From: Planctomycetota bacterium
GTDB taxonomy: Bacteria; Planctomycetota; Phycisphaerae; Phycisphaerales; UBA1924
DNA: 64,000 nucleotides
NCBI GenBank assembly: GCA_024280755.1
Contig: JAJRPN010000019.1
Location: forward strand, 62,001-126,000
Direction of reading: 5' to 3'
Within the stretch, counting starts at the first letter, position 1. Each line of letters begins with the position of its first letter. A model generated the notes under the pieces. That model did no database searches. It was not told where the DNA came from and was given only the letters and a program-made list of their open reading frames with translations. The position numbers and the translations under genes were made by a program. This document shows, piece after piece, positions 1 through 64,000 of this stretch.

Positions 1-1
1 T

Positions 2-298
2 CTGCCGCCGAACGGTGGTCATATCGCGTATGAGGGCGGGTATTTCTTTGGGGGATTTGCCTGTTCTGGGATCAACTACAATCCATATGCTTCGTTTGAG
101 TTTCAGCTTTATTCACGGGGGCGTGTGTTCGATTGTGGAGATGTTAATGGTGATGGTGTGCTGAACTTTTTCGATATTTCAGCGTATCTCGTTCTGTATA
201 ACGAAGGAAGCCCGCATGCGGATCTTAATGGTGATGGTGCGTTGAATTTCTTTGATATTTCCGCGTTCTTGGGTATTTATAGTGCCGGATGTCCGTGA
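2..298 (+). CDS. GC-type dockerin-tailed secreted protein (5' end outside window)
   Basis: Only the last 98 codons are present; the frame is open from base 2 to the TGA at 296-298. It ends with two calcium-binding-loop repeats, GDVNGDGVLNFFDISAYL and ADLNGDGALNFFDISAFL, and the terminal AGCP. This is the GC-type dockerin tail of secreted or anchored Phycisphaerales proteins. The stretch before it (GGYFFGGFACSGINYNPY) closely matches the region before the tail in the protein at 41754-43148, so the two are paralogues. The function of the missing N-terminal part cannot be judged. A strong hairpin terminator follows. Confidence 0.85.
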   Translation: MPPNGGHIAYEGGYFFGGFACSGINYNPYASFEFQLYSRGRVFDCGDVNGDGVLNFFDISAYLVLYNEGSPHADLNGDGALNFFDISAFLGIYSAGCP

Positions 299-328
299 GT
301 TGATCGGATATGATTTGTTTGTAGACAT

Positions 329-361
329 GAAAAAAGCCGCGGGTTGAACCTTCGGCTTTTT
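329..361. terminator. Bidirectional rho-independent terminator
   Basis: AAAAAGCCG pairs with CGGCTTTTT around a loop of about 12 nt, giving A/T tracts on both sides. On the plus strand it ends the dockerin gene. On the minus strand it would have stood about 25 nt beyond the 3' end of tRNA-Phe before the element inserted at 385, so it probably served both convergent genes in the empty site. Confidence 0.8.
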
Positions 362-384
362 CTTAATTGTCCCCTAGTGGGTTA

Positions 385-407
385 AATGGGCATACGCGGA
401 CTTGAAC
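385..407. repeat. att core, left copy
   Basis: This 23-bp sequence begins AATGGGCATACGCGG and ends CTTGAAC. It is identical to 9129-9151 and matches the T-arm and acceptor 3' half of tRNA-Phe. No tRNA follows it here, so it is the partial copy left by tRNA-targeted integration. Confidence 0.92.
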
Positions 408-604
408 ATACCGCATTGGCGCGTATAGAAACGCCGATTTCGGGGAGTGGGGGCGCAGAATCGAGCGCACTTTTGGACGATTCCCGCTCAACGGCCCAAT
501 CTGACCCCGCGCTCGATGAGTTGATCCGGGTTTGGCCGACGCTCCATGAGTGGACGAGATGGCAGATTCGAGAGTTGATTGAAAAACAGAATCAGCCAGA
601 GTGA
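386..604 (+). CDS. Left-end ORF, probably the detached C-terminus of the integrase
   Basis: The 72-codon ORF begins inside the att core (MGIRGLE) in exactly the frame in which the integrase crosses the right core. Joining the ends by excision would fuse integrase residues 1-430 to these 72 residues, giving about 502 aa with no frameshift. It contains GAESSAL, also present at integrase residues 380-386 and encoded by a 21-bp exact DNA repeat. It ends with a tail around VWPTLHEWTRWQIREL; from memory, similar WPTL-type tails end many planctomycete integrases. No good ribosome binding site precedes 386, so it is probably not translated alone in the integrated state. Confidence 0.6.
   Translation: MGIRGLEHTALARIETPISGSGGAESSALLDDSRSTAQSDPALDELIRVWPTLHEWTRWQIRELIEKQNQPE
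452..472. repeat. 21-bp direct repeat shared with integrase tail (left copy)
   Basis: GGCGCAGAATCGAGCGCACTT also occurs at 8977-8997 and encodes GAESSAL in both places. It lies 45 bp inside the left att core, while the partner lies about 130 bp inside the right core. Confidence 0.85.
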
Positions 605-609
605 TTCAT

Positions 610-676
610 GGCACGGCGGTTGCATCGCGCACGCGCGTGCGCGCGTAGTGGTCTCATTGGGCTGAGAAGCCGTGCC
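610..676. repeat. Nested palindrome with alternating CG/CA tract
   Basis: GGCACGGC (610-617) and GCCGTGCC (669-676) form an 8-bp inverted repeat. Between them is a perfect 16-bp palindrome, GCGCACGCGCGTGCGC (627-642), inside a 22-bp strictly alternating pyrimidine-purine run (626-647). It sits between the convergent left-end ORF and the restriction-modification gene. It could act as a terminator, a cruciform or Z-DNA-forming site, or a replication or transfer site; the sequence alone cannot decide. Confidence 0.55.
623..649. repeat. Direct repeat flanking the R-M gene (left copy)
   Basis: CATCGCGCACGCGCG plus CGTAGT, here interrupted by 6 nt (TGCGCG), recurs at 3807-3827. The two copies bracket the restriction-modification gene on both sides. 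Confidence 0.6.
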
Positions 677-685
677 TTTAGATAT

Positions 686-3600
686 TCAGGCCCGTTCTTG
701 ATTCATTCGTAGCAGATTGCCGAGGATCAACTGTTCTACCTCTTCGCGGCGTTCGATCAGGTCATGCCCTTCGGATAAGGGTTGACCAGCTCCGGTCTCC
801 TCAAACACCTCGGCCCATGCCGTATCCCAATCCCCATCAGGATCGATAGTGGCATACGCGGCGAGCACGGCTTCGTCGAGGGCTTTGTGGGCGAGCCTCA
901 ACCATGTTGGGCGTTCGTTGTAGAGGTTCGTCAGGGTTCGCTTCTTGAGCTTTGCATCCTTGGCACACGCGGCATCAATCGCACTCTGGCGGATCAATCG
1001 CTGGGCCTCCTCGCCACTGACGGCGAGCACATCGGCAAAGTCGTCCTCGGCATCAATCCGATCGGCGATGGGCTCCACCCACTCGGGCGGGTTGAGCCAG
1101 CGTTCGCGTTGTTCGTTGAGGGTTGCGGCACACTCGCCAATCGCATCGTGGAGCGGGCGTTGGGGATCACCCTCGCCCGGCTCATGCCCCGGCGACCACG
1201 GGAGCGGGAAGGTCTCGAAACATGTGGTGGGCGTGTAGCGGGGACGGTCTTCGAGTTGTGTGCCTTGACGGAGTGCCCAGAGTTCGTGGATGGTGCTGTG
1301 GAGGGTGCCGAAGAAGTAGTCGTCGGAACGGGCGAAGATGAATAGTCCGTCTGCCGGCACTATCGCACTATCAATCCAACTGAATAATCTGTGCTTGGTG
1401 ACATATGCAGTTGCTAGACATTTTTGATTTGTGCTTTGAGCCTGTCGCATTGCCGGTCTAGTTTCGGCATACAACCACCATCGTTCACGATAAATCTTCC
1501 TCTTGTTTTTGTCTCTTGCAGGCTTCACCATAGTCAAAGCATGATCGAATGGTGATTCATATTGGGACGCGTCACCAATGGTGTCCAAATCGCTAAAATC
1601 GATAATCCATCGCCCAGGGTTTCGCGTTGTCGTCGCTCTTCCATTCATTGTTGGTCGCATGACATCAATATTTGCTTGACCATTTGGATTTCCAGCTTTC
1701 GACAAAAACTCCCTTGATACTGGCCAGTCAAAGTCGAAAGAGCCTGATTTCTTCACACCGATAAGGCATATGTCAATGTTTGATCCCAACTGAGTAGAAA
1801 GAGTCAGATTCACACCACTGGTTAAATCGCTATTTATGAAACCAGTTGGCAAGCCATCCAAGTAGACGGCTTCTTCAGTCTTCGCAAAGCAAACGATAGA
1901 TACATGTACCGATGCACCATCGAGATTCCAATCTTTGTCTGCCCAAGCGTCGAAGATATTATGCGATTCAGAGAGCTTTGATAAAACTGAACGATTGGCT
2001 CCTCCCCGAATACCTTGTGTTGCCAATAAGCCAACTCGTGATTTTTCGCCAAACTTATGGGCAAGTACAAACCAGTAGCAACAAAGATCACTGAAGTTTG
2101 GAATCTTGAAGTTGCTCCACATTGAATCTCTGTACTCAGTACCAAGTGATTCCCAAATCACTGAACCACCAAGGAACGGTGGATTCCCCACGATGAAATC
2201 GGCCTCGGGCCATTTGGCTTGTCCCAAGCACTTCGCGCCCTCGCGCCACACGCTGATCCGTTCGCCATCCTCATCGGCCCATGCCAGAATCGCGTCTCGG
2301 TTTTCGATGGTGTCGATGGGTTCGAGGATGGGGTCTCTGGGGGCGTTGAAGCCATTGTCTCGCATCCATTGGAGGTAGCCGATCCAAATGGCGACCTGCG
2401 CGAGTTCGGAGGCGTAGGGATTGATTTCGATGCCGAGGAGTTGGGTTGGGCGGACGCGCGGGAGCAACCCGGCACCGATTTCGACGCGTGATGCGTAGAG
2501 GATGACTTCTTTTTCGAGGAAGAGGAGTTGCTGGATGGCGACATAGAGGAAGTTGCCCGAGCCACAGGCGGGATCGAGTACGCGGACAGACGAGAGCTTG
2601 GCTTGGAAGCCATCGAGGAGGTTGGCGATTTCGGCATCGGCACTTGCTTTGGTTTTCTTGGTGGTCGATTTACGGCGGCGTTCGAGCTGGGTGTCGATTT
2701 GTTCTTTGGTTTCATCCCATTGCGCGCGGAGTGGCCGCACAATGACTGGCTCGATGACGAGCATAATGTCTTCGCGGCTGGTGTAGTGCGCCCCGATCTG
2801 TGATCGTTTGGATGGATCAAGCGAGCGTTCAAAGAGCGTGCCGAGGATCGAGGGTTCGATTACGGCCCAGTCTTGGATGGCCGCGCTGATTAGGATTTCG
2901 ATTTCGTCGGTGGTGAGTTCGATGGATTCTGCACTGTCGAAAAGCCCGCCATTGAAGTAGTTGATTTCATCAACGCCAAAGTCCCCGCCGGTGCGCATGG
3001 CCTCGAAGAGTTGATCCATCTGCTTCTTGAGCCGAGCGGGGTCATCTTTGGATTTGGTCAACACACGCTCGAAGAGTCCTTTGGGGAGGAGTTCCACATC
3101 CTCAGCGAAGAGGCAGAACATCACCTTCATCAAGAAATGGGCGGCATCATGCGGCTCATGCCCCCGATTACGCAATGCCTGGGCGATGGTGCCGATCTTG
3201 GAAGCGATCTTCTCGGTGATTGCGGCGACGGTTTCGGAGGGTTTGAAGGATTCGGGATCGGTGAAGACCCGTTTGAGGAGGGTGAGTGTGCCGGGATCGG
3301 AGAGTTCATCGAGGGTAAAGGTGAAGACCTCGGGTTTGTAGCCGGTGAAGTTGGTATGGATTTCGTAGTTGGCAATATCACAGACAATCATCAGCGGCGG
3401 GTTCTCTAACCCTTCGCGGTATTGCTGGAGTTGTTGATATGCGGCTGCAAGGTCTTTGTATTTCCCCTTGCGTTTGTACTCCCACGCAAAGCGGCCTTTG
3501 TACCAGACATCCGCGCGGCCATAGGCACCCTTGGAACCAATCGAAGCGGGCCCAGAAACCTTCGCGCCCTTCTCGAATGTGAAGGTGTCCCCAACGGGAT

Positions 3601-3721
3601 CAAGCTCGGCAGGAGTCTTGACACCGAGCAGGCGGCAGAGGTCAATAAAATGTTCTTGTGATGCGGCTTGCTCTGAGAGCTGTGCCTTTGACCACTTGGC
3701 GATAAATGTGGGTGTATCCAT
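686..3721 (-). CDS. Single-chain restriction-modification enzyme, MmeI/type IIG (IIL)-like
   Basis: This 1,011-aa protein cuts and methylates DNA with one polypeptide. Residues D71, E81 and K83 (ADVW...WEYK) form a PD-(D/E)XK nuclease core near the N-terminus. A helical linker follows, then an N6-adenine methyltransferase with motif I DPACGSGNF (383-391) and the catalytic NPPF (513-516). The segment after about residue 600 would hold the target recognition domain. It is defensive cargo of the element, transcribed towards the left att site and divergent from the gene at 4083. No separate specificity or nuclease subunit is nearby, consistent with MmeI-like enzymes. A DISARM or BREX methylase is less likely because no partner genes are present. 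Confidence 0.85.
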   Translation of the reverse strand: MDTPTFIAKWSKAQLSEQAASQEHFIDLCRLLGVKTPAELDPVGDTFTFEKGAKVSGPASIGSKGAYGRADVWYKGRFAWEYKRKGKYKDLAAAYQQLQQYREGLENPPLMIVCDIANYEIHTNFTGYKPEVFTFTLDELSDPGTLTLLKRVFTDPESFKPSETVAAITEKIASKIGTIAQALRNRGHEPHDAAHFLMKVMFCLFAEDVELLPKGLFERVLTKSKDDPARLKKQMDQLFEAMRTGGDFGVDEINYFNGGLFDSAESIELTTDEIEILISAAIQDWAVIEPSILGTLFERSLDPSKRSQIGAHYTSREDIMLVIEPVIVRPLRAQWDETKEQIDTQLERRRKSTTKKTKASADAEIANLLDGFQAKLSSVRVLDPACGSGNFLYVAIQQLLFLEKEVILYASRVEIGAGLLPRVRPTQLLGIEINPYASELAQVAIWIGYLQWMRDNGFNAPRDPILEPIDTIENRDAILAWADEDGERISVWREGAKCLGQAKWPEADFIVGNPPFLGGSVIWESLGTEYRDSMWSNFKIPNFSDLCCYWFVLAHKFGEKSRVGLLATQGIRGGANRSVLSKLSESHNIFDAWADKDWNLDGASVHVSIVCFAKTEEAVYLDGLPTGFINSDLTSGVNLTLSTQLGSNIDICLIGVKKSGSFDFDWPVSREFLSKAGNPNGQANIDVMRPTMNGRATTTRNPGRWIIDFSDLDTIGDASQYESPFDHALTMVKPARDKNKRKIYRERWWLYAETRPAMRQAQSTNQKCLATAYVTKHRLFSWIDSAIVPADGLFIFARSDDYFFGTLHSTIHELWALRQGTQLEDRPRYTPTTCFETFPLPWSPGHEPGEGDPQRPLHDAIGECAATLNEQRERWLNPPEWVEPIADRIDAEDDFADVLAVSGEEAQRLIRQSAIDAACAKDAKLKKRTLTNLYNERPTWLRLAHKALDEAVLAAYATIDPDGDWDTAWAEVFEETGAGQPLSEGHDLIERREEVEQLILGNLLRMNQERA

Positions 3722-3806
3722 GTGCCTAGATCATCGTGTATCTGGACGGATTTGTCCATTCTTCGCATCGAGAGATTTTCATCGTATGGGCAGATATGTT
3801 GCATTC

Positions 3807-3827
3807 CATCGCGCACGCGCGCGTAGT
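3807..3827. repeat. Direct repeat flanking the R-M gene (right copy)
   Basis: CATCGCGCACGCGCGCGTAGT matches 623-649 apart from a 6-nt insertion there. It includes a 16-bp alternating pyrimidine-purine run (3810-3825). A further shared piece, GCGTAGTGGTC, is at 643-653 and 3847-3857. Confidence 0.6.
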
Positions 3828-3944
3828 TGCGTGGAAACTCCCCCATGCGTAGTGGTCGAAAACTCTTCAATCGTTGCTAAACAGCGAAAGAACAGCGATA
3901 AATGGCGATTTCAATGGAATCTCTGCCCTGGCTTACCCGGTGGT

Positions 3945-3974
3945 TTGTCGTTGCTTTGTTTGGTGTGGTATGAT
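3945..3974 (+). promoter_or_regulatory. Candidate sigma-70 promoter for the 455-aa gene
   Basis: TTGTCG (3945-3950) and TATGAT (3969-3974) are separated by 18 bp, which would start transcription near 3981 and give a leader of about 100 nt. No experimental support; it is the best match in the region. Confidence 0.4.
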
Positions 3975-4018
3975 CTATGTCAAATACGGGTTTGTCGGGT
4001 TGCTCCGACGATCAAGCC

Positions 4019-4080
4019 AACGCGGCTGGGCGTTTCACCTTCCAGCCTAGCCGCGTTTGCTTGGCCCGAGGAAGGTGAAA
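4019..4080 (+). promoter_or_regulatory. Leader pseudoknot that can hide the ribosome binding site
   Basis: AACGCGGCT (4019-4027) pairs perfectly with AGCCGCGTT (4049-4057). The loop between them holds TTTCACCTTCC (4033-4043), which is an exact 11-base complement of GGAAGGTGAAA (4070-4080), the ribosome binding site of the gene at 4083. The loop can therefore pair with the downstream site as an H-type pseudoknot, or as an alternative hairpin, and block translation. A smaller stem GTCGG/CCGAC (3994-4009) lies just upstream. Confidence 0.55.
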
Positions 4081-4082
4081 AG

Positions 4083-5450
4083 ATGAACTCAAATGAATAT
4101 TCAATCTGGATAGATTCTCTTTTTCAGCGAGGCAGGAAGCTGATTCTCAATGATCTAACATCATTTCAAATCGCTGGCGCATTGATCTCAACCACTTTTT
4201 CAAATGACTTTGCAAGAAACCCAAACCATGATGAGGACTTGATAGACCTTCCACGGCAAAGCTTCTCCAATGAGCAGCTTTTATTGCCCCGATTGTGTTT
4301 GGCTAAATCAGCAGCACTAAATCCAAGCTCATCACCTACATCATCAAATCTTTTTTTTGGCCCTTCTGAAACGATGAACAATCGCTTACTTGCTGCTAGA
4401 CAAGTGGTAATTATTCTTCTCCTAGCAGCTGACCCTGACGCAAACGAATACATCAGTCCACAAATGTGTGAACTTGCTGAGTTGCCGTTTGAACTCCAGA
4501 TATTCAATCAAAAAGAAGATGATGAGAGTTTTTTACTCGGCAGGGGGACTCTATGTTGGGATTGGGCAGGGGAAGATGAAAATATGTGTCCCCAAGGTGT
4601 ATCTACACACAGTTTTCCAACTCCAAAATCAATGGAGATTTTAAGAACAGCAATCGAGTTAATTGATTCAGGACGAGCCCAAGAGGCTCATTCCCGTAAA
4701 AAAAAACCTGGCCGTGTTGTATTGGATTTGGACTGCACTCTGCGTGGAAAAAACAAACTCGATGAGTTATACCGGGCTTTGCGAGATGTATTGAGAATTG
4801 TCGGTATTTTCAAGATGAATGCTGATGACTGGTGTGAGCGTCTACAGTTGTTTGGTGATGAACGAAACGAGAAACAAGAAGAGATTCTTGTATTCAATCG
4901 GCAATGTTGGACAGATTGGGATTTGGCAATCGCCCGTGCGCGCGATGCTTTGCTTGAAGCCAAGCTTCAACAATACGGTATCGAAGCAGAACCTGTATTG
5001 GGTGCCTTGGGAGTGTTGAGAAGTATATTTTCACCCCCAATTATTATTTCAGGCCATGAAGAACTCGGAGACCATTTAATAATTCGTGGTGCTGCTCCTC
5101 TTGCGTGCAATCGTAAAGGAGAATCTAATTTTCCTGACGAACGGGTCAACGATGCCTTCCGTCCTATCAATCAAGTTCTTGGAACGCTCAATCTCTTTGT
5201 GCTTGATCTATCACCGGCACCTACATGTTCGATTCAAATGGATATGAAACCAGCCCGTTGGTATACAAAGACAACCCGAGGAGCATTATCAGGTGATACT
5301 CTGCGAAAAGCTGTCCAACGCAAAGCATTGACCCGTTCCGTACAACCAAATCCGGGAAAAGAGTGGTGCCATTTGGTCACGGAAGTATGCGATGTATATG
5401 CCGAGTATGCGCCGAAGATACGCAGTGCCCTAGCAAATGAACAGGAATGA
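4083..5450 (+). CDS. Unrecognised 455-aa cargo protein
   Basis: The start is chosen at ATG 4083 because GAGGAAGGTG lies 5 nt upstream; the same frame is open further upstream but without signals. I do not recognise a family. The protein looks soluble, with no signal peptide or membrane segment. Several Cys and Trp residues are scattered through it (for example DWCERL, CWTDWD, WCHLV). A basic stretch near residue 203 (SRKKKPGR) precedes VVLDLDCTL, and a compact C-terminal region includes SIQMDMKPARWYTKT. It lies back to back with the R-M gene and upstream of the replication genes. A defence, anti-defence or maintenance role is possible from position only. Translation may be controlled by the leader pseudoknot. 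Confidence 0.65.
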   Translation: MNSNEYSIWIDSLFQRGRKLILNDLTSFQIAGALISTTFSNDFARNPNHDEDLIDLPRQSFSNEQLLLPRLCLAKSAALNPSSSPTSSNLFFGPSETMNNRLLAARQVVIILLLAADPDANEYISPQMCELAELPFELQIFNQKEDDESFLLGRGTLCWDWAGEDENMCPQGVSTHSFPTPKSMEILRTAIELIDSGRAQEAHSRKKKPGRVVLDLDCTLRGKNKLDELYRALRDVLRIVGIFKMNADDWCERLQLFGDERNEKQEEILVFNRQCWTDWDLAIARARDALLEAKLQQYGIEAEPVLGALGVLRSIFSPPIIISGHEELGDHLIIRGAAPLACNRKGESNFPDERVNDAFRPINQVLGTLNLFVLDLSPAPTCSIQMDMKPARWYTKTTRGALSGDTLRKAVQRKALTRSVQPNPGKEWCHLVTEVCDVYAEYAPKIRSALANEQE

Positions 5451-5552
5451 CCCCGCCCCAAACCCCGCCCGTACCCCGCCCAAGTACGGAACACCCCGCC
5501 CATTCACAAAGTAAGACTTTGCTTATTTCTTGAGCATTGAAATAGTTTGGGC

Positions 5553-5756
5553 ATGAACTATCAACATAAACAATCAACCTTTGTACCCATTCTCCAAGCA
5601 TCACATGAACTCGGGGTGCCTTCTGCATGGCTAAGGCGTGAAGCCCAATCCGGTCGCATCCCTGCTATCAAAGCTGGAAGACGGTGGCTGGTTCACCTTG
5701 AACGCGCCCGCATCAAACTCGCTGAATATGCAGAGCGTGAAGGGGGTGCCGAGTGA
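5553..5756 (+). CDS. Small HTH protein (excisionase/MerR-like), first of two
   Basis: A 67-aa protein with the pattern ILQASHELGVPSAWLRREAQ followed by a basic wing (IPAIKAGRRWLVHL), as in winged-helix excisionase and MerR-like domains that read DNA and control excision or replication. ATG 5553 is preferred over the in-frame TTG 5547. It begins a chain of four genes (to 7754) in which each stop overlaps the next start, so they are almost certainly co-transcribed and translationally coupled. Confidence 0.7.
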   Translation: MNYQHKQSTFVPILQASHELGVPSAWLRREAQSGRIPAIKAGRRWLVHLERARIKLAEYAEREGGAE

Positions 5757-5974
5757 ACAACTGGCAACCTTCGACATCGACTTCCAATCCCTCCTCAGAG
5801 CCTCGGCTAACACTCCGCAAGCAGGAAGCCGCCAAAGCACTTGGAATATCTGAACGGACTCTCCATGCACTTCTCAAATCTGGGCAGATCGGATCATTCA
5901 AACTTAATCGAGCCGTGTTGATCCCGGTTGCCGAGCTTGAGGCGTTTATCGCGCGGAAGGGAGGGCTGGATTAA
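5753..5974 (+). CDS. Small HTH excisionase-like protein, second of two
   Basis: A 73-aa protein that starts with GTG overlapping the previous TGA (GTGA). It has a typical excisionase-family helix-turn-helix: RKQEAAKALGISERTLHALL, then the wing QIGSFKLNRAVLIPVAEL. It probably binds att or replication-region DNA. Two adjacent HTH proteins of this size may act as Xis plus regulator; which one is the directionality factor is not clear from sequence. Confidence 0.75.
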   Translation: MNNWQPSTSTSNPSSEPRLTLRKQEAAKALGISERTLHALLKSGQIGSFKLNRAVLIPVAELEAFIARKGGLD

Positions 5975-6378
5975 TGGAACCCAATCTATTCGACCAAAGC
6001 AATACCCCGCTGGCAGGCAAGGGGAATGCGAAAAACTCTGAGCAACATCATACACGATCATCTTCCAGTATGCGTCCGCTATTCCGACGCAACGCGCCAA
6101 AAGGCACCTCGGAAGTAGCTGCCCAAATGATCGCTTCACGCACGCCCAATCAACGGGCACGAATCTATCGAGCGATTCTGGCGAGCGGGGCGCACGGTCT
6201 CACCGACGATGAAGGCGAGATTCAACTCGATATATTTGCAGCCAGTTATTCAGCCCGACGCGGCGAGCTTGTGAATCTGGGTTTGATCCGAGATACAGAG
6301 AATCGGCGACTGACCCAACGCGGATGCCCCGCAGCCGTGTGGGTAGCGATTGCCCAGTGGGATGGGGGTGAAGCATGA
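5974..6378 (+). CDS. Winged-helix-like protein of the replication cluster
   Basis: A 134-aa protein whose start overlaps the previous stop (TAATG). The N-terminal 45 residues are polar and probably disordered. Residues about 55-125 (TPNQRARIYRAIL, then TDDEGEIQLDI, SARRGELVNLGLI) fit a winged-helix fold common in phage and element replication regions. Its place just before the helicase gene suggests an accessory or regulatory replication role, but this is inference. Confidence 0.65.
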   Translation: MEPNLFDQSNTPLAGKGNAKNSEQHHTRSSSSMRPLFRRNAPKGTSEVAAQMIASRTPNQRARIYRAILASGAHGLTDDEGEIQLDIFAASYSARRGELVNLGLIRDTENRRLTQRGCPAAVWVAIAQWDGGEA

Positions 6379-7754
6379 GTATTTCACCTGTAGTGCAGAG
6401 TGTTCTTGATGAACTAAAGGCACAAGGATTTGAACCAAAGAAATCGGGGAGAGAATGGAAGTGCAAATGTCCGGTTCATCTGGGAGACAAAGCGGATTTA
6501 CGGATCGGTGTTGGGCCGGATGGTCTCGTATCGTTTCATTGTCGGCACCAATGCTCGGCACTGTCAGTTATTGAAGCGATCGGATTGGATCGTGAGTTAT
6601 TGTCAAGTATATTTCAGCAAGAGTTATCGCAGGCAGTTGCAGTTTGTGGCAACCCGGTTCTCTTGTGCGCAGCTGATGTGCAGGCGCAAGAAGTGAGTTG
6701 GCTATGGGCAGGCCGACTCCCATTAGGACGGCTGAGTTTGTTGGTGGGTCGCCCCGGTGAGGGTAAATCATTCGCCACACTCGATTGGGCTGCAAGGGTA
6801 AGCACCGGGCGTGATTGGCCCGATGGATCATCGTGTGAAGCGGGAAGCGTGTTGTTGGTATCGGCAGAGGACGATCCCGGCGATACCATCCGCCCTCGGC
6901 TGGATGCCCATGAAGCTGATCCTCTCCGAATCCACATGCTCACGGGTATTTACGCACAAGACAAGCATGGAAAACTGATCGAAGGGGCATTTACACTGGC
7001 CAATATTGAGACGCTGAGGCACGCGCTCAAAACCATCGGAAATGTTCGGTTGATTGTGATTGATCCAATCGGCTCATACATGGGCGGGAAGGTTGATGCA
7101 CATCGAGATAATGAAGTACGCGGAGTGTTAGCACCATTGGCTGCACTTGCAAAGGAATCAAACGCAGCGGTGGTATTGGTTGCCCACCAGCGCAAGGGCA
7201 AAGCAGTAAATCCGGACGATATGACTCTGGGATCAACGGGATTCGTAGGGCTTGCCCGTTCGGTGCTGCACCTGATGCGTGATCCTGATGATGAGGATCG
7301 GCGGTTGTTGTTGCCTGGCAAAATGAATCTGGCTGTTCCCGCGCCCGGGTTGGCATTCACGATCGAGGGTGAACCTGCTCGGGTGCAATGGGCATCCGAC
7401 CCGGTCAGTATCACAGCCGCCGAAGTGCTCGCTAAGAGCGGCAGGGGGAACAGCGCGGCATGTGAAGCAGAGGAATGGCTCTGCGATGTGCTCAGTAATG
7501 GCCCAGTGGAATCGAGCAAAGTCAAAGATATGGCAAATACGGACGGTTTGGCATGGCGAACTGTTGAGCGAGCCAAGGAAAAAATCGGAGCCAAATCTAC
7601 ACGGGAAGGGTACTCAAATGATGGGCGTTGGATGATGGTAATACCCACCATAGACCGCCATGCTGAATCAAAGGCCGCCGACCCCGCCATAGAGGGAGAT
7701 GTGGCGGACTATGGCGGTGTATGTGATTCTGAGCAATCGAATGGGATGCCCTAG
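6375..7754 (+). CDS. RepA-like replication ATPase with N-terminal zinc motif
   Basis: A 459-aa protein whose ATG overlaps the preceding TGA (ATGA). Residues 28-60 carry Cys/His pairs (WKCKCPVHLG ... FHCRHQC), as in primase zinc-binding domains. Walker A GRPGEGKS is at 125-132, followed by the Walker B-like strand VRLIVIDPIGSY and a sensor strand AAVVLVAHQRKGK, typical of RepA/RecA-fold hexameric helicases of plasmids and integrative elements. The C-terminus resembles a winged helix. It probably drives replication of the excised circle. There is no separate primase, so the zinc region may assist priming. Confidence 0.8.
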   Translation: MSISPVVQSVLDELKAQGFEPKKSGREWKCKCPVHLGDKADLRIGVGPDGLVSFHCRHQCSALSVIEAIGLDRELLSSIFQQELSQAVAVCGNPVLLCAADVQAQEVSWLWAGRLPLGRLSLLVGRPGEGKSFATLDWAARVSTGRDWPDGSSCEAGSVLLVSAEDDPGDTIRPRLDAHEADPLRIHMLTGIYAQDKHGKLIEGAFTLANIETLRHALKTIGNVRLIVIDPIGSYMGGKVDAHRDNEVRGVLAPLAALAKESNAAVVLVAHQRKGKAVNPDDMTLGSTGFVGLARSVLHLMRDPDDEDRRLLLPGKMNLAVPAPGLAFTIEGEPARVQWASDPVSITAAEVLAKSGRGNSAACEAEEWLCDVLSNGPVESSKVKDMANTDGLAWRTVERAKEKIGAKSTREGYSNDGRWMMVIPTIDRHAESKAADPAIEGDVADYGGVCDSEQSNGMP

Positions 7755-7839
7755 TTGATTTTTACGGCCCCAATCTGAGCAATGACACTCGCATCGTCGA
7801 TACGAATACGGTAGAATTAATTACGGAAGGCGAAAAATA

Positions 7840-9192
7840 ATGGCATCACTCACACGCGACAAAGGCGGCTCCAAGCGCATCCTGTTCATGTTTGCCAAAG
7901 GCGATCGGCGCACGATTCGGCTGGGCAAGATCAATGTTAAGTCAGCCGAGGCGTTCAAGGTTCGAGTGGAGCCGTTGATCGCAGCGATGCAGACAAATAC
8001 TTCGATTGCTCCAGAGACCACGCAATGGCTTCTAGGACTTCCAGACGACACATATGCCAAACTGGTGTTGGTCGGGCTAGCCGAGGCAAGAGAGCGAACA
8101 CAAACGCACACTCTGGGAATGATGCTTGATGAGTATTTCGCGACGATGAGTGTGAAGGAATCTACTCGTATTCGATATGCCCAGACCAAGCGGCTGCTCA
8201 TTGACTACTTCGGGAAGGATCGCCCGGTTGACTCAATCAGCACGCTTGATGGTGACAAATGGCGGGCGTGGTTGTGTGAGAAGGGATACGCCGAAGCCAA
8301 GATTGGGCGTGATGTTCGTGGGGCGCGGATGTACTTCAAGAAGGCTATGAAGTGGGGAATGATTCCTAGTAATCCGTTTGAGGATGTGAAAGCGGGGCGG
8401 ATAACGAACCGGACAAAAGCGTTCTTTGTGACTCCCGAAGCCACATTCAAGATCACCGAAGCGTGCCCTGATGCTGATTGGCGGTGCATTGTGGCACTGG
8501 CTCGGTTTGGTGGGTTGCGTTGCCCGTCGGAAGTGTTGGGGGTTCGCTGGGCAGATGTTGACTGGTCGAGCAATCGGTTCAGGGTGCGATCGCCAAAGAC
8601 TGAGCATCACCAAGGCAAGGCCGAGCGGATGGTGCCGCTGTTTCCTGAGCTTCGGACTGTGCTCATGCAGGCCTTTGAGTGTGCCCCCGATGGTGCTGAG
8701 TTTGTTGTGGGGCGGTATCGAGACATAGGGGCGAATCTGGGTACGCATATGCGTCGGATCATCGAACGGGCGGGTTTGCAAGCATGGCCTAAGCTGTTCA
8801 ATAACATGCGAGCAAGCCGAGCGACTGAGTTGGCACTTGAATATCCGGCTGCTCAATGCACTGCATGGATGGGGCATTCACAGGCCATTGCTGAGGCTCA
8901 TTACCACATGGTTCGGGATGAGGATTATGAGCGTGCAGCATCGACACCGATACCGATCAAGCAACCCGAAAAGAGTGGCGCAGAATCGAGCGCACTTGGG
9001 GCGCAAATGGCAGCGCAGCAGCAATCCGCAACAACCGGCAAAGAGAATCAAAATAGTGCGCAAACTAAAAAGGAACCAGCACTTATGCTGATTCCTTCTG
9101 GTCTTTGCAGTTCTTTGCAGAACCAATCAATGGGCATACGCGGACTTGAACCACGGACACCGGCATTTTCAATGCCGTGCTCTACCAACTGA
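7840..9192 (+). CDS. Tyrosine-type site-specific integrase
   Basis: A 450-aa integrase catalysing recombination between the element and tRNA-Phe. GGAAGG at 7825-7830 supports ATG 7840. A SAM-like core-binding domain spans about 90-185. Catalytic residues are R227 (GGLRCPSE), K253, R324 in NNMRASR (the box II histidine is Asn, as in other planctomycete integrases), H346 (WMGHSQ) and Y355 (HYHM). Residues 431-450 are encoded by the att core and the antisense strand of tRNA-Phe (GIRGLEPRTPAF...), so the end of the protein depends on what DNA lies beyond the core. In the circular form it would be extended by the ORF at 386-604. Confidence 0.93.
   Translation: MASLTRDKGGSKRILFMFAKGDRRTIRLGKINVKSAEAFKVRVEPLIAAMQTNTSIAPETTQWLLGLPDDTYAKLVLVGLAEARERTQTHTLGMMLDEYFATMSVKESTRIRYAQTKRLLIDYFGKDRPVDSISTLDGDKWRAWLCEKGYAEAKIGRDVRGARMYFKKAMKWGMIPSNPFEDVKAGRITNRTKAFFVTPEATFKITEACPDADWRCIVALARFGGLRCPSEVLGVRWADVDWSSNRFRVRSPKTEHHQGKAERMVPLFPELRTVLMQAFECAPDGAEFVVGRYRDIGANLGTHMRRIIERAGLQAWPKLFNNMRASRATELALEYPAAQCTAWMGHSQAIAEAHYHMVRDEDYERAASTPIPIKQPEKSGAESSALGAQMAAQQQSATTGKENQNSAQTKKEPALMLIPSGLCSSLQNQSMGIRGLEPRTPAFSMPCSTN
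8977..8997. repeat. 21-bp direct repeat shared with left-end ORF (right copy)
   Basis: This repeat is identical to 452-472 and encodes GAESSAL at integrase residues 380-386, just after the catalytic domain. The duplicated peptide on both sides of the att junction suggests that the integrase tail was duplicated when the att site became part of the coding sequence. Confidence 0.8.
9064..9097 (-). terminator. Terminator for tRNA-Phe embedded in the integrase gene
   Basis: Read on the minus strand, AAGGAATCAGC and GCTGGTTCCTT pair over 11 positions (one G-U) around a 6-nt loop and are followed by TTTTT. This lies about 33 nt beyond the 3' end of tRNA-Phe. On the plus strand the same stem has an A-C mismatch and no T tract, so it should not stop the integrase message. 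The element thus replaces the host terminator at 329-361 that its insertion moved away. Confidence 0.7.
9129..9151. repeat. att core, right copy (inside tRNA-Phe and the integrase frame)
   Basis: Identical to 385-407. It covers the 3' end of tRNA-Phe and codons 430-437 of the integrase. Confidence 0.92.
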
Positions 9193-9203
9193 GCTATATG
9201 CCC
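9131..9203 (-). tRNA. tRNA-Phe (GAA)
   Basis: A 73-nt cloverleaf on the minus strand: acceptor GGGCATA/TATGCCC, D-arm GCTC...GAGC, anticodon stem CGGCA/TGCCG with loop TTGAAAA (anticodon GAA), T-arm CGTGG/CCGCG with loop TTCAAGT, discriminator A. CCA is not encoded. It is the integration target of the element. Confidence 0.93.
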
Positions 9204-9359
9204 GACTGCTCCTTGCGGTGCATTTCGGAAGAGGACGAGCCTCTTGGGGGTAAGGATACGCATGAAAGTGGTCGCGTCAACTTATTTTGATGTCAAAGTA
9301 GGCGATTCATTCTCGGGGGAGGGCTTTCGGACGGTGAATGGATCGGCTAAGATGGTTGC

Positions 9360-10244
9360 ATGAGTGATACCAACGATGCTGTACAAACTGGTGCTGATTC
9401 TACGACCGAGAAGCCTTTGCTTGTGGTTGATAATCTGAAGACCTATTTCCCAATCCGCAGCGGGCTGTTGCAGCGGGTGACGAGCCACTTTAAGGCGGTC
9501 GATGGCGTGTCGTTCCATATTAAGCCGGGCGAGACACTCGGGCTTGTGGGGGAGTCTGGGTGTGGCAAGACGACGATTGGTCGAACGATTCTTCGGCTTC
9601 AGGCAAACTCTGGCGGGCGGGTAATCTTTGATGGGCATGATGTGTTCGCAGCATCGGGTAAAGAACTTCAGAATCTTCGTCGAGATATGCAGATTGTTTT
9701 TCAGGACCCTGCGGGCTCTTTGAACCCTCGGATGCGGATCGCGGCGATTGTTGGCGAGCCTTTGGTGATTCATGGGATGGTCTCGTCCAAGGCCGAACTG
9801 CGTGAACGGGTTGAGAATATTCTTGAGCGATGTGGGATGCCAAAGGCTGCGGCAGATCGGTATCCGCATGAGTTCTCTGGTGGTCAGCGCCAGCGGATTG
9901 GGATAGCTCGGGCGTTGGCATTGGAGCCAAAGTTTATTGTGTGCGACGAACCAACGAGTGCGTTGGATGTTTCGATTCAGGCGCAGGTGATTAACCTGCT
10001 GATGGATTTGCAGGAAGAGTTCAAGCTGAGCTACTTGTTTATCTCGCATGACATGGCCGTGATTCAGCATGTGTGCGAGCGGATCGCGGTAATGTACAAA
10101 GGGAAGATTGTTGAGGAAGGATCTCGCGATGAGATCATTGATAATCCTCAGCATTTGTATACGCAGTCGTTGTTGTCTGCGGTGCCTGAGCCTGATCCGC
10201 ATCGGAAGATTGAGCGGGTTGTGTTTGATGGTGGGGCGATGTAG
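9360..10244 (+). CDS. Peptide/dipeptide ABC transporter ATP-binding protein (OppF/DppF-like)
   Basis: A 294-aa ATPase that energises peptide or nickel-type ABC import. It shows Walker A GESGCGKTT, Q-loop QDP, signature SGGQRQRIGIA, Walker B FIVCDEPTSALD and the switch histidine in FISHDMAVI. It is somewhat short for the family, with little of the usual C-terminal oligopeptide extension (only about 30 residues after LYTQSLLSAVPEPDP). The permease and binding-protein genes usually next to it are not in the window, so it is an orphan here. ThrE begins 2 nt after its stop, suggesting co-transcription. The substrate is unknown. Confidence 0.88.
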   Translation: MSDTNDAVQTGADSTTEKPLLVVDNLKTYFPIRSGLLQRVTSHFKAVDGVSFHIKPGETLGLVGESGCGKTTIGRTILRLQANSGGRVIFDGHDVFAASGKELQNLRRDMQIVFQDPAGSLNPRMRIAAIVGEPLVIHGMVSSKAELRERVENILERCGMPKAAADRYPHEFSGGQRQRIGIARALALEPKFIVCDEPTSALDVSIQAQVINLLMDLQEEFKLSYLFISHDMAVIQHVCERIAVMYKGKIVEEGSRDEIIDNPQHLYTQSLLSAVPEPDPHRKIERVVFDGGAM

Positions 10245-10246
10245 GG

Positions 10247-11482
10247 ATGAACTCGATTCCAGGAATGAGCCCGCCGCGCCCGGAAGAACCTCGGGCGCGT
10301 TTTTTAATAGAACTCGCACGGGTGCTGGGTACCTATGGAACCTCTTCGCATCGACTTGAGGAGGTTGTTGCGGTATGCGCCGATGAGCTGGGCTTGCGTG
10401 CGCAGACTTTTAGTACGCCGACTTCGGTGTTTGTTTCTGTAGAGTGTGACGAAGGGCTTTCAACTTATTTGGCACGGGTTGTACCCGGTGAGGTCAATAT
10501 CTCGAAGATGATGGAGATCGATCGGCTTTTTAATCGGGTGATTGAGAATGAGTTGAGTGCCACCGAGGGAATAGCGGAGATTAAGCGGATTGTGAAGCTG
10601 CCGGGGTTGTATCCGGCATGGATGATTGTGATGTCGTTTGGGATTGTCTCTGGGTGTGTTGGGAACTTTCTTGGTGGCGGGATCAAGGAGATGTTCGCTT
10701 CGAGCATTGTGGGCTTGATGGTTGGCATTTTGGTTTTGTTTGCGGGAAAGAAGCGTGAGTTTTCTCGGCTGATCGAGTTTTTGTCGGGGTTGGTTGCCGC
10801 GTTGATCTCTGGAGCGTTGGTTGCACCATTGGGTGGGTATATGCCCACAGTTGCAGCGATCGCAGGGTTAATCATTTTATTGCCCGGGCTGACCTTTACG
10901 ATCGCTATGGTTGAACTTGCGACGAAGCATGTGGTGTCGGGGACTGCAAGGCTTGCGGGTGCGATGATGGTGATGTTGGTGATCGGGTTTGGATTTATTA
11001 TTGGGCAGCGTGGTGCGGAGGTGTTGGTTGGGCCGACGGATGTTGTGGTGGCTGGGCCGATGGCTTGGTATGTGGATGTGCTTTCAATTTTGGTATCGAC
11101 TGTTTGTATGGCGGTGTTGTTTCAGGCACGGATGCGGCATGCTTGGGTGATGGTTGTTGCGGGGTTCTTGTCGTTTTACTCAGCAAGATATGGCGCGATG
11201 TATCTCGGGCCCGAGGCTGGTGGGCTTGGGGCGGCATTGGTTGTTGGGTGCGCGAGCAACTTGTATGCACGAGTCTTTGATCGCCCTGCGATGACGATGA
11301 TGTTACCCGGGTTGTTGATGTTGGTCCCCGGAGCGTTAGGGCTACGGAGTTTGCAGCTCTTTATGAAAAACGATACTGTTGATGGCGTGCAGTCTGTATT
11401 TACGGTGTTGGTCGTTGGTGTAGCGTTGGTGGTGGGGTTGTTGTTGTCGAATGTGATCATGCCGCCGCGGAAGGTTTTGTAA
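10247..11482 (+). CDS. Threonine/serine exporter family protein (ThrE-like)
   Basis: A 411-aa inner-membrane protein. Residues about 15-115 form the conserved soluble N-terminal domain (LGTYGTSSHRLEEVV, FSTPTSVFVS), followed by about ten hydrophobic segments arranged as in ThrE/YjjP-YjjB fusions. It probably exports threonine, serine or related small molecules by proton motive force. GTAGGG upstream overlaps the end of the preceding ATPase gene. The substrate is a family-level inference. Confidence 0.85.
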   Translation: MNSIPGMSPPRPEEPRARFLIELARVLGTYGTSSHRLEEVVAVCADELGLRAQTFSTPTSVFVSVECDEGLSTYLARVVPGEVNISKMMEIDRLFNRVIENELSATEGIAEIKRIVKLPGLYPAWMIVMSFGIVSGCVGNFLGGGIKEMFASSIVGLMVGILVLFAGKKREFSRLIEFLSGLVAALISGALVAPLGGYMPTVAAIAGLIILLPGLTFTIAMVELATKHVVSGTARLAGAMMVMLVIGFGFIIGQRGAEVLVGPTDVVVAGPMAWYVDVLSILVSTVCMAVLFQARMRHAWVMVVAGFLSFYSARYGAMYLGPEAGGLGAALVVGCASNLYARVFDRPAMTMMLPGLLMLVPGALGLRSLQLFMKNDTVDGVQSVFTVLVVGVALVVGLLLSNVIMPPRKVL

Positions 11483-11490
11483 GGGGAGTA

Positions 11491-11529
11491 CGACACGGCT
11501 TGCCGAAGACGGTCAAGCCGTGGCACCCT
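11491..11529 (+). repeat. Dispersed stem-loop repeat, copy A
   Basis: CACGGCTTG (11494-11502) pairs with CAAGCCGTG (11514-11522), enclosing CCGAAGACGGT and followed by GCACCC. It lies between convergent genes and has no T tract after it. It belongs to a family with copies at 14309, 14371 and 23826. Confidence 0.8.
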
Positions 11530-11541
11530 TTATTATCCTCA

Positions 11542-12099
11542 CTACTTTGATTGTTGATCTTCTACGAGCCCTTTGTGCTGGGCGAGCAAGTCCGAGTAGG
11601 AGGTTGCGATTGGCTCACCGAGTGCTGGGAGAAAGGTCGCTTTGAGTTGGGCGGCTTGCTCGTGGGCTTTTTCCATATCTGTGTTTTCGTTGATGAGTAT
11701 CTCGAACTCGAAGTACCAACCAAGATCGATCACATCGTCGATATGGATGCGAACAGAATCGAGAAGGAAAAGTTCTCGGTTTTTTTCAACGGTGAGCCAT
11801 TCGGGGAGCGGGGCTTGGCCGAAGCGTTCTTGGACTTGGGCGTGGGTGTAGATGTGGTAGTCGGAGACCTTTGGGTCGGTCCGGTTTTCGCGATCATAGA
11901 AGATGTATTCGATGGGTTCGGGTGAGCCCACGGCGCGATCGATGGCGATGGATGTTCGTTTTTTGAGTCGGCCTCGGGTGACATTGTAGTAGACATCGGT
12001 TTGGCGAAGTTTGACGACTTGGGACGCGCCGATCTTTTTACAGATCAGGCGGGCAAGGTTTGGGTCGCGGAGTTCGGCTTTGAGTTCGAGGTTTTTCAT
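11542..12099 (-). CDS. CYTH-domain protein (class IV adenylyl cyclase/triphosphatase type)
   Basis: A 185-aa protein with an N-terminal NLELKAEL resembling the ExExK signature of CYTH triphosphate tunnel enzymes, then QTDVYYNV, LKKR and FEFEIL, which supply alternating charged strands of the tunnel. Such proteins hydrolyse inorganic or nucleoside triphosphates, or cyclise ATP. The exact substrate cannot be assigned. It lies 21 bp downstream of ligA on the same strand and is probably co-transcribed with it. Confidence 0.78.
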   Translation of the reverse strand: MKNLELKAELRDPNLARLICKKIGASQVVKLRQTDVYYNVTRGRLKKRTSIAIDRAVGSPEPIEYIFYDRENRTDPKVSDYHIYTHAQVQERFGQAPLPEWLTVEKNRELFLLDSVRIHIDDVIDLGWYFEFEILINENTDMEKAHEQAAQLKATFLPALGEPIATSYSDLLAQHKGLVEDQQSK

Positions 12100-12120
12100 T
12101 GCTTTATGTATCGGTCATTT

Positions 12121-14418
<2,298 letters not shown>

Positions 14419-14430
14419 CTATGATGAGTT

Positions 14431-15294
14431 ATGAGTGCAAAGATTATTGATGGGAAGGCGTTGGCATTGGCTTTTCGGGAGCAAATCGCTCAGCGGGCGG
14501 GGGCTTTGCGCGATGGTGGGAAGCCGGCGAAGCTTGATGCGTTGTTGGTGGAGTCTGGGGATAATGGGGCGCGGGTGTATGCCCAGAATCAGGCTCGGAC
14601 ATGTGAAGCCTTGGGGATTGAGTATGAGCTTCACTTACTGACGGTTGGATCTGATCAGGAAGCGATCGAGGCAAAGATTGATGAGTTGAACAGCGATCAA
14701 TCTGTGCATGCGATCATGGTGCATCTGCCTTTGCCTGATGGGGTGGACACTTATCACATTCAGGAGCAGATTGACCCGGATAAGGATGTCGAGGGTGTGA
14801 ACCCGGCGAATATTGGCAATGTGGTGTATGGGCGGTCGATGCGGGCACCTTGTACTGCGTTGGCGACGCTCAAACTGATTGATTCGACGGATATAGAACT
14901 CAAAGGCAAGCGATGTGTTGTTGTTGGGGCGTCGGCGGTGGTTGGGAGGCCGATCGCGGTACTTTTGATGAATCGTGAAGCGACGGTTATTAGCTGCAAT
15001 AAGTTTACTGTGGGGCTTAAAGAGCTCTGTTTGTCGGCGGATGTGTTGATCCCGGCGGCGGGTGTCGCCGGGTTGATCACTGGTGATATGGTGCGCGATG
15101 GGGCTTTGGTGGTTGATGTTGGGGTGAATCGGATCAAAGACGAGGACGGAAAATCGCATACAGTGGGAGATGTTGATTTTAAGGGTGTTGAACCGATTGC
15201 AGGGTGGTTAAGCCCGGTGCCAGGCGGAGTTGGCCCGATGACGGTGGCTGTGCTGTTGCACAATGTCGTTGAGTTGGCTGAGGAGCGTGGATAA
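14431..15294 (+). CDS. folD: Methylenetetrahydrofolate dehydrogenase/cyclohydrolase FolD
   Basis: A 287-aa cytosolic bifunctional enzyme that interconverts 5,10-methylene- and 10-formyl-tetrahydrofolate. The N-terminal catalytic domain includes VHAIMVHLPLPDG and DKDVEGVNPANIG, and the NADP site has VVVGASAVVGRPIAVLL (GxSxxxG variant). The C-terminus has PVPGGVGPMTVAVLLHN, a family hallmark. Length is standard. The gene stands alone between the hairpin repeats and tatA. Confidence 0.95.
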   Translation: MSAKIIDGKALALAFREQIAQRAGALRDGGKPAKLDALLVESGDNGARVYAQNQARTCEALGIEYELHLLTVGSDQEAIEAKIDELNSDQSVHAIMVHLPLPDGVDTYHIQEQIDPDKDVEGVNPANIGNVVYGRSMRAPCTALATLKLIDSTDIELKGKRCVVVGASAVVGRPIAVLLMNREATVISCNKFTVGLKELCLSADVLIPAAGVAGLITGDMVRDGALVVDVGVNRIKDEDGKSHTVGDVDFKGVEPIAGWLSPVPGGVGPMTVAVLLHNVVELAEERG

Positions 15295-15354
15295 AAGGGT
15301 GAGAAAATGGAATATGAGGGTGGTTAAAGCGTTGACTCTTGGGAGGATGCACCA

Positions 15355-15684
15355 TTGAATCATGCTATGGAACACACACTTGCGCTCATTGGGCCTTTGG
15401 GTACGACTGAGACGATCGTTATTGGGATCATTCTTTTGCTTTTATTCGGGCGCCGGTTGCCTGAGGTTGGGCGGAGTTTGGGGCAGGGGATCGTTGAGTT
15501 TAAGAAGGGGCTCAAGGATGTGACGGACGATATCAAGAACGAGACTTCTGAAGCAGGCAATGGTGGAGCAAAGTTTGACTCGGCCAAGCCACCAAAGAAC
15601 CCGGATATGATTAACTCCGCTCACACAACCTCGACGCCGGTGGCTGAGAAGGTTGAAGTCAAAGAATCGCCTGCTGGGGAATGA
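15355..15684 (+). CDS. tatA: Twin-arginine translocase subunit TatA/TatE
   Basis: A 109-aa pore-forming subunit of the Tat pathway for folded proteins. A single N-terminal membrane helix (IVIGIILLLLFG) is followed by the family hinge and amphipathic helix RRLPEVGRSLGQGIVEFKKG, then a polar tail. GGAGG at 15342-15346 is 8 nt from TTG 15355 but about 20 nt from the in-frame ATG 15367, so the TTG is the likely start. No tatC is nearby. Confidence 0.9.
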   Translation: MNHAMEHTLALIGPLGTTETIVIGIILLLLFGRRLPEVGRSLGQGIVEFKKGLKDVTDDIKNETSEAGNGGAKFDSAKPPKNPDMINSAHTTSTPVAEKVEVKESPAGE

Positions 15685-15750
15685 TTCAGCGATTGAGAGT
15701 CGGTTTTTCTCGATTTATCGAGATCAACGGCTATGATTGTTGCCTATTTT

Positions 15751-15824
15751 GGCGAGGTAGCTCAGTCGGTCAGAGCGATGGATTCATAACCCATAGGTCG
15801 AGAGTTCAAGTCTCTCTCTCGCCA
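15751..15824 (+). tRNA. tRNA-Met (CAT), probably elongator
   Basis: A 74-nt cloverleaf: acceptor GGCGAGG/TCTCGCC (one G-U), D-arm GCTC/GAGC, anticodon loop TTCATAA, T-stem GAGAG/CTCTC with loop TTCAAGT, discriminator A, no encoded CCA. The anticodon stem ATGGA/CCCAT has one A-C mismatch beside the loop. A C1-A72 mismatch is absent, so it is not the initiator. The other CAT tRNA (36755) fits tRNA-Ile2 better. Confidence 0.85.
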
Positions 15825-15838
15825 CTTATTGAAAAAGG

Positions 15839-15880
15839 AACGCGTGAACTGATAACAATCGGTTAACGCGTTGTTTTTTT
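15839..15880 (+). terminator. Rho-independent terminator after tRNA-Met
   Basis: AACGCGTGAAC pairs with GTTAACGCGTT (one mismatch) and is followed by TTTTTTT. It ends the tRNA transcript before the EF-hand gene. Confidence 0.8.
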
Positions 15881-15944
15881 GTGGGTTCTCTGTCATACTG
15901 GGCAATCTGATGCGTTGTGCTTTGCACACAGGGAGATTTTTGCG

Positions 15945-16871
15945 ATGCAATCCAAGCCGATGACGATTGGGGTACTTGTTGTGAGCGCGACTGCGCTTGG
16001 TGGGGTGTATCTTTGGACGGCTGGAAATGATGACGCTCCGAGTGACCCTCAGGTGGCAGCGTTGTATGCCAAAGCTCAAAAGCAGGATTTTCGTACGCCT
16101 GCGTATGAGCCCATTGAGGTTGAGGAGATTAAACAACGGGCACCGAGTTCGTCGCTTCAGGGTGGGGTTCGGAACGGGCGGTTTGATTTTGCTGCTCGGA
16201 TGACTGAGTTTGATCTCGATGGTGATGGGGTTTTATCGAAGGAAGAACGCGATGCGATGAGGCAGGCGTTTCGGGCAGATCGGATAGCTCGGTTTGATCT
16301 CGATGGAGACGGCGAACTCTCACGCGAAGAACGACAGGCTGCACGAATGGCGCGGTTTGAGAACTCTGATCGTGGGCAAGCGTTGATGCGTCAGTTTGAT
16401 GCTGATGGGGATGGGGAACTCAATGCGGATGAGCAGGCCGCGATGGATGCGTATCTCGAAGAGCAGGGGCAAGAGCGCAGGGCTGCGGAGATCGCGAAGT
16501 ATGATCTCGATGGCGATGGTGAACTCTCGCAAGATGAGCGGGCGTATCAGCAGGAAGAACGCCAAGCCCAGCGTGAGAACTTCATGCAGGATATGACACA
16601 AGAGTTTGATCTTGATGGAGACGGGCAGCTGAGCATCGAAGAGCAGCAGGATGCGTTTAATACGATGCGTGAACGCCGCGAGATTGATCGGTTTATCCAA
16701 CAGTTTGATTTTGATGGAAATGGGCAGATGGGAGCTGGCGACTACAGCTCATTTGCAACTGATTACGGCAATGGTGATCTTGGCGCCGATGTGAATGGCG
16801 ACGGGGTTGTTAACACGCAAGATTTGGCGGATTATCGCGATATGGTCACGAGATCTGGGAATCGTCCTTAG
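15945..16871 (+). CDS. Secreted or anchored EF-hand calcium-binding protein
   Basis: A 308-aa protein. GGGAGA precedes ATG 15945. A hydrophobic N-terminal segment (TIGVLVVSATALGGVYLW) is a signal peptide or anchor. At least six EF-hand loops of the form DxDxDGxxxxxE follow (DLDGDGVLSKEE, DLDGDGELSREE, DADGDGELNADE, DLDGDGELSQDE, DLDGDGQLSIEE, DFDGNGQMGAGD), separated by highly charged helices. The last repeat ADVNGDGVVNTQDLADY resembles a dockerin repeat. It probably buffers or senses calcium in the periplasm; the partner is unknown. Confidence 0.85.
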   Translation: MQSKPMTIGVLVVSATALGGVYLWTAGNDDAPSDPQVAALYAKAQKQDFRTPAYEPIEVEEIKQRAPSSSLQGGVRNGRFDFAARMTEFDLDGDGVLSKEERDAMRQAFRADRIARFDLDGDGELSREERQAARMARFENSDRGQALMRQFDADGDGELNADEQAAMDAYLEEQGQERRAAEIAKYDLDGDGELSQDERAYQQEERQAQRENFMQDMTQEFDLDGDGQLSIEEQQDAFNTMRERREIDRFIQQFDFDGNGQMGAGDYSSFATDYGNGDLGADVNGDGVVNTQDLADYRDMVTRSGNRP

Positions 16872-16886
16872 TGGGTTGATCGATCT

Positions 16887-17270
16887 TCAATATTCAAAGT
16901 CACTCCCAGACATCTCCGCTTCATACGCTCCGGCATAGAGAAAAGTCGGGGCATTCTTTGCGGGGAGGTTCCAGTAGTCACCCGCATCTGCACACTGCCA
17001 TGCGAGCCAGTCGCCAGCAATCAGTTGTGGGCCGAGCGGGGAGGATGATTGTACGGAAACGGACTCGAACTCATGGAGCGAGAGTTCAGAAAGGACATCC
17101 AAGCCCTCATCATCAATAGTTGTATTCAGGATCGTTGCACCAGAGCTTTCGACAACCAGATGTTGAGTTGAGCAGCTACTCATCAACAGGCATGGGAGGG
17201 CGAGTAAAAACGTGCGAAGTGGGTATGGACTGATTGAGAGCATGCCTATAAAGTCGGTTTGTTTTCTCAT
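16887..17270 (-). CDS. Small lipoprotein of unknown function
   Basis: Residues LLALPCLLMSSC form a signal peptide with a lipobox, so the mature protein of about 90 aa should be lipid-anchored. The start is uncertain: ATG 17270 or 17243 are both reasonable, and an upstream in-frame ATG at 17291 also exists; none has a clear ribosome binding site. The mature part is acidic and contains VSVQSSSPLGPQLIAGDWLA. No family is recognised. It is convergent with the EF-hand gene, 15 bp apart. Confidence 0.6.
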   Translation of the reverse strand: MRKQTDFIGMLSISPYPLRTFLLALPCLLMSSCSTQHLVVESSGATILNTTIDDEGLDVLSELSLHEFESVSVQSSSPLGPQLIAGDWLAWQCADAGDYWNLPAKNAPTFLYAGAYEAEMSGSDFEY

Positions 17271-17485
17271 GGTGGTGATGGAGAAGAGCAATCGGCGGTG
17301 TATTTATGTTTTTGAGCGCAAGATAATCGGGAGAGATTGATCAAAATCAACCCTACTTTGGTTGTTCTCGGACGAAGAGTTGGGCAATTTTCCCGCCTTG
17401 TGATACAGTAGTGGTGGGGTAGTAGGTGTGCAATGTGCCGAGAAGAGGGGACTCTTTGAGGCGATAGAGTTTGAAAGCAGAATCG

Positions 17486-19438
17486 ATGGTTGTGAATCGA
17501 CTCATTCTCAAGGCCAAGTTGCTTGTGTGTGGTTGTGTATTCATGCTTGGATACGATGGCGTTGCGCAAGAGATGAGAGCTGAACCAGTCGCTCCCGTAG
17601 TAGAGCTTGCTCAAGTGACACCCCAACGAGATGGCTTTGGCTATTGGGTTGAAGATTTGGTGTATGAATATCCATTTGCGCACCCCGATTTGCCTGAGCT
17701 TGTAGTTCTTGACAACCTTGTTGTATTGTTGAGTCCCGTTGAAGACGGTTGGGTGTTGCCTGTCGAAGGCAAGGATATACAAGCGATCAGGCTTGGTGAG
17801 TTGGGATCGCACGGCGGCACAATGGTCTATGGCAGTGCGTTGGCGGTGATCAATCAGGCGATTCGGGACTATCTCGAAGCTGAGCATGGATTGATTGGGC
17901 ACTTGGTGACGCCCAATGCTTCGGAGATTGCGTATAGAACGACTCGTCAAGATTTACGAGAAAAGGGGGATGGGACACTCACTATTCTCGTCTGGCGTGC
18001 TGTTGTTGGTGAAGTGCGGACGGTGGCGCATGGGGATCGGCTTGCAGAAAAAGATGAGCTTGATGTTGAGGAGGACCCAAAGTCGAATATCAATCGCACA
18101 GAGCATCAACGGCTTCGAGATCGGTTGCGGGTGGAGCCTGGGACGCTGTTGACTCGTAAAGAGATTGACGAAGAGGTGCACCGACTCAACAGGCATCCAG
18201 GTCGGCGGGTTGATGTGGCGATTGCCCCAACAAGTGAGCCCGGCGAGGTGATTGTTGATTATTTGGTGACCGAGCCGAAGTCTTGGAATGCGTATGTGCA
18301 GACGAGTAATACGGGGACGCAGAGCACGAATGTTTGGCAGCAACGATTTGGATATATCAATCGCCAACTCACCGGGCGGGACGATGTGCTGTCGTTGGAT
18401 TACATCACGACGGAGTTCGATGCCACGCATGCGGTGCTCGGGTCGTATGTGTTTGACTTTGGGCCTCGGACAAGAATGAAGCTGTTTGGGCGGTGGAATG
18501 AATATACGGCGAAGGATGTCGGGCTTGGGTTTGAGAACTTTAAGGGCGATGGATATAGCTTGGGAGCCGAGGCAGCGATCAATGTCTGGCAAGATGGGCC
18601 CAAGTTTGTCGATGTTATTGTTGGGGCAAAGGTCGAGCGCATTCATGTTGAGAATCGGTTGTTTTTGATTGAAGGCGAGGATGATTTCTTGTTGCCCTAT
18701 GTTGGTGTGCGCTATCAGAAGAGCACGCCGGTGCATTCGGTGTATGGGCAGTTGATTATTGAAAGCAACTGGGGATCGATCGTTGGAACAAGCAAGGAGG
18801 AGGTACAAAGGCTCGGTCGATTTGGGGCTGATGACGATTTTACGATTCTGCGTGGGCAGCTCTCGCATTCGTTTTATCTCGAACCAATTTTCATGAAGGA
18901 ACGGTTTCGTGGCGGAAACGGGACTGATGGAATGACGCTTGCGCATGAAATGGTGCTGAGCTTGCGTGGGCAGTACAGTTTTCAGAGCCGATTGGTCCCT
19001 AACTTTGAGTTCGTCGCGGGCGGTTTTCATACGGTGCGTGGGTATGAGGAATCGGCAGCGGTTGGGGATGATGGGATTTTGGGTTCGGCAGAGTATCGGT
19101 TCCATCTGGGAAGATCGTTGCCTGCACGGGCGCAGACGGGGTCGTTGTTTGGCAAGCCGTTTCGGACAGCCCGGACAAGGCCTTATGGAAGTGCGGACTG
19201 GGATGTGATTTTTAAGGGGTTTGTCGATGTTGCTCGGCTGGGCGTGAATGATGCACCGTTCTTTGAGACTGCGGAGACACTTGTTGGCGCTGGTGTAGGG
19301 ATCGAGACACAGTTGAAGTCCAACATCACGCTTCGGCTTGATTATGGGATGGCGTTTACGAATATTGGCGAAGGGGCCGGGCGGACGACGAGCGTTGGGG
19401 ATACGCGATTGCATTTTTCGGCACAGTTTCTTTTCTAG
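17486..19438 (+). CDS. Two-partner secretion transporter TpsB (FhaC/ShlB-like)
   Basis: An Omp85-superfamily outer-membrane beta-barrel of about 650 aa that exports a partner exoprotein. A signal peptide (LLVCGCVFMLGYDGVAQ) is followed by POTRA-like segments (about 100-260; AIRLGELG, LRVEPGTLLTRKEI, RRVDVAIAP) and a barrel containing VRGY, the conserved motif of the loop that folds into the pore. It ends in aromatic LHFSAQFLF, as outer-membrane barrels do. ATG 17486 is preferred to the ATG at 17471 because of signal-peptide length. The next gene is its probable substrate, 44 bp downstream. Confidence 0.85.
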   Translation: MVVNRLILKAKLLVCGCVFMLGYDGVAQEMRAEPVAPVVELAQVTPQRDGFGYWVEDLVYEYPFAHPDLPELVVLDNLVVLLSPVEDGWVLPVEGKDIQAIRLGELGSHGGTMVYGSALAVINQAIRDYLEAEHGLIGHLVTPNASEIAYRTTRQDLREKGDGTLTILVWRAVVGEVRTVAHGDRLAEKDELDVEEDPKSNINRTEHQRLRDRLRVEPGTLLTRKEIDEEVHRLNRHPGRRVDVAIAPTSEPGEVIVDYLVTEPKSWNAYVQTSNTGTQSTNVWQQRFGYINRQLTGRDDVLSLDYITTEFDATHAVLGSYVFDFGPRTRMKLFGRWNEYTAKDVGLGFENFKGDGYSLGAEAAINVWQDGPKFVDVIVGAKVERIHVENRLFLIEGEDDFLLPYVGVRYQKSTPVHSVYGQLIIESNWGSIVGTSKEEVQRLGRFGADDDFTILRGQLSHSFYLEPIFMKERFRGGNGTDGMTLAHEMVLSLRGQYSFQSRLVPNFEFVAGGFHTVRGYEESAAVGDDGILGSAEYRFHLGRSLPARAQTGSLFGKPFRTARTRPYGSADWDVIFKGFVDVARLGVNDAPFFETAETLVGAGVGIETQLKSNITLRLDYGMAFTNIGEGAGRTTSVGDTRLHFSAQFLF

Positions 19439-19482
19439 AGGATCTACAGCACACGCGTTTGGAATCTATTTAGGAGTTTGAT

Positions 19483-22053
19483 ATGACCACTCAAGACACG
19501 AAATACATGATGAAGAGTCCTCGGAAGCTTTTATTGGCAGCACTACTTACCGCTGGGATTATGGGTGGAAATGTGTACGCTACTCCCGAAGGCGGCGAGG
19601 TGATCGAAGGCGATGCGGATATTGATTATGGTGATTGGACACGGGTGGTTACTGGTGAGATTACGATAATTCAATGGCTCTCGTTCCAGATCGCAGCTGG
19701 CGAGACGGTTGAGTTTATCATGCCGAGCGAGACATCGCGGGTGTTGAACTTGATCGCTTCTGGCGTGCCTACTGAAATCATGGGATCGTTGATAGGCAAC
19801 GGGCAGATTTTCTTAGTGAATCCATCTGGCGTAATTTTTGGTCAAGGCGCGGTGGTGAATGTCGGTGCTTTGTATGCCGCAGCCGGAAATCTCTCGAAGC
19901 ATGATTTTATGAACGGTGTGTATCGGTTTACTGATGCGCGTGGGGTTGTTGAAAATCGTGGGTTGTTGCAGGGTGATTTGATCGCTCTTGTTGGTGGGCG
20001 CGTTGCGAATCATGGGACGATCTCTGCGCCTGGTGGCACGGTGATTATGGCGGCTGGTGAGCAGGTGCTGATTGGTGAGCATCTTGGGCATGTGTTTGTG
20101 CAGCTTGAGCGCCCTACTGATTTGGCAAATGCAGATCAGTTGAGTGATCCTGGGTACGAGGGATTGGACCTTGCTGCGGGTGATGTGTTTTCGCTCGCTG
20201 CATGGAACACGGGGACGATTGAAGCGAGTCATGCGACTGTTGCTGTGAGCGCGGGGCATATGGCGATTGATAACTCGATTGTTGCGGGTGATATTACGCT
20301 CGATGCAATTGATGCTTCGCATATTGAACTGGGGGCGGATCTGACTTCGGATGGTGATGGAATTTTCATTCTTGGCGATCTTGTGCTTACCGACGATGTG
20401 CAGATGACGATGAGCGGGGATCACGGGGCGGTCGCTTTTAAGGGGGCTGTCGATTCTGCTGATGGCGCCGAGAATGATTTGCGGATTGATGCGGGCAATG
20501 GGCTGGTGACATTTCTGGATTCAGTTGGGCAGGGTTCCCGATTAGGTGTGCTTGATGTAACAGGTGGGAGAGTCCAGCTCTTTGATGATGTCGCAGTCAA
20601 TCAGGAAATGAACTTTTATGCTCCTGTCGAGATCATGCGTGATTCGACAACCTTTGATGTTGGGTTTGGCACGGCGTTGTTTGGGGATATTTTGTATTCG
20701 CATCGGGATGGTGCGAGTGATGTCGCGTTTGTGTATGATGGCCAGGCTTGGGTTGGCGAGGGTGAAGCGCGGACGCCGTTCCAGTTCCGCAACGGGATTG
20801 GGGTTGCTCCGACAGTATCGACTGGCCCTGCAAACGGGGCATTTGGCAATATTCTCTTTGGTGGCGATCTGAGTGATCCATCACGGGTGAGTGCGTTTAT
20901 GTTTGGGACTGGTGCGATGGCTGGGTTGGAGTTGATGAACTCGGGTTCGGTCGATCTTGGACATCATTTTCAAGTGATTGCTCGTGAATCGATTGTTATG
21001 GGGCAAGGGCAGAAGATGCTCTCGTTTGGATCGCTTTCATTGAGTGCCAAGGGTCGCGGATCGACATTGATCGAGATTGGTGATTTGAATGTGCTTGGTG
21101 ATTTGCGGGTGATCTCGCAAGGGCGTGAGGGCGGTTTTATTCGGTTAAATGGGCGATCAGCTGGCGAAGTCGATTTTACGGGGAATGAAGAGGATCGTGA
21201 TCTTGACGGGTTGTTCGACGAGGGGATGGAGTTGATTGCTTCTGGTTCGATCACGCTTGATGGCGAGCTGTTTTATGATGGCGATGTGACGCTCGGAGGG
21301 AGCAGCGTGTTGTTGCTCAATAACACCGGGGCAGGCGATGCAGGCAGTTTGGATATTGGGTTGTTCCCTGGGGGCGTGTCGTTGGATTTGTTCCGTGGGC
21401 AGCTCTCGGGAACGGGAGATTTGTTGTATCCGTATGACTTGACGCTGCCTTTGAGTATTGTTGATCCTATTCCATCTGCAAACTTGGCAACCTCGTTTGT
21501 CGATGAGGGGCCAGTGCAGCTTCGGACCGATGCTCCGTATCTTGCTGGGCGTCAGATCTTGGGTGAGTTGGGGTTAACTCCGATTGATCCATTGGATGTT
21601 CTCGATCGTCGAGGGCAGCAAGACGGTGTATATCTGTTTGATTCACTTGGAGCATCGAGGTTTGGCGTGACGATTGATCGATTGACGCGATCAAGCGTTC
21701 GCCGTCTTGGAAAGGCATATATTGGGTTGTTGGGCGAACGACTATCCAAGGATTTGCCTGAGCGAAGTCATGATGCAAGCGTGCGGCAAGCAATCGGTTG
21801 GCTTTGGATGCAGACCAATGGGCAAGAGATTGACGATGTCTTTGCCTATGCCCGTGATCATGATGGCAGCGGTTTGCATGTTTTACACCGTGTTCAAGCA
21901 GTGATTAATGCGATTGAGTTGCTTGAGTTGACACCCTTGGAAGTTGAACGGGCGAAAGCTGTGTTCTTTGAACGGATCACGCCAGCCGAGATGACGAGTG
22001 GGCTGATTCGTGGGTGGTTTGTGTCCAAGAGTGAGCAAGTCGTGAGTCGATGA
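19483..22053 (+). CDS. TpsA-type exoprotein with filamentous haemagglutinin N-terminal domain
   Basis: An 856-aa protein preceded by TAGGAG 7 nt before ATG 19483. A signal peptide (LLLAALLTAGIMGGNVYA) is followed by the TPS secretion domain (about 35-190), recognised by GQIFLVNPSGVIFGQGAVVN and by strand repeats typical of beta-helices. The middle is probably a beta-helix. The last 200 residues are helical and charged, unlike the fibrous part. It should be exported by the TpsB encoded just upstream. Short for the FhaB family and without an obvious toxin domain, so adhesion or surface attachment is more likely than toxicity. Confidence 0.85.
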   Translation: MTTQDTKYMMKSPRKLLLAALLTAGIMGGNVYATPEGGEVIEGDADIDYGDWTRVVTGEITIIQWLSFQIAAGETVEFIMPSETSRVLNLIASGVPTEIMGSLIGNGQIFLVNPSGVIFGQGAVVNVGALYAAAGNLSKHDFMNGVYRFTDARGVVENRGLLQGDLIALVGGRVANHGTISAPGGTVIMAAGEQVLIGEHLGHVFVQLERPTDLANADQLSDPGYEGLDLAAGDVFSLAAWNTGTIEASHATVAVSAGHMAIDNSIVAGDITLDAIDASHIELGADLTSDGDGIFILGDLVLTDDVQMTMSGDHGAVAFKGAVDSADGAENDLRIDAGNGLVTFLDSVGQGSRLGVLDVTGGRVQLFDDVAVNQEMNFYAPVEIMRDSTTFDVGFGTALFGDILYSHRDGASDVAFVYDGQAWVGEGEARTPFQFRNGIGVAPTVSTGPANGAFGNILFGGDLSDPSRVSAFMFGTGAMAGLELMNSGSVDLGHHFQVIARESIVMGQGQKMLSFGSLSLSAKGRGSTLIEIGDLNVLGDLRVISQGREGGFIRLNGRSAGEVDFTGNEEDRDLDGLFDEGMELIASGSITLDGELFYDGDVTLGGSSVLLLNNTGAGDAGSLDIGLFPGGVSLDLFRGQLSGTGDLLYPYDLTLPLSIVDPIPSANLATSFVDEGPVQLRTDAPYLAGRQILGELGLTPIDPLDVLDRRGQQDGVYLFDSLGASRFGVTIDRLTRSSVRRLGKAYIGLLGERLSKDLPERSHDASVRQAIGWLWMQTNGQEIDDVFAYARDHDGSGLHVLHRVQAVINAIELLELTPLEVERAKAVFFERITPAEMTSGLIRGWFVSKSEQVVSR

Positions 22054-22068
22054 GCGTATTATACGAAC

Positions 22069-22785
22069 ATGCCTATTCTTGACGCTGTTGCTTTACCTGA
22101 TTATCTTGTAGCCGATCAACTCTGTGGGAAAATCGCGGTGGTGATTGATGTGCTGCGTGCAACTACAACGATCGTTGAGGCGTTGGGCAACGGTGCGCGT
22201 TGTGTGGTGCCTGTGGCCAGTGTTGATGGGGCACGGGTGATTGCGCATGATCGGCCAGGTTCGATATTGTGTGGCGAGCGAGGCGGGCTCAAGCCTGATG
22301 GGTTTGAGCTCGGAAATAGTCCGCTTGAGTATTCGGCTGATTTGGTTGGCGGAGTTGATTGTGTATTGACGACGACCAATGGGACCCGGGCGTTGCATAT
22401 GGCGACGGCTGCTGACGAGGTATTGGTTGGGGCGATTATCAATGTGGATGCGTTGTGTGATTGGATACAACGCGATGGGCGTGATGTTATTTTGGTGTGT
22501 TCGGGGACGGACGGACGGGTGTCGCTTGAGGATTGCCTTGGTGCAGGATTATTTGTCGATCGTCTTGGATATGTAGCGACTGACAATGCAGGAATGATGT
22601 TTCATGCGATGAATGGGGCTGTAGAACAGTTTGGCGGATTGCGGTATGCGGTGGAGTCGAGCTTTCATGCCAAGCGGTTGATTAGCATGGGGTTTGGGGA
22701 CGATGTTGCCTTTGCATGTGAAGCAGGGAAGAGTTCTGTAATCCCTGTTTTTGATTCGGGGGTTGGGGAGATTGTTGTGGACTAG
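22069..22785 (+). CDS. comB: 2-phosphosulfolactate phosphatase family protein ComB
   Basis: A 238-aa protein starting 15 bp after the TpsA gene. It carries the ComB family motifs AVVIDVLRATTTI, CGERGGLKPDGFELGNSPLE, TTTNGTRAL and CSGTDGRVSLEDCLGAG, which build the Mg-dependent active site. The family removes phosphate from 2-phosphosulfolactate in coenzyme M biosynthesis. Many bacteria without coenzyme M keep this gene, so the physiological substrate here may be another sulfonate or phosphate ester. Confidence 0.9.
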   Translation: MPILDAVALPDYLVADQLCGKIAVVIDVLRATTTIVEALGNGARCVVPVASVDGARVIAHDRPGSILCGERGGLKPDGFELGNSPLEYSADLVGGVDCVLTTTNGTRALHMATAADEVLVGAIINVDALCDWIQRDGRDVILVCSGTDGRVSLEDCLGAGLFVDRLGYVATDNAGMMFHAMNGAVEQFGGLRYAVESSFHAKRLISMGFGDDVAFACEAGKSSVIPVFDSGVGEIVVD

Positions 22786-22827
22786 GCCGTGCCTGACGGT
22801 TTGGTTTTTAACCCAAAGATGCCCTCT

Positions 22828-22988
22828 TTTCGCCTCCCCCGGGCCTCCGGGGGAGGTGGCTGCGCAGCAGACGGAGGGGGGCTTTGGAGTTGTGTGTACG
22901 CTTGAAATATGAGAAAAATAGAGCAAGATAAAACCCCCTCCGCCTCACTTCGTTCGACACCTCCCCCGGAAGCCCGGGGGAGGCGAAA
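22828..22988. repeat. Palindromic intergenic element, copy 1
   Basis: The left arm starts TTCGCCTCCCCCGGGCCTCC and runs through GGTGGCTGCGCAGCAGACGG; the right arm contains CCCCCTCCGCCTCACTTCG and ends CCCGGGGGAGGCGAA. Each arm also contains its own hairpin (CCTCCCCCGG...CCGGGGGAGG). The arms match copy 2 (41429-41596) almost base for base, but the central spacers are unrelated. This pattern suggests a mobile, non-coding palindrome rather than a simple terminator. Confidence 0.85.
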
Positions 22989-22998
22989 GAAGAAGACA

Positions 22999-23040
22999 CG
23001 ACTGGGCCGGAGACGACACCAGCATGGCACCCAGAGAAGA
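22999..23040. repeat. Shared 3' repeat fragment before gpmA
   Basis: CACCAGCATGGCACCCAGAG, preceded by CCGGAGACGA, closely matches 25088-25125 upstream of xth (CCGAAGACGG then the same CACCAGCATGGCACCC). CCGAAGACGG and TGGCACCC also occur in the dispersed stem-loop family, so these may be decayed or variant members. Confidence 0.6.
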
Positions 23041-23087
23041 TTTACGCGATACAATATGACTCAGAACACTTTTTGAAGGAGCGCATT

Positions 23088-23825
23088 GTGTACACACTTG
23101 TATTGATCCGTCATGGCGAGAGCACTTGGAACAAAGAGAACCGTTTTACGGGATGGACGGATGTGCCTTTGTCTCCCAAAGGGCGTGAAGAGGCAGCCGC
23201 GGCTGGTGAACTACTCAAGGCTGAGGGCTTTGAGTTTGATGTGGCGTATACCTCGGTGCTCAAGCGGGCGATCCGCACGCTTTGGTATGTGATGGAAGAG
23301 ATGGATCTGATGTGGATCCCGGTGGTTCGGTCTTGGAAGCTTAATGAGCGGCATTATGGTGCGCTTCAGGGTCTCAACAAGGCGGAGACCGCTGCTGAGC
23401 ATGGTGAGGATCAGGTTTTGGTCTGGCGTCGGAGCTATGACACGCCGCCGCCAGCGTTAGAGCTTGATGATGATCGGCATCCACGCAATGATGCCCGGTA
23501 TGCAGGACTTGATGTGCCGGGTGCAGAGTGCCTGAAGGATACAGTTGAACGGGTGATTCCGTATTGGGATGCTGAGATTGTGCCTGCGATTAAGTCGGGC
23601 AAGAAGGTATTGATCGCTGCGCATGGCAACTCGTTGCGTGCGATGGTGAAGTATCTTGATGGGATCAGCGATGAGGACATCGTCGGGGTGAACATTCCGA
23701 CTGGGATGCCTTTGGTGTATGAACTCGACGCAGACATGAAGCCAATTTCGAAGCGATACCTTGGCGATTCGGCTGCGGTTGAGAAGGCGATGGCAGCGGT
23801 GGCGAATCAGGGGAAAGCCAAATAA
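23088..23825 (+). CDS. gpmA: 2,3-bisphosphoglycerate-dependent phosphoglycerate mutase
   Basis: A 245-aa glycolytic enzyme interconverting 3- and 2-phosphoglycerate. AAGGAG (23076-23081) is 6 nt before GTG 23088, which gives [12 protein letters not shown] with the phosphorylated histidine in the RHGES motif, so GTG is chosen over an upstream [26 protein letters not shown] and [15 protein letters not shown] are the family's conserved active-site segments. Length is standard for the dimeric enzyme. Confidence 0.95.
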
Positions 23826-23862
23826 GACACGGCTTGCCGGGGACGGTCAAGCCGTGGCACCC
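23826..23862 (+). repeat. Dispersed stem-loop repeat, copy D
   Basis: CACGGCTTG (23828-23836) pairs with CAAGCCGTG (23848-23856), with loop CCGGGGACGGT and trailing GCACCC. It directly follows the gpmA stop, between convergent genes. Confidence 0.8.
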
Positions 23863-23878
23863 TGATTAGTGAAGAGAA

Positions 23879-23901
23879 GGCACAGGCGGGACGCCTGTGC
23901 T
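23879..23901. repeat. Second short hairpin between gpmA and the peptidase
   Basis: GCACAGGCG pairs with CGCCTGTGC around GGA. It abuts the stop codon of the minus-strand peptidase gene and may end one or both transcripts. Its sequence is unrelated to copy D. Confidence 0.6.
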
Positions 23902-25051
23902 ACCAGTGCAGTCCTGTGGGGAGGGTGTTGAAGTTTTCGTAGCCGGTTTCGGTGACGGCGACCATGTCTTCTATGCGCAGGCCGCCGATGGATTTGGAGT
24001 AGAGCCCGGGTTCGATGGTGAGGACATCGCCGACGATGAGTTGGGGTGCGTTGTAGTCGAGTAGTGGGGGTTCGTGGACATCGAGCCCGATGCCGTGCCC
24101 TGTGCCGTGGGTCATGGTGGTGTGTGTGTCTGGATCGGAGTCTTTGGCGACGCCGAAGGAGTAGCCGTGGGCTGTGATGACTTTGATGGCTGCTTTGTGG
24201 ACATCTTCGCCGGTCGCGCCGGGTTTGGTAGCCTCTTGAGCAGCGGCTTTGGCTTCATAGACGGCGGCGTGCATCTTGGCGAGTTGGTCGGGGATGTCTC
24301 CGTGGCAGATGGTGCGGGTGCAGTCGCCGTTGTAGCCGGTGGCGCGGATGTGTGGGAAGATATCGATGATGATGGGTTGGGAGGTGTGGAGGATGCCGGT
24401 GCCTCGGTGGTGGCAGTCTGCGCCGATTGGGCCGCCCGCGACGATTGAGCCGTGAGGGGTCGACGCTCCGCGTTGGAGGAAAGCGATGTCGATCAGGGAG
24501 ATCATGTGCTCGGAGGTGAGCGGGGCGCCTTCGTGGATGAGTTGGCCGGCTTTGTCAGCCGTTGTATTGAAGACGAGTTCGCAAGCGTAGCGCATGACTT
24601 CTTCGGTGGTGGCTTGGGCGTTGCGGAGGTGGGTAAGTTCGGATTCGTCCTTGGCCCGGCGTTCCATCACACCGAGATCGATATCGCAGGTGAGGGAGAT
24701 GCCGGCTTGCTCGATCATGTGGGCGTATACCAATGGCAAGGTTCGATCGGAAGTGACAGATGTGATGTTGTTCTGCTTGAGGCACTGAGCAAGTGCTTGA
24801 GCGGTGGCGATTTCACGGTCGCCGGAGAGGCCGATGTCGGGGGTGAAGTCGGCATTGCAATAGAACTCGTCGGCATGGGCGGATTGTCTGGCGCGGGCGA
24901 TTTCGATATCGCGGAGGATGAGTATTCGCTTGCCTGTGGGGAGTTGGATGTAGGCAGTAGGATCGCCGACGGAGAAGCGGATTGTGTGGAAGAGGGAGAG
25001 GTTGGTTTGTGGGATGCCGGCGAGGACGATGGCGTGGTGTTCGTTGGTCAT
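23900..25051 (-). CDS. M24-family Xaa-Pro aminopeptidase
   Basis: A 383-aa cytosolic metallopeptidase that removes N-terminal residues preceding proline. The creatinase-like N-terminal domain covers about 1-135. The pita-bread catalytic domain shows the metal ligands in order: D in IIIDIFPH, D in GDCTRT, H in MTHGTGHGIG, E in LTIEPGLYS and E in LRIEDMV. This suits aminopeptidase P or prolidase. It is convergent with gpmA. Confidence 0.88.
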   Translation of the reverse strand: MTNEHHAIVLAGIPQTNLSLFHTIRFSVGDPTAYIQLPTGKRILILRDIEIARARQSAHADEFYCNADFTPDIGLSGDREIATAQALAQCLKQNNITSVTSDRTLPLVYAHMIEQAGISLTCDIDLGVMERRAKDESELTHLRNAQATTEEVMRYACELVFNTTADKAGQLIHEGAPLTSEHMISLIDIAFLQRGASTPHGSIVAGGPIGADCHHRGTGILHTSQPIIIDIFPHIRATGYNGDCTRTICHGDIPDQLAKMHAAVYEAKAAAQEATKPGATGEDVHKAAIKVITAHGYSFGVAKDSDPDTHTTMTHGTGHGIGLDVHEPPLLDYNAPQLIVGDVLTIEPGLYSKSIGGLRIEDMVAVTETGYENFNTLPTGLHW

Positions 25052-25087
25052 GGGGAAGGATAGGGGAGATGGGGAGGAAGATCATGC

Positions 25088-25125
25088 AGGAGCCGAAGAC
25101 GGCACCAGCATGGCACCCAGAGAAG
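25088..25125. repeat. Shared repeat fragment before xth
   Basis: CCGAAGACGG followed by CACCAGCATGGCACCCAGAG matches 22999-23040. It lies in the short gap between divergent genes and is immediately upstream of the xth start region. Confidence 0.6.
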
Positions 25126-25152
25126 AGAAGGAAAAGCAGCTACGATGTATAC

Positions 25153-25932
25153 ATGAGAATAGCGACTTGGAATGTGAATGGGTTACGGGCTGCGATTCGT
25201 AAGGGGTATGGCGAACATATCGAACGGGTTGGAGCGGATGTGATGTTGCTTCAGGAGGTGCGTGCGCTCCAAGAGCAGTTGCCTGCGGATTGGCAAGAGC
25301 CGAGTGGGTGGGATGTGCTTTGGCATCCGGCGGAGAAGAAGGGGTATTCGGGGACTGCTGTTTGGAGCAAAGATGATTTGAGCAAAAAGCTCAAGGAAGA
25401 AGAGCGGGGGGCAGGAGAGGCTGATCCTGAGGGGCGGGTTGTGGTCGCCAAGGTCAATGGGGTGCGGGTGGTGAGTGTGTATCTGCCTTCGGGTTCGTCG
25501 GGGGATCACCGTCAGGCGGAGAAGGATCGGTGGTTGGGTTTTTTCGCGGAGTGGTCGGCAAAGTTTTTACGATCAACAATTCCAACGGTTTTAGGTGGGG
25601 ATTTCAATATTGCGCATGAAGCCCGAGATTTGTATTACCCGAAGAGCAACGCGAAGAGTTCAGGGTTCTTGCCTCACGAACGGGAATGGATGGGCGATTT
25701 GCTCGACATGGGTTGGAGCGATGTGATCCGTGAGAAGTATGGCGAGGTTGATGGGCCATACTCTTGGTGGTCGAATCGCGGACAGGCTCGGGTGTTGGAC
25801 AGGGGGTGGCGGATTGATTACATGCTGCTAAACAAGGCGGCGAAGAAGGTAATGACGGACTGTCATATTGATCGACAGAGTGGGCTTGAGGTTTCGGATC
25901 ATGCGATGGTGGTGGTGGATTTGGATATTTGA
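25153..25932 (+). CDS. xth: Exodeoxyribonuclease III
   Basis: A 259-aa AP endonuclease/3'-5' exonuclease for base excision repair. ATG 25153 is chosen because MRIATWNVNGLRAAIRKG is the canonical N-terminus; the open frame upstream overlaps the divergent peptidase gene. Catalytic elements are E in LLQEVRA, the GGDFNIAHEARD block and the SDH triad in VSDHAMVVVDL. Confidence 0.93.
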   Translation: MRIATWNVNGLRAAIRKGYGEHIERVGADVMLLQEVRALQEQLPADWQEPSGWDVLWHPAEKKGYSGTAVWSKDDLSKKLKEEERGAGEADPEGRVVVAKVNGVRVVSVYLPSGSSGDHRQAEKDRWLGFFAEWSAKFLRSTIPTVLGGDFNIAHEARDLYYPKSNAKSSGFLPHEREWMGDLLDMGWSDVIREKYGEVDGPYSWWSNRGQARVLDRGWRIDYMLLNKAAKKVMTDCHIDRQSGLEVSDHAMVVVDLDI

Positions 25933-26030
25933 CAGTGAATAACCGTCTGTAATTGGGTAAAACCCAATATTCTTGGATGTTTTGAGGGATATTGATGTCG
26001 GCTCTGGCCAGATTTTGTTATGATGGGGTC

Positions 26031-26801
26031 ATGTTCCGTTCGGGTCTACAGCTGCGCCGAGGGTTTACGCTCATTGAGTTGATGGTGGTTATCGCCATCA
26101 TCGCGGTACTCATTGGGATCATTGTCCCCACTGTTGGGTCAGCTGTTGCGACTGCGCGAGGTTTCTCGTGCCAGATGTCACAGCGATCTGTAGCCTTTGA
26201 TTTTCAGATCTTTGCTGATAAGCAGTTGCATGGCGATCGTGGTGATGATGAGGGGCGGCATTCGTTCCGTATCGAAACTTTTCAAGAGAGCCAATATGGC
26301 GTTGATGAGTTCTGGATGTGGGGCGAAGAGGTTGGTGTGATTGAGTTGCCGGATTCGCAGGGGAATGATCCGATGCGGTGTCCGAGTGTTCGTCCGCCGA
26401 TGACGCTGCGGAATAATATTGCGTGTAGCAGCGGGGCTGTTGGACCCAGCGAGAGTATCTCGTATGGTTTCAATGGGCGATTGAATCGTATCGAACAGAT
26501 TGACGAACGGGGTCGGCCTCGAGCGGTGAGTGTGCGGTTGCGTCCTGATATTTTGTCCTATTCTGATGTTCCTTTGTTGATGGATATTGATGGGCAGCGG
26601 GCGGACATGCTTGGTGTGAATCCGATCTATATTGCGCCATCACTTGATTCTCAAGGGGCGTATGCGAATGACCGGGTTTGGTTCCCTGGGCTTCGTCATG
26701 GCGGGAAGGCGAATGTCGCTTTTATTGATGGGCATGTGGAGAGTTCGAGCACGCCTTCGGCTGAGCAGGGATGGCGATGGTCGTATCGCCCGAGCCGATG
26801 A
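26031..26801 (+). CDS. Prepilin-like protein (type II pseudopilin / DUF1559-like)
   Basis: About 256 aa. ATG 26031 gives a short basic leader before the prepilin peptidase site, RRG/FTLIELMVVIAIIAVLIG, which fits better than the longer start at 25992. After the hydrophobic helix comes a globular domain ending in GLRHGGKANVAFIDGHVE, the planctomycete H-x(n)-DGH motif. Such proteins are numerous in planctomycetes; most are of unknown function and thought to be exported by type II or type IV pilus-like machinery. A histidine kinase gene starts 17 bp downstream. Confidence 0.85.
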   Translation: MFRSGLQLRRGFTLIELMVVIAIIAVLIGIIVPTVGSAVATARGFSCQMSQRSVAFDFQIFADKQLHGDRGDDEGRHSFRIETFQESQYGVDEFWMWGEEVGVIELPDSQGNDPMRCPSVRPPMTLRNNIACSSGAVGPSESISYGFNGRLNRIEQIDERGRPRAVSVRLRPDILSYSDVPLLMDIDGQRADMLGVNPIYIAPSLDSQGAYANDRVWFPGLRHGGKANVAFIDGHVESSSTPSAEQGWRWSYRPSR

Positions 26802-26818
26802 TGGTTTGTTGAGTACTT

Positions 26819-28267
26819 ATGTCTCTTCGTTCTAAGTTTACGATTGTGCTTACGCTTTTGGGTTTGACATTGGTGATCAATGTTGTGCTCAGTGTGTGGA
26901 GTATTCGATTTCTTGAACGGGAGCTTGCTTGGCCATTGCGATCGGCACAGCCTGTGCTTTCTGGATTTCACGAAATCAAGTTGTTTGGCGAGCAGGAAGC
27001 GAAGCTTCTTGAGAATGCTCAGCATGATGCCGATCGTGGAGCCCTTGGCTTGGAGTTGATTGCTCTTGAAGACGAGATAGCGGCGGTGCTTAAAGAACTT
27101 GATGCGTTGCCTACGGTTTTGATCCGGTCTGGCGCGACAACTACAAGGAACTTAGCTGATCGGTCTGGAGTTATTGTTGGGTTGATGAATCGTTGGGTGG
27201 ATGATGGATCATTTGATGCCTTCGAGGATCTGACAGGGCAAGTTGAGTTTCGGCACGAGTTGATCGAGCGGGTTGAGGCACGGTTTCTTCAGGATGCTGG
27301 ACTTGCAGCCCATTATGGCGAGAAGTTGGCCTTTGTGATACTGAGTATCATTGGGGTTTCTGTTGGCGGGGCGATTGTGAGCGGGTTGTATGCTGCGATT
27401 TTGCTTCGGCGGTGGATTATTGAGCCGGTGGGGTTGTTGCGTGTTGGTGCCCAGAAGCTTGGGCGAGGGGAGTTTGATCATCGGATCGAGCTGCAAGCGG
27501 GCGATGAGCTTGGGCAGCTTGGCGATGAGTTTAACCGGATGGCCTCTTTGATTAAGGCGATGCAGGATGAACGGGTGGAACGCGAGCGTTTAGCAGCGAT
27601 GGGGGAGATGGCCCAGCGGACTGTGCATAACTTACGGACGCCTTTAGCGGGGATTCGTGCGCTTGCGGAAACGACGAAGAGCGAGCTTGAGGAAGGATCT
27701 GAGTTGGGTGAGATGCAGGATCGGATCATGGCATCTGTTGATCGGTTTGAGATATGGTTGCAAGGGATGTTGCGGGTTTCATCGCCTATGGCTCTCGATT
27801 TAGCATTGTTCCAGCCTGCAAAGCTTGTGGAAGATGTGATTGGTTCGTTGAATGATGCTGCGAGTGGGCGGTCTATTTTATTCGAGATGATCGATAAAGG
27901 ATTACCTGAATCTGCAACTGGTGATTCGTATCATTTGGATCAAGCGTTGACAGCGATTTTGAGTAATGCGATTGATTTCGCACCTGCTGACACCGTGATC
28001 GAGGTCCGATGTTCACATGAAGATCGTTATTGGACTGTTTGTGTGATCGATCATGGGCCAGGGATTGAATCGGGCTTGCATGCAGCGATATTTCGGCCAT
28101 ACTTTACTACGAGGAAGAGTGGGACTGGCATTGGTCTTGCAATGGTAAAGAGGATCATCGAGCAACATCACGGCATTGTTGGTGTTGAATCTCCGATTGA
28201 TCCTGTTTCGGCATCGGGAACCATGTTTATGATCAAGGTTCCCGTTGATGCGAAGACCCGCCCGTAG
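26819..28267 (+). CDS. Membrane sensor histidine kinase (NtrB/NtrY type)
   Basis: A 482-aa kinase that autophosphorylates and passes phosphate to the regulator encoded next. Membrane helices lie at about 7-28 and 168-197, leaving a periplasmic sensor region of about 140 aa. A HAMP domain (about 197-250), the H-box with H270 (TVHNLRTPLAGIR), an N-box (ILSNAIDFAPAD) and G-boxes (DHGPGIE, GTGIGLAMVKRI) follow. The signal is unknown. It is part of a run 26031-31218 on one strand. Confidence 0.92.
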   Translation: MSLRSKFTIVLTLLGLTLVINVVLSVWSIRFLERELAWPLRSAQPVLSGFHEIKLFGEQEAKLLENAQHDADRGALGLELIALEDEIAAVLKELDALPTVLIRSGATTTRNLADRSGVIVGLMNRWVDDGSFDAFEDLTGQVEFRHELIERVEARFLQDAGLAAHYGEKLAFVILSIIGVSVGGAIVSGLYAAILLRRWIIEPVGLLRVGAQKLGRGEFDHRIELQAGDELGQLGDEFNRMASLIKAMQDERVERERLAAMGEMAQRTVHNLRTPLAGIRALAETTKSELEEGSELGEMQDRIMASVDRFEIWLQGMLRVSSPMALDLALFQPAKLVEDVIGSLNDAASGRSILFEMIDKGLPESATGDSYHLDQALTAILSNAIDFAPADTVIEVRCSHEDRYWTVCVIDHGPGIESGLHAAIFRPYFTTRKSGTGIGLAMVKRIIEQHHGIVGVESPIDPVSASGTMFMIKVPVDAKTRP

Positions 28268-28303
28268 TATTAAATGGCCAGTGCTGGCCAAATGAGGTAG
28301 TAG

Positions 28304-29764
28304 ATGGCCAATATTCTGCTCATCGAAGATGATGAAACTTTACGGTTTACGATTTCGCGTGCGCTGCGAAAAGCAGAGCATGATGTGGAATCTGTTGAAT
28401 CGATCTCGCAGGCTCGCCAGTGTATTCAATCCGCTCCCTTTGATCTTGTTCTGACAGATGTTCATCTGGTTGGTGATGAGTCGGGGATTGATTTTATTGA
28501 GGAGTTACGAGCGGGTGGTTTTCGTGGCGGGGTTATTGTGATGACCGCGTTTGCCAATGTGGATGATGCTGTTCGTGCGATGAAGCTGGGCGCTGATGAC
28601 TATTTATCCAAACCGGTTCGGCTTGAGGAACTGGGTTTGATTACCGAACGGCTGCTCGAGCAGTATCGCCAATCAAAGCAGCTTCGGTTGTATCAACGGA
28701 TTCACAAGGCTGGGCAGAAAGAGAAACGGCCAATTGGTCGATCTGATATATGGATGAGAACGCTTCAGCTCGCAGAACGGTTAGCTCAGATTCCAGTTGC
28801 GAATCGAACGGTTGATCATGGGAGTTCGAATGGTGGGGCGGTGACTACTGTGCTCATTTCTGGTGAAACAGGTTCGGGAAAGGGCGTGGTTGCTCGGCAT
28901 ATCCATGCTTCTGGCAAGGACCCTGATCAGCCGTTTGTGCATGTGAACTGTACGGCGTTGCCTGGATCGTTGATCGAGAGCGAGCTCTTTGGGCATGAGA
29001 AGGGTGCGTTTACTGATGCAAAGGAGGCTCGGGAAGGTCTCTTTGAGATGGCTGATGGCGGGACAATATTCTTGGATGAGATCGGCGATTTGCCTATTGA
29101 GTTTCAAGCCAAGTTGCTGACAGTTTTGGAAGAAGGAAAGATTCGGCGGGTTGGATCGGGTAAAGAACAAACGATTCGAGTTCGTGTTCTTGCCGCGACA
29201 AACCGGGATTTGGAGAAGAAGGTTCGTGAAGGAACTTTTCGCGAAGATTTATTGTTTCGGATTAATGCGTTCACCCTGACACTGCCGAGTTTGCGTGGGC
29301 GGGGTGATGACGCTGTTGAAATTGCGGGGCATTTACTTGCCAAACTTCGCAAGGAGTATGGATTGTCTCAGATTGATTTCAGTGTGGAGTCAATCGAGCG
29401 TATTCGGGAACACAAGTGGCCGGGGAATGTGCGTGAGTTGTTTAATATGACACAGCGGGCAGCGATGCTGTGCGATGGCAAAGAGATTATCGTTTCTGAC
29501 CTTGGACTTGATCAGCGGGGAAGTGCATCAGATGCTGCTGAGCAATGTACAGCACAGGCACCGGGCGAACTTCGATTGAATTTTGAGGATGGGCCTCATT
29601 CTGCCGAGGAGATTGAAAAGATATTGATGATTCAAGCATTGGAGTTTACGAGGGGGAATGTTTCGAAGGCTGCTCGGTTGATTGGGATGCAGCGATCGAG
29701 TTTTCGGTATCGCATTGAGCGGTATGACATCGATGAGATTGTGCAGGAAATAGTTGGACGATGA
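28304..29764 (+). CDS. Sigma-54-dependent response regulator (NtrC family)
   Basis: A 486-aa regulator. The receiver domain has phospho-acceptor D52 (LVLTDVHL) and K103 (YLSKPVR). The AAA+ domain has Walker A GETGSGKG (187-194), [11 protein letters not shown] (253-263) and the sigma-54 contact loop written GAFTDA (234-239) in place of GAFTGA. The C-terminal Fis-type HTH ([18 protein letters not shown]) binds DNA. Its partner kinase is 36 bp upstream. The dockerin gene downstream overlaps its stop codon and so belongs to the same operon. Confidence 0.93.
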
Positions 29765-31218
29765 AGAGCTTTGTGTTCAATCTTGGTTTGGTGTGTGCTT
29801 GTTGCCCGTTGATGGCATATGAGCCTGGGGTTTGGATTGATCCAGAAGGCGATGCGGTTATTCGGCGGACAGATGTTGGCAATGATGCTGCTTTGCAGGC
29901 AGGCTTTGAGCCAATTGATTTGCTTGAGATTCGACTCGATGGTTGGATGCCTGATTTACCGACTTTGAACGCGTATGTCGGGAAGACGGTTGTTGGTGAT
30001 GCTGATTTGATGCGGATGCGATTGGTGTTTGATGGGCTGGTATCGCCGCCGGGACCTTTGGCTATTGACGGGACAAGCTATCAGCCTGCACAGTTTGGTG
30101 ATCGTCCGGCGTATGGATATATCGAGTTGGATGTCGATCATGAGAGTGACACGGGCGGCGAGTTTATGCCTTTGGCTCGGAATCGGTATCTTGCCAATGT
30201 TGGTCGGTTCTCAATGAATCCTTCCGGCTCGATATCGAGCCGAATGGTTCGCGATGCAGGTGATGTGGATTCAGATTTTAACACTGAGCCGACCTTTGAA
30301 CGAAGCGGTGGCGAGTTTACACTCATCTTGTGCGGGTGCTTTGAGCCGACAATTGTTTATCAAGATGGAAACGAAGATTCGATCTTTGATCCTGGCGAGT
30401 TGTGGGTTGTCAATGGTCGGTTCTTTGAACGCTTCGAGGCCTATCAAGATGAGAGTGCGTTCTTTGGTGGATCAGACTTTGGCTTGTTTGACCCTGAGGT
30501 TGACCTCTTGTACACACATGACTCTGATGCTGATCAAACAACGATTACCCTTGTATTCCCGATCACACAGCTCGGGGCATCAATTCTTGATGGGACGAGT
30601 GAGCAAGGGATTGATTTTAGTTTGTCGAACCATACATCAATCGAAGAGGCGTTAGATGACTTGATCGATGGAGTGCCGTTTACCAATGGTGATCTTCGAC
30701 AGTTAATTGAGGGCTGGGATGGTCAAGAAGTTTCTAATTTTCGTGATCCAACGGAATGGATCGTCAGGGCGTTGGTGGGAACTGCTCCGATAGTGTTTGA
30801 TCCGAGTGCATTGTTTGTTTGGACAGATACGGGATTTGGGGAAGTGTTCGGCGACCTCAATGATGATGAGATTTCGGATATATTGGATGTCGAAATAATT
30901 GAAGAGGCTATCGCCGATCGCGATGGTACATCAAAGGACGCTGACGGAACGGTCAACGGTCAAGTTGCGATATCGAACTTTGGATTCTCCTTTGATATCA
31001 ATGATCTCAATGGCGATGGGGTAATTTCATTTGCAGATACTTCATTGATTCCATGCCTTGCGGATCTGAACGGTGATGGGCTATTGAACTTCTTTGATGT
31101 GTCTGCGTTTTTAAGTTTTTACGGTGCAAACAACCTCGCCGCTGATTTGAACAACGACGGGGTTCTGAATTTTTTCGATATTTCTCGATTCTTGTTGCTG
31201 TTTGCAGCCGGGTGTTAG
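29761..31218 (+). CDS. GC-type dockerin-tailed secreted protein
   Basis: A 485-aa protein with ATG overlapping the TGA of the regulator gene (ATGA), so the two are translationally coupled. An N-terminal signal peptide (FVFNLGLVCACCPLMA) leads a large acidic extracellular domain of unknown function. The tail has two repeats, ADLNGDGLLNFFDVSAFL and ADLNNDGVLNFFDISRFL, and ends AAGC. Coupling to an NtrC-type regulator is unusual for a structural exoprotein and suggests it is a target or accessory of the same signalling pathway. Confidence 0.85.
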   Translation: MKSFVFNLGLVCACCPLMAYEPGVWIDPEGDAVIRRTDVGNDAALQAGFEPIDLLEIRLDGWMPDLPTLNAYVGKTVVGDADLMRMRLVFDGLVSPPGPLAIDGTSYQPAQFGDRPAYGYIELDVDHESDTGGEFMPLARNRYLANVGRFSMNPSGSISSRMVRDAGDVDSDFNTEPTFERSGGEFTLILCGCFEPTIVYQDGNEDSIFDPGELWVVNGRFFERFEAYQDESAFFGGSDFGLFDPEVDLLYTHDSDADQTTITLVFPITQLGASILDGTSEQGIDFSLSNHTSIEEALDDLIDGVPFTNGDLRQLIEGWDGQEVSNFRDPTEWIVRALVGTAPIVFDPSALFVWTDTGFGEVFGDLNDDEISDILDVEIIEEAIADRDGTSKDADGTVNGQVAISNFGFSFDINDLNGDGVISFADTSLIPCLADLNGDGLLNFFDVSAFLSFYGANNLAADLNNDGVLNFFDISRFLLLFAAGC

Positions 31219-31598
31219 CGGTAATATTTTCCGCCGTGCTTGGCTTTCCAAGTAGCATCGGTTTTCTCGATTGTGAGGAGCGTTTTTTTCCAAACTGCGG
31301 GATGCACATTGACAACAGAACTTGACGAGTCGTCCTTGATAAGCGACTTGGATCGGATTTAGTTCCTAGCCTGAGATAGGGCCGGTGTTGAATGGGTGGA
31401 CAACTGCAATAGCCGCTTGTTATTCAACCAGATCGACTGATCCGTTTGTATTACGAGTTGGGGAAGCTCAACGATTGATCAATCGTGAGATGTGTTGGTC
31501 ATCGGACTCATTCAAGAGAACTCGTACTTCAGTTGATAGTGGTAGTGTGGGAGTAGGGAGAGGATTAAGATTGTCTATCCAATTTGCCCCTCAACTTT
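31219..31598. other. Intergenic region without a supported gene
   Basis: These 380 bp lie between the convergent dockerin gene and the WXG/FtsK operon. A 30-codon GTG-started minus-strand frame ending at 31215 (ending WKAKHGGKYYR) and a plus-strand frame at 31385 were examined; neither has a convincing start or composition. Confidence 0.5.
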
Positions 31599-31874
31599 TC
31601 ATTCAGGCGCGGATTCTTCGAAGCCGAAGCCTTTGACTGGGAATGCGCCTTGCTTGGCGACGAGGGTGGCCAGTTTGTTGAATGCTTCTTCACGCGACTC
31701 GGTTTCACCCTCTTTGGAAGCTGTTTTGCTCAATCGCTTGCCATTGATTTCGCAAGTTGCGATTGCTTTGAAGAGTTGTTTTTTGGCAGGGCGATATGGC
31801 TGACCTGGAGGTGTTGAGACGGATTGTGGGCGTTCAACAATGCGTACACCGATTTTGATTGCTTGCTTGCTCAT
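31599..31874 (-). CDS. 91-aa protein, last gene of the WXG/FtsK operon
   Basis: A small soluble protein with a basic N-terminal half (KIGVRIVERP, YRPAKKQLFKAI) and an acidic, helical C-terminal half (ESREEAFNKLATLVAKQG). No known family is recognised. It begins 39 nt after the FtsK-like gene. Its size is near that of EsaB/YukD proteins of Firmicutes type VII systems, but no ubiquitin-like pattern is visible, so homology is not claimed. Confidence 0.6.
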   Translation of the reverse strand: MSKQAIKIGVRIVERPQSVSTPPGQPYRPAKKQLFKAIATCEINGKRLSKTASKEGETESREEAFNKLATLVAKQGAFPVKGFGFEESAPE

Positions 31875-31913
31875 TGGTTGCCTTTGGCTTCTCTTGATCG
31901 AGACACAGTTTAC

Positions 31914-34900
31914 TCAGTCATCATTTTGGCGTATTGTAGCGAGATGTTGGGCAGCGGCCTTGGCAGTGCTTGCATTGGGGAGGTCAATTGGGATGAACTT
32001 CTGGAGCGTTCCTGCGACATCGTCTGCGAGAATCGCCCGGTTGGCTCCGAGGGTTGACGCGATTGAGGAATCAACGAGGGCTGCGGAATCTGAGGCACTC
32101 ATTTGCATCAAGGCTCGAAGCCCAAACTCGCGAACGGTTGATCGTTCCATGGCCCGTTCAACATTCGTCAGGGTGTCGCACCATGCGAGTGTCCATACGC
32201 CGACGGCTGGGCCTTCACGGAGAATATTGGCGAGAGATTTATCGGAGCTTTGTGCTTCGCTAGAGTCATCCCTCGAGAATGAGTAGTCGTCACTCTTGCG
32301 TAGCGAGCGTAAGCGGTGAATCCCGGCAAGGACAAGGATGATGGGATCGCCGGCGTGTTCGCCCCGCTCGATGATTGTTTGGTTGATCTCGGAAACGATT
32401 TCGTCTGCCTTGTGATGCGTGACGAGTTGTGCATTGATATCGGATGCGGTGATGGCGGCTGAAATGCGTCCATACATCGCGTCATCATCGGGTGTTGGAT
32501 CGATCACGAATACGCGTGTCTTGGGCGTTGCTCCGGCGGTGATGGTTGATGCCATGAGCATGCCTAAGGCGGGTTCTGGCTGCGGGCCGATGATGAGCAA
32601 GTTTGCGCCAGATCGTTTTTGGAGCGAGACAGATGTTGGTGGTGCGATGGCAACCGCATCACCAAGGAGTATGCGTGGTGATTTACTTATTGGGAATGCT
32701 TGGCTTAAGGCAGCTGCGGACTTGTCGAACTGGGCAGGAAGATTGCCTTCGAATACAACTGTTGGAGGGTACTCCTTCAACTGTTTCGGAAGCTGTGAAA
32801 GACAAGAATCTCTTTGGGCGTCGGGGAGCCACGCGGTTTGGAATGGGCTGTTGCCTTCGACGAGTCCGCCGGCGTTGTTGTAGATCGCTTCGCCTGGTCG
32901 TTCGAGTAGTCTTGCAGCGTTATTGTCTTCGCCGAGGATGAGATAGGAATCTGCTTCTGAGCATTGCAATGCGATACGCACGCCAATTTGCCCGAGTGTT
33001 GAACGGGCGAGGGAATACGCTCCTGCGAGTGTTTGTGATCCAAGGACAACATGCACACCAAAGGCTCGGCCTTGACGGACGAGTCGATCGAGCAGGAGTG
33101 TTGCTTCTGAAGAAACCTCGTCGTCCTCGGTGAAAAACTCCTGGAACTCATCGATCAAGAGCAAGACGCGTGGGAGTGATTCTTGGGGAGCCAACGAACG
33201 GGCGGCTGCGAGATCTTGAGCGCCGAGTTTGCGGAAGAGCTCGCCTCGGGTTGTGAGTTCATCATCAAGACGCTTCAGAACCGAGAGTCCAAACTCACGA
33301 TCGGATTCGATGGCGACCGCTCGGATATGGGGGGCCGTGCCCTTTGTGTATGCTTTGAACTCAACTCCCTTTTTAAAGTCAATAAGATAGAGTTCGAGCT
33401 CGTCGGGTGAATGCCAAAGGGCGGCTGCGGTGATGATCACATGGAGCAATGTCGATTTACCAGAACCCGTTCGCCCTGCGATCAATGCGTGCTGACGCGT
33501 ACCCATGCCAAGGCGGAGTTCTTGATTTTTTTGTGCCCCTGATCGCCCGATTGGGATTACAAGCTCGTGATCGCACGAGCGAGTCCACTGCGAACTTTCT
33601 TCTGGAGCCAAGCGATCGAATGGGACCTCGACTCGGCCGGCTTGTGTTCCAGCTTGTGCAACACGCTCAAGAACATCTGAAACGATTGAGTCTTCTGGTT
33701 CGACTATGGGTGAGATGACAGTTTCCTCAAATCGATCATCAATGATCTGAGGCACACCTTGCTCAAACTGCATCGTAAGCGTTGTCGAGTTGAGGGTTTC
33801 AGCGGTGAGTGGGGGGGGGAACGATTCAGCGATGTCGGTAGAAAGGATGGCGTATACGCCGCACCGAGGTCCTGTTTCCAAAATGCTTTTTAATCGAGCA
33901 GCACCATTTTCTGTCAGAGCTGCGGGGAGATCTGCGATCACTACAAACCGATAGGGCTCAGAGATTTCTCCTGCGGCTCGGTTGTAATCTTCGATTGTTT
34001 CGTAATCCGCTCTGAGGTATTTTTGAATCACCGTCTGCATGTGCTCGGTTATATCAGCGAGTTGGCGTTCGATTTTCTGTGGATCTGACCAGATACGATT
34101 GCCTACGGGCGAAGGTTCTTGATCTGACAGCGGCATAAATCCTGCGAATGATTGTCCGATCTCAACCGGATCTGCCATCATGAAACGGACCTTGCCAGCA
34201 GGGAATGATGCGAGGATGCGAAGCATGACCGATCGCATAGTCGAGAATGCACTCGATCGGCTTTGTGCATCGTGGCGAATCAGCAAAGAATGTGAACCCG
34301 GAAGCGAATACACAATCGGAGTTTGTATCTGACCTGGTAGTGCGAGTGTACTTTGAAGATCTGGATCAAGTTGATCAACTCTTGATTGAATGTTCAAGCA
34401 CGCATTCGCAAGAGTGATGACCTGAGGAACAGCCTGCGGCTGAGGCATAGCGGCGGTTGTGGCCCATGATGGATTTGAGTATTTTTCTTGATCCTGAGTT
34501 ATTTGTATTCTTTGTTTTGCGATAGAAACAGCTTCGATAAGTTGGTGTCGAGCCTGTGCACCAAGCGTATCGTACTTTTCTTGAGCATCCCGAGTCAACT
34601 TTGTACAAAGGCTGTTGGCTGATGCGATTTCGGCTTCATGCTTTTGGTGTGCTGCTGATATCAACCTCGTTTCGAGAACCTTGAGTGCTTCAAGGTCTTT
34701 GTTTCGGCGGGTAGAAAGCTCGTCAGAAATTTCCTCATAATTCTCATGTGCTTGACGCACCACAGAACCAGTTTTTCGCTCGCTGTTTTGTGCGATCACC
34801 TGATATGCCTTCGTTGCAAAGCCAATCTCTCGCTTGTTCTTGGCTTGTATCTCAGCGGTACGAGAATTGTGCTGGATGGAATAAATCGCTGAGAGCGATT

Positions 34901-35609
34901 CAATTTCAGACTTTGCTTGCAAAATCAGGCAGTAGATTTCTTTGCCAAGCTCAACCGATTTCTTTCGGCTACGGAAGAGTTTGAGGAGCGGGTTGTCTGC
35001 GGCATTTTCGATAGCCAACTCAATCTCATCCATCAAGTTATTCAAACTCTGAGCATTTGGTTGCTCCTGCGACACTGGCGGATCAATTGATTCGCTCATG
35101 AGCATTGTAGTGACCGTCTGGCCGAGTTCTTGAGCAAGGCGTGACTGTGACTCTTCTAAACGCTCAGATAAGTTCTTGATTGTTTTTTCATTGAGTAGGC
35201 ATTCAGATTGAGCTTTATGGAGTGAAGATTCGAGTTGAGCGTCCTCAAGCCATACTGTTTCTTCGTACACTTTTTTGGCTTTTTTCAGATGGTTATTGTG
35301 TATGCCCTTGGCTTCTCCCTCTTCTTTGGATCGTTCAGCAGCAGCCTTCTTGAGTAATGCAGATTGTTTTTCATCTATTTCAAAGCGTGTTTTCTTGGCT
35401 TTCTGCTCGGTAATAGCCAGTGTTTGCTCGAGTTCCTCGTTCGCTACATTGACTTTGTAGTCGCAGCTTTGAGAAGCAGATGAAGCGACTTTTTCAAAGC
35501 TTGCTTTCGCAGATGCGATTGTGTGGAGATAGTGATCAAGTTCAACTCTTATCGCAGCAAAGCCATCGGCCTGGGTGTCGAAGCTTGGCGAATAGTTTTC
35601 TGTACTCAT
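31914..35609 (-). CDS. Coiled-coil FtsK/EccC-like triple-ATPase protein
   Basis: A 1,231-aa protein. Residues about 20-410 are a long, charged coiled coil with no membrane helix, in place of the N-terminal membrane segments of EccC/EssC. Three RecA-like FtsK/SpoIIIE domains follow. The first (about 445-640) has no Walker A. The second has GRTGSGKST (712-719) and Walker B RVLLLIDEFQEF (D820, E821). The third (about 970-1215) keeps the fold pattern but has IIGPQPEPALG where Walker A should be. Three tandem ATPase domains resemble type VII secretion ATPases, and WXG100-like genes sit upstream in the same operon. A DNA translocase role is possible but less supported. Confidence 0.85.
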   Translation of the reverse strand: MSTENYSPSFDTQADGFAAIRVELDHYLHTIASAKASFEKVASSASQSCDYKVNVANEELEQTLAITEQKAKKTRFEIDEKQSALLKKAAAERSKEEGEAKGIHNNHLKKAKKVYEETVWLEDAQLESSLHKAQSECLLNEKTIKNLSERLEESQSRLAQELGQTVTTMLMSESIDPPVSQEQPNAQSLNNLMDEIELAIENAADNPLLKLFRSRKKSVELGKEIYCLILQAKSEIESLSAIYSIQHNSRTAEIQAKNKREIGFATKAYQVIAQNSERKTGSVVRQAHENYEEISDELSTRRNKDLEALKVLETRLISAAHQKHEAEIASANSLCTKLTRDAQEKYDTLGAQARHQLIEAVSIAKQRIQITQDQEKYSNPSWATTAAMPQPQAVPQVITLANACLNIQSRVDQLDPDLQSTLALPGQIQTPIVYSLPGSHSLLIRHDAQSRSSAFSTMRSVMLRILASFPAGKVRFMMADPVEIGQSFAGFMPLSDQEPSPVGNRIWSDPQKIERQLADITEHMQTVIQKYLRADYETIEDYNRAAGEISEPYRFVVIADLPAALTENGAARLKSILETGPRCGVYAILSTDIAESFPPPLTAETLNSTTLTMQFEQGVPQIIDDRFEETVISPIVEPEDSIVSDVLERVAQAGTQAGRVEVPFDRLAPEESSQWTRSCDHELVIPIGRSGAQKNQELRLGMGTRQHALIAGRTGSGKSTLLHVIITAAALWHSPDELELYLIDFKKGVEFKAYTKGTAPHIRAVAIESDREFGLSVLKRLDDELTTRGELFRKLGAQDLAAARSLAPQESLPRVLLLIDEFQEFFTEDDEVSSEATLLLDRLVRQGRAFGVHVVLGSQTLAGAYSLARSTLGQIGVRIALQCSEADSYLILGEDNNAARLLERPGEAIYNNAGGLVEGNSPFQTAWLPDAQRDSCLSQLPKQLKEYPPTVVFEGNLPAQFDKSAAALSQAFPISKSPRILLGDAVAIAPPTSVSLQKRSGANLLIIGPQPEPALGMLMASTITAGATPKTRVFVIDPTPDDDAMYGRISAAITASDINAQLVTHHKADEIVSEINQTIIERGEHAGDPIILVLAGIHRLRSLRKSDDYSFSRDDSSEAQSSDKSLANILREGPAVGVWTLAWCDTLTNVERAMERSTVREFGLRALMQMSASDSAALVDSSIASTLGANRAILADDVAGTLQKFIPIDLPNASTAKAAAQHLATIRQNDD

Positions 35610-35627
35610 TTGGTTACTCGCATAGAG

Positions 35628-35840
35628 TTATTCGCACGCACGCTTGGCCTCATCACATACAGATTGTAACCGATCCATCGCGTCACCGGCTTGGCGGGCG
35701 GCTGTTTCGATCGGCGAAATAAACTCTTCTTCAAACTGAGCTGCGGTTGCATCATTCCAGGCACTATGACACCTGCGCCAAGCATGGTGCAAGACACCTA
35801 CGGCATCTGCAAGTATTCCTTTTCCAGCGGCTTGGCTCAT
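35628..35840 (-). CDS. Small WXG100-like helical protein (70 aa)
   Basis: The start overlaps the stop of the preceding gene (ATGA), and the FtsK-like gene begins 18 nt after its end. The pattern HHAWRRCHSAWNDATAAQFEEEF, split by a Trp-Asn-Asp turn, then a second amphipathic helix (AARQAGDAMDRLQSVCDEA), resembles WXG100 hairpins, although the turn is W-N-D and not W-x-G. It is shorter than typical ESAT-6 proteins. Probably a secreted substrate or structural partner of the ATPase. Confidence 0.65.
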   Translation of the reverse strand: MSQAAGKGILADAVGVLHHAWRRCHSAWNDATAAQFEEEFISPIETAARQAGDAMDRLQSVCDEAKRACE

Positions 35841-36388
35841 GAAGACTCCTCAGATGCTTGATCAGAATCAGGCGTGCTCGGGATTGTATCTATCTTTGGT
35901 TTCGTTTCGCTCGGTGCTGCCAGTGATGTATAGTTATCGAGTGCATTGGCGAGTGAGTCGAGCCGTGATATAGCCGTGGTGAGACTGATGCGGGCAAGGG
36001 TTGCCATTGGCTGAATAGACGCTCGATAACGGACTGTTTCTTTTTCAAGCATCCTGATCCAGTACCGTGTTCGTTCATACTTCTCCTCGGCCTCGCGCAC
36101 TTGTCGCTTGGCGTGCTCGAATGCCTTTCTCGCATCGACTGAAGGTCGAGGATTATCTCCTGTGGTTTGTTGCACAAGCTTTGTATTTGCTCGAACAGCA
36201 TGTTCAGAACGAATACGGATCTGGCGTTTCCAATGAGGTAGTTTTTCGCGTTGCAACATCCCGAGCACTTTCGACGCTTCGCTCTCGGTGCTCCGTAGTG
36301 CAACTTGTGAGTTTTCGCCAAAGCGGATAAGTGCGGGGCGCAAATCTCTGAGCGACTCAATATTGGTGACATGTGCAGAAGAGCCCAT
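35837..36388 (-). CDS. Coiled-coil protein of the WXG/FtsK operon (183 aa)
   Basis: A soluble, highly charged helical protein (FEHAKRQVREAEEKYERTRY, with heptad-like spacing) and a disordered acidic C-terminus rich in Ser, Pro and Asp. No signal peptide. It starts 2 nt after the WXG100-like gene and overlaps the next start. No known family is recognised; the gene order suggests a chaperone-like or structural partner of the small WXG-like proteins. This is inference from context. Confidence 0.65.
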   Translation of the reverse strand: MGSSAHVTNIESLRDLRPALIRFGENSQVALRSTESEASKVLGMLQREKLPHWKRQIRIRSEHAVRANTKLVQQTTGDNPRPSVDARKAFEHAKRQVREAEEKYERTRYWIRMLEKETVRYRASIQPMATLARISLTTAISRLDSLANALDNYTSLAAPSETKPKIDTIPSTPDSDQASEESS

Positions 36389-36390
36389 GT

Positions 36391-36663
36391 TTATCGCTGC
36401 CTCAGATATTCTTCGAGGCGATCTGCCTTACGAAGCAAAAACGGAATCTGCTCATCAATTGCTTCTTGAAACTTGGCGAGTTGACGCATGGTTTGTTCAA
36501 ACTCGTTCTGGAACTTTGCGTGTTCTTGATCGCGCCAAGATTGGCTTAGATTGGCCATCTGCCCGTTCATCTGGGAGAGCTGTTGATCCATGCTGGATCC
36601 AAAACGCTTGAGTAACTGAGCGAATCGGCGTATTTCTTCAGGATCTGCAACTGCTTTGGCCAT
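36391..36663 (-). CDS. WXG100-family-like protein (90 aa), first gene of the operon
   Basis: A two-helix hairpin protein of typical ESAT-6 length. The first helix (PEEIRRFAQLLKRFGSSMDQ) leads to LSQSWRDQEHAKFQNEFEQ, where the Trp turn (W-R-D in place of W-x-G) and following F-x3-F spacing match the superfamily, and a second helix ends LRKADRLEEYLRQR. In type VII systems such proteins are exported as dimers and dock on the ATPase. Here it heads a tightly packed minus-strand operon with the FtsK-like ATPase. Confidence 0.78.
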   Translation of the reverse strand: MAKAVADPEEIRRFAQLLKRFGSSMDQQLSQMNGQMANLSQSWRDQEHAKFQNEFEQTMRQLAKFQEAIDEQIPFLLRKADRLEEYLRQR

Positions 36664-36754
36664 AGGTTATTGTACGCTCTCCACAGATCTCTATTCGTGT
36701 CTTGATCGAATCAGTTGCGATCAATTATTGAATATTGTACCGTGAAGATAAAAA

Positions 36755-36827
36755 TAGCCCCGCCCGGATTCGAACCGGGGACCGAGCGATTATGAGTCGC
36801 GAGCTCTAACCGCTGAGCTACGGGGCC
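36755..36827 (-). tRNA. tRNA-Ile2 (CAT, lysidine-modified)
   Basis: A 73-nt cloverleaf: acceptor GGCCCCG/CGGGGCT (first pair G-U), D-arm GCTC/GAGC, anticodon arm GCGACTCATAATCGC, T-arm CCCGG/CCGGG with loop TTCGAAT, discriminator A. The anticodon arm and acceptor resemble E. coli tRNA-Ile2, whose CAT anticodon is changed to lysidine by TilS to read AUA. That is why Ile is preferred over Met. Confidence 0.82.
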
Positions 36828-36875
36828 GAAGTTTCGTGTTATCACGATGATTGTACGCCAAGAGTTGGGCGGATG

Positions 36876-37688
36876 CTAGAACTGATCCATCGATACAAGC
36901 CCGGTTGCGAGTTCAGTCACGGCGAGTTCTGCCTCTACAACATAATCTTGATTGGCTTTGTGGGCGTTGATGAGCCGGCGAACGAGTGCGCTGCCCACGA
37001 TTGCACCGTCGGCGTGTTGAACGATCTTGCCGACATGTTCTGGGGTTGAGATCCCGAAGCCGCAGGCGATCGGGGTGCTGGATTTTTTTCTGATGTTCCG
37101 AACGCGTTCAGAGATATCTGGCACATCGTTGGATTCGCCTGTGATTCCTGATCGAGCGATGAGGTAAGTGAATCCTGTCGATGCGTTTGCGATTTCAACG
37201 GCACGCTCGTCGGGGGTAGTGGGGGAGATGAGCAAGATCATCGAGAGCCCATTGGCTTTGCAGGCCTTGAGATAGCCATCAGATTCGGCTAATGGAAGAT
37301 CAGGGAAGATGCAGCCATCAAAGCCCGCGTCGGCTGCTTGCTTTGTGAACGAAGCTGGGCCACCCAATGCGATCACAATGCTTACTGAGACCATCGCGAC
37401 GAGCCCGATAGTCAGATCATTGCGTACCGAATGCACCTGCTCAAAGATAGTTTCGGGCGTGATGCCTTTTTCAAGCGCAGTGTGCATTGCAGCAGCTATG
37501 GTCGGCCCATCGGCGACGGGGTCCGAGTATGGGAATCCAATCTCGACAACCGCCGCCCCAGCAGCTTGCATTGCGGGCAGTAGCTTGGGTAACGAATCGA
37601 TCTGAGGCGAGCCTGCGCAAAGAAAAGGTAACAAGGCTGGATGCCCAGATTCCTTTGCGTTGGCGAATGCTGTGGTGATTCTGTTCAT
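36876..37688 (-). CDS. trpA: Tryptophan synthase alpha subunit
   Basis: A 270-aa TIM barrel that cleaves indole-3-glycerol phosphate to indole. ATG 37688 overlaps the map stop codon (ATGA) and begins MNRITTAFANAKESG, the usual N-terminus; the longer frame upstream lies in map antisense. The catalytic Glu and Asp are in VVEIGFPYSDPVADGP, and GFGIST forms the phosphate loop. trpB is not in the window, so the trp genes are scattered. Co-transcribed with map. Confidence 0.95.
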   Translation of the reverse strand: MNRITTAFANAKESGHPALLPFLCAGSPQIDSLPKLLPAMQAAGAAVVEIGFPYSDPVADGPTIAAAMHTALEKGITPETIFEQVHSVRNDLTIGLVAMVSVSIVIALGGPASFTKQAADAGFDGCIFPDLPLAESDGYLKACKANGLSMILLISPTTPDERAVEIANASTGFTYLIARSGITGESNDVPDISERVRNIRKKSSTPIACGFGISTPEHVGKIVQHADGAIVGSALVRRLINAHKANQDYVVEAELAVTELATGLVSMDQF

Positions 37689-38506
37689 CGTGTGATTACA
37701 TCCGTAACATTCTGGAGTCCATCGGTCAGGATTCGTGGGCCGTCGGTGGTGACAAGGACATCGTGTTCGTAATGGACAGAAAGTGAATGGTCTGCGGTAT
37801 ATATAGGCCATTGCTTATGGCCTTGCTCGATCATGCCGGTCCCGATTCCGATCATGGGTTCGACAGCGACCAGTGTCCCAGCTTCAATTGTTTTCTCGCC
37901 ATCTGGCCATTCGTGAGGATGATCGGGGACCACATTTGAGATCCAAGGCGGGGTATGAAGTTTTCTTCCATAGCCATGCCCACCGAGTCCGCGAATGAGA
38001 TGGAATCCATATTCATCTTCAACAATTCGTTGTACTGTTTGTGCCCAATCCATCCAAGTATTACCGGGGCGGATTTGTTCGATGCCTTTGGCGAGCGATT
38101 CTTTTCCCGAATCTGTCAACTTCTTGACCTGAGGCGTCATCTCTCCAAATACATAGGTCCATGCTGCGTCACCCATCCAGCCTCGATATTTCACACCGAT
38201 ATCAATCGAGAGCACATCGCCCTCTTTGAGCGGCTCAAGGTAATACGCTGCGGTGCCGTGAACAACACAGTCGTTGAGGCTCAAGCATGCTTGGGATGGG
38301 AAGGGGGGGAGCCCGCCGGTGCGGTATTTATGAAAGCACGACTTGCACTTGAGGCTTTCGAGTGTCTCAAGCACAAAGCGATCGACCTGCGCAAGCGTGA
38401 CGCCTACATGGAGGAAGTCGGCGATCCGGTGGTGGGTTTCAACGACTTTTTGTGCAGCGGTATACGCGGCATCGACATCGGCATGAGATTTGACAACTGT
38501 TTGCAT
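37685..38506 (-). CDS. map: Type I methionine aminopeptidase
   Basis: A 273-aa enzyme removing the initiator methionine. The five metal ligands are visible: D in LSIDIGVKY, D in GWMGDAAWT, H in GLGGHGYGRKLH, E in VAVEPMIG and E in HYEHDVLVT. TPPWISNV and CLSLNDCVVHG are family motifs. The N-terminus lacks the zinc-finger extension. It is the first gene of a two-gene unit with trpA. Confidence 0.94.
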   Translation of the reverse strand: MQTVVKSHADVDAAYTAAQKVVETHHRIADFLHVGVTLAQVDRFVLETLESLKCKSCFHKYRTGGLPPFPSQACLSLNDCVVHGTAAYYLEPLKEGDVLSIDIGVKYRGWMGDAAWTYVFGEMTPQVKKLTDSGKESLAKGIEQIRPGNTWMDWAQTVQRIVEDEYGFHLIRGLGGHGYGRKLHTPPWISNVVPDHPHEWPDGEKTIEAGTLVAVEPMIGIGTGMIEQGHKQWPIYTADHSLSVHYEHDVLVTTDGPRILTDGLQNVTDVITR

Positions 38507-38589
38507 AAGAACGGATTGTAGGTGGGGGAGTTGGACAGTTCTAAACGCTACCGCTCAGAGAGCCAATAATCCGATAGACTGATACCACC

Positions 38590-39513
38590 ATGAACATCGC
38601 AATTATTGTTAATCCTAGATCTGGACGCGGAAAAAGCGTCAATGGTGCCCGAGCGATCGAGTCGATTCTCCGCGAGCGTGGGTATCGCTACCAAACACTT
38701 GAGACGGGTACAGACCGGCAGGAACTTCATGATGTGATCAAGGACTCCGATCGTGTACTGGTTCTTGGCGGCGACGGAACAGTTCATCATCTTTTACCCG
38801 TGTTAGAACAAACCCAGACGCCGATGTATCACTTTGGGATGGGGACTGCGAACCTAATCTCGAAGGAGTTTGGGATGTCAAAAACACCTAGAACAGTGGT
38901 GGAGCATCTTGAGCGTGATGTTGAGCCTTTGTTTGTAGACCTTCCAACATGCAACGGAACTCCGTTTATGATCATGCTCTCCATCGGGATAGATGCGTCA
39001 GTAATCCATCGGTTTCAAGAAGCGAGATCTCAAAAAGGCGGGTACAGAGCCTATATTCAGCCGATATTTCGTGAACTGTTTTCGCCTCGCCCAGCGTCGT
39101 TCTTGGTTGAAACCGATACGAATCCCCCCTATTCACAAGCTGGGATTTTGATCATTTCAAATCTTCGATCCTACGGCGGCGGATTGAATCCATGCCCTCA
39201 AGCAAACCCGTGCGATGGGCAACTCGATGCTGTTGTTCTGCCATGCGGCTCATCTTTGAACGCTGGCGTTCAGTATTGCTTTCTCAAGATGCGGAGATCA
39301 ATGCCGAATACAAAGCGAATGATTGGCGAGCGGTTTCGTATTCAGTGCTCTGGATCATCAGCCTATGTGCAAGTAGATGGGGAGAAGGCTGATCGGATTG
39401 ATGGATTGGTCGATGGGAAACTTCAAAGAGATCAATATCTTGATATTGCTCTAGATGGTTCTCAAATCCTGATCCATAGCCCAGAATCACACAATAGCTG
39501 CAATGTCCGATAA
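38590..39513 (+). CDS. Diacylglycerol kinase-family lipid kinase (YegS/BmrU-like)
   Basis: A 307-aa protein with the nucleotide site VLVLGGDGTVHHLLPVL (GGDGT) and the N-terminal strand IAIIVNPRSGRGKS. The C-terminal beta-sandwich (VQVDGEKAD) matches the family. It probably phosphorylates diacylglycerol or another lipid at the membrane, without membrane helices of its own. It is divergent from map. The exact lipid is unknown. Confidence 0.88.
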   Translation: MNIAIIVNPRSGRGKSVNGARAIESILRERGYRYQTLETGTDRQELHDVIKDSDRVLVLGGDGTVHHLLPVLEQTQTPMYHFGMGTANLISKEFGMSKTPRTVVEHLERDVEPLFVDLPTCNGTPFMIMLSIGIDASVIHRFQEARSQKGGYRAYIQPIFRELFSPRPASFLVETDTNPPYSQAGILIISNLRSYGGGLNPCPQANPCDGQLDAVVLPCGSSLNAGVQYCFLKMRRSMPNTKRMIGERFRIQCSGSSAYVQVDGEKADRIDGLVDGKLQRDQYLDIALDGSQILIHSPESHNSCNVR

Positions 39514-39665
39514 TGTATCTTCTGTTAAATACGCATTGAGGTCTCTGGTGTGGCTGTTGATAGGAATGGCCGTCAGAAAATAGAGAGTTGGAAGAAGTTC
39601 GGGTCGGGTCGCATAAATCGGCTTCGGGTGGTGTTGGATCGGCATAGAGTGCGGGCTGGCCGAGG

Positions 39666-41303
39666 ATGAAAGATTCAAAATCAATGAGCGATACACCACC
39701 AATAGAACCTGACGATTTGAAAGCGACGCAATCGGAATTTCCTATTCATGATTGTGACCAAGAAGACATGGTCATATCGCCATCATTTGCCCAGCCTGTA
39801 CATGAACTCGCCGGCAACAAGGAACCCCCATTTGATGATGGTCGATTTCGGACAGGCAAGCTCAAGGGTTTGACGATGGGCGCAGCCATCTTTGCACTCG
39901 CCTGGCCGGTGGTTCTTGAATCATTTTTAAACTCGCTCGTTGGGCTTGTTGACACGATGCTGGCGACTTCGTTGCCCAATGGGAAAGCCGCGACCGATGC
40001 AATTGGGGGGGCGAGCTATATCATGTGGCTCATCGGGCTTGTCATTATGGCCATAGGGGTTGGGGCAACGGCACTCATCGCAAGATCGGTCGGCAAAGGC
40101 CGCCTTGGGGTTGCTAATGTCGTGCTTGGGCAGGCTCTGACGCTTGCGTTGATCTCTGGATCTCTTATCGGGATACTGATCTATTTCTTTGCCCATTCAA
40201 TTGTTGGGCTGTTGAGCATGACACCCGAAGCAGCGACTTATTTCAATGACTACATGAAGATTATTGCCTTTGGGGTCCCCGCTGCTTCGACGCTTTTTGC
40301 ATTGATCGCATGTTCTCGCGGCGCGGGCGATTCCATGTCGCCGTTGTTGGCGATGATTGCCAGAAACGCTGTAAACATAGTAGTAAGCTGGCTTTTTTCA
40401 GGTGTGACGATCGCAGGGTTCACGAGCCCGCTCGGGCTTGACTGGGGCGTCAAAGGGATCGCCTTTGGCACTGTTATTGGTGATATTGTGGGTGCGGGCG
40501 TGATCTTGTCAATGGCTATCTCTGGGCGATGGTCGATTCGCCTTCAACTCCGCAGAATGAAGATCCATTCCATCATGGCATGGAGGCTTGTACGCTTGGG
40601 TGTACCCAACTTCATCGAGACCTTTGGGATGTGGATCGGCAACTTCTTCATCATCGCATTCGTTGGGCTGCTCGCACGCCAGACAGCGACCGATGGTCTT
40701 CTTGGAGCGCACATTATTGGAATACGGATCGAGGCATTTAGCTTTATGCCTGGTTTTGGGATGGGGATCGCTGCGGCTTCGCTTGCGGGGCAATACCTCG
40801 GTATGGGACGACCAGATCTCGCCAAGAAAGTGGTATTCCGATGCGCTTTGATCGCAGCAGCGATTATGGGAGCGATGGGCATTGCCTTTATTGTCTTTGC
40901 ATATCCGATTACCGCAGCACTCTCACAAGAAGAATCTCATCGAGAGATGGTCCCCCCACTCTTGATCATCTGTGGAATCGTTCAAGTCCCATTCGCAATC
41001 GGGATCGTATTTCGCACCGCGATGCGTGGGGCTGGTGATGTGCGATGGGTCATGGGGATGACCTGGTTCTCGACCTATGCCCTCCGGCTGCCTTTGGCGT
41101 ATTTGATCTCTGGCGTTGATATTCCAATTCCGGAACTACTCGGCGGCGGTATCATCACAAATCCACGCTTGATCGAATCGTGGTTTGGGTTAGCTCCTGG
41201 GCTGACCGCTCTGTGGATTGCCTTGTGCTCCGAGATGGTCCTTCGAGGCGTGCTCTTTGCTGTGCGGTTCTATCAGGGCGGATGGCTCAAGGCCAAAGTC
41301 TGA
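39666..41303 (+). CDS. MATE-family multidrug/metabolite efflux protein
   Basis: A 545-aa membrane protein with about 12 helices in two bundles starting near residue 75 (AAIFALAWPVVLESFLNSLV, the conserved first helix). An N-terminal soluble extension of about 60 polar residues precedes it and is longer than usual. Starts at 39666 or 39684 are both possible. It exports cationic compounds with Na+ or H+ antiport; the substrate is unknown. RGAGDSMSPLL and RGAGDVRWVMG are the paired family repeats. Confidence 0.9.
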   Translation: MKDSKSMSDTPPIEPDDLKATQSEFPIHDCDQEDMVISPSFAQPVHELAGNKEPPFDDGRFRTGKLKGLTMGAAIFALAWPVVLESFLNSLVGLVDTMLATSLPNGKAATDAIGGASYIMWLIGLVIMAIGVGATALIARSVGKGRLGVANVVLGQALTLALISGSLIGILIYFFAHSIVGLLSMTPEAATYFNDYMKIIAFGVPAASTLFALIACSRGAGDSMSPLLAMIARNAVNIVVSWLFSGVTIAGFTSPLGLDWGVKGIAFGTVIGDIVGAGVILSMAISGRWSIRLQLRRMKIHSIMAWRLVRLGVPNFIETFGMWIGNFFIIAFVGLLARQTATDGLLGAHIIGIRIEAFSFMPGFGMGIAAASLAGQYLGMGRPDLAKKVVFRCALIAAAIMGAMGIAFIVFAYPITAALSQEESHREMVPPLLIICGIVQVPFAIGIVFRTAMRGAGDVRWVMGMTWFSTYALRLPLAYLISGVDIPIPELLGGGIITNPRLIESWFGLAPGLTALWIALCSEMVLRGVLFAVRFYQGGWLKAKV

Positions 41304-41428
41304 TTCCCAACCGCCATCATCACCACAACCAATGCGGTTCATGAAGAAAAGGCTGATGTCTGATACCCAGATTCTGGCCTAGGCCCTGTCTGACAGATCA
41401 TGTCTGATAGATCATGTTTTTTCAACTA

Positions 41429-41596
41429 TTCGCCTCCCCCGGGCTTCCGGGGGAGGTGGCTGCGCAGCAGACGGAGGGGGTCTTTCTTAAAGAAGGCAAT
41501 GGGCAATAGGGAAGAGGCAATGGGGAAGAGAAGAAGAGAAGACCCCCTCCGCCTCACTTCGATCGGCACCTCCCCCGAAGCCCGGGGGAGGCGAAA
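41429..41596. repeat. Palindromic intergenic element, copy 2
   Basis: Arms of about 52 bp at 41431-41482 and 41541-41594, matching copy 1 (22828-22988), pair end to end. The left arm reads CGCCTCCCCCGGGCTTCC through GCTGCGCAGCAGACGG, and the right arm includes CGCCTCACTTCGATCGGCAC. The spacer of about 58 bp is purine-rich and unrelated to that of copy 1. Confidence 0.85.
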
Positions 41597-41660
41597 AGAG
41601 AGCGTCCTTATGTGGGAAACGAGTCGTCAGACACGCCCGAGCCGACGGAACTCGATCAGT

Positions 41661-41703
41661 GCAAAAAAGAAGACACCCGGAACAGAAGCTCCGGGTGTCT
41701 TTG
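41661..41703 (-). terminator. Rho-independent terminator of the dockerin gene
   Basis: On the minus strand AGACACCCGGA pairs with TCCGGGTGTCT over 11 bp around an 8-nt loop and is followed by TCTTTTTTG. It is the strongest terminator in the window and sits about 50 nt past the stop of the gene at 41754. Confidence 0.88.
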
Positions 41704-41753
41704 AGTCTTTGTATGATTGATCTAAAATCAGATCATTCAATCATCAACTTCGA

Positions 41754-43148
41754 TTATGGACATCCAGCAGCGAAGAGGCCGAGGAATGCCGAGATATCGA
41801 AGAAGTTGAGCACGCCATCACCATTGATGTCTGCGGTCAGGTCGCCAGCACTGAAGAAGCCGAGGAATGCCGAGATATCAAAGAAGTTGAGCACGCCGTC
41901 GAGGTTCATGTCAGCAACACATATAGGTGTGCCGCCTGGGCCATACAGACCGAACTCGAATGATGAGTAAGGTGTGTAGTTTACACCAGCACATGCGAAT
42001 CCGCCGAAGAAGTAACCACCTTCGTAGATGATGTCACCAGCAAGGTTTGGTGGGAAGTACTGAGCGAAACGGTCTTCTGAACCGAAGCCAGCACCGACAG
42101 CCATTGTGTCGATTTCCCATGTCCATGTTACACCCATGTCAGGTGTAGTGGCTGTACCTTCTGGAGCACCGAAGCCTACACCGATGAGACGATGTGAGTC
42201 AGCGATGTCGCCGTCGAGTGCGTCGATGACGCCGTCGCCGTTGCTATCACCAGTACCTGGCTGATAGAAACGAAGACCCCATGACCAGTCGAAGAGGCCG
42301 TCACCATCGATATCGGCATCTGGGAGGCCGTCGAAGTTACGGTCAACGAATGGGAAGCCAGTCATTGGATCGATTGATGAGTCAGCGATGGAGAAGCCGT
42401 CGCCGATGCCGTCGGAGTTGATATCCACATCGTTGTTACCGAATGCCGCACCCTGGAGGTCGCCATCGGAATCGCCGATTTCGAACATGAGGTTACTGGT
42501 CAATGATGTCGCAACAAGATCAAGATCGAGTGTGTAACCAGCAAAGGTGTTTGCTGGATCGTCTGGATCGTTGGTGCCCGAAATATCACCTGGAAGATCT
42601 GTGACGAGGATCGAGATGATTGGGAGGCGTGATGAACGATCCAACTCGCGGCCGTTGTCAGCATCAAAGATGGTCCACTCGCCTGAGAGACCAACAACGC
42701 CGTCGCCGATACCATCGGTATCTGCATCAACATCAATGTGATCTGTTACCCAGCTGAAGTGGAGACAGTCAACGAGTGTATCGATTGCGATATCACCGTA
42801 ATCAAGGTTGGTGATCTGAGTCGACAATGAAGTCGCTGGACCACCAAGTGATGTATCGGAGTTATCGTCAATACCGAAGAAGTAGCTTGTTGTGTAGCCT
42901 TCTTCTGAACATGGGTTGCCATCAACGGCAGCCCAAAGAGCAACTCTGTCTGCTGCTTGTGCTGCTGCTGTTTGGCTATCACCGATCAGGGTGATAACTT
43001 TTTCGCCTGATGCAACATTGTAGTAAATGTGTGCAACTTGAACGACCTTGCCGTTGTTTGGTGACAGGGTAGTTGGCGTGTTGGAAGCGGCCGCGGTGCT
43101 GGCGATACCAGCTGCCAGGGCGACGGTCAATGCACTCTTCGCTTTCAT
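41754..43148 (-). CDS. GC-type dockerin-tailed secreted protein
   Basis: A 464-aa protein with a signal peptide (ALTVALAAGIASTAAAS), an acidic extracellular domain with several calcium-loop-like motifs (DINSDGIGDG, DIDGDGLFDW, DSNGDGVIDALDG), the segment GGYFFGGFACAGVNYTPY shared with the gene at 2-298, and two dockerin repeats ending AAGCP. AAGAGGAGC gives a strong ribosome binding site and a strong terminator follows, suggesting high expression. Probably an abundant surface or extracellular protein; its ligand is unknown. Confidence 0.88.
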   Translation of the reverse strand: MKAKSALTVALAAGIASTAAASNTPTTLSPNNGKVVQVAHIYYNVASGEKVITLIGDSQTAAAQAADRVALWAAVDGNPCSEEGYTTSYFFGIDDNSDTSLGGPATSLSTQITNLDYGDIAIDTLVDCLHFSWVTDHIDVDADTDGIGDGVVGLSGEWTIFDADNGRELDRSSRLPIISILVTDLPGDISGTNDPDDPANTFAGYTLDLDLVATSLTSNLMFEIGDSDGDLQGAAFGNNDVDINSDGIGDGFSIADSSIDPMTGFPFVDRNFDGLPDADIDGDGLFDWSWGLRFYQPGTGDSNGDGVIDALDGDIADSHRLIGVGFGAPEGTATTPDMGVTWTWEIDTMAVGAGFGSEDRFAQYFPPNLAGDIIYEGGYFFGGFACAGVNYTPYSSFEFGLYGPGGTPICVADMNLDGVLNFFDISAFLGFFSAGDLTADINGDGVLNFFDISAFLGLFAAGCP

Positions 43149-43546
43149 GGAAAAGCTCCTCTTTTTGAATTAAAAACGTTTAAAAACCACAACTCGACAC
43201 TGATGCCAGAATGGCACCAAGGAACGAACGAAATCAGACATAATCAGGCGAGCCCGAAAAGTCTTCAACAAATATTGATACCGCGTTGAGGTTCTCTCTC
43301 CCCAAGTGATTCACAGTATCGACACAAGATCGAAATGATGTAAACCAGCGGCACTCTCCAAACGGAGAGTTCTGACCATGCACGCATGATCAGTCCCGTA
43401 TCACTACGGTACATGTACGAATATACCTCATTGACGATCCCATGCAAGGGGTTATCTCGGGAATATGGTGAGAATTTCATTCTTTGCACCGAATACCCAA
43501 TATTCAGGAGGCTAAATGTACGGGTAACGCTCGGTGTATTCAGTGT
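43149..43546. other. Upstream region of the dockerin gene; no gene seen
   Basis: A 398-bp gap between two minus-strand genes. It holds the leader of the dockerin gene (AT-rich, with GTTTAAAAAC near 43170) and the 3' flank of carA is on the far side. No convincing ORF, RNA or repeat was found. Confidence 0.5.
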
Positions 43547-44749
43547 TTAAACGGAAGCAGCGTCTTTAAGCGATGCTTTTATCCGGGCGAAGAACTCAGT
43601 AAAAAATATGCCTGCATCGTGTGGGCCCGGCGAAGATTCTGGATGAAACTGCACCGCAGCGATTGGTTTTGATGCATGGCGGAACCCGGCGACTGTTCCA
43701 TCGTTGAGGTGAAGATGGGTAATCACACCACCAACTGCACGCATTGAAGCCTCATCGACGGCAAAACCGTGGTTCTGGCTCGTGATCTGGATTCGGCCAT
43801 TTTCGAGATCATGGACTGGGTGGTTCGCGCCACGATGCCCAAAGGGCAGCTTAAAAGTCTTTGCTCCCATGGCGAGCGACAAGAGCTGATGCCCGAGACA
43901 GATACCATATATAGGGATGTTTGAGAGTGATTCGTCGGCAAAGAGCGCTTTGAGCATCTCCACTGCTTCCTGGACAGCTTCTGGATCGCCAGGGCCATTG
44001 GAAAGGAACAGCCCGTGTGCCTTGCCAGCGTTGATGCGGTCCTTGATTTGGTCAGCCGTTGTGGATTGCGGGATCAGCTCGACCCGGCACCCCAGTTGAA
44101 CGAGATTGCGGGCGATGTTGGATTTGATCCCGAAATCCATCAGGAGAACGGTTGGCTGGTTTGATTCAGATTCTGAATTTGAATCCCTCCCCCACTCACC
44201 GAGGTTCTCGGTCCATTGCATTGGCTGATCACAACCGGCGACCTTGGCAAGGTTCTGACCAGCCATAGACTGGACTTGGCTCGCCATCTCAACGAGTTGG
44301 GCATCGCTCAGATCTGTACGATCTGTAAGGACTGCCTGAACTGAACCCTGGGCACGAAGCACTTTGGTGAGTGCTCGTGTATCAAGCCCAGCGATCCCAA
44401 GCACGCCTGCTTCTTTGAGATAGGCATCGAGCGATTGATTCGCCCGGTAGTTCGACCACGCAGTTGTGTATTCATGAACCCCGACCCCAGCGACTTGGAC
44501 CTTTGATGATTCGGTGTCTTGGGGGTTGGTCCCGGTGTTGCCGATCATGGGCTGGGTCTGGATGAGGATTTGCCCCATATAGGATGGATCAGTCAGGGAT
44601 TCCTGATAGCCGGTCATAGCGGTATTGAAGACAAGCTCGCCGGTGGATGTGATCCCTTGCCCGAGAGCACCGAATCCTGCACCAGAGAAGACCTGCCCTG
44701 TAGAAAGAGCAAGTCGGACGGCTGATTTGTCGCTTTGTGTGCTCATCAT
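43547..44749 (-). CDS. carA: Carbamoyl-phosphate synthase small subunit
   Basis: A 400-aa glutaminase subunit that feeds ammonia to CarB for arginine and pyrimidine synthesis. The N-terminal domain has GELVFNTAMTGYQESLTDPS, and the class I amidotransferase domain has the nucleophile in PIYGICLGHQLLSLA plus the His/Glu pair in AVQFHPESSPGP. Length is standard. carB is not in the window. It diverges from priA with only 20 bp between starts, so promoters must overlap coding DNA. Confidence 0.95.
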   Translation of the reverse strand: MMSTQSDKSAVRLALSTGQVFSGAGFGALGQGITSTGELVFNTAMTGYQESLTDPSYMGQILIQTQPMIGNTGTNPQDTESSKVQVAGVGVHEYTTAWSNYRANQSLDAYLKEAGVLGIAGLDTRALTKVLRAQGSVQAVLTDRTDLSDAQLVEMASQVQSMAGQNLAKVAGCDQPMQWTENLGEWGRDSNSESESNQPTVLLMDFGIKSNIARNLVQLGCRVELIPQSTTADQIKDRINAGKAHGLFLSNGPGDPEAVQEAVEMLKALFADESLSNIPIYGICLGHQLLSLAMGAKTFKLPFGHRGANHPVHDLENGRIQITSQNHGFAVDEASMRAVGGVITHLHLNDGTVAGFRHASKPIAAVQFHPESSPGPHDAGIFFTEFFARIKASLKDAASV

Positions 44750-44769
44750 GGTTTACAGTATAGAACGCG

Positions 44770-47115
44770 ATGGATCTGTTTCCCGACCATACTGAACCAC
44801 CCATGCAGATTCCTGTAGATGGTGTCTATGCGCGGGTGGCGATCGAGCGCGGAATCGACCGAATGGGCGGGTTGACCTATCTGGCCAATGACGATGTACA
44901 GGTCGGGCAGCGGGTGTCGGTTCCGGTCGGGCGAGGGAACACAGCCACCGGCGGGATCGTCATCGAAACCGGAGGCATCGAACTGCTCGAAGGCTTTGAC
45001 CCTCGAAAGGTCAAGGCTGTACTTGATATGTCAAGCACGGTGTTGCCCGAGCCTTTGGTCGAGCTTGGGCGATGGATGTCAACCTATTACATGTGCCCAT
45101 TGGGGATGGTGTTTGCGTCAATTGTGCCCGCAGCGGTCAAAGCCCAGACCGGGCGACGAAAGCGGAGTATGGTCGAACGGACAGGAATGGTCGAGACCGA
45201 CGAGTTTATCAAATCCCTCACCCCCAAAGCCCGTGATGCCTGGGAGAAGATTAGCCAACTCGATCGTTCGAGCTTTCCGATTGAACCCCGGCTACTCTGT
45301 GCGAGGATCGAACACAAATCAGTCGCAGCGATCAACAAGTTGATTGATGCAGGGATGATTCAACGCGTTGAGAAAGAGATCATCGTCGCGCCCAAAGCAT
45401 TTGAGCTGCTCGATGCTGGCGATTCAGGCACGCATACGCTGACGGATGACCAATCAAAGGTGGTCCAAGGGATATCTGAATCTCTCGGCACATTCTCAAC
45501 CCATTTGCTCCATGGCGTCACAGGCTCGGGCAAAACCGAGGTCTATATCAAACTGATTGAACGGGTGCTCGCAAGCGGGAAGCAGGCGATTGTATTGGTG
45601 CCTGAGATCGCGTTGACTCCACAGACTGCGGGGCGGTTTGTTAAATGCTTTGAGTCCGTCGGTGTTGCGATCTTGCATTCTGGATTGACACGATCGGCAC
45701 GGAACCAGCAATGGGCCGCTGCAGCCAGCGGCGATGCCAAAGTCGTCGTCGGCGCACGCTCTGCGGTGTTCGCACCGTTTGCAAACACCGGAATCATCAT
45801 CGTCGATGAAGAACACGACGGTTCGTATAAGCAGGATCAGTTGCCCAGATACAACGCACGCGACGCTGCGGTCAAACGCGGGCACATCGAAGGCTGCCCG
45901 GTGGTGCTTGGGTCGGCAACGCCATCGCTCGAGAGCTGGGCCAATGCTCGGGCAGGACGATATTCGCTCTGGTCGTTGCCCAATCGCGTCGGCGTTGGAC
46001 GAATGCCCAAGGTGCAGATTGTGAACATGGCACTCGATGATGAGCGCGTGAAGGCATCGACAAAGCAAGGGCCAAAGCAGGACCTTGCAATCGGCCGAAC
46101 ACTCGCTCATGAAATGGCCACAGCAATCCAAGCGGGCGGCCAAGTCATCTTGCTGCTCAATCGGCGCGGATTTGCATCGGTCGTGGTGAGCACAGATAAA
46201 AAATGCGGGTGGAAACTCGAATGCGATCAATGCGATTCAACAATGGTCGTGCATCGTGGATGCGTTCGTCAGCAAGGCGGGCGACGATTCGTGCGATGCC
46301 ATCACTGCCAAAGCGAACAGGTGATCCCCAAGCAATGCCCGATGACCGGCAAGCCTGTAATCGAACTCGGGATCGGCACGCAACAAGTCGAAGAAGAGAT
46401 TGTCAATCGGTTTGGCGAACGACTCGGGCTTGTGCTCGGCGAAACATTCGAGCGTGTCGATGCCGACACGATGAAACACGCGAAAGATTACTTTGATGTG
46501 CTCGATCGCTTTGGCAAAGGCGAACTCAAGCTCTTGCTGGGCACACAAATGATTGCGAAGGGCTTAGATTTCCCAAATGTCTCGCTCGTTGGTGTACTGA
46601 GTGCAGACACCGCATTGTACTTGCCTGATTTCCGGGCTGAAGAACGAACCTATCAGCTTGTGTCACAGGTGGCCGGGCGAGCCGGGCGAGGGAGCGTCCC
46701 CGGCAGGGTGATTGTGCAGACATTGAATCCTGGCTCCGCCGCGATCACCCGGGCAGCCAAGCATGACTATGTTGGGTTTGCCAATGACGAACTCAACGCA
46801 AGACGGATGGCCAACCTCCCCCCCACTTCGCGCATGGTGAGGATCGTGGTGCGCGACGAACGCAACGACGAGGCGCACCAACGGGCACTAAAGATCGCAG
46901 AGCTTCTCCGCGAAGTTGGAGACCCTCGCATCTTTGTTGTTGGGCCGATGCCGTGTTCCATCACACGAATTGCCAACCGATATCGGTGGGCGATCGAGAT
47001 GACATGCCCATCACCAAAGCCCATGCAAGATGCAATGGGTCATCTTCGCAAGCAGGGATTGCTCAAGAGCGATTCACATGTTGCCATCGATGTCGACCCG
47101 ATCTGGCTCATGTGA
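44770..47115 (+). CDS. priA: Primosomal replication restart helicase PriA
   Basis: A 781-aa helicase that reloads the replisome at stalled forks. The N-terminal 3'-DNA-binding domain is followed by Walker A GVTGSGKT (249-256), DEEH (346-349), and PGRVIVQT in the C-terminal helicase lobe. The zinc insertion (479 onward) keeps CDQC and CHHC, but lacks the first Cys of the first pair (KKC at 477-479) and the last Cys of the final pair (CPMTGK), which by the known structure belong to the same zinc site. The 3' end overlaps the convergent gene by 42 bp. Confidence 0.95.
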   Translation: MDLFPDHTEPPMQIPVDGVYARVAIERGIDRMGGLTYLANDDVQVGQRVSVPVGRGNTATGGIVIETGGIELLEGFDPRKVKAVLDMSSTVLPEPLVELGRWMSTYYMCPLGMVFASIVPAAVKAQTGRRKRSMVERTGMVETDEFIKSLTPKARDAWEKISQLDRSSFPIEPRLLCARIEHKSVAAINKLIDAGMIQRVEKEIIVAPKAFELLDAGDSGTHTLTDDQSKVVQGISESLGTFSTHLLHGVTGSGKTEVYIKLIERVLASGKQAIVLVPEIALTPQTAGRFVKCFESVGVAILHSGLTRSARNQQWAAAASGDAKVVVGARSAVFAPFANTGIIIVDEEHDGSYKQDQLPRYNARDAAVKRGHIEGCPVVLGSATPSLESWANARAGRYSLWSLPNRVGVGRMPKVQIVNMALDDERVKASTKQGPKQDLAIGRTLAHEMATAIQAGGQVILLLNRRGFASVVVSTDKKCGWKLECDQCDSTMVVHRGCVRQQGGRRFVRCHHCQSEQVIPKQCPMTGKPVIELGIGTQQVEEEIVNRFGERLGLVLGETFERVDADTMKHAKDYFDVLDRFGKGELKLLLGTQMIAKGLDFPNVSLVGVLSADTALYLPDFRAEERTYQLVSQVAGRAGRGSVPGRVIVQTLNPGSAAITRAAKHDYVGFANDELNARRMANLPPTSRMVRIVVRDERNDEAHQRALKIAELLREVGDPRIFVVGPMPCSITRIANRYRWAIEMTCPSPKPMQDAMGHLRKQGLLKSDSHVAIDVDPIWLM

Positions 47116-47787
47116 CTTGATCTCTTCCTGGATAATCTCGATGCGTATACGGATCGGCGTGCCCCGCTTGGGAACAAGTTCTCGATTGGCGATCCAGACA
47201 GGTTCGTCAACATCCGCCTGATTTGAGAGTGTCCATGTGGGCGCAATGACTTCATCGCCAAAGGAGGTCAAAGAGACAAGCGTGCCCGCTCGATCAGCAG
47301 CATACCCAACCTTGTCTAGACGCGAGCCTGCAAAGACAAACCCCGTCCAAGCAAGATCTGCATCGAGCGTTTCATCAGTATCTCTATGGATGACCCATGA
47401 TTCGATTGGAATGAAATCATCCGGCTGTTCTTCATCAAGAGTGGTTATAAAAATTTGTACACGATCGCCATGTGCAGCCACTTGCTTTCCCTCACGCAGA
47501 GCGATCGGCGAGCCCGGTTCTGCACCAGCAGCGAGCAGTGCGGCATGAAGAAGTGAAGGCTTGATAGACGCTACAACAATGGATTCATGCTCGCGAGAAT
47601 CTGGAGCAGTCACGAACATTTCGAGATACACATCGGGCGTATCAGGATGATGGCAGTCGATCGCGATGGTGCCTTCAAACTCGACAATGCTTTCGCCTAC
47701 CCACAAACCTGGGAGGAGTTCCGTAAGTTCATCATCGGGCGACCCAAAGATGAACATCGAGATGACGATTATGATTTGCATGAGCAT
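47074..47787 (-). CDS. YdjY-like protein
   Basis: A 237-aa protein with a hydrophobic N-terminus (IIIVISMFIFG) that may be a signal peptide or anchor, and a domain resembling the YdjY family (IAIDCHHPDTPDVYLEMFV, SIKPSLLHAALLAAGAEPG). Function unknown. Its start overlaps the murD stop by 19 nt (start 47787, stop 47769), and its 3' end overlaps priA convergently. It looks like the downstream member of the murD operon. Confidence 0.7.
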   Translation of the reverse strand: MLMQIIIVISMFIFGSPDDELTELLPGLWVGESIVEFEGTIAIDCHHPDTPDVYLEMFVTAPDSREHESIVVASIKPSLLHAALLAAGAEPGSPIALREGKQVAAHGDRVQIFITTLDEEQPDDFIPIESWVIHRDTDETLDADLAWTGFVFAGSRLDKVGYAADRAGTLVSLTSFGDEVIAPTWTLSNQADVDEPVWIANRELVPKRGTPIRIRIEIIQEEIKSHEPDRVDIDGNM

Positions 47788-49133
47788 ATTGTGCTTTGGG
47801 CGAGTTGTTTGGCGAGCACTACGAAACGATCACCGCGTTGTTCGTAGTTGGTGAACTGATCCCACGAAGCACACCCCGGCGAGAGAAGAATAACATCGCC
47901 CGGATTAGCAGCTTTGATCGCACGCATCATTGCATTTTCAAGTGTTTGGCAATCGTTGGCAATCGGCCCTTGTGCAAGCGAATGCCCAGTTTTGCCGATG
48001 GTGTAGAGCCCGGCAAGCTGATCGTGCAGTGCAGCAATCGAAGAAAGATCCGACCCTTTCTCTGCACCCCCAACAATCAAGTGAATCCGTTTGCGTGGTA
48101 CATGCTCAGCGATCGCATCGACAGCTAAAAGTGTTGCTTGAGGCACCGTCGATTTTGAGTCGTTGTAAAACTTGATGTCATTGGCACAATGACAAAGATT
48201 CAAACGATGAGGCAAGCCTGCAAACTCCTGGATTGCCTCTACAACTATTTTTTGATCTTCTATTTGCGTGCATGAAAAAACCCCTAGGACTGCCATCGCG
48301 GCATTGATTGCGTTGTGTTTTCCGGGTGTTGCACAATCAGGGACAAGTTCTTGACTGAGTTGAACGGTTGCTTTGGTCAACGAAGCCCAGCTTCGGAGTG
48401 ATGAGTCAAGAATCGCGACGCTGTCGGCCGGGAGGATCGATATCAGTTGTTTTTTAGAATCTTGATAATGTGTTTCACAGCCGTGCCAGTCGAGATGGTT
48501 GGGCATGTAGTTGGTGATGCAAGCAACCTGTGGTCCTTGCAATGTCGGCAAAGCTGAACCACGCTCCCAGAGCCAGTAGATCATTGCGCTCGATAGTTCG
48601 AGTACAACTGTTGTTTCATCGTCTATCTCTTCGAGTTGGCTGAGAAGAGAACCACCAATATTGCCGGCGAGAATCGTTTTTCGCCCTATTGTTTTCAGTG
48701 CGTGATGGATCATTGCGCTCGTCGTGCTTTTTCCTGCCGAACCAGTGACCGCAATGATATTGAGTGGATCAAGCTGCCTATAGGCGATTTCGATTTCGGT
48801 GGTAACCAATACACCAATCGCTCGCGCATGGTTAATGAACGGATTTTTCCAAGGCATAGACACAGCAGGGTTCACAATTAACACTTCTGCCCGTTCGAGC
48901 AAGGCGTTTGTGTGCGAGCCATGAACAACTTCTAAGCGTTGGGTGGAGAACAGATCGGCGAGTTGTTCAATACTTGAAGCGAGTGTATCCGCATCGGCTT
49001 GGTCGGTTACGAGTACATTGGCACCTTGATTTATCAGCCAGCGAGTAACGCCAACTCCGCCTCCGAATCTGCCCAGCCCCATGACGATTACTCGTTTGTT
49101 CGCAAAGCTGTATTCTGTATTGATCGTGTTCAT
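47769..49133 (-). CDS. murD: UDP-N-acetylmuramoylalanine--D-glutamate ligase
   Basis: A 454-aa cytosolic ligase that adds D-glutamate to the peptidoglycan precursor. Domain 1 binds UDP (RVIVMGLGRFGGGVG), domain 2 has the ATP loop VTGSAGKSTTSAM (GTNGKST in most homologues), and domain 3 has FYNDSKSTVPQATL. Its presence supports peptidoglycan synthesis in this organism. The other mur genes are not in the window. It follows the HtrA gene after 9 nt, on the same strand. Confidence 0.94.
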   Translation of the reverse strand: MNTINTEYSFANKRVIVMGLGRFGGGVGVTRWLINQGANVLVTDQADADTLASSIEQLADLFSTQRLEVVHGSHTNALLERAEVLIVNPAVSMPWKNPFINHARAIGVLVTTEIEIAYRQLDPLNIIAVTGSAGKSTTSAMIHHALKTIGRKTILAGNIGGSLLSQLEEIDDETTVVLELSSAMIYWLWERGSALPTLQGPQVACITNYMPNHLDWHGCETHYQDSKKQLISILPADSVAILDSSLRSWASLTKATVQLSQELVPDCATPGKHNAINAAMAVLGVFSCTQIEDQKIVVEAIQEFAGLPHRLNLCHCANDIKFYNDSKSTVPQATLLAVDAIAEHVPRKRIHLIVGGAEKGSDLSSIAALHDQLAGLYTIGKTGHSLAQGPIANDCQTLENAMMRAIKAANPGDVILLSPGCASWDQFTNYEQRGDRFVVLAKQLAQSTICSCKS

Positions 49134-49142
49134 ACCAATGGC

Positions 49143-50579
49143 CTACCACTCAAGGCGGAGCGAGATCGTTCTTGTTGAGCCATCTAAACCAAGGACAGTG
49201 AACTCGATCCGATAGCCGGTTAATATGCCTTCATTCGCGATGAGAACAAAGAAATGGTAATAATCTTCAAAGCCTAATCCATTGACCCGAGTGACGATAT
49301 CGCCCTGACGAAAACCGGCATTGGCGCCGGGGTATCCAGGGTATGTTCTGTACACTTCAATGCCATTGTTCGCTGGTTGAAAAGTCATACCCAGCTGCAT
49401 CATGATCGGTTCATTGATTCGCCGAGCAAGCACCTCGTTCTTCATTTTTCCGAGCGTAATGTGCAAGTTCACAAACTCATTGCTCCGGTAGACGCGGACT
49501 TCAATCGTCTCGCCGGGCCTTGATGAACTGATCAATGATGAGAGCGATTCGGCATTGAGAATCGGCGAGCCCTGCACGGCGACAATGACATCATCTTGCA
49601 ATAGGCCACCAAGATCTGACGGGCCATCGCGTTCGATGTTGGTCACTTGAATTCCTGAAATCATCGAGCCATCAGCAAGAGGGATATTCACACGCTCGGC
49701 AGGATTGCTGTTGTACCGAATGCCCAGATAGCCTCGCGAGACTTTGCCATATTTGATGATCTGATGAACAATCGGCTCGATGGTTCCTAGCGGTATCGCA
49801 AACGAGATTCCGGCTGAATCACTCCCCGAAGCTTCTGGAGACTCGCCAATAGACTTTGCAGTAGCGATGGCGACATTCATGCCGATCACATGCCCGTCCG
49901 CGTTGACCAAAGGCCCGCCCGAGTTCCCTGGATTGACCGCAGCATCTGTTTGAATGTAGTTGGTGTAGCCGCCAGGAACATTTGATCCCGCAGCCTCGCG
50001 CCCGAGCCCTGAAACAATGCCCTCGGACATCGAAAACTTGAATCCGAACGGCGAACCAAAGGCATAGACCCTTTCGCCAATTCTGGGCAAGCGTTCTGTT
50101 GCTCGGCGGGTTGGAAAATAGACCGCGCTGGGATCAGCACGGATTACCGCGATATCGGTATATGGATCAAGCCCGATGACTTCGCCTCTCACAACGCGAC
50201 CGTCGAAGAACTCGATCGAGACGACAGTTGCGGATTGAACCACATGGGCATTGGTAATCACATGCCCAAACTTGTCGTAGACCCACCCAGCACCCGTTGA
50301 ATATGTTCGCCGGGTGGAATCTCCGTTCTCAAAGAGCGAAGACGAGTATTGAGTTTCAATATGAACTACACTCGGCTCGGTCGCATCGGCAATCGCAGAG
50401 GTCGCACGATCGATTCGGCGGAGAATGTCATCTTGAGCAAGCACCGATCGTGCAAGCGTGATCTTGGCGTGCTGTTGTGCGTAGGCATATTTCTGAACAA
50501 GGTTCGGCACAATGAACATCGCGACAAGAACACAGATCAATACAACAAATGCAGGGCCATACGAAGCAAACTTTTTCAT
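49143..50579 (-). CDS. Periplasmic HtrA/Deg-type serine protease with PDZ domains
   Basis: A 478-aa protein with a single N-terminal membrane helix (PAFVVLICVLVAMFIVPNLV) acting as an anchor or signal. The trypsin-like domain shows H in VITNAHVVQ, D in YTDIAVIRAD and S in NPGNSGGPLV. PDZ1 (about 275-370) and a second PDZ-like domain (about 385-470, KPAFQPANNGIEVYRT region) follow. It degrades or refolds damaged envelope proteins. It is the first gene of a minus-strand run to YdjY. Confidence 0.9.
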   Translation of the reverse strand: MKKFASYGPAFVVLICVLVAMFIVPNLVQKYAYAQQHAKITLARSVLAQDDILRRIDRATSAIADATEPSVVHIETQYSSSLFENGDSTRRTYSTGAGWVYDKFGHVITNAHVVQSATVVSIEFFDGRVVRGEVIGLDPYTDIAVIRADPSAVYFPTRRATERLPRIGERVYAFGSPFGFKFSMSEGIVSGLGREAAGSNVPGGYTNYIQTDAAVNPGNSGGPLVNADGHVIGMNVAIATAKSIGESPEASGSDSAGISFAIPLGTIEPIVHQIIKYGKVSRGYLGIRYNSNPAERVNIPLADGSMISGIQVTNIERDGPSDLGGLLQDDVIVAVQGSPILNAESLSSLISSSRPGETIEVRVYRSNEFVNLHITLGKMKNEVLARRINEPIMMQLGMTFQPANNGIEVYRTYPGYPGANAGFRQGDIVTRVNGLGFEDYYHFFVLIANEGILTGYRIEFTVLGLDGSTRTISLRLEW

Positions 50580-50638
50580 CTTTCGCTCCTACTCACGACC
50601 CTTGGCCGATTGAACACACAAAGAAGATCATGCTATCA

Positions 50639-51535
50639 TCATCGGTTATTGTGCGGTGTGGATTGCATCTTTTCTTGCTCGCCATCTCGCATTGTGTAGA
50701 GTTGGCCGCCAATTGATCCATCCCGAACACGCTCGACCCAGAGCTGCCCAGCCGCTTTGAGCCTCAATCCGAACGAATCGACTGCTTGCGCAAAGCGTGG
50801 AGGTTGATCGGTCAGCCCGAGTAGATCGTTGACCACAAGAATCTGCCCATCGCAAGCTGTCCCCGCACCGATTCCGATCACCGGAACAGAAACTTCTTGC
50901 ATCACGGCTTTGGTGACCTCTTGAGGAACTGCCTCGACGAGAATTAGCACTGCCCCTGCTGCTTCGAGCACTTTGGCGTCGCGCACAACTTGTTCAAGTT
51001 GTGATACAGTGCGTCCGGCAGCCATCGGCCCGCCGGTCACTGAACTTGCCTGAGGCTTACAACCCACATGAGCGCAAATTGGGATGCCCGCTCGCGTCAT
51101 ACGATCGACCAAGGGCGCAAAGGTCTCATCGGCTTCGAGCTTAATGACATCAGCACACCCTTGGGTCATAAACTTGGCGGCATTCTGCATCGCCGACTCG
51201 ACAGAAGTGTGGTAACTCATAAATGGCATGTCAGCCATGACCAGCGTGCGCGGTGCCCCCCGCTTGATGGCAGCCGTGATCTCGATTGCAAAATCGATCG
51301 GCATATCAATCGTCCGATCATGCCCAAGAATTACCTGAGCGGCCGAATCACCTGCAAGAAATACATGAACACCCGCCCGCTCGAGCCAACGAGCAGTGGT
51401 CGCGTCATAACATGCCAAACACGCGAACGGCTCGCCCTTGCGTTTCATACGCTTGAGTGTTTTGAGTGTGACAGGACCGACGGGATGCGTTTCGGAAGTG
51501 CTGACAGCACCGGGATTTGTGGGGGATATGCTCAC
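50639..51535 (-). CDS. panB: 3-methyl-2-oxobutanoate hydroxymethyltransferase
   Basis: About 298 aa; catalyses the first step of pantothenate synthesis. GTG 51535 is preferred, but a TTG at 51580 in the same frame cannot be excluded. Conserved segments are LACYDATTARWLERAGV, FLAGDSAAQVILGH, VMADMPFMSYHTS, VIKLEADE, and IGIGAGTACDGQILVVNDLLG. The barrel length is standard. It diverges from the amino-acid oxidase gene, and the two open frames overlap slightly at their uncertain starts. Confidence 0.93.
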   Translation of the reverse strand: MSISPTNPGAVSTSETHPVGPVTLKTLKRMKRKGEPFACLACYDATTARWLERAGVHVFLAGDSAAQVILGHDRTIDMPIDFAIEITAAIKRGAPRTLVMADMPFMSYHTSVESAMQNAAKFMTQGCADVIKLEADETFAPLVDRMTRAGIPICAHVGCKPQASSVTGGPMAAGRTVSQLEQVVRDAKVLEAAGAVLILVEAVPQEVTKAVMQEVSVPVIGIGAGTACDGQILVVNDLLGLTDQPPRFAQAVDSFGLRLKAAGQLWVERVRDGSIGGQLYTMRDGEQEKMQSTPHNNR

Positions 51536-51652
51536 GAACAGAGTATAGGTCGACGAGTTGCCCAGTAGTGTTTGAGTCAAAATTTCACTGAATCTGGAGT
51601 CTCAAGTCATCAATCAAGCAACTTGAGTCTACGGTTTCATTCGGAGCAGCGA

Positions 51653-52615
51653 ATGAAGACCTCAATCCACCGATATCCAACACCAAACCTGAGCGACGAT
51701 CAGTTTCTCCGCGCGGTTTGTGGGCTTCGTCCATGTCGGCATGGCGGATTACGACTCGATCGTGAACAACTCGGTTCCAAGTCCATTATCCACAACTACG
51801 GGCATGGCGGGTGCGGGGTGACGATCTCGTTTGGAACAGCCGATCTGGCTGCAAACCTTGTTGATCAAGCTGCCCAAAATGGTGATTCAGTTGCGGTCCT
51901 CGGCGCCGGTGTCGTCGGGCTCACCACCGCCCGTGAACTGCTCAATCGAGGCTATCGCGTCACGATCTATGCCGACAAATCTGTCCATGAAACAACCAGC
52001 AGCCTCGCCGGCGCGTTATGGCTCCCTGTCGGAATCGACTTTGGAGACACCCCGGCCAAAATCCAACGAATGCTCGAAGTGTTAAAACAATCCCAAGCCG
52101 TCTTCTGTTCGCTCGATTCACAACGGTATGGCATCGAGAAAATTCCAATCTACGAGCCGGAACAAAGCGCCACCGAGGCACACCTCTTTGAGAATGGAAC
52201 CATCGATCCCCCTACCCCGATCGACTCGTTCCCATTCCAATGCCAAGCCAAGCCCGGACGGATGTTCCAGACCCAGTTTATTCACAACAACCGTTTCCTC
52301 AGCGCACTCCAAGAAGATGCACTCGCTCTGGGTGGCGAGATTTGTCAACGAAAATTTACAACTCAAGATCAACTTATAGGACTCAATGAACAGGTTCTTG
52401 TGAACTGCATGGCGCTCGGATCACGGGCTCTATTTGGAGATAAACAGGTCTATGCCGCAAGGGGTGTGCTTGTGCATATGAAGCCTCAGGATCTTGGATA
52501 TGGGATCCATGATGGGTTCAAATACATGTTCCCCCGCAACGATGCCTTGATTCTTGGTGGCTGCTTTCATGAGTACGACTGGGATGACCAGCCAGACCAA
52601 GCAATGGTTGATTAA
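51653..52615 (+). CDS. Circularly permuted D-amino-acid-oxidase-like flavoprotein, C-terminally truncated
   Basis: A 320-aa FAD protein. GGAG at 51643 supports ATG 51653. The segment GLRPCRHGGLRLDREQLGSK and HNYGHGGCGVTISFG, which in D-amino-acid oxidase lies at the C-terminus, comes first; the dinucleotide fold AVLGAGVVGLTTARELL follows it. A TAA at 52613-52615 ends the protein; in the same frame the sequence goes on as ILNHHRRFFGQI to TGA 52652, matching the end expected of the family. It may be a pseudogene in decay, a short active form, or an assembly error. Confidence 0.78.
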   Translation: MKTSIHRYPTPNLSDDQFLRAVCGLRPCRHGGLRLDREQLGSKSIIHNYGHGGCGVTISFGTADLAANLVDQAAQNGDSVAVLGAGVVGLTTARELLNRGYRVTIYADKSVHETTSSLAGALWLPVGIDFGDTPAKIQRMLEVLKQSQAVFCSLDSQRYGIEKIPIYEPEQSATEAHLFENGTIDPPTPIDSFPFQCQAKPGRMFQTQFIHNNRFLSALQEDALALGGEICQRKFTTQDQLIGLNEQVLVNCMALGSRALFGDKQVYAARGVLVHMKPQDLGYGIHDGFKYMFPRNDALILGGCFHEYDWDDQPDQAMVD

Positions 52616-52691
52616 ATATTGAACCATCATCGACGATTCTTCGGCCAAATCTGACCGACTATTCGACCAACAGTGCGTACACTCGCTGTCC

Positions 52692-54674
52692 ATGCCTGTA
52701 CTCACCGGAACCAACCTAACCCTTTCCTACGGCGAAGTCGAGATCCTCAAAGGGATGTCGATCGCTGTCGAACCCAATGAGAAAATTGGCTTGGTCGGCC
52801 GTAACGGCTCCGGAAAAAGCACGCTGCTCAAAGTGCTGATGGGAATGCTCAAGCATGACACCGGGACAGTTGTTGTCCAGCAAGGCGTTCGTGTTGGCTA
52901 TTTGCATCAGAACCACGATCTTCAGGCTGAGGACACGCTTCATCAGGCTGCCGGGCGAGCATTTGAGATGGTGGAAAAACTCCATACAGAACTCGAAATC
53001 GTCTATGAAGAAATGGCTGATGCCCAAGGCGACACACTCGACAAACTGCTCAAAGAACAAGAGCGGCTCGACAAAGCGATCGAATCTGCGGGCGGCTATG
53101 CAAACGATCACAAGATCGATCAGATCCTACACGGGCTCGGGTTTACTGATGAACAGTTTCAAATTCAAGTCAAAGATCTTTCGGGCGGGCAATGTGCCCG
53201 CGTAGCACTCGCCAAACTTCTCCTTGAAAGCCCAACAGTTCTGCTGCTCGACGAACCCACCAACCACCTCGATGTTGACGGGCGAGAATGGCTCGAAAAC
53301 TTCCTGCGTGACGAATATCGTGGAGCGGTCATCTTGATTTCGCATGATCGCTACTTGCTCGACCAGGTTGTGTCGAGAATCGTCGAGGTTGAAGATGGTC
53401 GCCTTGTTGAATATCCGGGCAACTACGCCGCGTTTAGAAAACAACGCGTTGAACGCCGAATGGTGATGCTTCGGGCCTATGAAAAACAACAGGCCGTATT
53501 CAAAAAAGAAGAAGCGTTCATACGCCAGTTCAAAGCCGGGCAGCGTGCCAAGCAAGCGAAGGGACGCGAATCTCGCCTCGATCGAGAAAAACTCAGCGCG
53601 CTCGAACGCCCGATCGAACTCGACGATATGAAACTCAACTTGCCAAAGGCCGAGCGAACAGGCGATATTGTTGTTGCTGCGAGGGATATCTGCAAGTCAT
53701 ACCCAAACGATGACGGCTCAACAAAGGTGCTATTCAAAGATCTGACCTTTCATATCGAACGCGGGCAACGATGGGGAGTCATCGGCCCGAACGGAGCAGG
53801 CAAATCAACACTCATCCGGTGCCTCTTGACCGAACAAGATATTGATTCAGGAACAATCAAACTCGGTTCAAAGCTCGCCGTCGGACACTTCACGCAGACC
53901 CACGAAGATCTTGATCCTGAAAAAACGGTCTATCGCCATATCCAAGACACCATCAAACGAGAAACAGAAGAACGCGTAATGATGAGCGAGCAAGATGCTC
54001 GGAACCTCGCGGGTGCGTTTATGTTCTCCGGCAAAGACCAGGAAAAACAGATCGGCGTGATGTCTGGCGGCGAACAGGCCCGTGCGGTGCTTGCTGCACT
54101 GTTGGCGAGCGCAAAGAATGTCTTGGTGCTTGACGAGCCGACGAATCACCTTGATATCCAAGCTGCCGAACGGCTTGAAGGCGCGATCGCCCGAACATAC
54201 GAAAACCCAAAGACCGGCGAAGTCACCGAAGGCGACTATGAAGGCACGATCATGCTTATCTCTCATGACCGAGCCTTGATTGACGCGGTATGCGATCACA
54301 TGTTGATCCTCGATGGAAATGGTGGATGTGAAATATTCGCCGGCACCTATACCGAATGGAAACTCTCTAAAGCAATCGTTCGAGACAAGCCAAAGTTTGC
54401 AAAGCAACGAACTCCCGCGATTATCAAAGCGGCCCCCAAGCCCACAAAGAAAACCCAGGGCGAACAAAAAAACAAGTTCTCGTGGATGCAGATCGGGAAG
54501 ATCGAAGAACGGATGACCGAAATCGAGATCGAACTCAAACGCACCGATGCCGAACTCGGCGATGCGGATGTATGGACCGACTACGAACGAGCCAATGGGC
54601 TCACCGATAAACGAGACGCACTCAAAGTAGAACTCGAAGAACTCGAAGCCGAGTGGATCACCAAATCAAACTGA
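52692..54674 (+). CDS. ABC-F family ATP-binding protein (Uup-like)
   Basis: A 660-aa soluble protein with two ABC cassettes: Walker A GRNGSGKST and GPNGAGKST, signatures DLSGGQCARVALA and VMSGGEQARAVLA, Walker B VLLLDEPTNHLDV and VLVLDEPTNHLDI. A linker between cassettes and a C-terminal coiled coil (about 590-660) resemble Uup, which acts on branched DNA or on ribosomes. No membrane helices, so it is not a transporter. Its 3' end overlaps the next gene by 9 bp. Confidence 0.92.
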   Translation: MPVLTGTNLTLSYGEVEILKGMSIAVEPNEKIGLVGRNGSGKSTLLKVLMGMLKHDTGTVVVQQGVRVGYLHQNHDLQAEDTLHQAAGRAFEMVEKLHTELEIVYEEMADAQGDTLDKLLKEQERLDKAIESAGGYANDHKIDQILHGLGFTDEQFQIQVKDLSGGQCARVALAKLLLESPTVLLLDEPTNHLDVDGREWLENFLRDEYRGAVILISHDRYLLDQVVSRIVEVEDGRLVEYPGNYAAFRKQRVERRMVMLRAYEKQQAVFKKEEAFIRQFKAGQRAKQAKGRESRLDREKLSALERPIELDDMKLNLPKAERTGDIVVAARDICKSYPNDDGSTKVLFKDLTFHIERGQRWGVIGPNGAGKSTLIRCLLTEQDIDSGTIKLGSKLAVGHFTQTHEDLDPEKTVYRHIQDTIKRETEERVMMSEQDARNLAGAFMFSGKDQEKQIGVMSGGEQARAVLAALLASAKNVLVLDEPTNHLDIQAAERLEGAIARTYENPKTGEVTEGDYEGTIMLISHDRALIDAVCDHMLILDGNGGCEIFAGTYTEWKLSKAIVRDKPKFAKQRTPAIIKAAPKPTKKTQGEQKNKFSWMQIGKIEERMTEIEIELKRTDAELGDADVWTDYERANGLTDKRDALKVELEELEAEWITKSN

Positions 54675-55199
54675 TTTGATAGAGTTCAATGCCTTGCCAA
54701 TTTTCTCAATGGTTTCGATCGCAGATTCATGCGCACTCGCCTCCGATTTCTGAAGCGAACTCTTCCACATAAACGGTGCGGGCAATATGGTCATCGGCAG
54801 GTACCAATACATCGTTTTGATTCCTGTTTTGGCTACAAAGTCACTATACCAAGTAAACGAATCGAGGAACCCCTCCGTCAATGGCAAGCCTGGCCAGATC
54901 GTAATGATGATCAGGAGTGCAAACAACCTGGGCATCATTGGAATCATTTCGAGTCTAAATGATATCTGGCTATCTTGATGGTTCGCAATGAGTTTGGAAT
55001 CAAACGGTGCCCCGTGCGCAGCAACACTCAGCAATCCACTCGCACAATCGCCCTCATACCCAGGAAGCTTTCCACGCTTGGACATCTTGAGCAATCTACC
55101 TTTGATTTCTTGAGCGTCGAGGTTTGTTGAGATGGTCGGTAGCTCTTGATCCAAGTGTGACTCCTGCTCAGTTATCTGATCGTTATAACCCGCACTCAT
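54666..55199 (-). CDS. Membrane protein of unknown function (177 aa)
   Basis: A protein with two hydrophobic segments (MPRLFALLIIITIWPGL and MYWYLPMTILPAPFMW) and polar ends. The N-terminal half has KGRLLKMSKRGKLPGYEGD, the C-terminal end is charged. No family is recognised. It is convergent with the ABC-F gene (9-bp overlap) and divergent from the gene at 55267. Confidence 0.6.
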   Translation of the reverse strand: MSAGYNDQITEQESHLDQELPTISTNLDAQEIKGRLLKMSKRGKLPGYEGDCASGLLSVAAHGAPFDSKLIANHQDSQISFRLEMIPMMPRLFALLIIITIWPGLPLTEGFLDSFTWYSDFVAKTGIKTMYWYLPMTILPAPFMWKSSLQKSEASAHESAIETIEKIGKALNSIKSV

Positions 55200-55266
55200 C
55201 GTAGGTCGGTCCGATTAGACACGCAACTTGACCCATACTCGGCACACCATCTGCACACTCTTAGAT

Positions 55267-55719
55267 ATGCAAACAAATACAATGAGAATGTCAACAAGCG
55301 TCCCGAATCAGTTGCGCCTCGTCAACACGCAGCACAGCGTGTTGCACACAGACCACACCCAAACCGAGGGCAATCAGTTCTCGGACGCGATCGCCTGCGA
55401 TGACCCGAGATGGCTGTTTGCGACCCGTGTACAGATGGTGTTCAGTTGCTCGAATCGCATCCAATCACTCGGACAGTATAACGACTTGCTCGAAACCGCC
55501 ATAGGCATGGGCTTCTCGGATATGCACGCCCGTGCCATGGTCGGCATCGTCGAAGAAGCCCAACTCCGAGGCGGGCTCGACCCAGTAGCCATGAACGAAC
55601 TCATGGACATCCCAACCCCAGCAACCGATCATAACTTGTCGAATCGTGGGCGATGGATCTGCTTTGGTGTGTTGTTCACCTGGTCGTTCGCGATCGCGGG
55701 CTTGATGCAGTTGGTATAA
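55267..55719 (+). CDS. C-terminally anchored protein of unknown function
   Basis: About 150 aa; the start is uncertain among 55228, 55267 and 55282. The soluble part has LLETAIGMGFSDMHARAMVGIVEEAQLRGG, and the C-terminal hydrophobic stretch WICFGVLFTWSFAIAGLMQLV is a tail anchor. No family is recognised. A terminator follows directly. Confidence 0.55.
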   Translation: MQTNTMRMSTSVPNQLRLVNTQHSVLHTDHTQTEGNQFSDAIACDDPRWLFATRVQMVFSCSNRIQSLGQYNDLLETAIGMGFSDMHARAMVGIVEEAQLRGGLDPVAMNELMDIPTPATDHNLSNRGRWICFGVLFTWSFAIAGLMQLV

Positions 55720-55755
55720 AAAACGCCGCCCATAAACAATGAGCGGCGTTATGAT
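55717..55755. terminator. Bidirectional terminator
   Basis: AACGCCGC (55722-55729) pairs with GCGGCGTT (55743-55750) between convergent genes. A's precede it and AT-rich sequence follows, so it can serve both strands. Confidence 0.72.
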
Positions 55756-55783
55756 ATTCAATATACTCTGCTACTTACTCGAC

Positions 55784-57784
55784 TTATTCAACATCCTTGC
55801 CTTCGACGACATCGGTAATCGATGGTGCGTCGTGAGGCGCGTCATGGCTGCCACCTATTCGGCTGAAGTACTCGTGATACGCCTTCATTGATTTGGCAGC
55901 AAAGATCCACATGATCGGGATATTGGCGACAAGCATGACACCAAGCCCGAGCGTTGTCCACATATCGAGTTCGTGATCGGTCGCGATAAACGCTTTCTTA
56001 TCTGGCCCAAACAACGGCATCGCGAGCATGGTGGTCAACAGAATCAACAGGGCATAGATGATCTTGTAAATGAATGCCACATTTTTGGCAAATTTGTCAC
56101 CCATATTCCCCACGAAGTAATAGATGCCCTGTTCGCCATAATATGACCACGAGATCATGGTGGAGAGCGCAAAGAGCCAGGCTGCAATTGATACAAGCCA
56201 CTTGCCTAAACCCGGGAACTGGCGATCGAATGCGTAGGCAGTCATCGAGGCACCGGCATAGTCGCCATAGATACCAAGATCTACAGTGCCATCATCTTTC
56301 TGCCTGAACGCTGGCACAAGAAGTGAATCGAGTGTATCCCAATTGGCACTCCAGACATCAGCATCGTCGCGACTGACAATGCCAGATATCTTGCGAAGAT
56401 TTCGCCCGGTATTGGAATCTTCATCAGCAGCGACAATAAAGAAGACAACCTCGCCATCTCGCCATCCAGCAGTGTTCTCAGTACTCCTCCGAATGCGACG
56501 AGCGTCCGCCGACATGACCGGCAATGCAGGTGTTTCCAAGGTCCAAGATGGACTCTCAGCTGTCGATCCTTCTGCTTCAACGATACTGACTGTGCTCGCA
56601 TCAAGAAACTCAGACTCGGCGTCACGGTTGTACGCACCGGTCGAAAGAATCACGAGTGCGGTCAGTGTACACACAACAATGGTGTCGATGAATGGCTCGA
56701 GCCCCGCAACGACGCCTTCGCGTACAGGTTCATTTGTTTTCGCTGCAGAGTGAGCAATCGGCGATGAGCCTTGCCCGGCTTCTGACGAGAAGAGAGCACG
56801 CTTGACGCCCCACATCGCTGCATAACCAAATGTGCCGCCAAGGAATGCGCCGGATGCATCTGCGCTTGAGCCGCCAAGCATATCTGGCAGCCCGCTCTTG
56901 ACGATTAGCCCAAGCATTGCCGGGATTTCACCGATGTTCATGCTCAAGACAAGCAGTGCCGAGATGACATAGATCGCACACATGAATGGTACAATGCGTC
57001 CGGCGACCGCACCGATTCGCTTAATACCGCCAAGGATGACCATGCCGACGAGCACCGTGAGAATAATACCGGTGACAATCTGAGGCACCTGGAAGTAGGT
57101 AAAGGTGATGTCCGCAACATTCCAAGCCTGGAACATGTTGCCGCCGGTGATCGCAGAGATGACAAGCGTGACGACGAAAATGCCGCCAATCACATGCCCT
57201 GAAATGTTCGTGAATGCGAGTCCGACAAACATCACAGCGAGTGCAATGCCGATATAGAGTGGTATCGAAGAACCAAACGCATCATTGCCCAGCCAACCCA
57301 GTGCAATCGAAACAAGTGCGAATGCGATGCCTGCTGGCAATCGAAGCGACTTTGATTCTGCCAGCCCTTTCTTGACCACAAACATCGGCCCCCCGTGTGG
57401 GTTGTCTGGATCGTCAGTGTTTCTGTACAGCATGGATTGGGTGACTTCAGTCATCTTGAGCGACATGCCCAGAATCCCGATGACCCACATCCAGAAGATT
57501 GCACCGGGCCCACCAAGTGCGACCGCAAGCGCAACGCCGGCAATATTGCCCAGCCCCACCGTCGCAGATAGTGCTGCCGAGAGGGCTTGGAAATGATTGA
57601 TCGCTCCGGGGGCATTCTTATCGTCGTATTTACCGCGTACGACCTGCACGCCATGCGTGAGTGCACGGTACTGACCAAACATGGACCAGAAGGTAAAAAC
57701 AAAGCCTGTGATAAGCAATGCGTAGACCGTGTAATCAGAGAACAACACGCCGTTGATTGAGTTGATAAAATCGTTCAGTGCCAT
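55784..57784 (-). CDS. Alanine/glycine:sodium symporter (AGCS) with an inserted domain
   Basis: A 666-aa membrane protein; the family usually has about 450-550 aa. ALSATVGLGNIAGVALAVALGGPGA and GSSPIAHSAAKTNEP are AGCS hallmarks, and the first 400 residues follow the usual helix pattern. Between the helix ending LTALVILSTGAYN and the helix WLVSIAAWLFALSTM is a soluble insert of roughly 130 residues, rich in Asp and Ser, without a recognisable domain. It probably faces the periplasm. It imports alanine or glycine with sodium. Confidence 0.88.
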   Translation of the reverse strand: MALNDFINSINGVLFSDYTVYALLITGFVFTFWSMFGQYRALTHGVQVVRGKYDDKNAPGAINHFQALSAALSATVGLGNIAGVALAVALGGPGAIFWMWVIGILGMSLKMTEVTQSMLYRNTDDPDNPHGGPMFVVKKGLAESKSLRLPAGIAFALVSIALGWLGNDAFGSSIPLYIGIALAVMFVGLAFTNISGHVIGGIFVVTLVISAITGGNMFQAWNVADITFTYFQVPQIVTGIILTVLVGMVILGGIKRIGAVAGRIVPFMCAIYVISALLVLSMNIGEIPAMLGLIVKSGLPDMLGGSSADASGAFLGGTFGYAAMWGVKRALFSSEAGQGSSPIAHSAAKTNEPVREGVVAGLEPFIDTIVVCTLTALVILSTGAYNRDAESEFLDASTVSIVEAEGSTAESPSWTLETPALPVMSADARRIRRSTENTAGWRDGEVVFFIVAADEDSNTGRNLRKISGIVSRDDADVWSANWDTLDSLLVPAFRQKDDGTVDLGIYGDYAGASMTAYAFDRQFPGLGKWLVSIAAWLFALSTMISWSYYGEQGIYYFVGNMGDKFAKNVAFIYKIIYALLILLTTMLAMPLFGPDKKAFIATDHELDMWTTLGLGVMLVANIPIMWIFAAKSMKAYHEYFSRIGGSHDAPHDAPSITDVVEGKDVE

Positions 57785-57922
57785 CTGGCCCTCGTTTATA
57801 TTTGTGCAAAGCTGGATTGATTCGAGTTGAGCGGTATTTTCCCATATCAGTGAGCAGAATGCAAGTACATGGCAACTGGGCTATTGTGGGATGTGTGGAA
57901 TTCTCACGAGATAGTCCTGATG

Positions 57923-58594
57923 ATGAGCGAGCATCTTCAATCAATTGAAACCGCTCTGTGCGCCCAAAATGCGTATAAAGGCCTTGATTCCAACTCTGAA
58001 GTACAGCTCCATCCTATGCTCTGCCAAGCGTTTACGAACTCTGCACTCGGCATACACAGAGAGGTTGGCTACCCATCATCACCCAAATCTCGCCCCAACG
58101 AAGCCCAACGCCAACGCTGCGACCTAGTCCTGACATCATCGAAGAATCAAGATCTTTTTGATCCGATTGATGAACAACGCGAGCAAGATCGGGCTGTAGG
58201 CACCCTGTTTGAGTCGTTCGCACAACTCCACGAACAAAATCCTGATGATGCCCTCCCCGAAGATGCCTATTGGATAGAGGTCAAATCTGTAGGGCAGTTC
58301 AGCTATGTTGATGGCGTGCCTGGGCCGAATCCCAAATACGCCGCCGAACTTCTCGCAGGCCCAAAGGCGGATGTCATCAAGCTGGCATCAGAGCCAGTCA
58401 TCCGCAATGGCGGATCGCTGATTGTACTTTTTTCCGAACACCAAAGCACCGGCATCCACGATATCACCGCCTGCGCAAACGCGATGATTGAACAAGATTT
58501 ACCAATCTCTATTCCTGAGTTCGAAGCGTTCCCAATAACGAACCACGCAGGAAACGAATGGTGCACGCTCGGTTTAATCCCAATTCGGTTTTAA
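57923..58594 (+). CDS. Protein with PD-(D/E)XK-like motif, function unknown
   Basis: About 223 aa; the start is uncertain among ATGs at 57869, 57920 and 57923. QRCDLVLT (D) and YWIEVKSVGQF (E-x-K) fit a PD-(D/E)XK nuclease core with an upstream acidic residue (E in IHREVGYPS). Similar planctomycete proteins have no assigned role. It is convergent with lpxB and has no restriction or repair partner nearby, so a nuclease activity remains hypothetical. Confidence 0.65.
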   Translation: MSEHLQSIETALCAQNAYKGLDSNSEVQLHPMLCQAFTNSALGIHREVGYPSSPKSRPNEAQRQRCDLVLTSSKNQDLFDPIDEQREQDRAVGTLFESFAQLHEQNPDDALPEDAYWIEVKSVGQFSYVDGVPGPNPKYAAELLAGPKADVIKLASEPVIRNGGSLIVLFSEHQSTGIHDITACANAMIEQDLPISIPEFEAFPITNHAGNEWCTLGLIPIRF

Positions 58595-58601
58595 CACAAT
58601 C

Positions 58602-59777
58602 TCAATCGAGATCAACAACATCAACGCCGACATAGCGTGCGATGATCTTCGCAGCATTGTGTGAAGCGTTCTCAGATTCGAACACCTTACCAATATCTTC
58701 CAGTTCTTGAACCTGTTTGGCAAACGCGTCTTGATCTTCGAGCAGCTCAACCACACGATCGGCGATCGGTTCTGAGCCTCCAAAGTGCGGAACGAGTTCT
58801 GGGGTAATCTCTCGCCCAGCGATCAGATTGGGGAGCGTGATAAACTTGGTTTGGATCAGCCATTGAGCGATCAAGGTCCAGAGCAGCTTGGGCAGCTTAT
58901 ACACGATCACCATCGGCCGCTTCTGCTTGGCAATTTGAAGCGTCACCGTCCCAGAAACAACAATCGCCAGATCACACCATCGAATCACCGCATCTGTATT
59001 CGAGTGGGTCATTTCGAGGGACTCAGGCCAATCCAATATTGCCTCGCGAGCGATCTTTCGAAGCTCGGGTTCGATCTCTTTGCGTGTCGCAGCGACCAAA
59101 CCACGCATCTCTGGATGCTCGTTTGCTAACTTGATATAGGCACCGAGCAAGAGCGGAAAATTTTTCCGCATCTCACCTGGGCGTGAGCCGGGCATTAATG
59201 CGATGTTCTGTTTTCCCCGAGCCCAATCTTTGATCTGATCATCAAGCAAAGCTGTATCCAAAGGCTCATCAAACAACTGATGCCCAATAAATGTCGCATC
59301 GACCCGCCTGGCTTTGAACCACTCTTCCTCGAATGGAAGCACGCACATGACATGATCTGTAAGCCGGCGCAGCTTGCGAATCCGCCAAGGTGCCCAAGCC
59401 CAAAGCTGAGGCGCGACCATATGGACCACCTTTGAGCCTGCTGCTTTGGTCAGTTTACAGACCGGAAAGTTTGCTGCGGGCGAATCCACCGGAATATGCA
59501 CGATGATCTTATGATCAACAAGCCATTGCTCGATCGAGGCATTGATTCGTTTGTGTTCTTTGATTTTTTTGAGCCCAGGAACACCCATCACCGCATCGTC
59601 GCCGGTGAACTCAATGACCTGCGCCCCCGCTGCTTCCATCTTTTTTCCGCCCCATCCATAGATCGTCAAATCTGGGCAAATTTTGCGAAGCACTGTGATC
59701 ACAGCCGCTGCATGATCATCGCCCGAAGGCTCAAATGCAGTAAACAATACAGCAGGTTGGTTGGACGAACTTGGCAC
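58602..59777 (-). CDS. lpxB: Lipid-A-disaccharide synthase
   Basis: A 391-aa peripheral membrane glycosyltransferase (GT19) that joins UDP-diacylglucosamine with lipid X. The N-terminus has EPSGDDHAAAVI, in the position of the family's GExSGD, and MGVPGL; HMVAPQLWAWAPWRIRKL and LMPGSRPGEMRKNFPLLL are conserved nucleotide-sugar segments. It shows that the organism makes a lipid A-type outer membrane. It lies downstream of the two-component pair, 74 bp after the regulator gene, and may share its transcript. Confidence 0.93.
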   Translation of the reverse strand: MPSSSNQPAVLFTAFEPSGDDHAAAVITVLRKICPDLTIYGWGGKKMEAAGAQVIEFTGDDAVMGVPGLKKIKEHKRINASIEQWLVDHKIIVHIPVDSPAANFPVCKLTKAAGSKVVHMVAPQLWAWAPWRIRKLRRLTDHVMCVLPFEEEWFKARRVDATFIGHQLFDEPLDTALLDDQIKDWARGKQNIALMPGSRPGEMRKNFPLLLGAYIKLANEHPEMRGLVAATRKEIEPELRKIAREAILDWPESLEMTHSNTDAVIRWCDLAIVVSGTVTLQIAKQKRPMVIVYKLPKLLWTLIAQWLIQTKFITLPNLIAGREITPELVPHFGGSEPIADRVVELLEDQDAFAKQVQELEDIGKVFESENASHNAAKIIARYVGVDVVDLD

Positions 59778-59851
59778 TTGACAACAGTAGGCTTTTGCTC
59801 ACACCAGAACCGTAATCCTTGAGCGTAAGTTGAGGGACTTTGAACACACAC

Positions 59852-60508
59852 TCAAAATCCGGCAGATCCAAACCATGCGCTGGGTGTCGCACCCAATGCG
59901 CCAGAAATGGCAATGAGCGATTCAACGCTCGGCAAGTGTGTCCCACGCTCGATCGAACTAAGCTGCGATACCGAAACAGAACTTACTTCTGAGAGTTCCC
60001 GAAGCGTCCACCCGCGTTCAGTGCGAGCAAGACGGATCTGACGCCCAAGTACCGAGCGGAGACGATCCATCGGGCGCTGTCCAAGCCCGAATGTGATCGC
60101 CGCTTGCGATAATGCCTTGCGAAGATCATCGAGACTAAAAGGCTTGGAGATATAGTCAAATACATCCTGCTTGAATGTCTCACGCATTGAATCGAGCGAT
60201 GGATATCCAGTCACCACAATCACACACTGCTTTGGCCATCGGCTTCGGATCTCAGCGAGAACTTGCTCACCTGAGTTTATACCCATTTTGATATCGAGTA
60301 AGATAACATCTGGTCGATGCTGCTCCGCCTCATTATAAAGCCCAGCAGGCGTAGAAACCGTGCGGACCGTGTGCCCGTCTTGACTCAGTATGCCTTCAAT
60401 ATACTCGCGAAAATCCTGATCATCGTCCAATGCCAAAATAGACAAAGGCACCTCTGGATATGACTCTGACTGATTGGTTGATTCGGGCATAATGGGCATC
60501 ATAGGCAA
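59852..60508 (-). CDS. Response regulator fusing receiver and XRE-type HTH domains
   Basis: A 218-aa protein. The receiver domain (about 22-140) has acidic DDD, phospho-acceptor D in DVILLDIKM, T in VVTGYPS and K in YISKPFS. The output domain (about 155-215) is an XRE/Cro helix-turn-helix (GWTLRELSEVSSVSVSQLSS, IERGTHLPSVESL), which is unusual; OmpR, NarL or AAA+ outputs are typical. It follows the kinase gene by 33 nt. The target genes are unknown; lpxB is the first candidate. Confidence 0.9.
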   Translation of the reverse strand: MPMMPIMPESTNQSESYPEVPLSILALDDDQDFREYIEGILSQDGHTVRTVSTPAGLYNEAEQHRPDVILLDIKMGINSGEQVLAEIRSRWPKQCVIVVTGYPSLDSMRETFKQDVFDYISKPFSLDDLRKALSQAAITFGLGQRPMDRLRSVLGRQIRLARTERGWTLRELSEVSSVSVSQLSSIERGTHLPSVESLIAISGALGATPSAWFGSAGF

Positions 60509-60541
60509 AAGGACAGATTTTAACCAGACACTATTGTCCGT

Positions 60542-62062
60542 TTATATTGACTCGACAGATCGAATCATAGGAAGCACCACCTCGAAGAGTGCGCCAGTGT
60601 GCATATCTTCCGCTGGGCGATTGGTTGCAATAAGCACCCCCCCATGCTCACGAATTATCCCATTGGCCACCGCCAATCCAAGCCCTGTGCCGTGAGAATC
60701 GAGCCGAGAAGAAACAAATGGCTCGAAGAGGCGATCAATCAAAGCAGAATCAATCCCAGGCCCGTTGTCTTCCACTCGAATAATCGCCCAAGGCACGCCA
60801 TCACGCGATTCTATGTTCGCAAAGAGCTCGATCTTTGAATCGACCGCTGACTCAGTATTGATCAACGCATCAACACCATTTCGAATCAGATTGACAAACA
60901 CCTGAACCAAGCGGTCTGGATCGCATGCTATTTGGATATTGGGCTCGATGTGATTCACGATCTCGATTCCTGAATGTTCAAGTTGTTCAAATCGATCGAG
61001 CTTAACAAGTGTGCGTGCTTCGTCGAGAATTTGCCATACATCCGCCTGAATATTCTTCGGCGGGCGAACCCGAGCAAAATCGAGTAATCCATCTGAAAGA
61101 ATCTCAAGGCGAGCAACAACACGAGCGAGTAACGCAATCTCCGTCAAGGAGAGTGATTTATCTGCGTTGAGCTTATCAACCAACCCTTTAACCACCGCCA
61201 GAGGCGTATTGAGTTCATGAGCGATGCCCGCGCTCATCATGCCCAGCGATGCCAACCGATCTGCTCCTTCAAGGTTTTTTCGAGCAGTTTCGAGTAAGTG
61301 ATTCTTTTTATGCAAATCCGCTGCGGTATGTTCAAGCCGATCGAGTGCCTTGGCGAGTTGTTTTTCATTCTCCCGAAGTGCCAAAATCGATTGATTGCGC
61401 GATCGCATGATCGATCCCAGCTCGTCGGCTGGAATGACATTTTCAGGTATGATTTCAGATTTTCGATCCCCCTCACGAACGGCTTGGTCAGCTTCAAGAA
61501 TTTCACTCAGCGGGCGGTATACATGCTCTGGAAGCACGAGCAGTTCGAGAGCAAAGGCGACCAAGGCGTATCCGGCAACCAAAGTTAGGATAACCAAAAT
61601 ATACACCAACCGAATCGTTTCACGGGCTCGGCTCGACCGGGCACGAACCACAAAGAACTGTTCTCGATCTGGCATCCATTGAATCACGCCACTGGCAAAG
61701 CTATTGCTAGGGATAGGGACAATACGCATTGGCTCAGATTGTGCGAGCAAAGTCACAGCTTCTGACACGCCTTCGAGATCTGAAGAATCAACAAACTCAA
61801 TGCGAGCATGCTCAAGTTGATATGCAAATGCGCCGCCGTTGAGTTCATTGTCTACATGAAACAACTCGATAATCTGCTCTGCTTGATCAGTCTCTGCACC
61901 ATCAATAACCTTCGACATTGCCGGGCGGATTGCGATCAACAGCACAATGCCAAGACAAACAGAGAAAATCGTATGAAGCACAATGAGCTTCTTGCGGATA
62001 CGCATACCCGCAAGAATCCCCTTTGTTGGTTGCTTGGGGTTGTTTCCGCTCGAATCCGCCAT
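60542..62062 (-). CDS. Membrane sensor histidine kinase
   Basis: A 506-aa kinase, partner of the REC-XRE regulator encoded 33 nt downstream. Two membrane helices (about 28-48 and 145-170) frame a periplasmic sensor domain. A linker with HAMP-like and coiled-coil parts leads to the H-box SAGIAHELNTPLAVVKGL, an N-box (VNLIRNGVDALINT) and G-boxes (VEDNGPGIDSALID, GTGLGLAVANGI). The stimulus is unknown. It is divergent from rsmB, 51 bp away. Confidence 0.91.
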   Translation of the reverse strand: MADSSGNNPKQPTKGILAGMRIRKKLIVLHTIFSVCLGIVLLIAIRPAMSKVIDGAETDQAEQIIELFHVDNELNGGAFAYQLEHARIEFVDSSDLEGVSEAVTLLAQSEPMRIVPIPSNSFASGVIQWMPDREQFFVVRARSSRARETIRLVYILVILTLVAGYALVAFALELLVLPEHVYRPLSEILEADQAVREGDRKSEIIPENVIPADELGSIMRSRNQSILALRENEKQLAKALDRLEHTAADLHKKNHLLETARKNLEGADRLASLGMMSAGIAHELNTPLAVVKGLVDKLNADKSLSLTEIALLARVVARLEILSDGLLDFARVRPPKNIQADVWQILDEARTLVKLDRFEQLEHSGIEIVNHIEPNIQIACDPDRLVQVFVNLIRNGVDALINTESAVDSKIELFANIESRDGVPWAIIRVEDNGPGIDSALIDRLFEPFVSSRLDSHGTGLGLAVANGIIREHGGVLIATNRPAEDMHTGALFEVVLPMIRSVESI

Positions 62063-62113
62063 AGATACTCCAGATCACAAGATCAATCCAACCAAACGAC
62101 CTAGCCTTGCCCA

Positions 62114-63451
62114 ATGCCCAGAACGACCACCAACGAAGTCACCGATCCACGAGATGCAGCCTATCGCCATTTGGCCCGCCAAGCAGATCGTATGCCTGAT
62201 CTTGGGCTCTTTGATCTGCATACAGGATCAATGGATGCCCGAGACGCCTCACTGGCCCATGCGATTGTAGAAGGCGCCATTACCCGTTGGCTGACACTCG
62301 ATTATATCATTTCCGAACTCGGCGGACGCCAGCTTCGTGATCAAGAAGCCAGAATGCAAGCTGTGCTGCTCGGGGGGGCTGCCCAGTTGTTGCTCATGGA
62401 TCGGGTACCTCCGCACGCTGTGATTGATGAATCTGTAGAATGGGCCAAACGCAATATCCGACCAGGTGCCGGGGGGATGACCAACGCGATTCTCCGGAAA
62501 GTCGCCCGAGCCAAAGGCGGCCGAATCGATTCTTGGAATCATCACCTCGATGCCATCCCACGCTCTGATGGTACAGGACTAAAGCTTTTCGGGCTAGAAC
62601 TCCCTACAAGCGGACTTCATCGTGTAAGTGTTGCCTGTTCGGTCTCGTCGCAACTCGTTCAACGATGGGAGAATGAGTATGGTGATCCGACGGTCCCTGC
62701 TATGCACACCTTGTGCAGGGCCCCCACGACCATGTATGTTGCCCATGCCCAAACACCGATCGACCATCTTGAGCTTGGCGAGCATGATTCACCAAATCAT
62801 CGAGTTTTTGCCGGCAAACGCCCCGAACTCATCGAACTACTCGCTTCACGATCTGATATCTGGGTTCAAGATGCTGCCAGTTCGCATGTGGTTGATGATC
62901 TCGAACTTGATCGATCTCCCGAGTTGATTATCGATCTATGTGCCGGCAAAGGCACCAAAACGCGCCAGTTGCGAGCCAGGTATCCAAATGCCCAGATTAT
63001 CGCAGCCGATGTTGCTGAAACTCAGCTCGATGCTCTCAAAACTGTCTTTGACGGCGATGATCAAGTTCATGCCATGCCGGTGGAGACATTGATGAATACC
63101 GAACTAGGCAAGGCTGATCTGGTACTCACCGATGTCCCCTGCACCAACTCGGGGGTACTTGCTCGCAGACGCGAAGCACGGTATCGCCCGATGAAAAAAC
63201 AACTCGCCCGGATTATCCCGATTCAGCACGAAATTGCCCGAAACGCACACATACTCCTCAAAGATGATGGCTCGCTTGTCTATTCGACTTGCAGCTTGGA
63301 AGCAGAAGAGAACGAAGATCAGGCGACCTGGATCGCAGAGAAGCTGAGCATGACACAATGCACCCAAAGGCGAGTCGATCCGGTTGGCCAACCCGGAGAG
63401 CCAAGCTCGAGCTATTGCGATGGATCGTTCTCGGTTCGTCTCACAAAATAA
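62114..63451 (+). CDS. rsmB: 16S rRNA (cytosine-967-C5) methyltransferase
   Basis: A 445-aa protein with an N-terminal NusB-like helical domain (ARMQAVLLGGAAQLLLMDRV, NAILRKVARA) and a Rossmann methyltransferase domain. The SAM site is DLCAGKGTKTRQLRARYP; catalytic cysteines are in VPCTNSGVLARR (motif IV) and YSTCSLEAEEN (motif VI). Length and domain order match RsmB/Sun. It modifies the small ribosomal RNA. Confidence 0.93.
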   Translation: MPRTTTNEVTDPRDAAYRHLARQADRMPDLGLFDLHTGSMDARDASLAHAIVEGAITRWLTLDYIISELGGRQLRDQEARMQAVLLGGAAQLLLMDRVPPHAVIDESVEWAKRNIRPGAGGMTNAILRKVARAKGGRIDSWNHHLDAIPRSDGTGLKLFGLELPTSGLHRVSVACSVSSQLVQRWENEYGDPTVPAMHTLCRAPTTMYVAHAQTPIDHLELGEHDSPNHRVFAGKRPELIELLASRSDIWVQDAASSHVVDDLELDRSPELIIDLCAGKGTKTRQLRARYPNAQIIAADVAETQLDALKTVFDGDDQVHAMPVETLMNTELGKADLVLTDVPCTNSGVLARRREARYRPMKKQLARIIPIQHEIARNAHILLKDDGSLVYSTCSLEAEENEDQATWIAEKLSMTQCTQRRVDPVGQPGEPSSSYCDGSFSVRLTK

Positions 63452-63589
63452 TGACAACTGAGACATGCTCTGATTTGCGCCTTGGAACTGATTGTCGGTG
63501 CAAATCCATTGAATTTCGGTGTACTAAGAGCGAATTGGCCGTACACTTCACTTCGATATCATGTTGATATCTTCTTTGAGGATTGCCTG

Positions 63590-64000
63590 ATGAATCTGAT
63601 CGATATTTTGAATCCACAGTGTATCTGCTCGCCGTTGCAATCGGTTGATAAGCAAGATGTGATCAACGAGCTTGTTGATGCGCTCGTTGCATCGGGTCAG
63701 GTGTCTGACTCTGATTCACTCAAGAGTGCAGTCTGGACACGAGAGCAGACCCGGACCACAGGGATCGGTCATGGACTGGCAATCCCTCACGGCAAATGTT
63801 CGAGCATGAAAGAACTGGCGATCGCTATCGGCAAGCCCGCAACGCCGATCGACTTTGAAGCGATTGATTCTCAACCTGTTCAGCTCATCGTGCTGCTCGC
63901 TTCGCCACCAGATAAAACCAGCGACCATATCCAAGCACTGGCCCATATCAGCCGAATGATGAATGACGCTGGGTTCCGCGACGAGATCTACAATACCGAG
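63590..64000 (+). CDS. PTS EIIA domain protein, fructose/mannitol or PtsN type (3' end outside window)
   Basis: 137 codons are present with no stop before the window end. GAGG at 63578 is 8 nt from ATG 63590. The domain begins NLIDILNPQCICSPLQS, and the phosphorylated histidine is in GIGHGLAIPHGK. The sequence fits EIIA(Fru/Ntr) domains, which accept phosphate from HPr for sugar uptake or regulate nitrogen and potassium responses. Which role applies cannot be decided without the missing end and neighbours. Confidence 0.85.
   Translation, partial: MNLIDILNPQCICSPLQSVDKQDVINELVDALVASGQVSDSDSLKSAVWTREQTRTTGIGHGLAIPHGKCSSMKELAIAIGKPATPIDFEAIDSQPVQLIVLLASPPDKTSDHIQALAHISRMMNDAGFRDEIYNTE

Follow-up and report, generated by a model that had tools for sequence, protein, structure and literature searches.

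Our analysis indicates that the integrase gene of a small planctomycete integrative element is rewritten by the recombination reaction in which it takes part. The element lies in the window, i.e., the whole stretch of 64 kb analyzed here. The reading that we favor, with a probability of about 0.68, is that the circular form carries a gene for a long integrase, that integration swaps the tail of this protein for codons of an antisense tRNA, and that tail loss damps or redirects the enzyme, which would then reflect the state of the element, free or integrated. The geometry of the reading frame, its conservation in a family of relatives and the occurrence of two states, namely integrated elements and viral contigs of relatives, are evident at the sequence level. 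We infer that integration is carried out by the long form, that tail loss damps or redirects the enzyme of the integrated state, and in which direction the enzyme changes. The swap may in this way act as a switch of enzyme activity, a reading suggested by analogy with the Myxococcus phage Mx8 and by purifying selection in one close pair of elements.

The Element and Its Reading Frame

The element, 8744 bp in length, is bounded by a 23-bp core, the exact direct repeat AATGGGCATACGCGGACTTGAAC, which has no further copy in the 64 kb (Table 1). The right copy coincides with the 3′ end of a tRNA-Phe gene, while the same-genus genome L269 carries tRNA-Phe without an element and with left-flank-like sequence just upstream of the tRNA. 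A repeat of the tRNA 3′ end at both ends, together with an occupied and an empty site, identifies a tRNA-targeted integrative element.

The right core is in frame with the integrase ORF. Codons 1–430 are the element's own, codon 431 is the ATG at 9130, and the last 20 codons consist of the core and antisense tRNA-Phe. When the right end is joined to the left end, a single open frame of 502 codons is obtained, ending in WPTLHEWTRWQIRELIEKQNQPE; the two other frames of the left end are closed after 6 and 31 codons. This recomputation reproduced the exact core and the open frame of the original prediction, according to which the integrase frame runs through the core and the ORF of 450 codons in the integrated state becomes one of 502 in the circle. 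The assembly contains no circle-junction sequence, and the fused 502-codon frame of the window element is a predicted one.

Translation of the left-end frame as a separate 72-aa peptide from the core ATG (386) was also considered. It is thought unlikely, since an ATG is missing from many other left ends, a terminator-like hairpin stands upstream of this one, and no promoter-like site is listed in positions 1–1000. The hairpin (322–372) was absent from the output of a simple pattern scan.

Table 1. Features of the integrative element and its borders (positions in the window).
Feature	Position	Strand	Evidence or remark
Terminator-like hairpin and T run in the host flank, immediately upstream of the left core	322..372	+	Fold -18.6 kcal/mol, z -4.4
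Left core (attL side)	385..407	+	Exact 23-bp repeat
Left-end orphan frame, 72 codons from the core ATG	386..604	+	Integrase C-terminal tail in the predicted circle
Direct repeat within the tail frame (past the core), probable other-arm site	452..469	+	Sequence identical to 8977-8994
MmeI-like type IIG restriction-modification protein, cargo	686..3721	-	
Small HTH protein, excisionase-like	5547..5756	+	PHROG 1840 excisionase, E 1.2e-5
Small HTH protein, excisionase-like	5753..5974	+	PHROG 66, E 2.1e-9; HTH_17
AAA_25 ATPase, primase/helicase-like	6375..7754	+	Pfam AAA_25, E 6.3e-35
Tyrosine integrase ORF, integrated form, 450 aa	7840..9192	+	PHROG 1 integrase, E 6.8e-29
Direct repeat GGCGCA-N6-AGCGCA before the core, probable arm-type site	8977..8994	+	
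Second direct repeat before the core, probable arm-type site	9000..9017	+	
Right core (attR side), overlapping the tRNA-Phe 3′ end	9129..9151	+	Exact 23-bp repeat
tRNA-Phe (gaa), integration target	9131..9203	-	Same-genus genome L269 without an element here

G+C-rich left ends might often be open by chance, in which case the fused frame would be meaningless. From base composition alone, about 0.29 of left ends are expected to be open for at least 40 codons, and a single case is weak evidence. Within the genus, an integrase relative is present in 14 of the 21 genomes searched. L268, with an integrase 90% identical to that of the window, occupies the same site and gives a circle ORF of 502 codons with a homologous tail, and L270 (83% identical) gives one of 500 codons, which argues that the fused frame of the window is more than chance. 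In L074 and L275, also located at tRNA-Phe, the tail is open yet different, without the WPxL helix.

Left-End Tails Across the Family

Integrase relatives (threshold ≤1e-15) were found in 52 of the 392 genomes of a sample of the phylum. The pooled set comprised 173 loci, i.e., the window, 56 genome regions (1 duplicate), 80 contig loci and the viral loci L154–L189. Removal of nine duplicates, among them L065, which has the same integrase as L041, left 164 loci, and six of these had no intact ORF, leaving 158 intact integrase ORFs. The 36 pooled viral loci come from 66 that were retrieved with an alignment as query, L190–L219 (30 of the 66) being excluded as too distant or partial; a single joined protein as query retrieved one distant match. 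Plasmid and phage records contained no integrase relative at 1e-5.

Of the 158 intact ORFs, 107 run into the antisense 3′ end of a tRNA, with 13 tRNA isotypes represented. These tRNA-ended ORFs account for 44 of 56 genome regions (window included), 60 of 70 contig loci and 3 of 32 viral contigs. A tally of the tRNA frame that is read (52, 41, and 14) was set aside, because the tRNA ends given by ARAGORN vary slightly between loci and shift the class.

For the 112 ORFs that have an antisense tRNA within reach, the available upstream sequence was searched for a displaced core. An exact match of at least 15 bp was found for 35 of them and of at least 17 bp for 31, sets that do not include L268, L270, L279, L281, L282, and L283. 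For 77 of the 112 no core was found in the available upstream sequence, the length of which ranges from almost none to about 57 kb per integrase, so that a missing core is no evidence of absence.

Past the core, at least 40 codons were open in the integrase frame in 29 of 31 elements, compared with 6 and 8 in the shifted frames, and the integrase frame was the longest of the three in 21. Leave-one-out profiles (E < 1e-3) picked up the tail in the integrase frame of 29 of 35 elements; the two shifted frames gave 0 and 1. With only the part after the DNA repeats, the result was 24 of 32 in frame vs. none in either shifted frame. The original prediction, which could have failed on a left-end ORF that is unconserved or out of frame in homologous elements, withstood this comparison. 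Chance opening, tested here at the family level, was not sustained: left ends are open in the integrase frame far beyond the expected share, homologous tails occur in that frame only, and uninterrupted long forms exist in viral contigs (see below). We consider it highly improbable.

By eye, some cores are read in other frames (WAHEDSN in L140, WAVQDLN in L141, GPDRTRN in L049), and the in-frame tail still follows. Departures from the pattern were also noted. The normal tail is absent in L238, L051, and L056, the 15-bp core match of L051 being probably a chance one. In L042, L066, L153, L157, L279, L281, and L282 the integrase stops inside the core and no swap is seen, and in L283 (24-bp core) it ends before the core. 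L038 has a 36-bp core and an in-frame tail, and was excluded from the counts as ARAGORN found no tRNA.

The Long Form in Viral Contigs and Its Predicted Structure

A tail profile trained only on 32 left-end tails was run on the 164 integrase ORFs as they stand. C-terminal tail matches were obtained in L154, L163, L165, L166, L170, and L174, all of them viral contigs with no tRNA at the ORF end, while among the 164 ORFs no genome-derived one carried a C-terminal tail by this profile. The other ten matches (E 1e-4 to 8e-3) concern the repeat-encoded peptide before the core. The remaining tRNA-less viral ORFs had no tail by profile, many of them being distant or ending at a contig edge. Downstream of its integrase, L170 encodes a portal protein. 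These six contigs, which are possibly free phage, appear to be the nearest approach to seeing both states. The in-frame left-end tails and the joined tails of tRNA-less viral contigs strongly support the initial claim that integration exchanges the C-terminus of the integrase.

Against Pfam Phage_integrase the window protein scored 26.1 bits, just below the cut-off of 27.1. Arg324, Lys253, and Tyr355, which we take to be its catalytic residues, are invariant (19 of 19 aligned relatives), and the catalytic fold and nucleophilic tyrosine place it among the tyrosine recombinases/phage integrases. AlphaFold2 was run on the natural long form L166 with an alignment of 35 rows, and the model (mean pLDDT 83.6) found its best PDB matches in tyrosine recombinases, including Tn1549 and lambda Int. 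It contains a disordered stretch (377–452) that holds the core peptide, and after this linker a helical hairpin (helices 463–474 and 477–495) predicted with high confidence.

DNA Repeats and Selection on the Tail

The window contains three copies of the motif GRCGCA-N6-GRCGCA (at 452, 8977, and 9000), all next to the core, where block shuffling predicts 0.06 per strand. When the motif is relaxed slightly, 19 of 31 elements have it past the core, at a distance of 40–59 nt and usually close to 44, and 22 of 31 have it ahead of the core; elsewhere in the elements its density is 0.008 per kb. The repeats are probable arm-type sites of the integrase, and their presence on both sides of the core suggests that attP lies inside the integrase gene. 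In the tail peptide GGAESGA, 53 of 65 alanines are encoded by GCA; for the bodies of these genes the figure is 168 of 1498 (Fisher P 2.6e-36). It appears that the tail is conserved partly at the DNA level, through these probable arm-type sites, and hence that its conservation does not all reflect protein function, a point that the original prediction does not raise.

Taken further, the left end could have been kept simply as the second arm of attP, with the open frame and the tail as by-products that have no function as protein. The nearly fixed distance of the repeat from the core and the excess of GCA codons fit this explanation, and so does the pair L273/L275, in which the tail DNA is more conserved than the body at synonymous sites (2 synonymous changes in the tail, while body dS is 0.99) and dN exceeds dS (tail dN/dS 2.99). 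However, the part after the repeats was recognized by the leave-one-out test in the integrase frame but in neither of the shifted ones, and the helical hairpin is predicted with high confidence. Furthermore, the third codon position has the most differences (205 vs. 146 and 113) over ten distant pairs without overlap, and in the closest pair, the window and L268, dN/dS is 0.26 for the tail and 0.12 for the body (P 0.0015 by Fisher's test with rounded counts). Tail values were higher when L270 was compared (0.69 and 0.90 in two comparisons), and these, like the value for L273/L275, speak against the favored reading. On balance, a role of the left end as DNA site only seems unlikely to us.

Proposed Mechanism

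According to the favored reading, in which the enzyme itself is altered, the 3′ end of tRNA-Phe would be the site at which a small integrative element recombines by means of its tyrosine integrase. The putative attP would lie inside the integrase gene, in the order of repeated sites, core, and one further repeated site. From the free circle a long integrase would be made, consisting of the catalytic part, a flexible linker dictated by attP and the C-terminal helical tail. Strand exchange in the core would split the gene, leaving the tail as an orphan frame behind the terminator-like hairpin and closing the catalytic part with a few antisense-tRNA codons. Since the linker is predicted to be unstructured and its codons would serve as DNA sites, the gene may tolerate any peptide that a tRNA imposes. 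The altered enzyme might be less able to reintegrate, or depend on an excisionase, and one of the two HTH proteins (5547–5974), which have excisionase-family matches, may drive excision.

The swap could also act on the lifetime of the protein or on the mRNA end and leave catalytic behavior as it is. After integration the transcript would enter the tRNA gene antisense, and loss of a degradation tag upon integration is known in mycobacteriophages. The tails examined here, in contrast, end in many different residues with no common tag discernible by eye, and the tail is a predicted folded hairpin. An effect on stability or dosage appears even less probable than one confined to the DNA.

A wider interpretation, which we offer tentatively and with less than even confidence, is that a broad clade of Planctomycetota possesses integrases with a C-terminal sensor domain present only in the unintegrated state. 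The gene would double as attP, the linker codons being the arm sites of the integrase, and one reaction would move the DNA, rearrange attP and turn an integrating into a non-integrating enzyme. This would amount to a self-recording, one-gene directionality switch with an origin apart from that of Mx8.

Relation to Known Systems

In the integration-dependent immunity of mycobacteriophages, a regulatory protein acquires a different C-terminus on integration. The gene that contains attP in that case is the repressor gene, whereas here attP appears to lie in the integrase gene. A bacterial recombinase whose product depends on its own prior action is, to our knowledge, known mainly from single phages such as Mx8.

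In Mx8, attP is located within the int coding sequence and integration gives int a new 3′ end; the altered Int keeps its activity and changes in specificity, as described in a review (PMC6070905). The planctomycete element shares with it an attP core inside the integrase frame with in-frame coding on both sides, and Mx8 Int likewise has an internal GLEP-type stretch (TGLEPVLLG) followed by about 100 residues. Kinship with Mx8 Int was not detected in one pairwise comparison (BLASTP best E 5.8), and distant kinship is possible. Mx8 is one phage, whereas the present case concerns a large family spread over 13 tRNA isotypes, whose members have a helical tail in common and carry the repeats within the gene itself. 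The principle is already known from Mx8, while the family, the conserved tail and the embedded repeats look new. In the literature searched, which was not exhaustive, no prior description of the planctomycete case was found.

Archaeal suicidal (SSV-type) integrases also carry att inside the integrase gene, which is split at a tRNA on integration; the catalytic C-terminal part is separated and inactive fragments result (review, PMC8371274). Here, in contrast, the catalytic part stays whole and only the tail is exchanged, the split falling at codon 430, after Tyr355 and, in the L166 model, in a disordered linker. In pleolipoviruses a CDS extends across attP and is interrupted in the provirus, but it is distinct from the integrase gene and follows it downstream (PMC7911831); here it is the integrase itself. 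The same review, from 2021, describes recombinases that disrupt their own gene as exclusively archaeal (PMC8371274), a statement on which the planctomycete family bears.

A recombinase whose product depends on its own prior action would be a built-in memory element, and a family with a recognizable tail opens the role of the lost part to comparative and bench tests. Compact, possibly self-limiting integrases may also be of use in strain engineering. Finally, two points concern annotation: in elements integrated at a tRNA, what looks like the end of the integrase can be antisense tRNA, and a small ORF at the left end can be an integrase tail.

Cargo gene and overlapping frame in the element

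The 8.7-kb element integrated at tRNA-Phe carries two overlapping frames on opposite strands (see table). Owing to this overlap with the restriction gene, the start of the second frame is uncertain; its stated length is an upper bound.

Coding features within the element (window positions)
Feature	Position	Strand	Remark
MmeI-like type IIG restriction-modification protein	686-3721	-	Cargo gene
Open frame, at most 639 aa	3531-5450	+	No Pfam or PADLOC match

Related integrases at other loci

Five integrases closely related to that of the window were found in the same genus at tRNA-Ile and tRNA-Leu (L278-L282). They translate the tRNA in a different frame, which yields GPGQT or GPGGT, and three of them terminate within it. 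No left end was found for these loci in the sequence searched.

Two further related integrases (L056 and L070) lie on the same strand of a single genome, approximately 14 kb apart, an arrangement that suggests tandem elements. The L056 integrase ends at tRNA-Met, and its frame has no continuation in the left end nearer to it.

Family members (L078 and L150) were also present on contigs labelled as Cyanobacteria and Actinomycetes MAGs; either these bins are mislabelled or the family extends beyond Planctomycetota.

Finally, the integrase of Myxococcus phage Mx8 (L277, 5085-6809) contains an internal TGLEPVLLG stretch, resembling the type of peptide encoded by the antisense tRNA in the planctomycete integrase family.

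What the first reader, a model, noticed from the sequence alone, without database searches (positions are those of the whole stretch)
31599..36663. Minimal type VII-like operon: WXG100-like proteins with a soluble coiled-coil FtsK/EccC ATPase
Five tightly spaced minus-strand genes (gaps of 2, -4, 18 and 39 nt) encode a WXG100-like protein, a coiled-coil protein, a second small WXG-like protein, a triple-ATPase FtsK/EccC-like protein and a 91-aa protein. Unlike EccC or EssC, the ATPase has a long coiled coil and no membrane helix, and no EccB/D/E, EssA/B or mycosin gene is near. That points to either a reduced secretion device docking to an unknown pore, or a non-secretory function of the WXG/FtsK pair in a diderm bacterium.
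Basis: partly seen in the sequence, partly recalled or inferred. Interest (0 to 1): 0.85.

Follow-up and report, generated by a model that had tools for sequence, protein, structure and literature searches.

The report
Soluble minimal type VII-like WXG module
This planctomycete carries a compact four-gene relative of the type VII protein-secretion machine that is widespread in its phylum; in this species and its nearest kin the motor protein has lost the membrane anchor that nearly all its relatives have, which makes it a natural test of whether such machines must sit in a membrane to work.

Summary
The genes are real and correctly placed. The first small protein is a WXG100 protein, the big one an EccC/EssC-like FtsK ATPase. 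Four genes (wxgA, coiled-coil cc2, wxgB, atp) form a conserved, single-copy module in about half of the sampled genomes of this order, and also occur in other Planctomycetota, Verrucomicrobiota and Lentisphaerota. The ATPase, wxgA and cc2 are present or absent together in 151 genomes, even where the genes lie at two or three separate places. The 91-aa gene is not part of it. No YukD, EssB or EccB was found in this genome. The small proteins carry W-x-D, not W-x-G, and their closest solved relative is Helicobacter pylori HP0062. The kind is published (HP0062/HP0066; CoCoNuT- and TerY-P-linked WXG/FtsK operons). The planctomycete module, its ancestral anchor, the clade-specific loss and an Imm33-like domain on some cc2 proteins appear to be new. 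Secretion is inferred, not shown.

The parts
36391..36663 (-). wxgA: WXG100-family small helical-hairpin protein, 90 aa
   Evidence: PF06013 E 1.6e-11, above the curated cut-off; best solved relative H. pylori HP0062, E 2.7e-12; W43, D45, E47, F51, K79, A80, Y86, L87 invariant or nearly so in 95 homologues
36529..36537 (-). hairpin-bend motif W43-R44-D45 (WxD in place of WxG)
   Evidence: W and D invariant in 95/95 homologues; HP0062 also has WRD (PMC3397514)
35837..36388 (-). cc2: long helical hairpin (residues 10-75 and 84-156) with a disordered tail, 183 aa
   Evidence: AF2 pLDDT 88.7; Y153 98/98 and W110 94/98 conserved; single copy, in the same genomes as atp and wxgA
35628..35840 (-). 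wxgB: second small WXG-like protein, 70 aa, overlaps cc2 by 4 nt
   Evidence: W28 and D30 in 99/99 and C69 in 96/99 homologues; profile cross-matches wxgA at about 1e-3 to 1e-5
31914..35609 (-). atp: EccC/EssC-like FtsK ATPase with N-terminal coiled coil (about 1-390) and three ATPase-like domains (about 395-620, 660-935, 960-1215), 1231 aa
   Evidence: ortholog in 72 of 151 genomes of the order
33453..33476 (-). Walker A of the middle ATPase domain (GRTGSGKS, residues 712-719)
   Evidence: invariant G712, T714, G715, S716, G717, K718, S719 in A1
33144..33167 (-). Walker B of the middle ATPase domain (residues 815-822)
   Evidence: D820, E821 and F822 invariant in A1
34964..34967 (-). site of the missing transmembrane hairpin, after residue 215 (LFRSR), where orthologues have about 60 residues with two hydrophobic helices
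   Evidence: alignment of 15 orthologues; 106 of 111 full-length orthologues have at least one hydrophobic helix there, 94 have two or more
36755..36827 (-). tRNA-Met(cat) gene 91 nt upstream of wxgA; DNA similarity to genus-mate G155 stops at 36752, its 3' end
31599..31874 (-). p91: 91-aa ORF, judged NOT part of the module
   Evidence: no homologue in any locus fetched by then, including sister loci L072 and L032; no family match

Best explanation
It is a four-gene T7SS-like module of the HP0062/HP0066 (W-x-D) branch of WXG100/EssC systems. Two short helical-hairpin proteins (wxgA, wxgB) and a long hairpin protein (cc2) are the dedicated cargo or adaptor set of one hexameric FtsK/EccC-type ATPase whose middle domain hydrolyses ATP and whose flanking domains are degenerate. 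In most planctomycetes the ATPase is held in the inner membrane by a transmembrane hairpin at the EssC position, so there it most likely moves the WXG/cc2 complex into or across that membrane. In this species and its two sisters the hairpin has been cut out of an otherwise intact, selected protein, so here the motor most likely acts on the same partners from the cytosol: remodelling or unfolding the WXG/cc2 complex, or docking through its coiled coil to an unidentified membrane partner. Shown here: gene content, co-occurrence, fold class, motifs, missing anchor, purifying selection. Inferred: that the proteins bind each other, hexamer and ATPase activity, export in relatives, cytosolic action here.
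For: Four-gene order in most of 121 loci. Presence/absence of atp (72), wxgA (73) and cc2 (72) in 151 genomes agrees; atp against wxgA 71 both, 3 discordant, 77 neither, Fisher p about 1e-39. Co-occurrence holds where genes are dispersed, for example G077 on three contigs and G035 at 2.33, 2.49 and 2.83 Mb; wxgA-cc2-wxgB stay together in 6 of 9 genomes with atp elsewhere. No other gene recurs in more than 7 of 40 loci within about 8 kb. ATPase nearest to EccC/EssC. Hydrophobic helices in 106/111 orthologues, none in window, L032, L072. Purifying selection: wxgA dN/dS 0.06 window-L072, atp 0.10 window-L032, with saturated dS.
Against: No secretion, binding or ATPase data exist for any member of this branch that I could find. 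cc2 carries no recognisable effector domain here. Helices were called from Kyte-Doolittle hydropathy, not from a trained predictor or a structure with the membrane part. Dispersed co-occurrence is also what a purely cytosolic complex would show. The soluble CoCoNuT-linked versions hint that cytosolic action may be common in the wider family.
Confidence: 0.55

Rival explanations
1. A true secretion device also in this species: the soluble ATPase docks on an inner-membrane pore made by an unlinked gene, and wxgA/cc2 are exported to periplasm or outside.
For: ATPase and WXG genes kept under constraint without the anchor; some distant plasmid versions (L154 Rhodococcus, L155 Deinococcus) encode a separate small protein with a C-terminal hydrophobic helix next to the ATPase, so the anchor can be a separate gene.
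Against: No membrane gene recurs near the operon in any lineage sampled, and only the four genes are shared between the window and its two anchorless sisters within the stretches compared.
Confidence: 0.2
2. An intracellular conflict or defence device, as proposed for CoCoNuT- and TerY-P-linked relatives: the ATPase handles a coiled-coil effector or senses invasion, and no export takes place.
For: Relatives sit beside VWA, PP2C, kinase and Card1-like CARF genes in Caballeronia, and beside a WHH-nuclease/SUKH pair in Helicobacter with the nuclease in the cc2 slot; patchy distribution and a variable tRNA-adjacent site; PMC11090510.
Against: No effector domain on cc2 here, no defence or toxin genes recurring beside the planctomycete operons; the anchor in most planctomycete orthologues argues for a membrane role; no PADLOC match for wxgA and only FtsK/HerA-domain matches for atp.
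Confidence: 0.2
3. A DNA translocase (FtsK/HerA type) whose small partners are unrelated accessory proteins.
For: The middle domain alone superposes on FtsK motor domains with Z 25-27 at 2.8-3.2 A.
Against: Sequence models, phmmer and Foldseek E-values favour EccC/EssC; three tandem ATPase-like domains align over the whole EccC cytoplasmic part (4nh0, 703 residues); tight co-occurrence with WXG proteins; no FtsK gamma domain among Pfam matches.
Confidence: 0.05

Closest known systems
Helicobacter pylori HP0062 / HP0066 WXG100 cluster (called a minimal type VII set in PMC4978471)
   Same: wxgA's best solved relative is HP0062 (3fx7, E 2.7e-12) with the same WRD bend; FtsK ATPase encoded nearby; in the related plasmid locus L156 the order is wxgA, coiled-coil protein, immunity gene, small protein, ATPase
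   Different: The Helicobacter plasmid relative carries a WHH nuclease on its coiled-coil protein plus a SUKH immunity gene; the planctomycete cc2 has neither, and most planctomycete ATPases have membrane-helix-like segments
WXG100/EssC-like operons attached to Type III-A CoCoNuT and TerY-P systems (PMC11090510, citing Anantharaman 2012)
   Same: N-terminal coiled coil, three ATPase domains with only the middle one active, two WXG proteins, a coiled-coil protein in the same operon, stand-alone copies in other genomes
   Different: Those ATPases are described as lacking membrane helices and the coiled-coil protein carries a restriction-endonuclease-like domain; here no VWA, kinase or CoCoNuT genes adjoin, and 106/111 orthologues have hydrophobic helices
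T7SSb (EssC, EsxA, YukD/EsaB, EssA, EssB, EsaA)
   Same: EssC-type ATPase and a WXG100 protein; membrane hairpin before the ATPase domains in most orthologues
   Different: No YukD and no EssB in this genome; coiled coil instead of FHA domains; anchor missing here; W-x-D motif
T7SSa / ESX (EccC with EccB, D, E, MycP)
   Same: EccC-like ATPase (TIGR03924 E 9e-33; TcrEccC is the top Foldseek hit)
   Different: No EccB in the genome; all matches far below the equivalog cut-offs

Membership tests
Type VII secretion system (T7SSa/T7SSb) | EccC/EssC-type FtsK ATPase with tandem ATPase domains | tested here: met
   only the middle domain keeps Walker motifs
Type VII secretion system (T7SSa/T7SSb) | WXG100-family protein | tested here: met
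   wxgA above the PF06013 cut-off
Type VII secretion system (T7SSa/T7SSb) | W-x-G motif in the hairpin bend | tested here: not met
   W-x-D in 95/95 wxgA and 99/99 wxgB homologues
Type VII secretion system (T7SSa/T7SSb) | membrane anchor on the ATPase | tested here: not met
   absent in the window protein; present in 106 of 111 full-length orthologues
Type VII secretion system (T7SSa/T7SSb) | YukD/EccD ubiquitin-like component | tested here: not met
   PF08817 no match in the genome, 94% complete
Type VII secretion system (T7SSa/T7SSb) | EssB (T7SSb) or EccB (T7SSa) | tested here: not met
   PF10140 only a 12-bit match under the cut-off; PF05108 none
Type VII secretion system (T7SSa/T7SSb) | EccE, mycosin, EssA, EsaA | not tested
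   not searched in the genome; searches were kept for distribution. No extra gene recurs near the operon
Type VII secretion system (T7SSa/T7SSb) | secretion of the WXG protein | not testable with these tools
   needs culture work
HP0062/HP0066- and CoCoNuT-type WXG/FtsK operons | HP0062-like WxD protein encoded with an FtsK-type ATPase | tested here: met
HP0062/HP0066- and CoCoNuT-type WXG/FtsK operons | coiled-coil N terminus and a single active central ATPase domain | tested here: met
   composition and alignment; description in PMC11090510
HP0062/HP0066- and CoCoNuT-type WXG/FtsK operons | nuclease domain on the coiled-coil protein | tested here: not met
   cc2 has no such domain; in 24 of 98 homologues the tail is replaced by a long C-terminal extension, Imm33-like in 19 of 23 scanned
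HP0062/HP0066- and CoCoNuT-type WXG/FtsK operons | flanking VWA / TerY-P genes (CoCoNuT-linked subset) | tested here: not met
   none seen among the neighbouring window ORFs, none recurring at planctomycete loci
FtsK/SpoIIIE DNA translocase | gamma (KOPS-reading) domain | tested here: not met
   no such Pfam match

The most novel reading that the evidence does not exclude
Planctomycetes have their own, phylum-wide, membrane-anchored T7SS-like system reduced to four genes, in which the ATPase alone supplies the inner-membrane part; and one clade has turned it into a soluble WXG-handling machine by deleting the transmembrane hairpin, a natural separation of the ATPase/WXG function from membrane translocation.
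Probability: 0.35. Interest if true: 0.8.

Novelty: new variant of a known kind. Interest (0 to 1): 0.57.

Why it matters
Type VII systems are studied almost only in Gram-positive bacteria and mycobacteria, where a whole set of membrane proteins is needed. A four-gene version kept as a unit through diderm planctomycetes, with a membrane-anchored majority and a soluble minority that keeps every other part, lets one ask which steps need the membrane. It also ties together H. pylori HP0062/HP0066, the CoCoNuT/TerY-P WXG operons and EccC/EssC in one family, and corrects the impression that the coiled-coil EssC branch is always soluble.

Tried and rejected
p91 as a fifth component: rejected, no homologue in the fetched loci or sisters. 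A further conserved gene near the operon: none in more than 7 of 40 loci. cc2 as a multi-copy polymorphic effector family: rejected for this order, one copy per genome (one genome shows two partial matches). Fold identity of cc2: Foldseek and VIA-align give only generic long-helix matches, uninformative. Viral origin: one weak hit among 2.9 million viral contigs; phage records give partial matches at 25.8-33.2% identity. A direct-repeat attachment site for the tRNA end: none found, so integration at the tRNA is suggested, not shown. Numbering of the three ATPase domains against EccC (DUF-D1-D2 or D1-D2-D3): unresolved, sequence and structure comparisons disagree. The weak fvmYukDl_N match of cc2 (E 0.0074) was judged below significance. 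Laying the whole genome in the script box was not available.
Full report
What is there. The window lies in a 3.0-Mb draft genome (94% complete) of a planctomycete of the Phycisphaerales kind: its closest named orthologue is from a Phycisphaerales bacterium. The five ORFs exist at the stated coordinates with the stated gaps. wxgA is a WXG100 protein by Pfam's own cut-off and the only WXG100 match in the genome. wxgB is too divergent for that model, but its family cross-matches wxgA. The 1231-aa protein has a coiled-coil-like N terminus and three ATPase-like domains; by sequence and by Foldseek E-value its relatives are EccC and EssC rather than FtsK DNA pumps. The middle domain alone superposes on FtsK motors equally well or better, as expected within one superfamily. 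Walker A and B residues are invariant in the middle domain; the flanking domains show no recognisable Walker A.

The unit is four genes. In 40 orthologous loci from the order, wxgA, cc2, wxgB and atp lie together in the same order in nearly all, and no other gene recurs in more than 7 loci within about 8 kb. The 91-aa ORF has no homologue in any locus fetched by then, including the two sister loci. A scan of 84,980 species genomes returned 470 confirmed relatives; the 80 best are in Planctomycetota (two without a phylum name) plus two Verrucomicrobiota and one Lentisphaerota, mostly with the same four-gene order where the contig is long enough. In 392 genomes spread over the phylum, 62 have the ATPase.

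Functional linkage. In the same 151 genomes of the order, atp is found in 72, wxgA in 73 and cc2 in 72. For atp and wxgA, 71 genomes have both, 77 neither and 3 are discordant, two of these with an obvious excuse (G138 at a contig edge; G139 only 78% complete); Fisher p is about 1e-39. Related genomes are not independent, so the p-value overstates the case, but the pattern holds across 49 genera and where the genes are scattered: G077 has the three on three contigs, and G035 has them at 2.33, 2.49 and 2.83 Mb of one contig. In six of nine genomes with a distant atp, wxgA-cc2-wxgB stay together. Nearly all genomes have a single copy of each.

Motifs. wxgA has an invariant W43-x-D45-x-E47 with F51, K79, A80, Y86 and L87 in 95 homologues, ending in YLxQR. 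wxgB has W28-x-D30 in 99 of 99 and C69 in 96 of 99. cc2 has W110 in 94 and Y153 in 98 of 98. The bend is therefore W-x-D, not W-x-G. The best solved relative of wxgA is H. pylori HP0062 (3fx7, E 2.7e-12), ahead of every Gram-positive EsxA/EsxB, and HP0062 has WRD in the bend (PMC3397514). PMC4978471 names this H. pylori gene cluster a WXG100 secretion system.

cc2. AlphaFold2 gives two long helices (10-75, 84-156; mean pLDDT 88.7) and a disordered tail, which looks like a stretched version of the WXG hairpin. In 24 of 98 homologues the tail is replaced by a C-terminal extension; 19 of 23 scanned match Pfam's Imm33-like domain. In distant plasmid-borne relatives the same slot holds a coiled-coil protein with a WHH nuclease followed by a SUKH immunity gene (Helicobacter), a larger coiled-coil protein with no Pfam match that fits the published coiled-coil/restriction-endonuclease fusion (Caballeronia; PMC11090510), or a cc2-like protein with another C-terminal part (Rhodococcus, E 4.5e-6 for the cc2 part). 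Homology of the Helicobacter and Caballeronia proteins to cc2 itself is by position and coiled-coil type, not by a significant sequence match. This slot thus seems to carry the exchangeable business end of the module in other phyla, while in planctomycetes it is a single conserved protein without a recognisable toxin.

The missing anchor. Of 111 orthologues with a complete N terminus, 93 have two non-overlapping hydrophobic 19-residue segments upstream of the first ATPase-like domain (median starts 229 and 259), 12 have one, one has more, and five have none: the window protein, L032, L072, L148 and L067 (117 of all 121 sequences are distinct). L067 keeps two weaker segments (1.47 and 1.39). 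In alignment the window, L032 and L072 lack the same stretch of about 60 residues right after the conserved LFRG position; the sharing excludes a sequencing error. The window and L072 are sisters in the ATPase tree; L032 was not in that tree, but is 54-56% identical to both. Two transmembrane helices before the ATPase domains is the layout of EccC/EssC (established knowledge), so the simplest reading is an ancestral anchor lost in this clade. The published description of the CoCoNuT-linked members as lacking membrane helices (PMC11090510) does not extend to the planctomycete members. After the loss the proteins remain constrained: wxgA is 82% identical between window and L072 with dN/dS 0.06, atp has 0.10 against L032, with synonymous sites saturated.

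Genomic setting. The operon starts 91 nt after a tRNA-Met(cat) gene. Genus-mates G155 and G152 have the same trpA-tRNA arrangement but other genes behind it; DNA similarity to G155 stops at 36752, the tRNA's 3' end. All four genus-mates examined keep map-trpA and lack the operon there. It is an accessory unit at a variable site; no flanking repeat of the tRNA end was found in the window. Nine other loci lie within 100 nt of a tRNA-Val.

What it does. Best-supported: a T7SS-like ATPase with a dedicated set of three hairpin proteins. Membrane-anchored relatives most likely move that set into or across the inner membrane; this clade most likely handles the same partners without an anchor. No EccB, YukD or EssB occurs in the genome. 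By features it fails as a canonical T7SS member (motif, anchor here, partners) but works like one in its two core parts, and it belongs to the HP0062/HP0066-type branch already sketched in the literature. I recall, without having been able to check it, an earlier survey by Sutcliffe (2011) reporting WXG100 genes outside Gram-positives. Export, binding and ATPase activity are inferred.

Limits. Membrane helices rest on hydropathy alone; the tree is a quick FastTree; many loci are draft bins; cross-phylum sampling is biased by the pattern scan; EccE, mycosin, EssA and EsaA were not searched; no open paper on planctomycete type VII systems was found in the library, but most subscription papers are not in it.

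Noticed in passing
window 686-9203: Probable integrated element: type IIG restriction-modification enzyme (PADLOC E 1e-257), an AAA/primase-like protein and what reads as a tyrosine recombinase (7840-9192) whose gene end overlaps tRNA-Phe (9131-9203).
   Followed up: partly
window 17471-22053: What reads as a two-partner secretion pair (outer-membrane POTRA/barrel-type protein and filamentous-haemagglutinin-like protein); both have relatives in genus-mate G152 (L167).
   Followed up: no
window 29761-31218 and 41754-43148: Two probably secreted proteins share a C-terminal DLNxDGxLNFFDISxFL...AGC repeat motif; a related tail occurs in genus-mate locus L166.
   Followed up: no
L156 7728-12130 (Helicobacter plasmid): The cc2 slot holds a coiled-coil protein with a WHH nuclease domain followed by a SUKH immunity gene, between wxgA-like and ATPase genes: a toxin-immunity pair inside a WXG/FtsK module.
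   Followed up: partly
L154 12496-13107 (Rhodococcus) and L155 9384-9812 (Deinococcus): Small coiled-coil-like proteins with a C-terminal hydrophobic helix (KD 3.2 and 2.7) are encoded next to ATPases without such helices, as if the membrane anchor were a separate gene.
   Followed up: partly
L040, L081, L082, L093, L096, L126, L127, L136, L138: In nine planctomycete loci the operon lies 13-97 nt from a tRNA-Val gene, in what look like several lineages; shared ancestry or repeated insertion is unresolved.
   Followed up: no
L078, L033, L103, L143 and others: An Imm33-like domain fused to the C terminus of cc2 (19 of 23 long forms), without an obvious cognate toxin nearby.
   Followed up: partly
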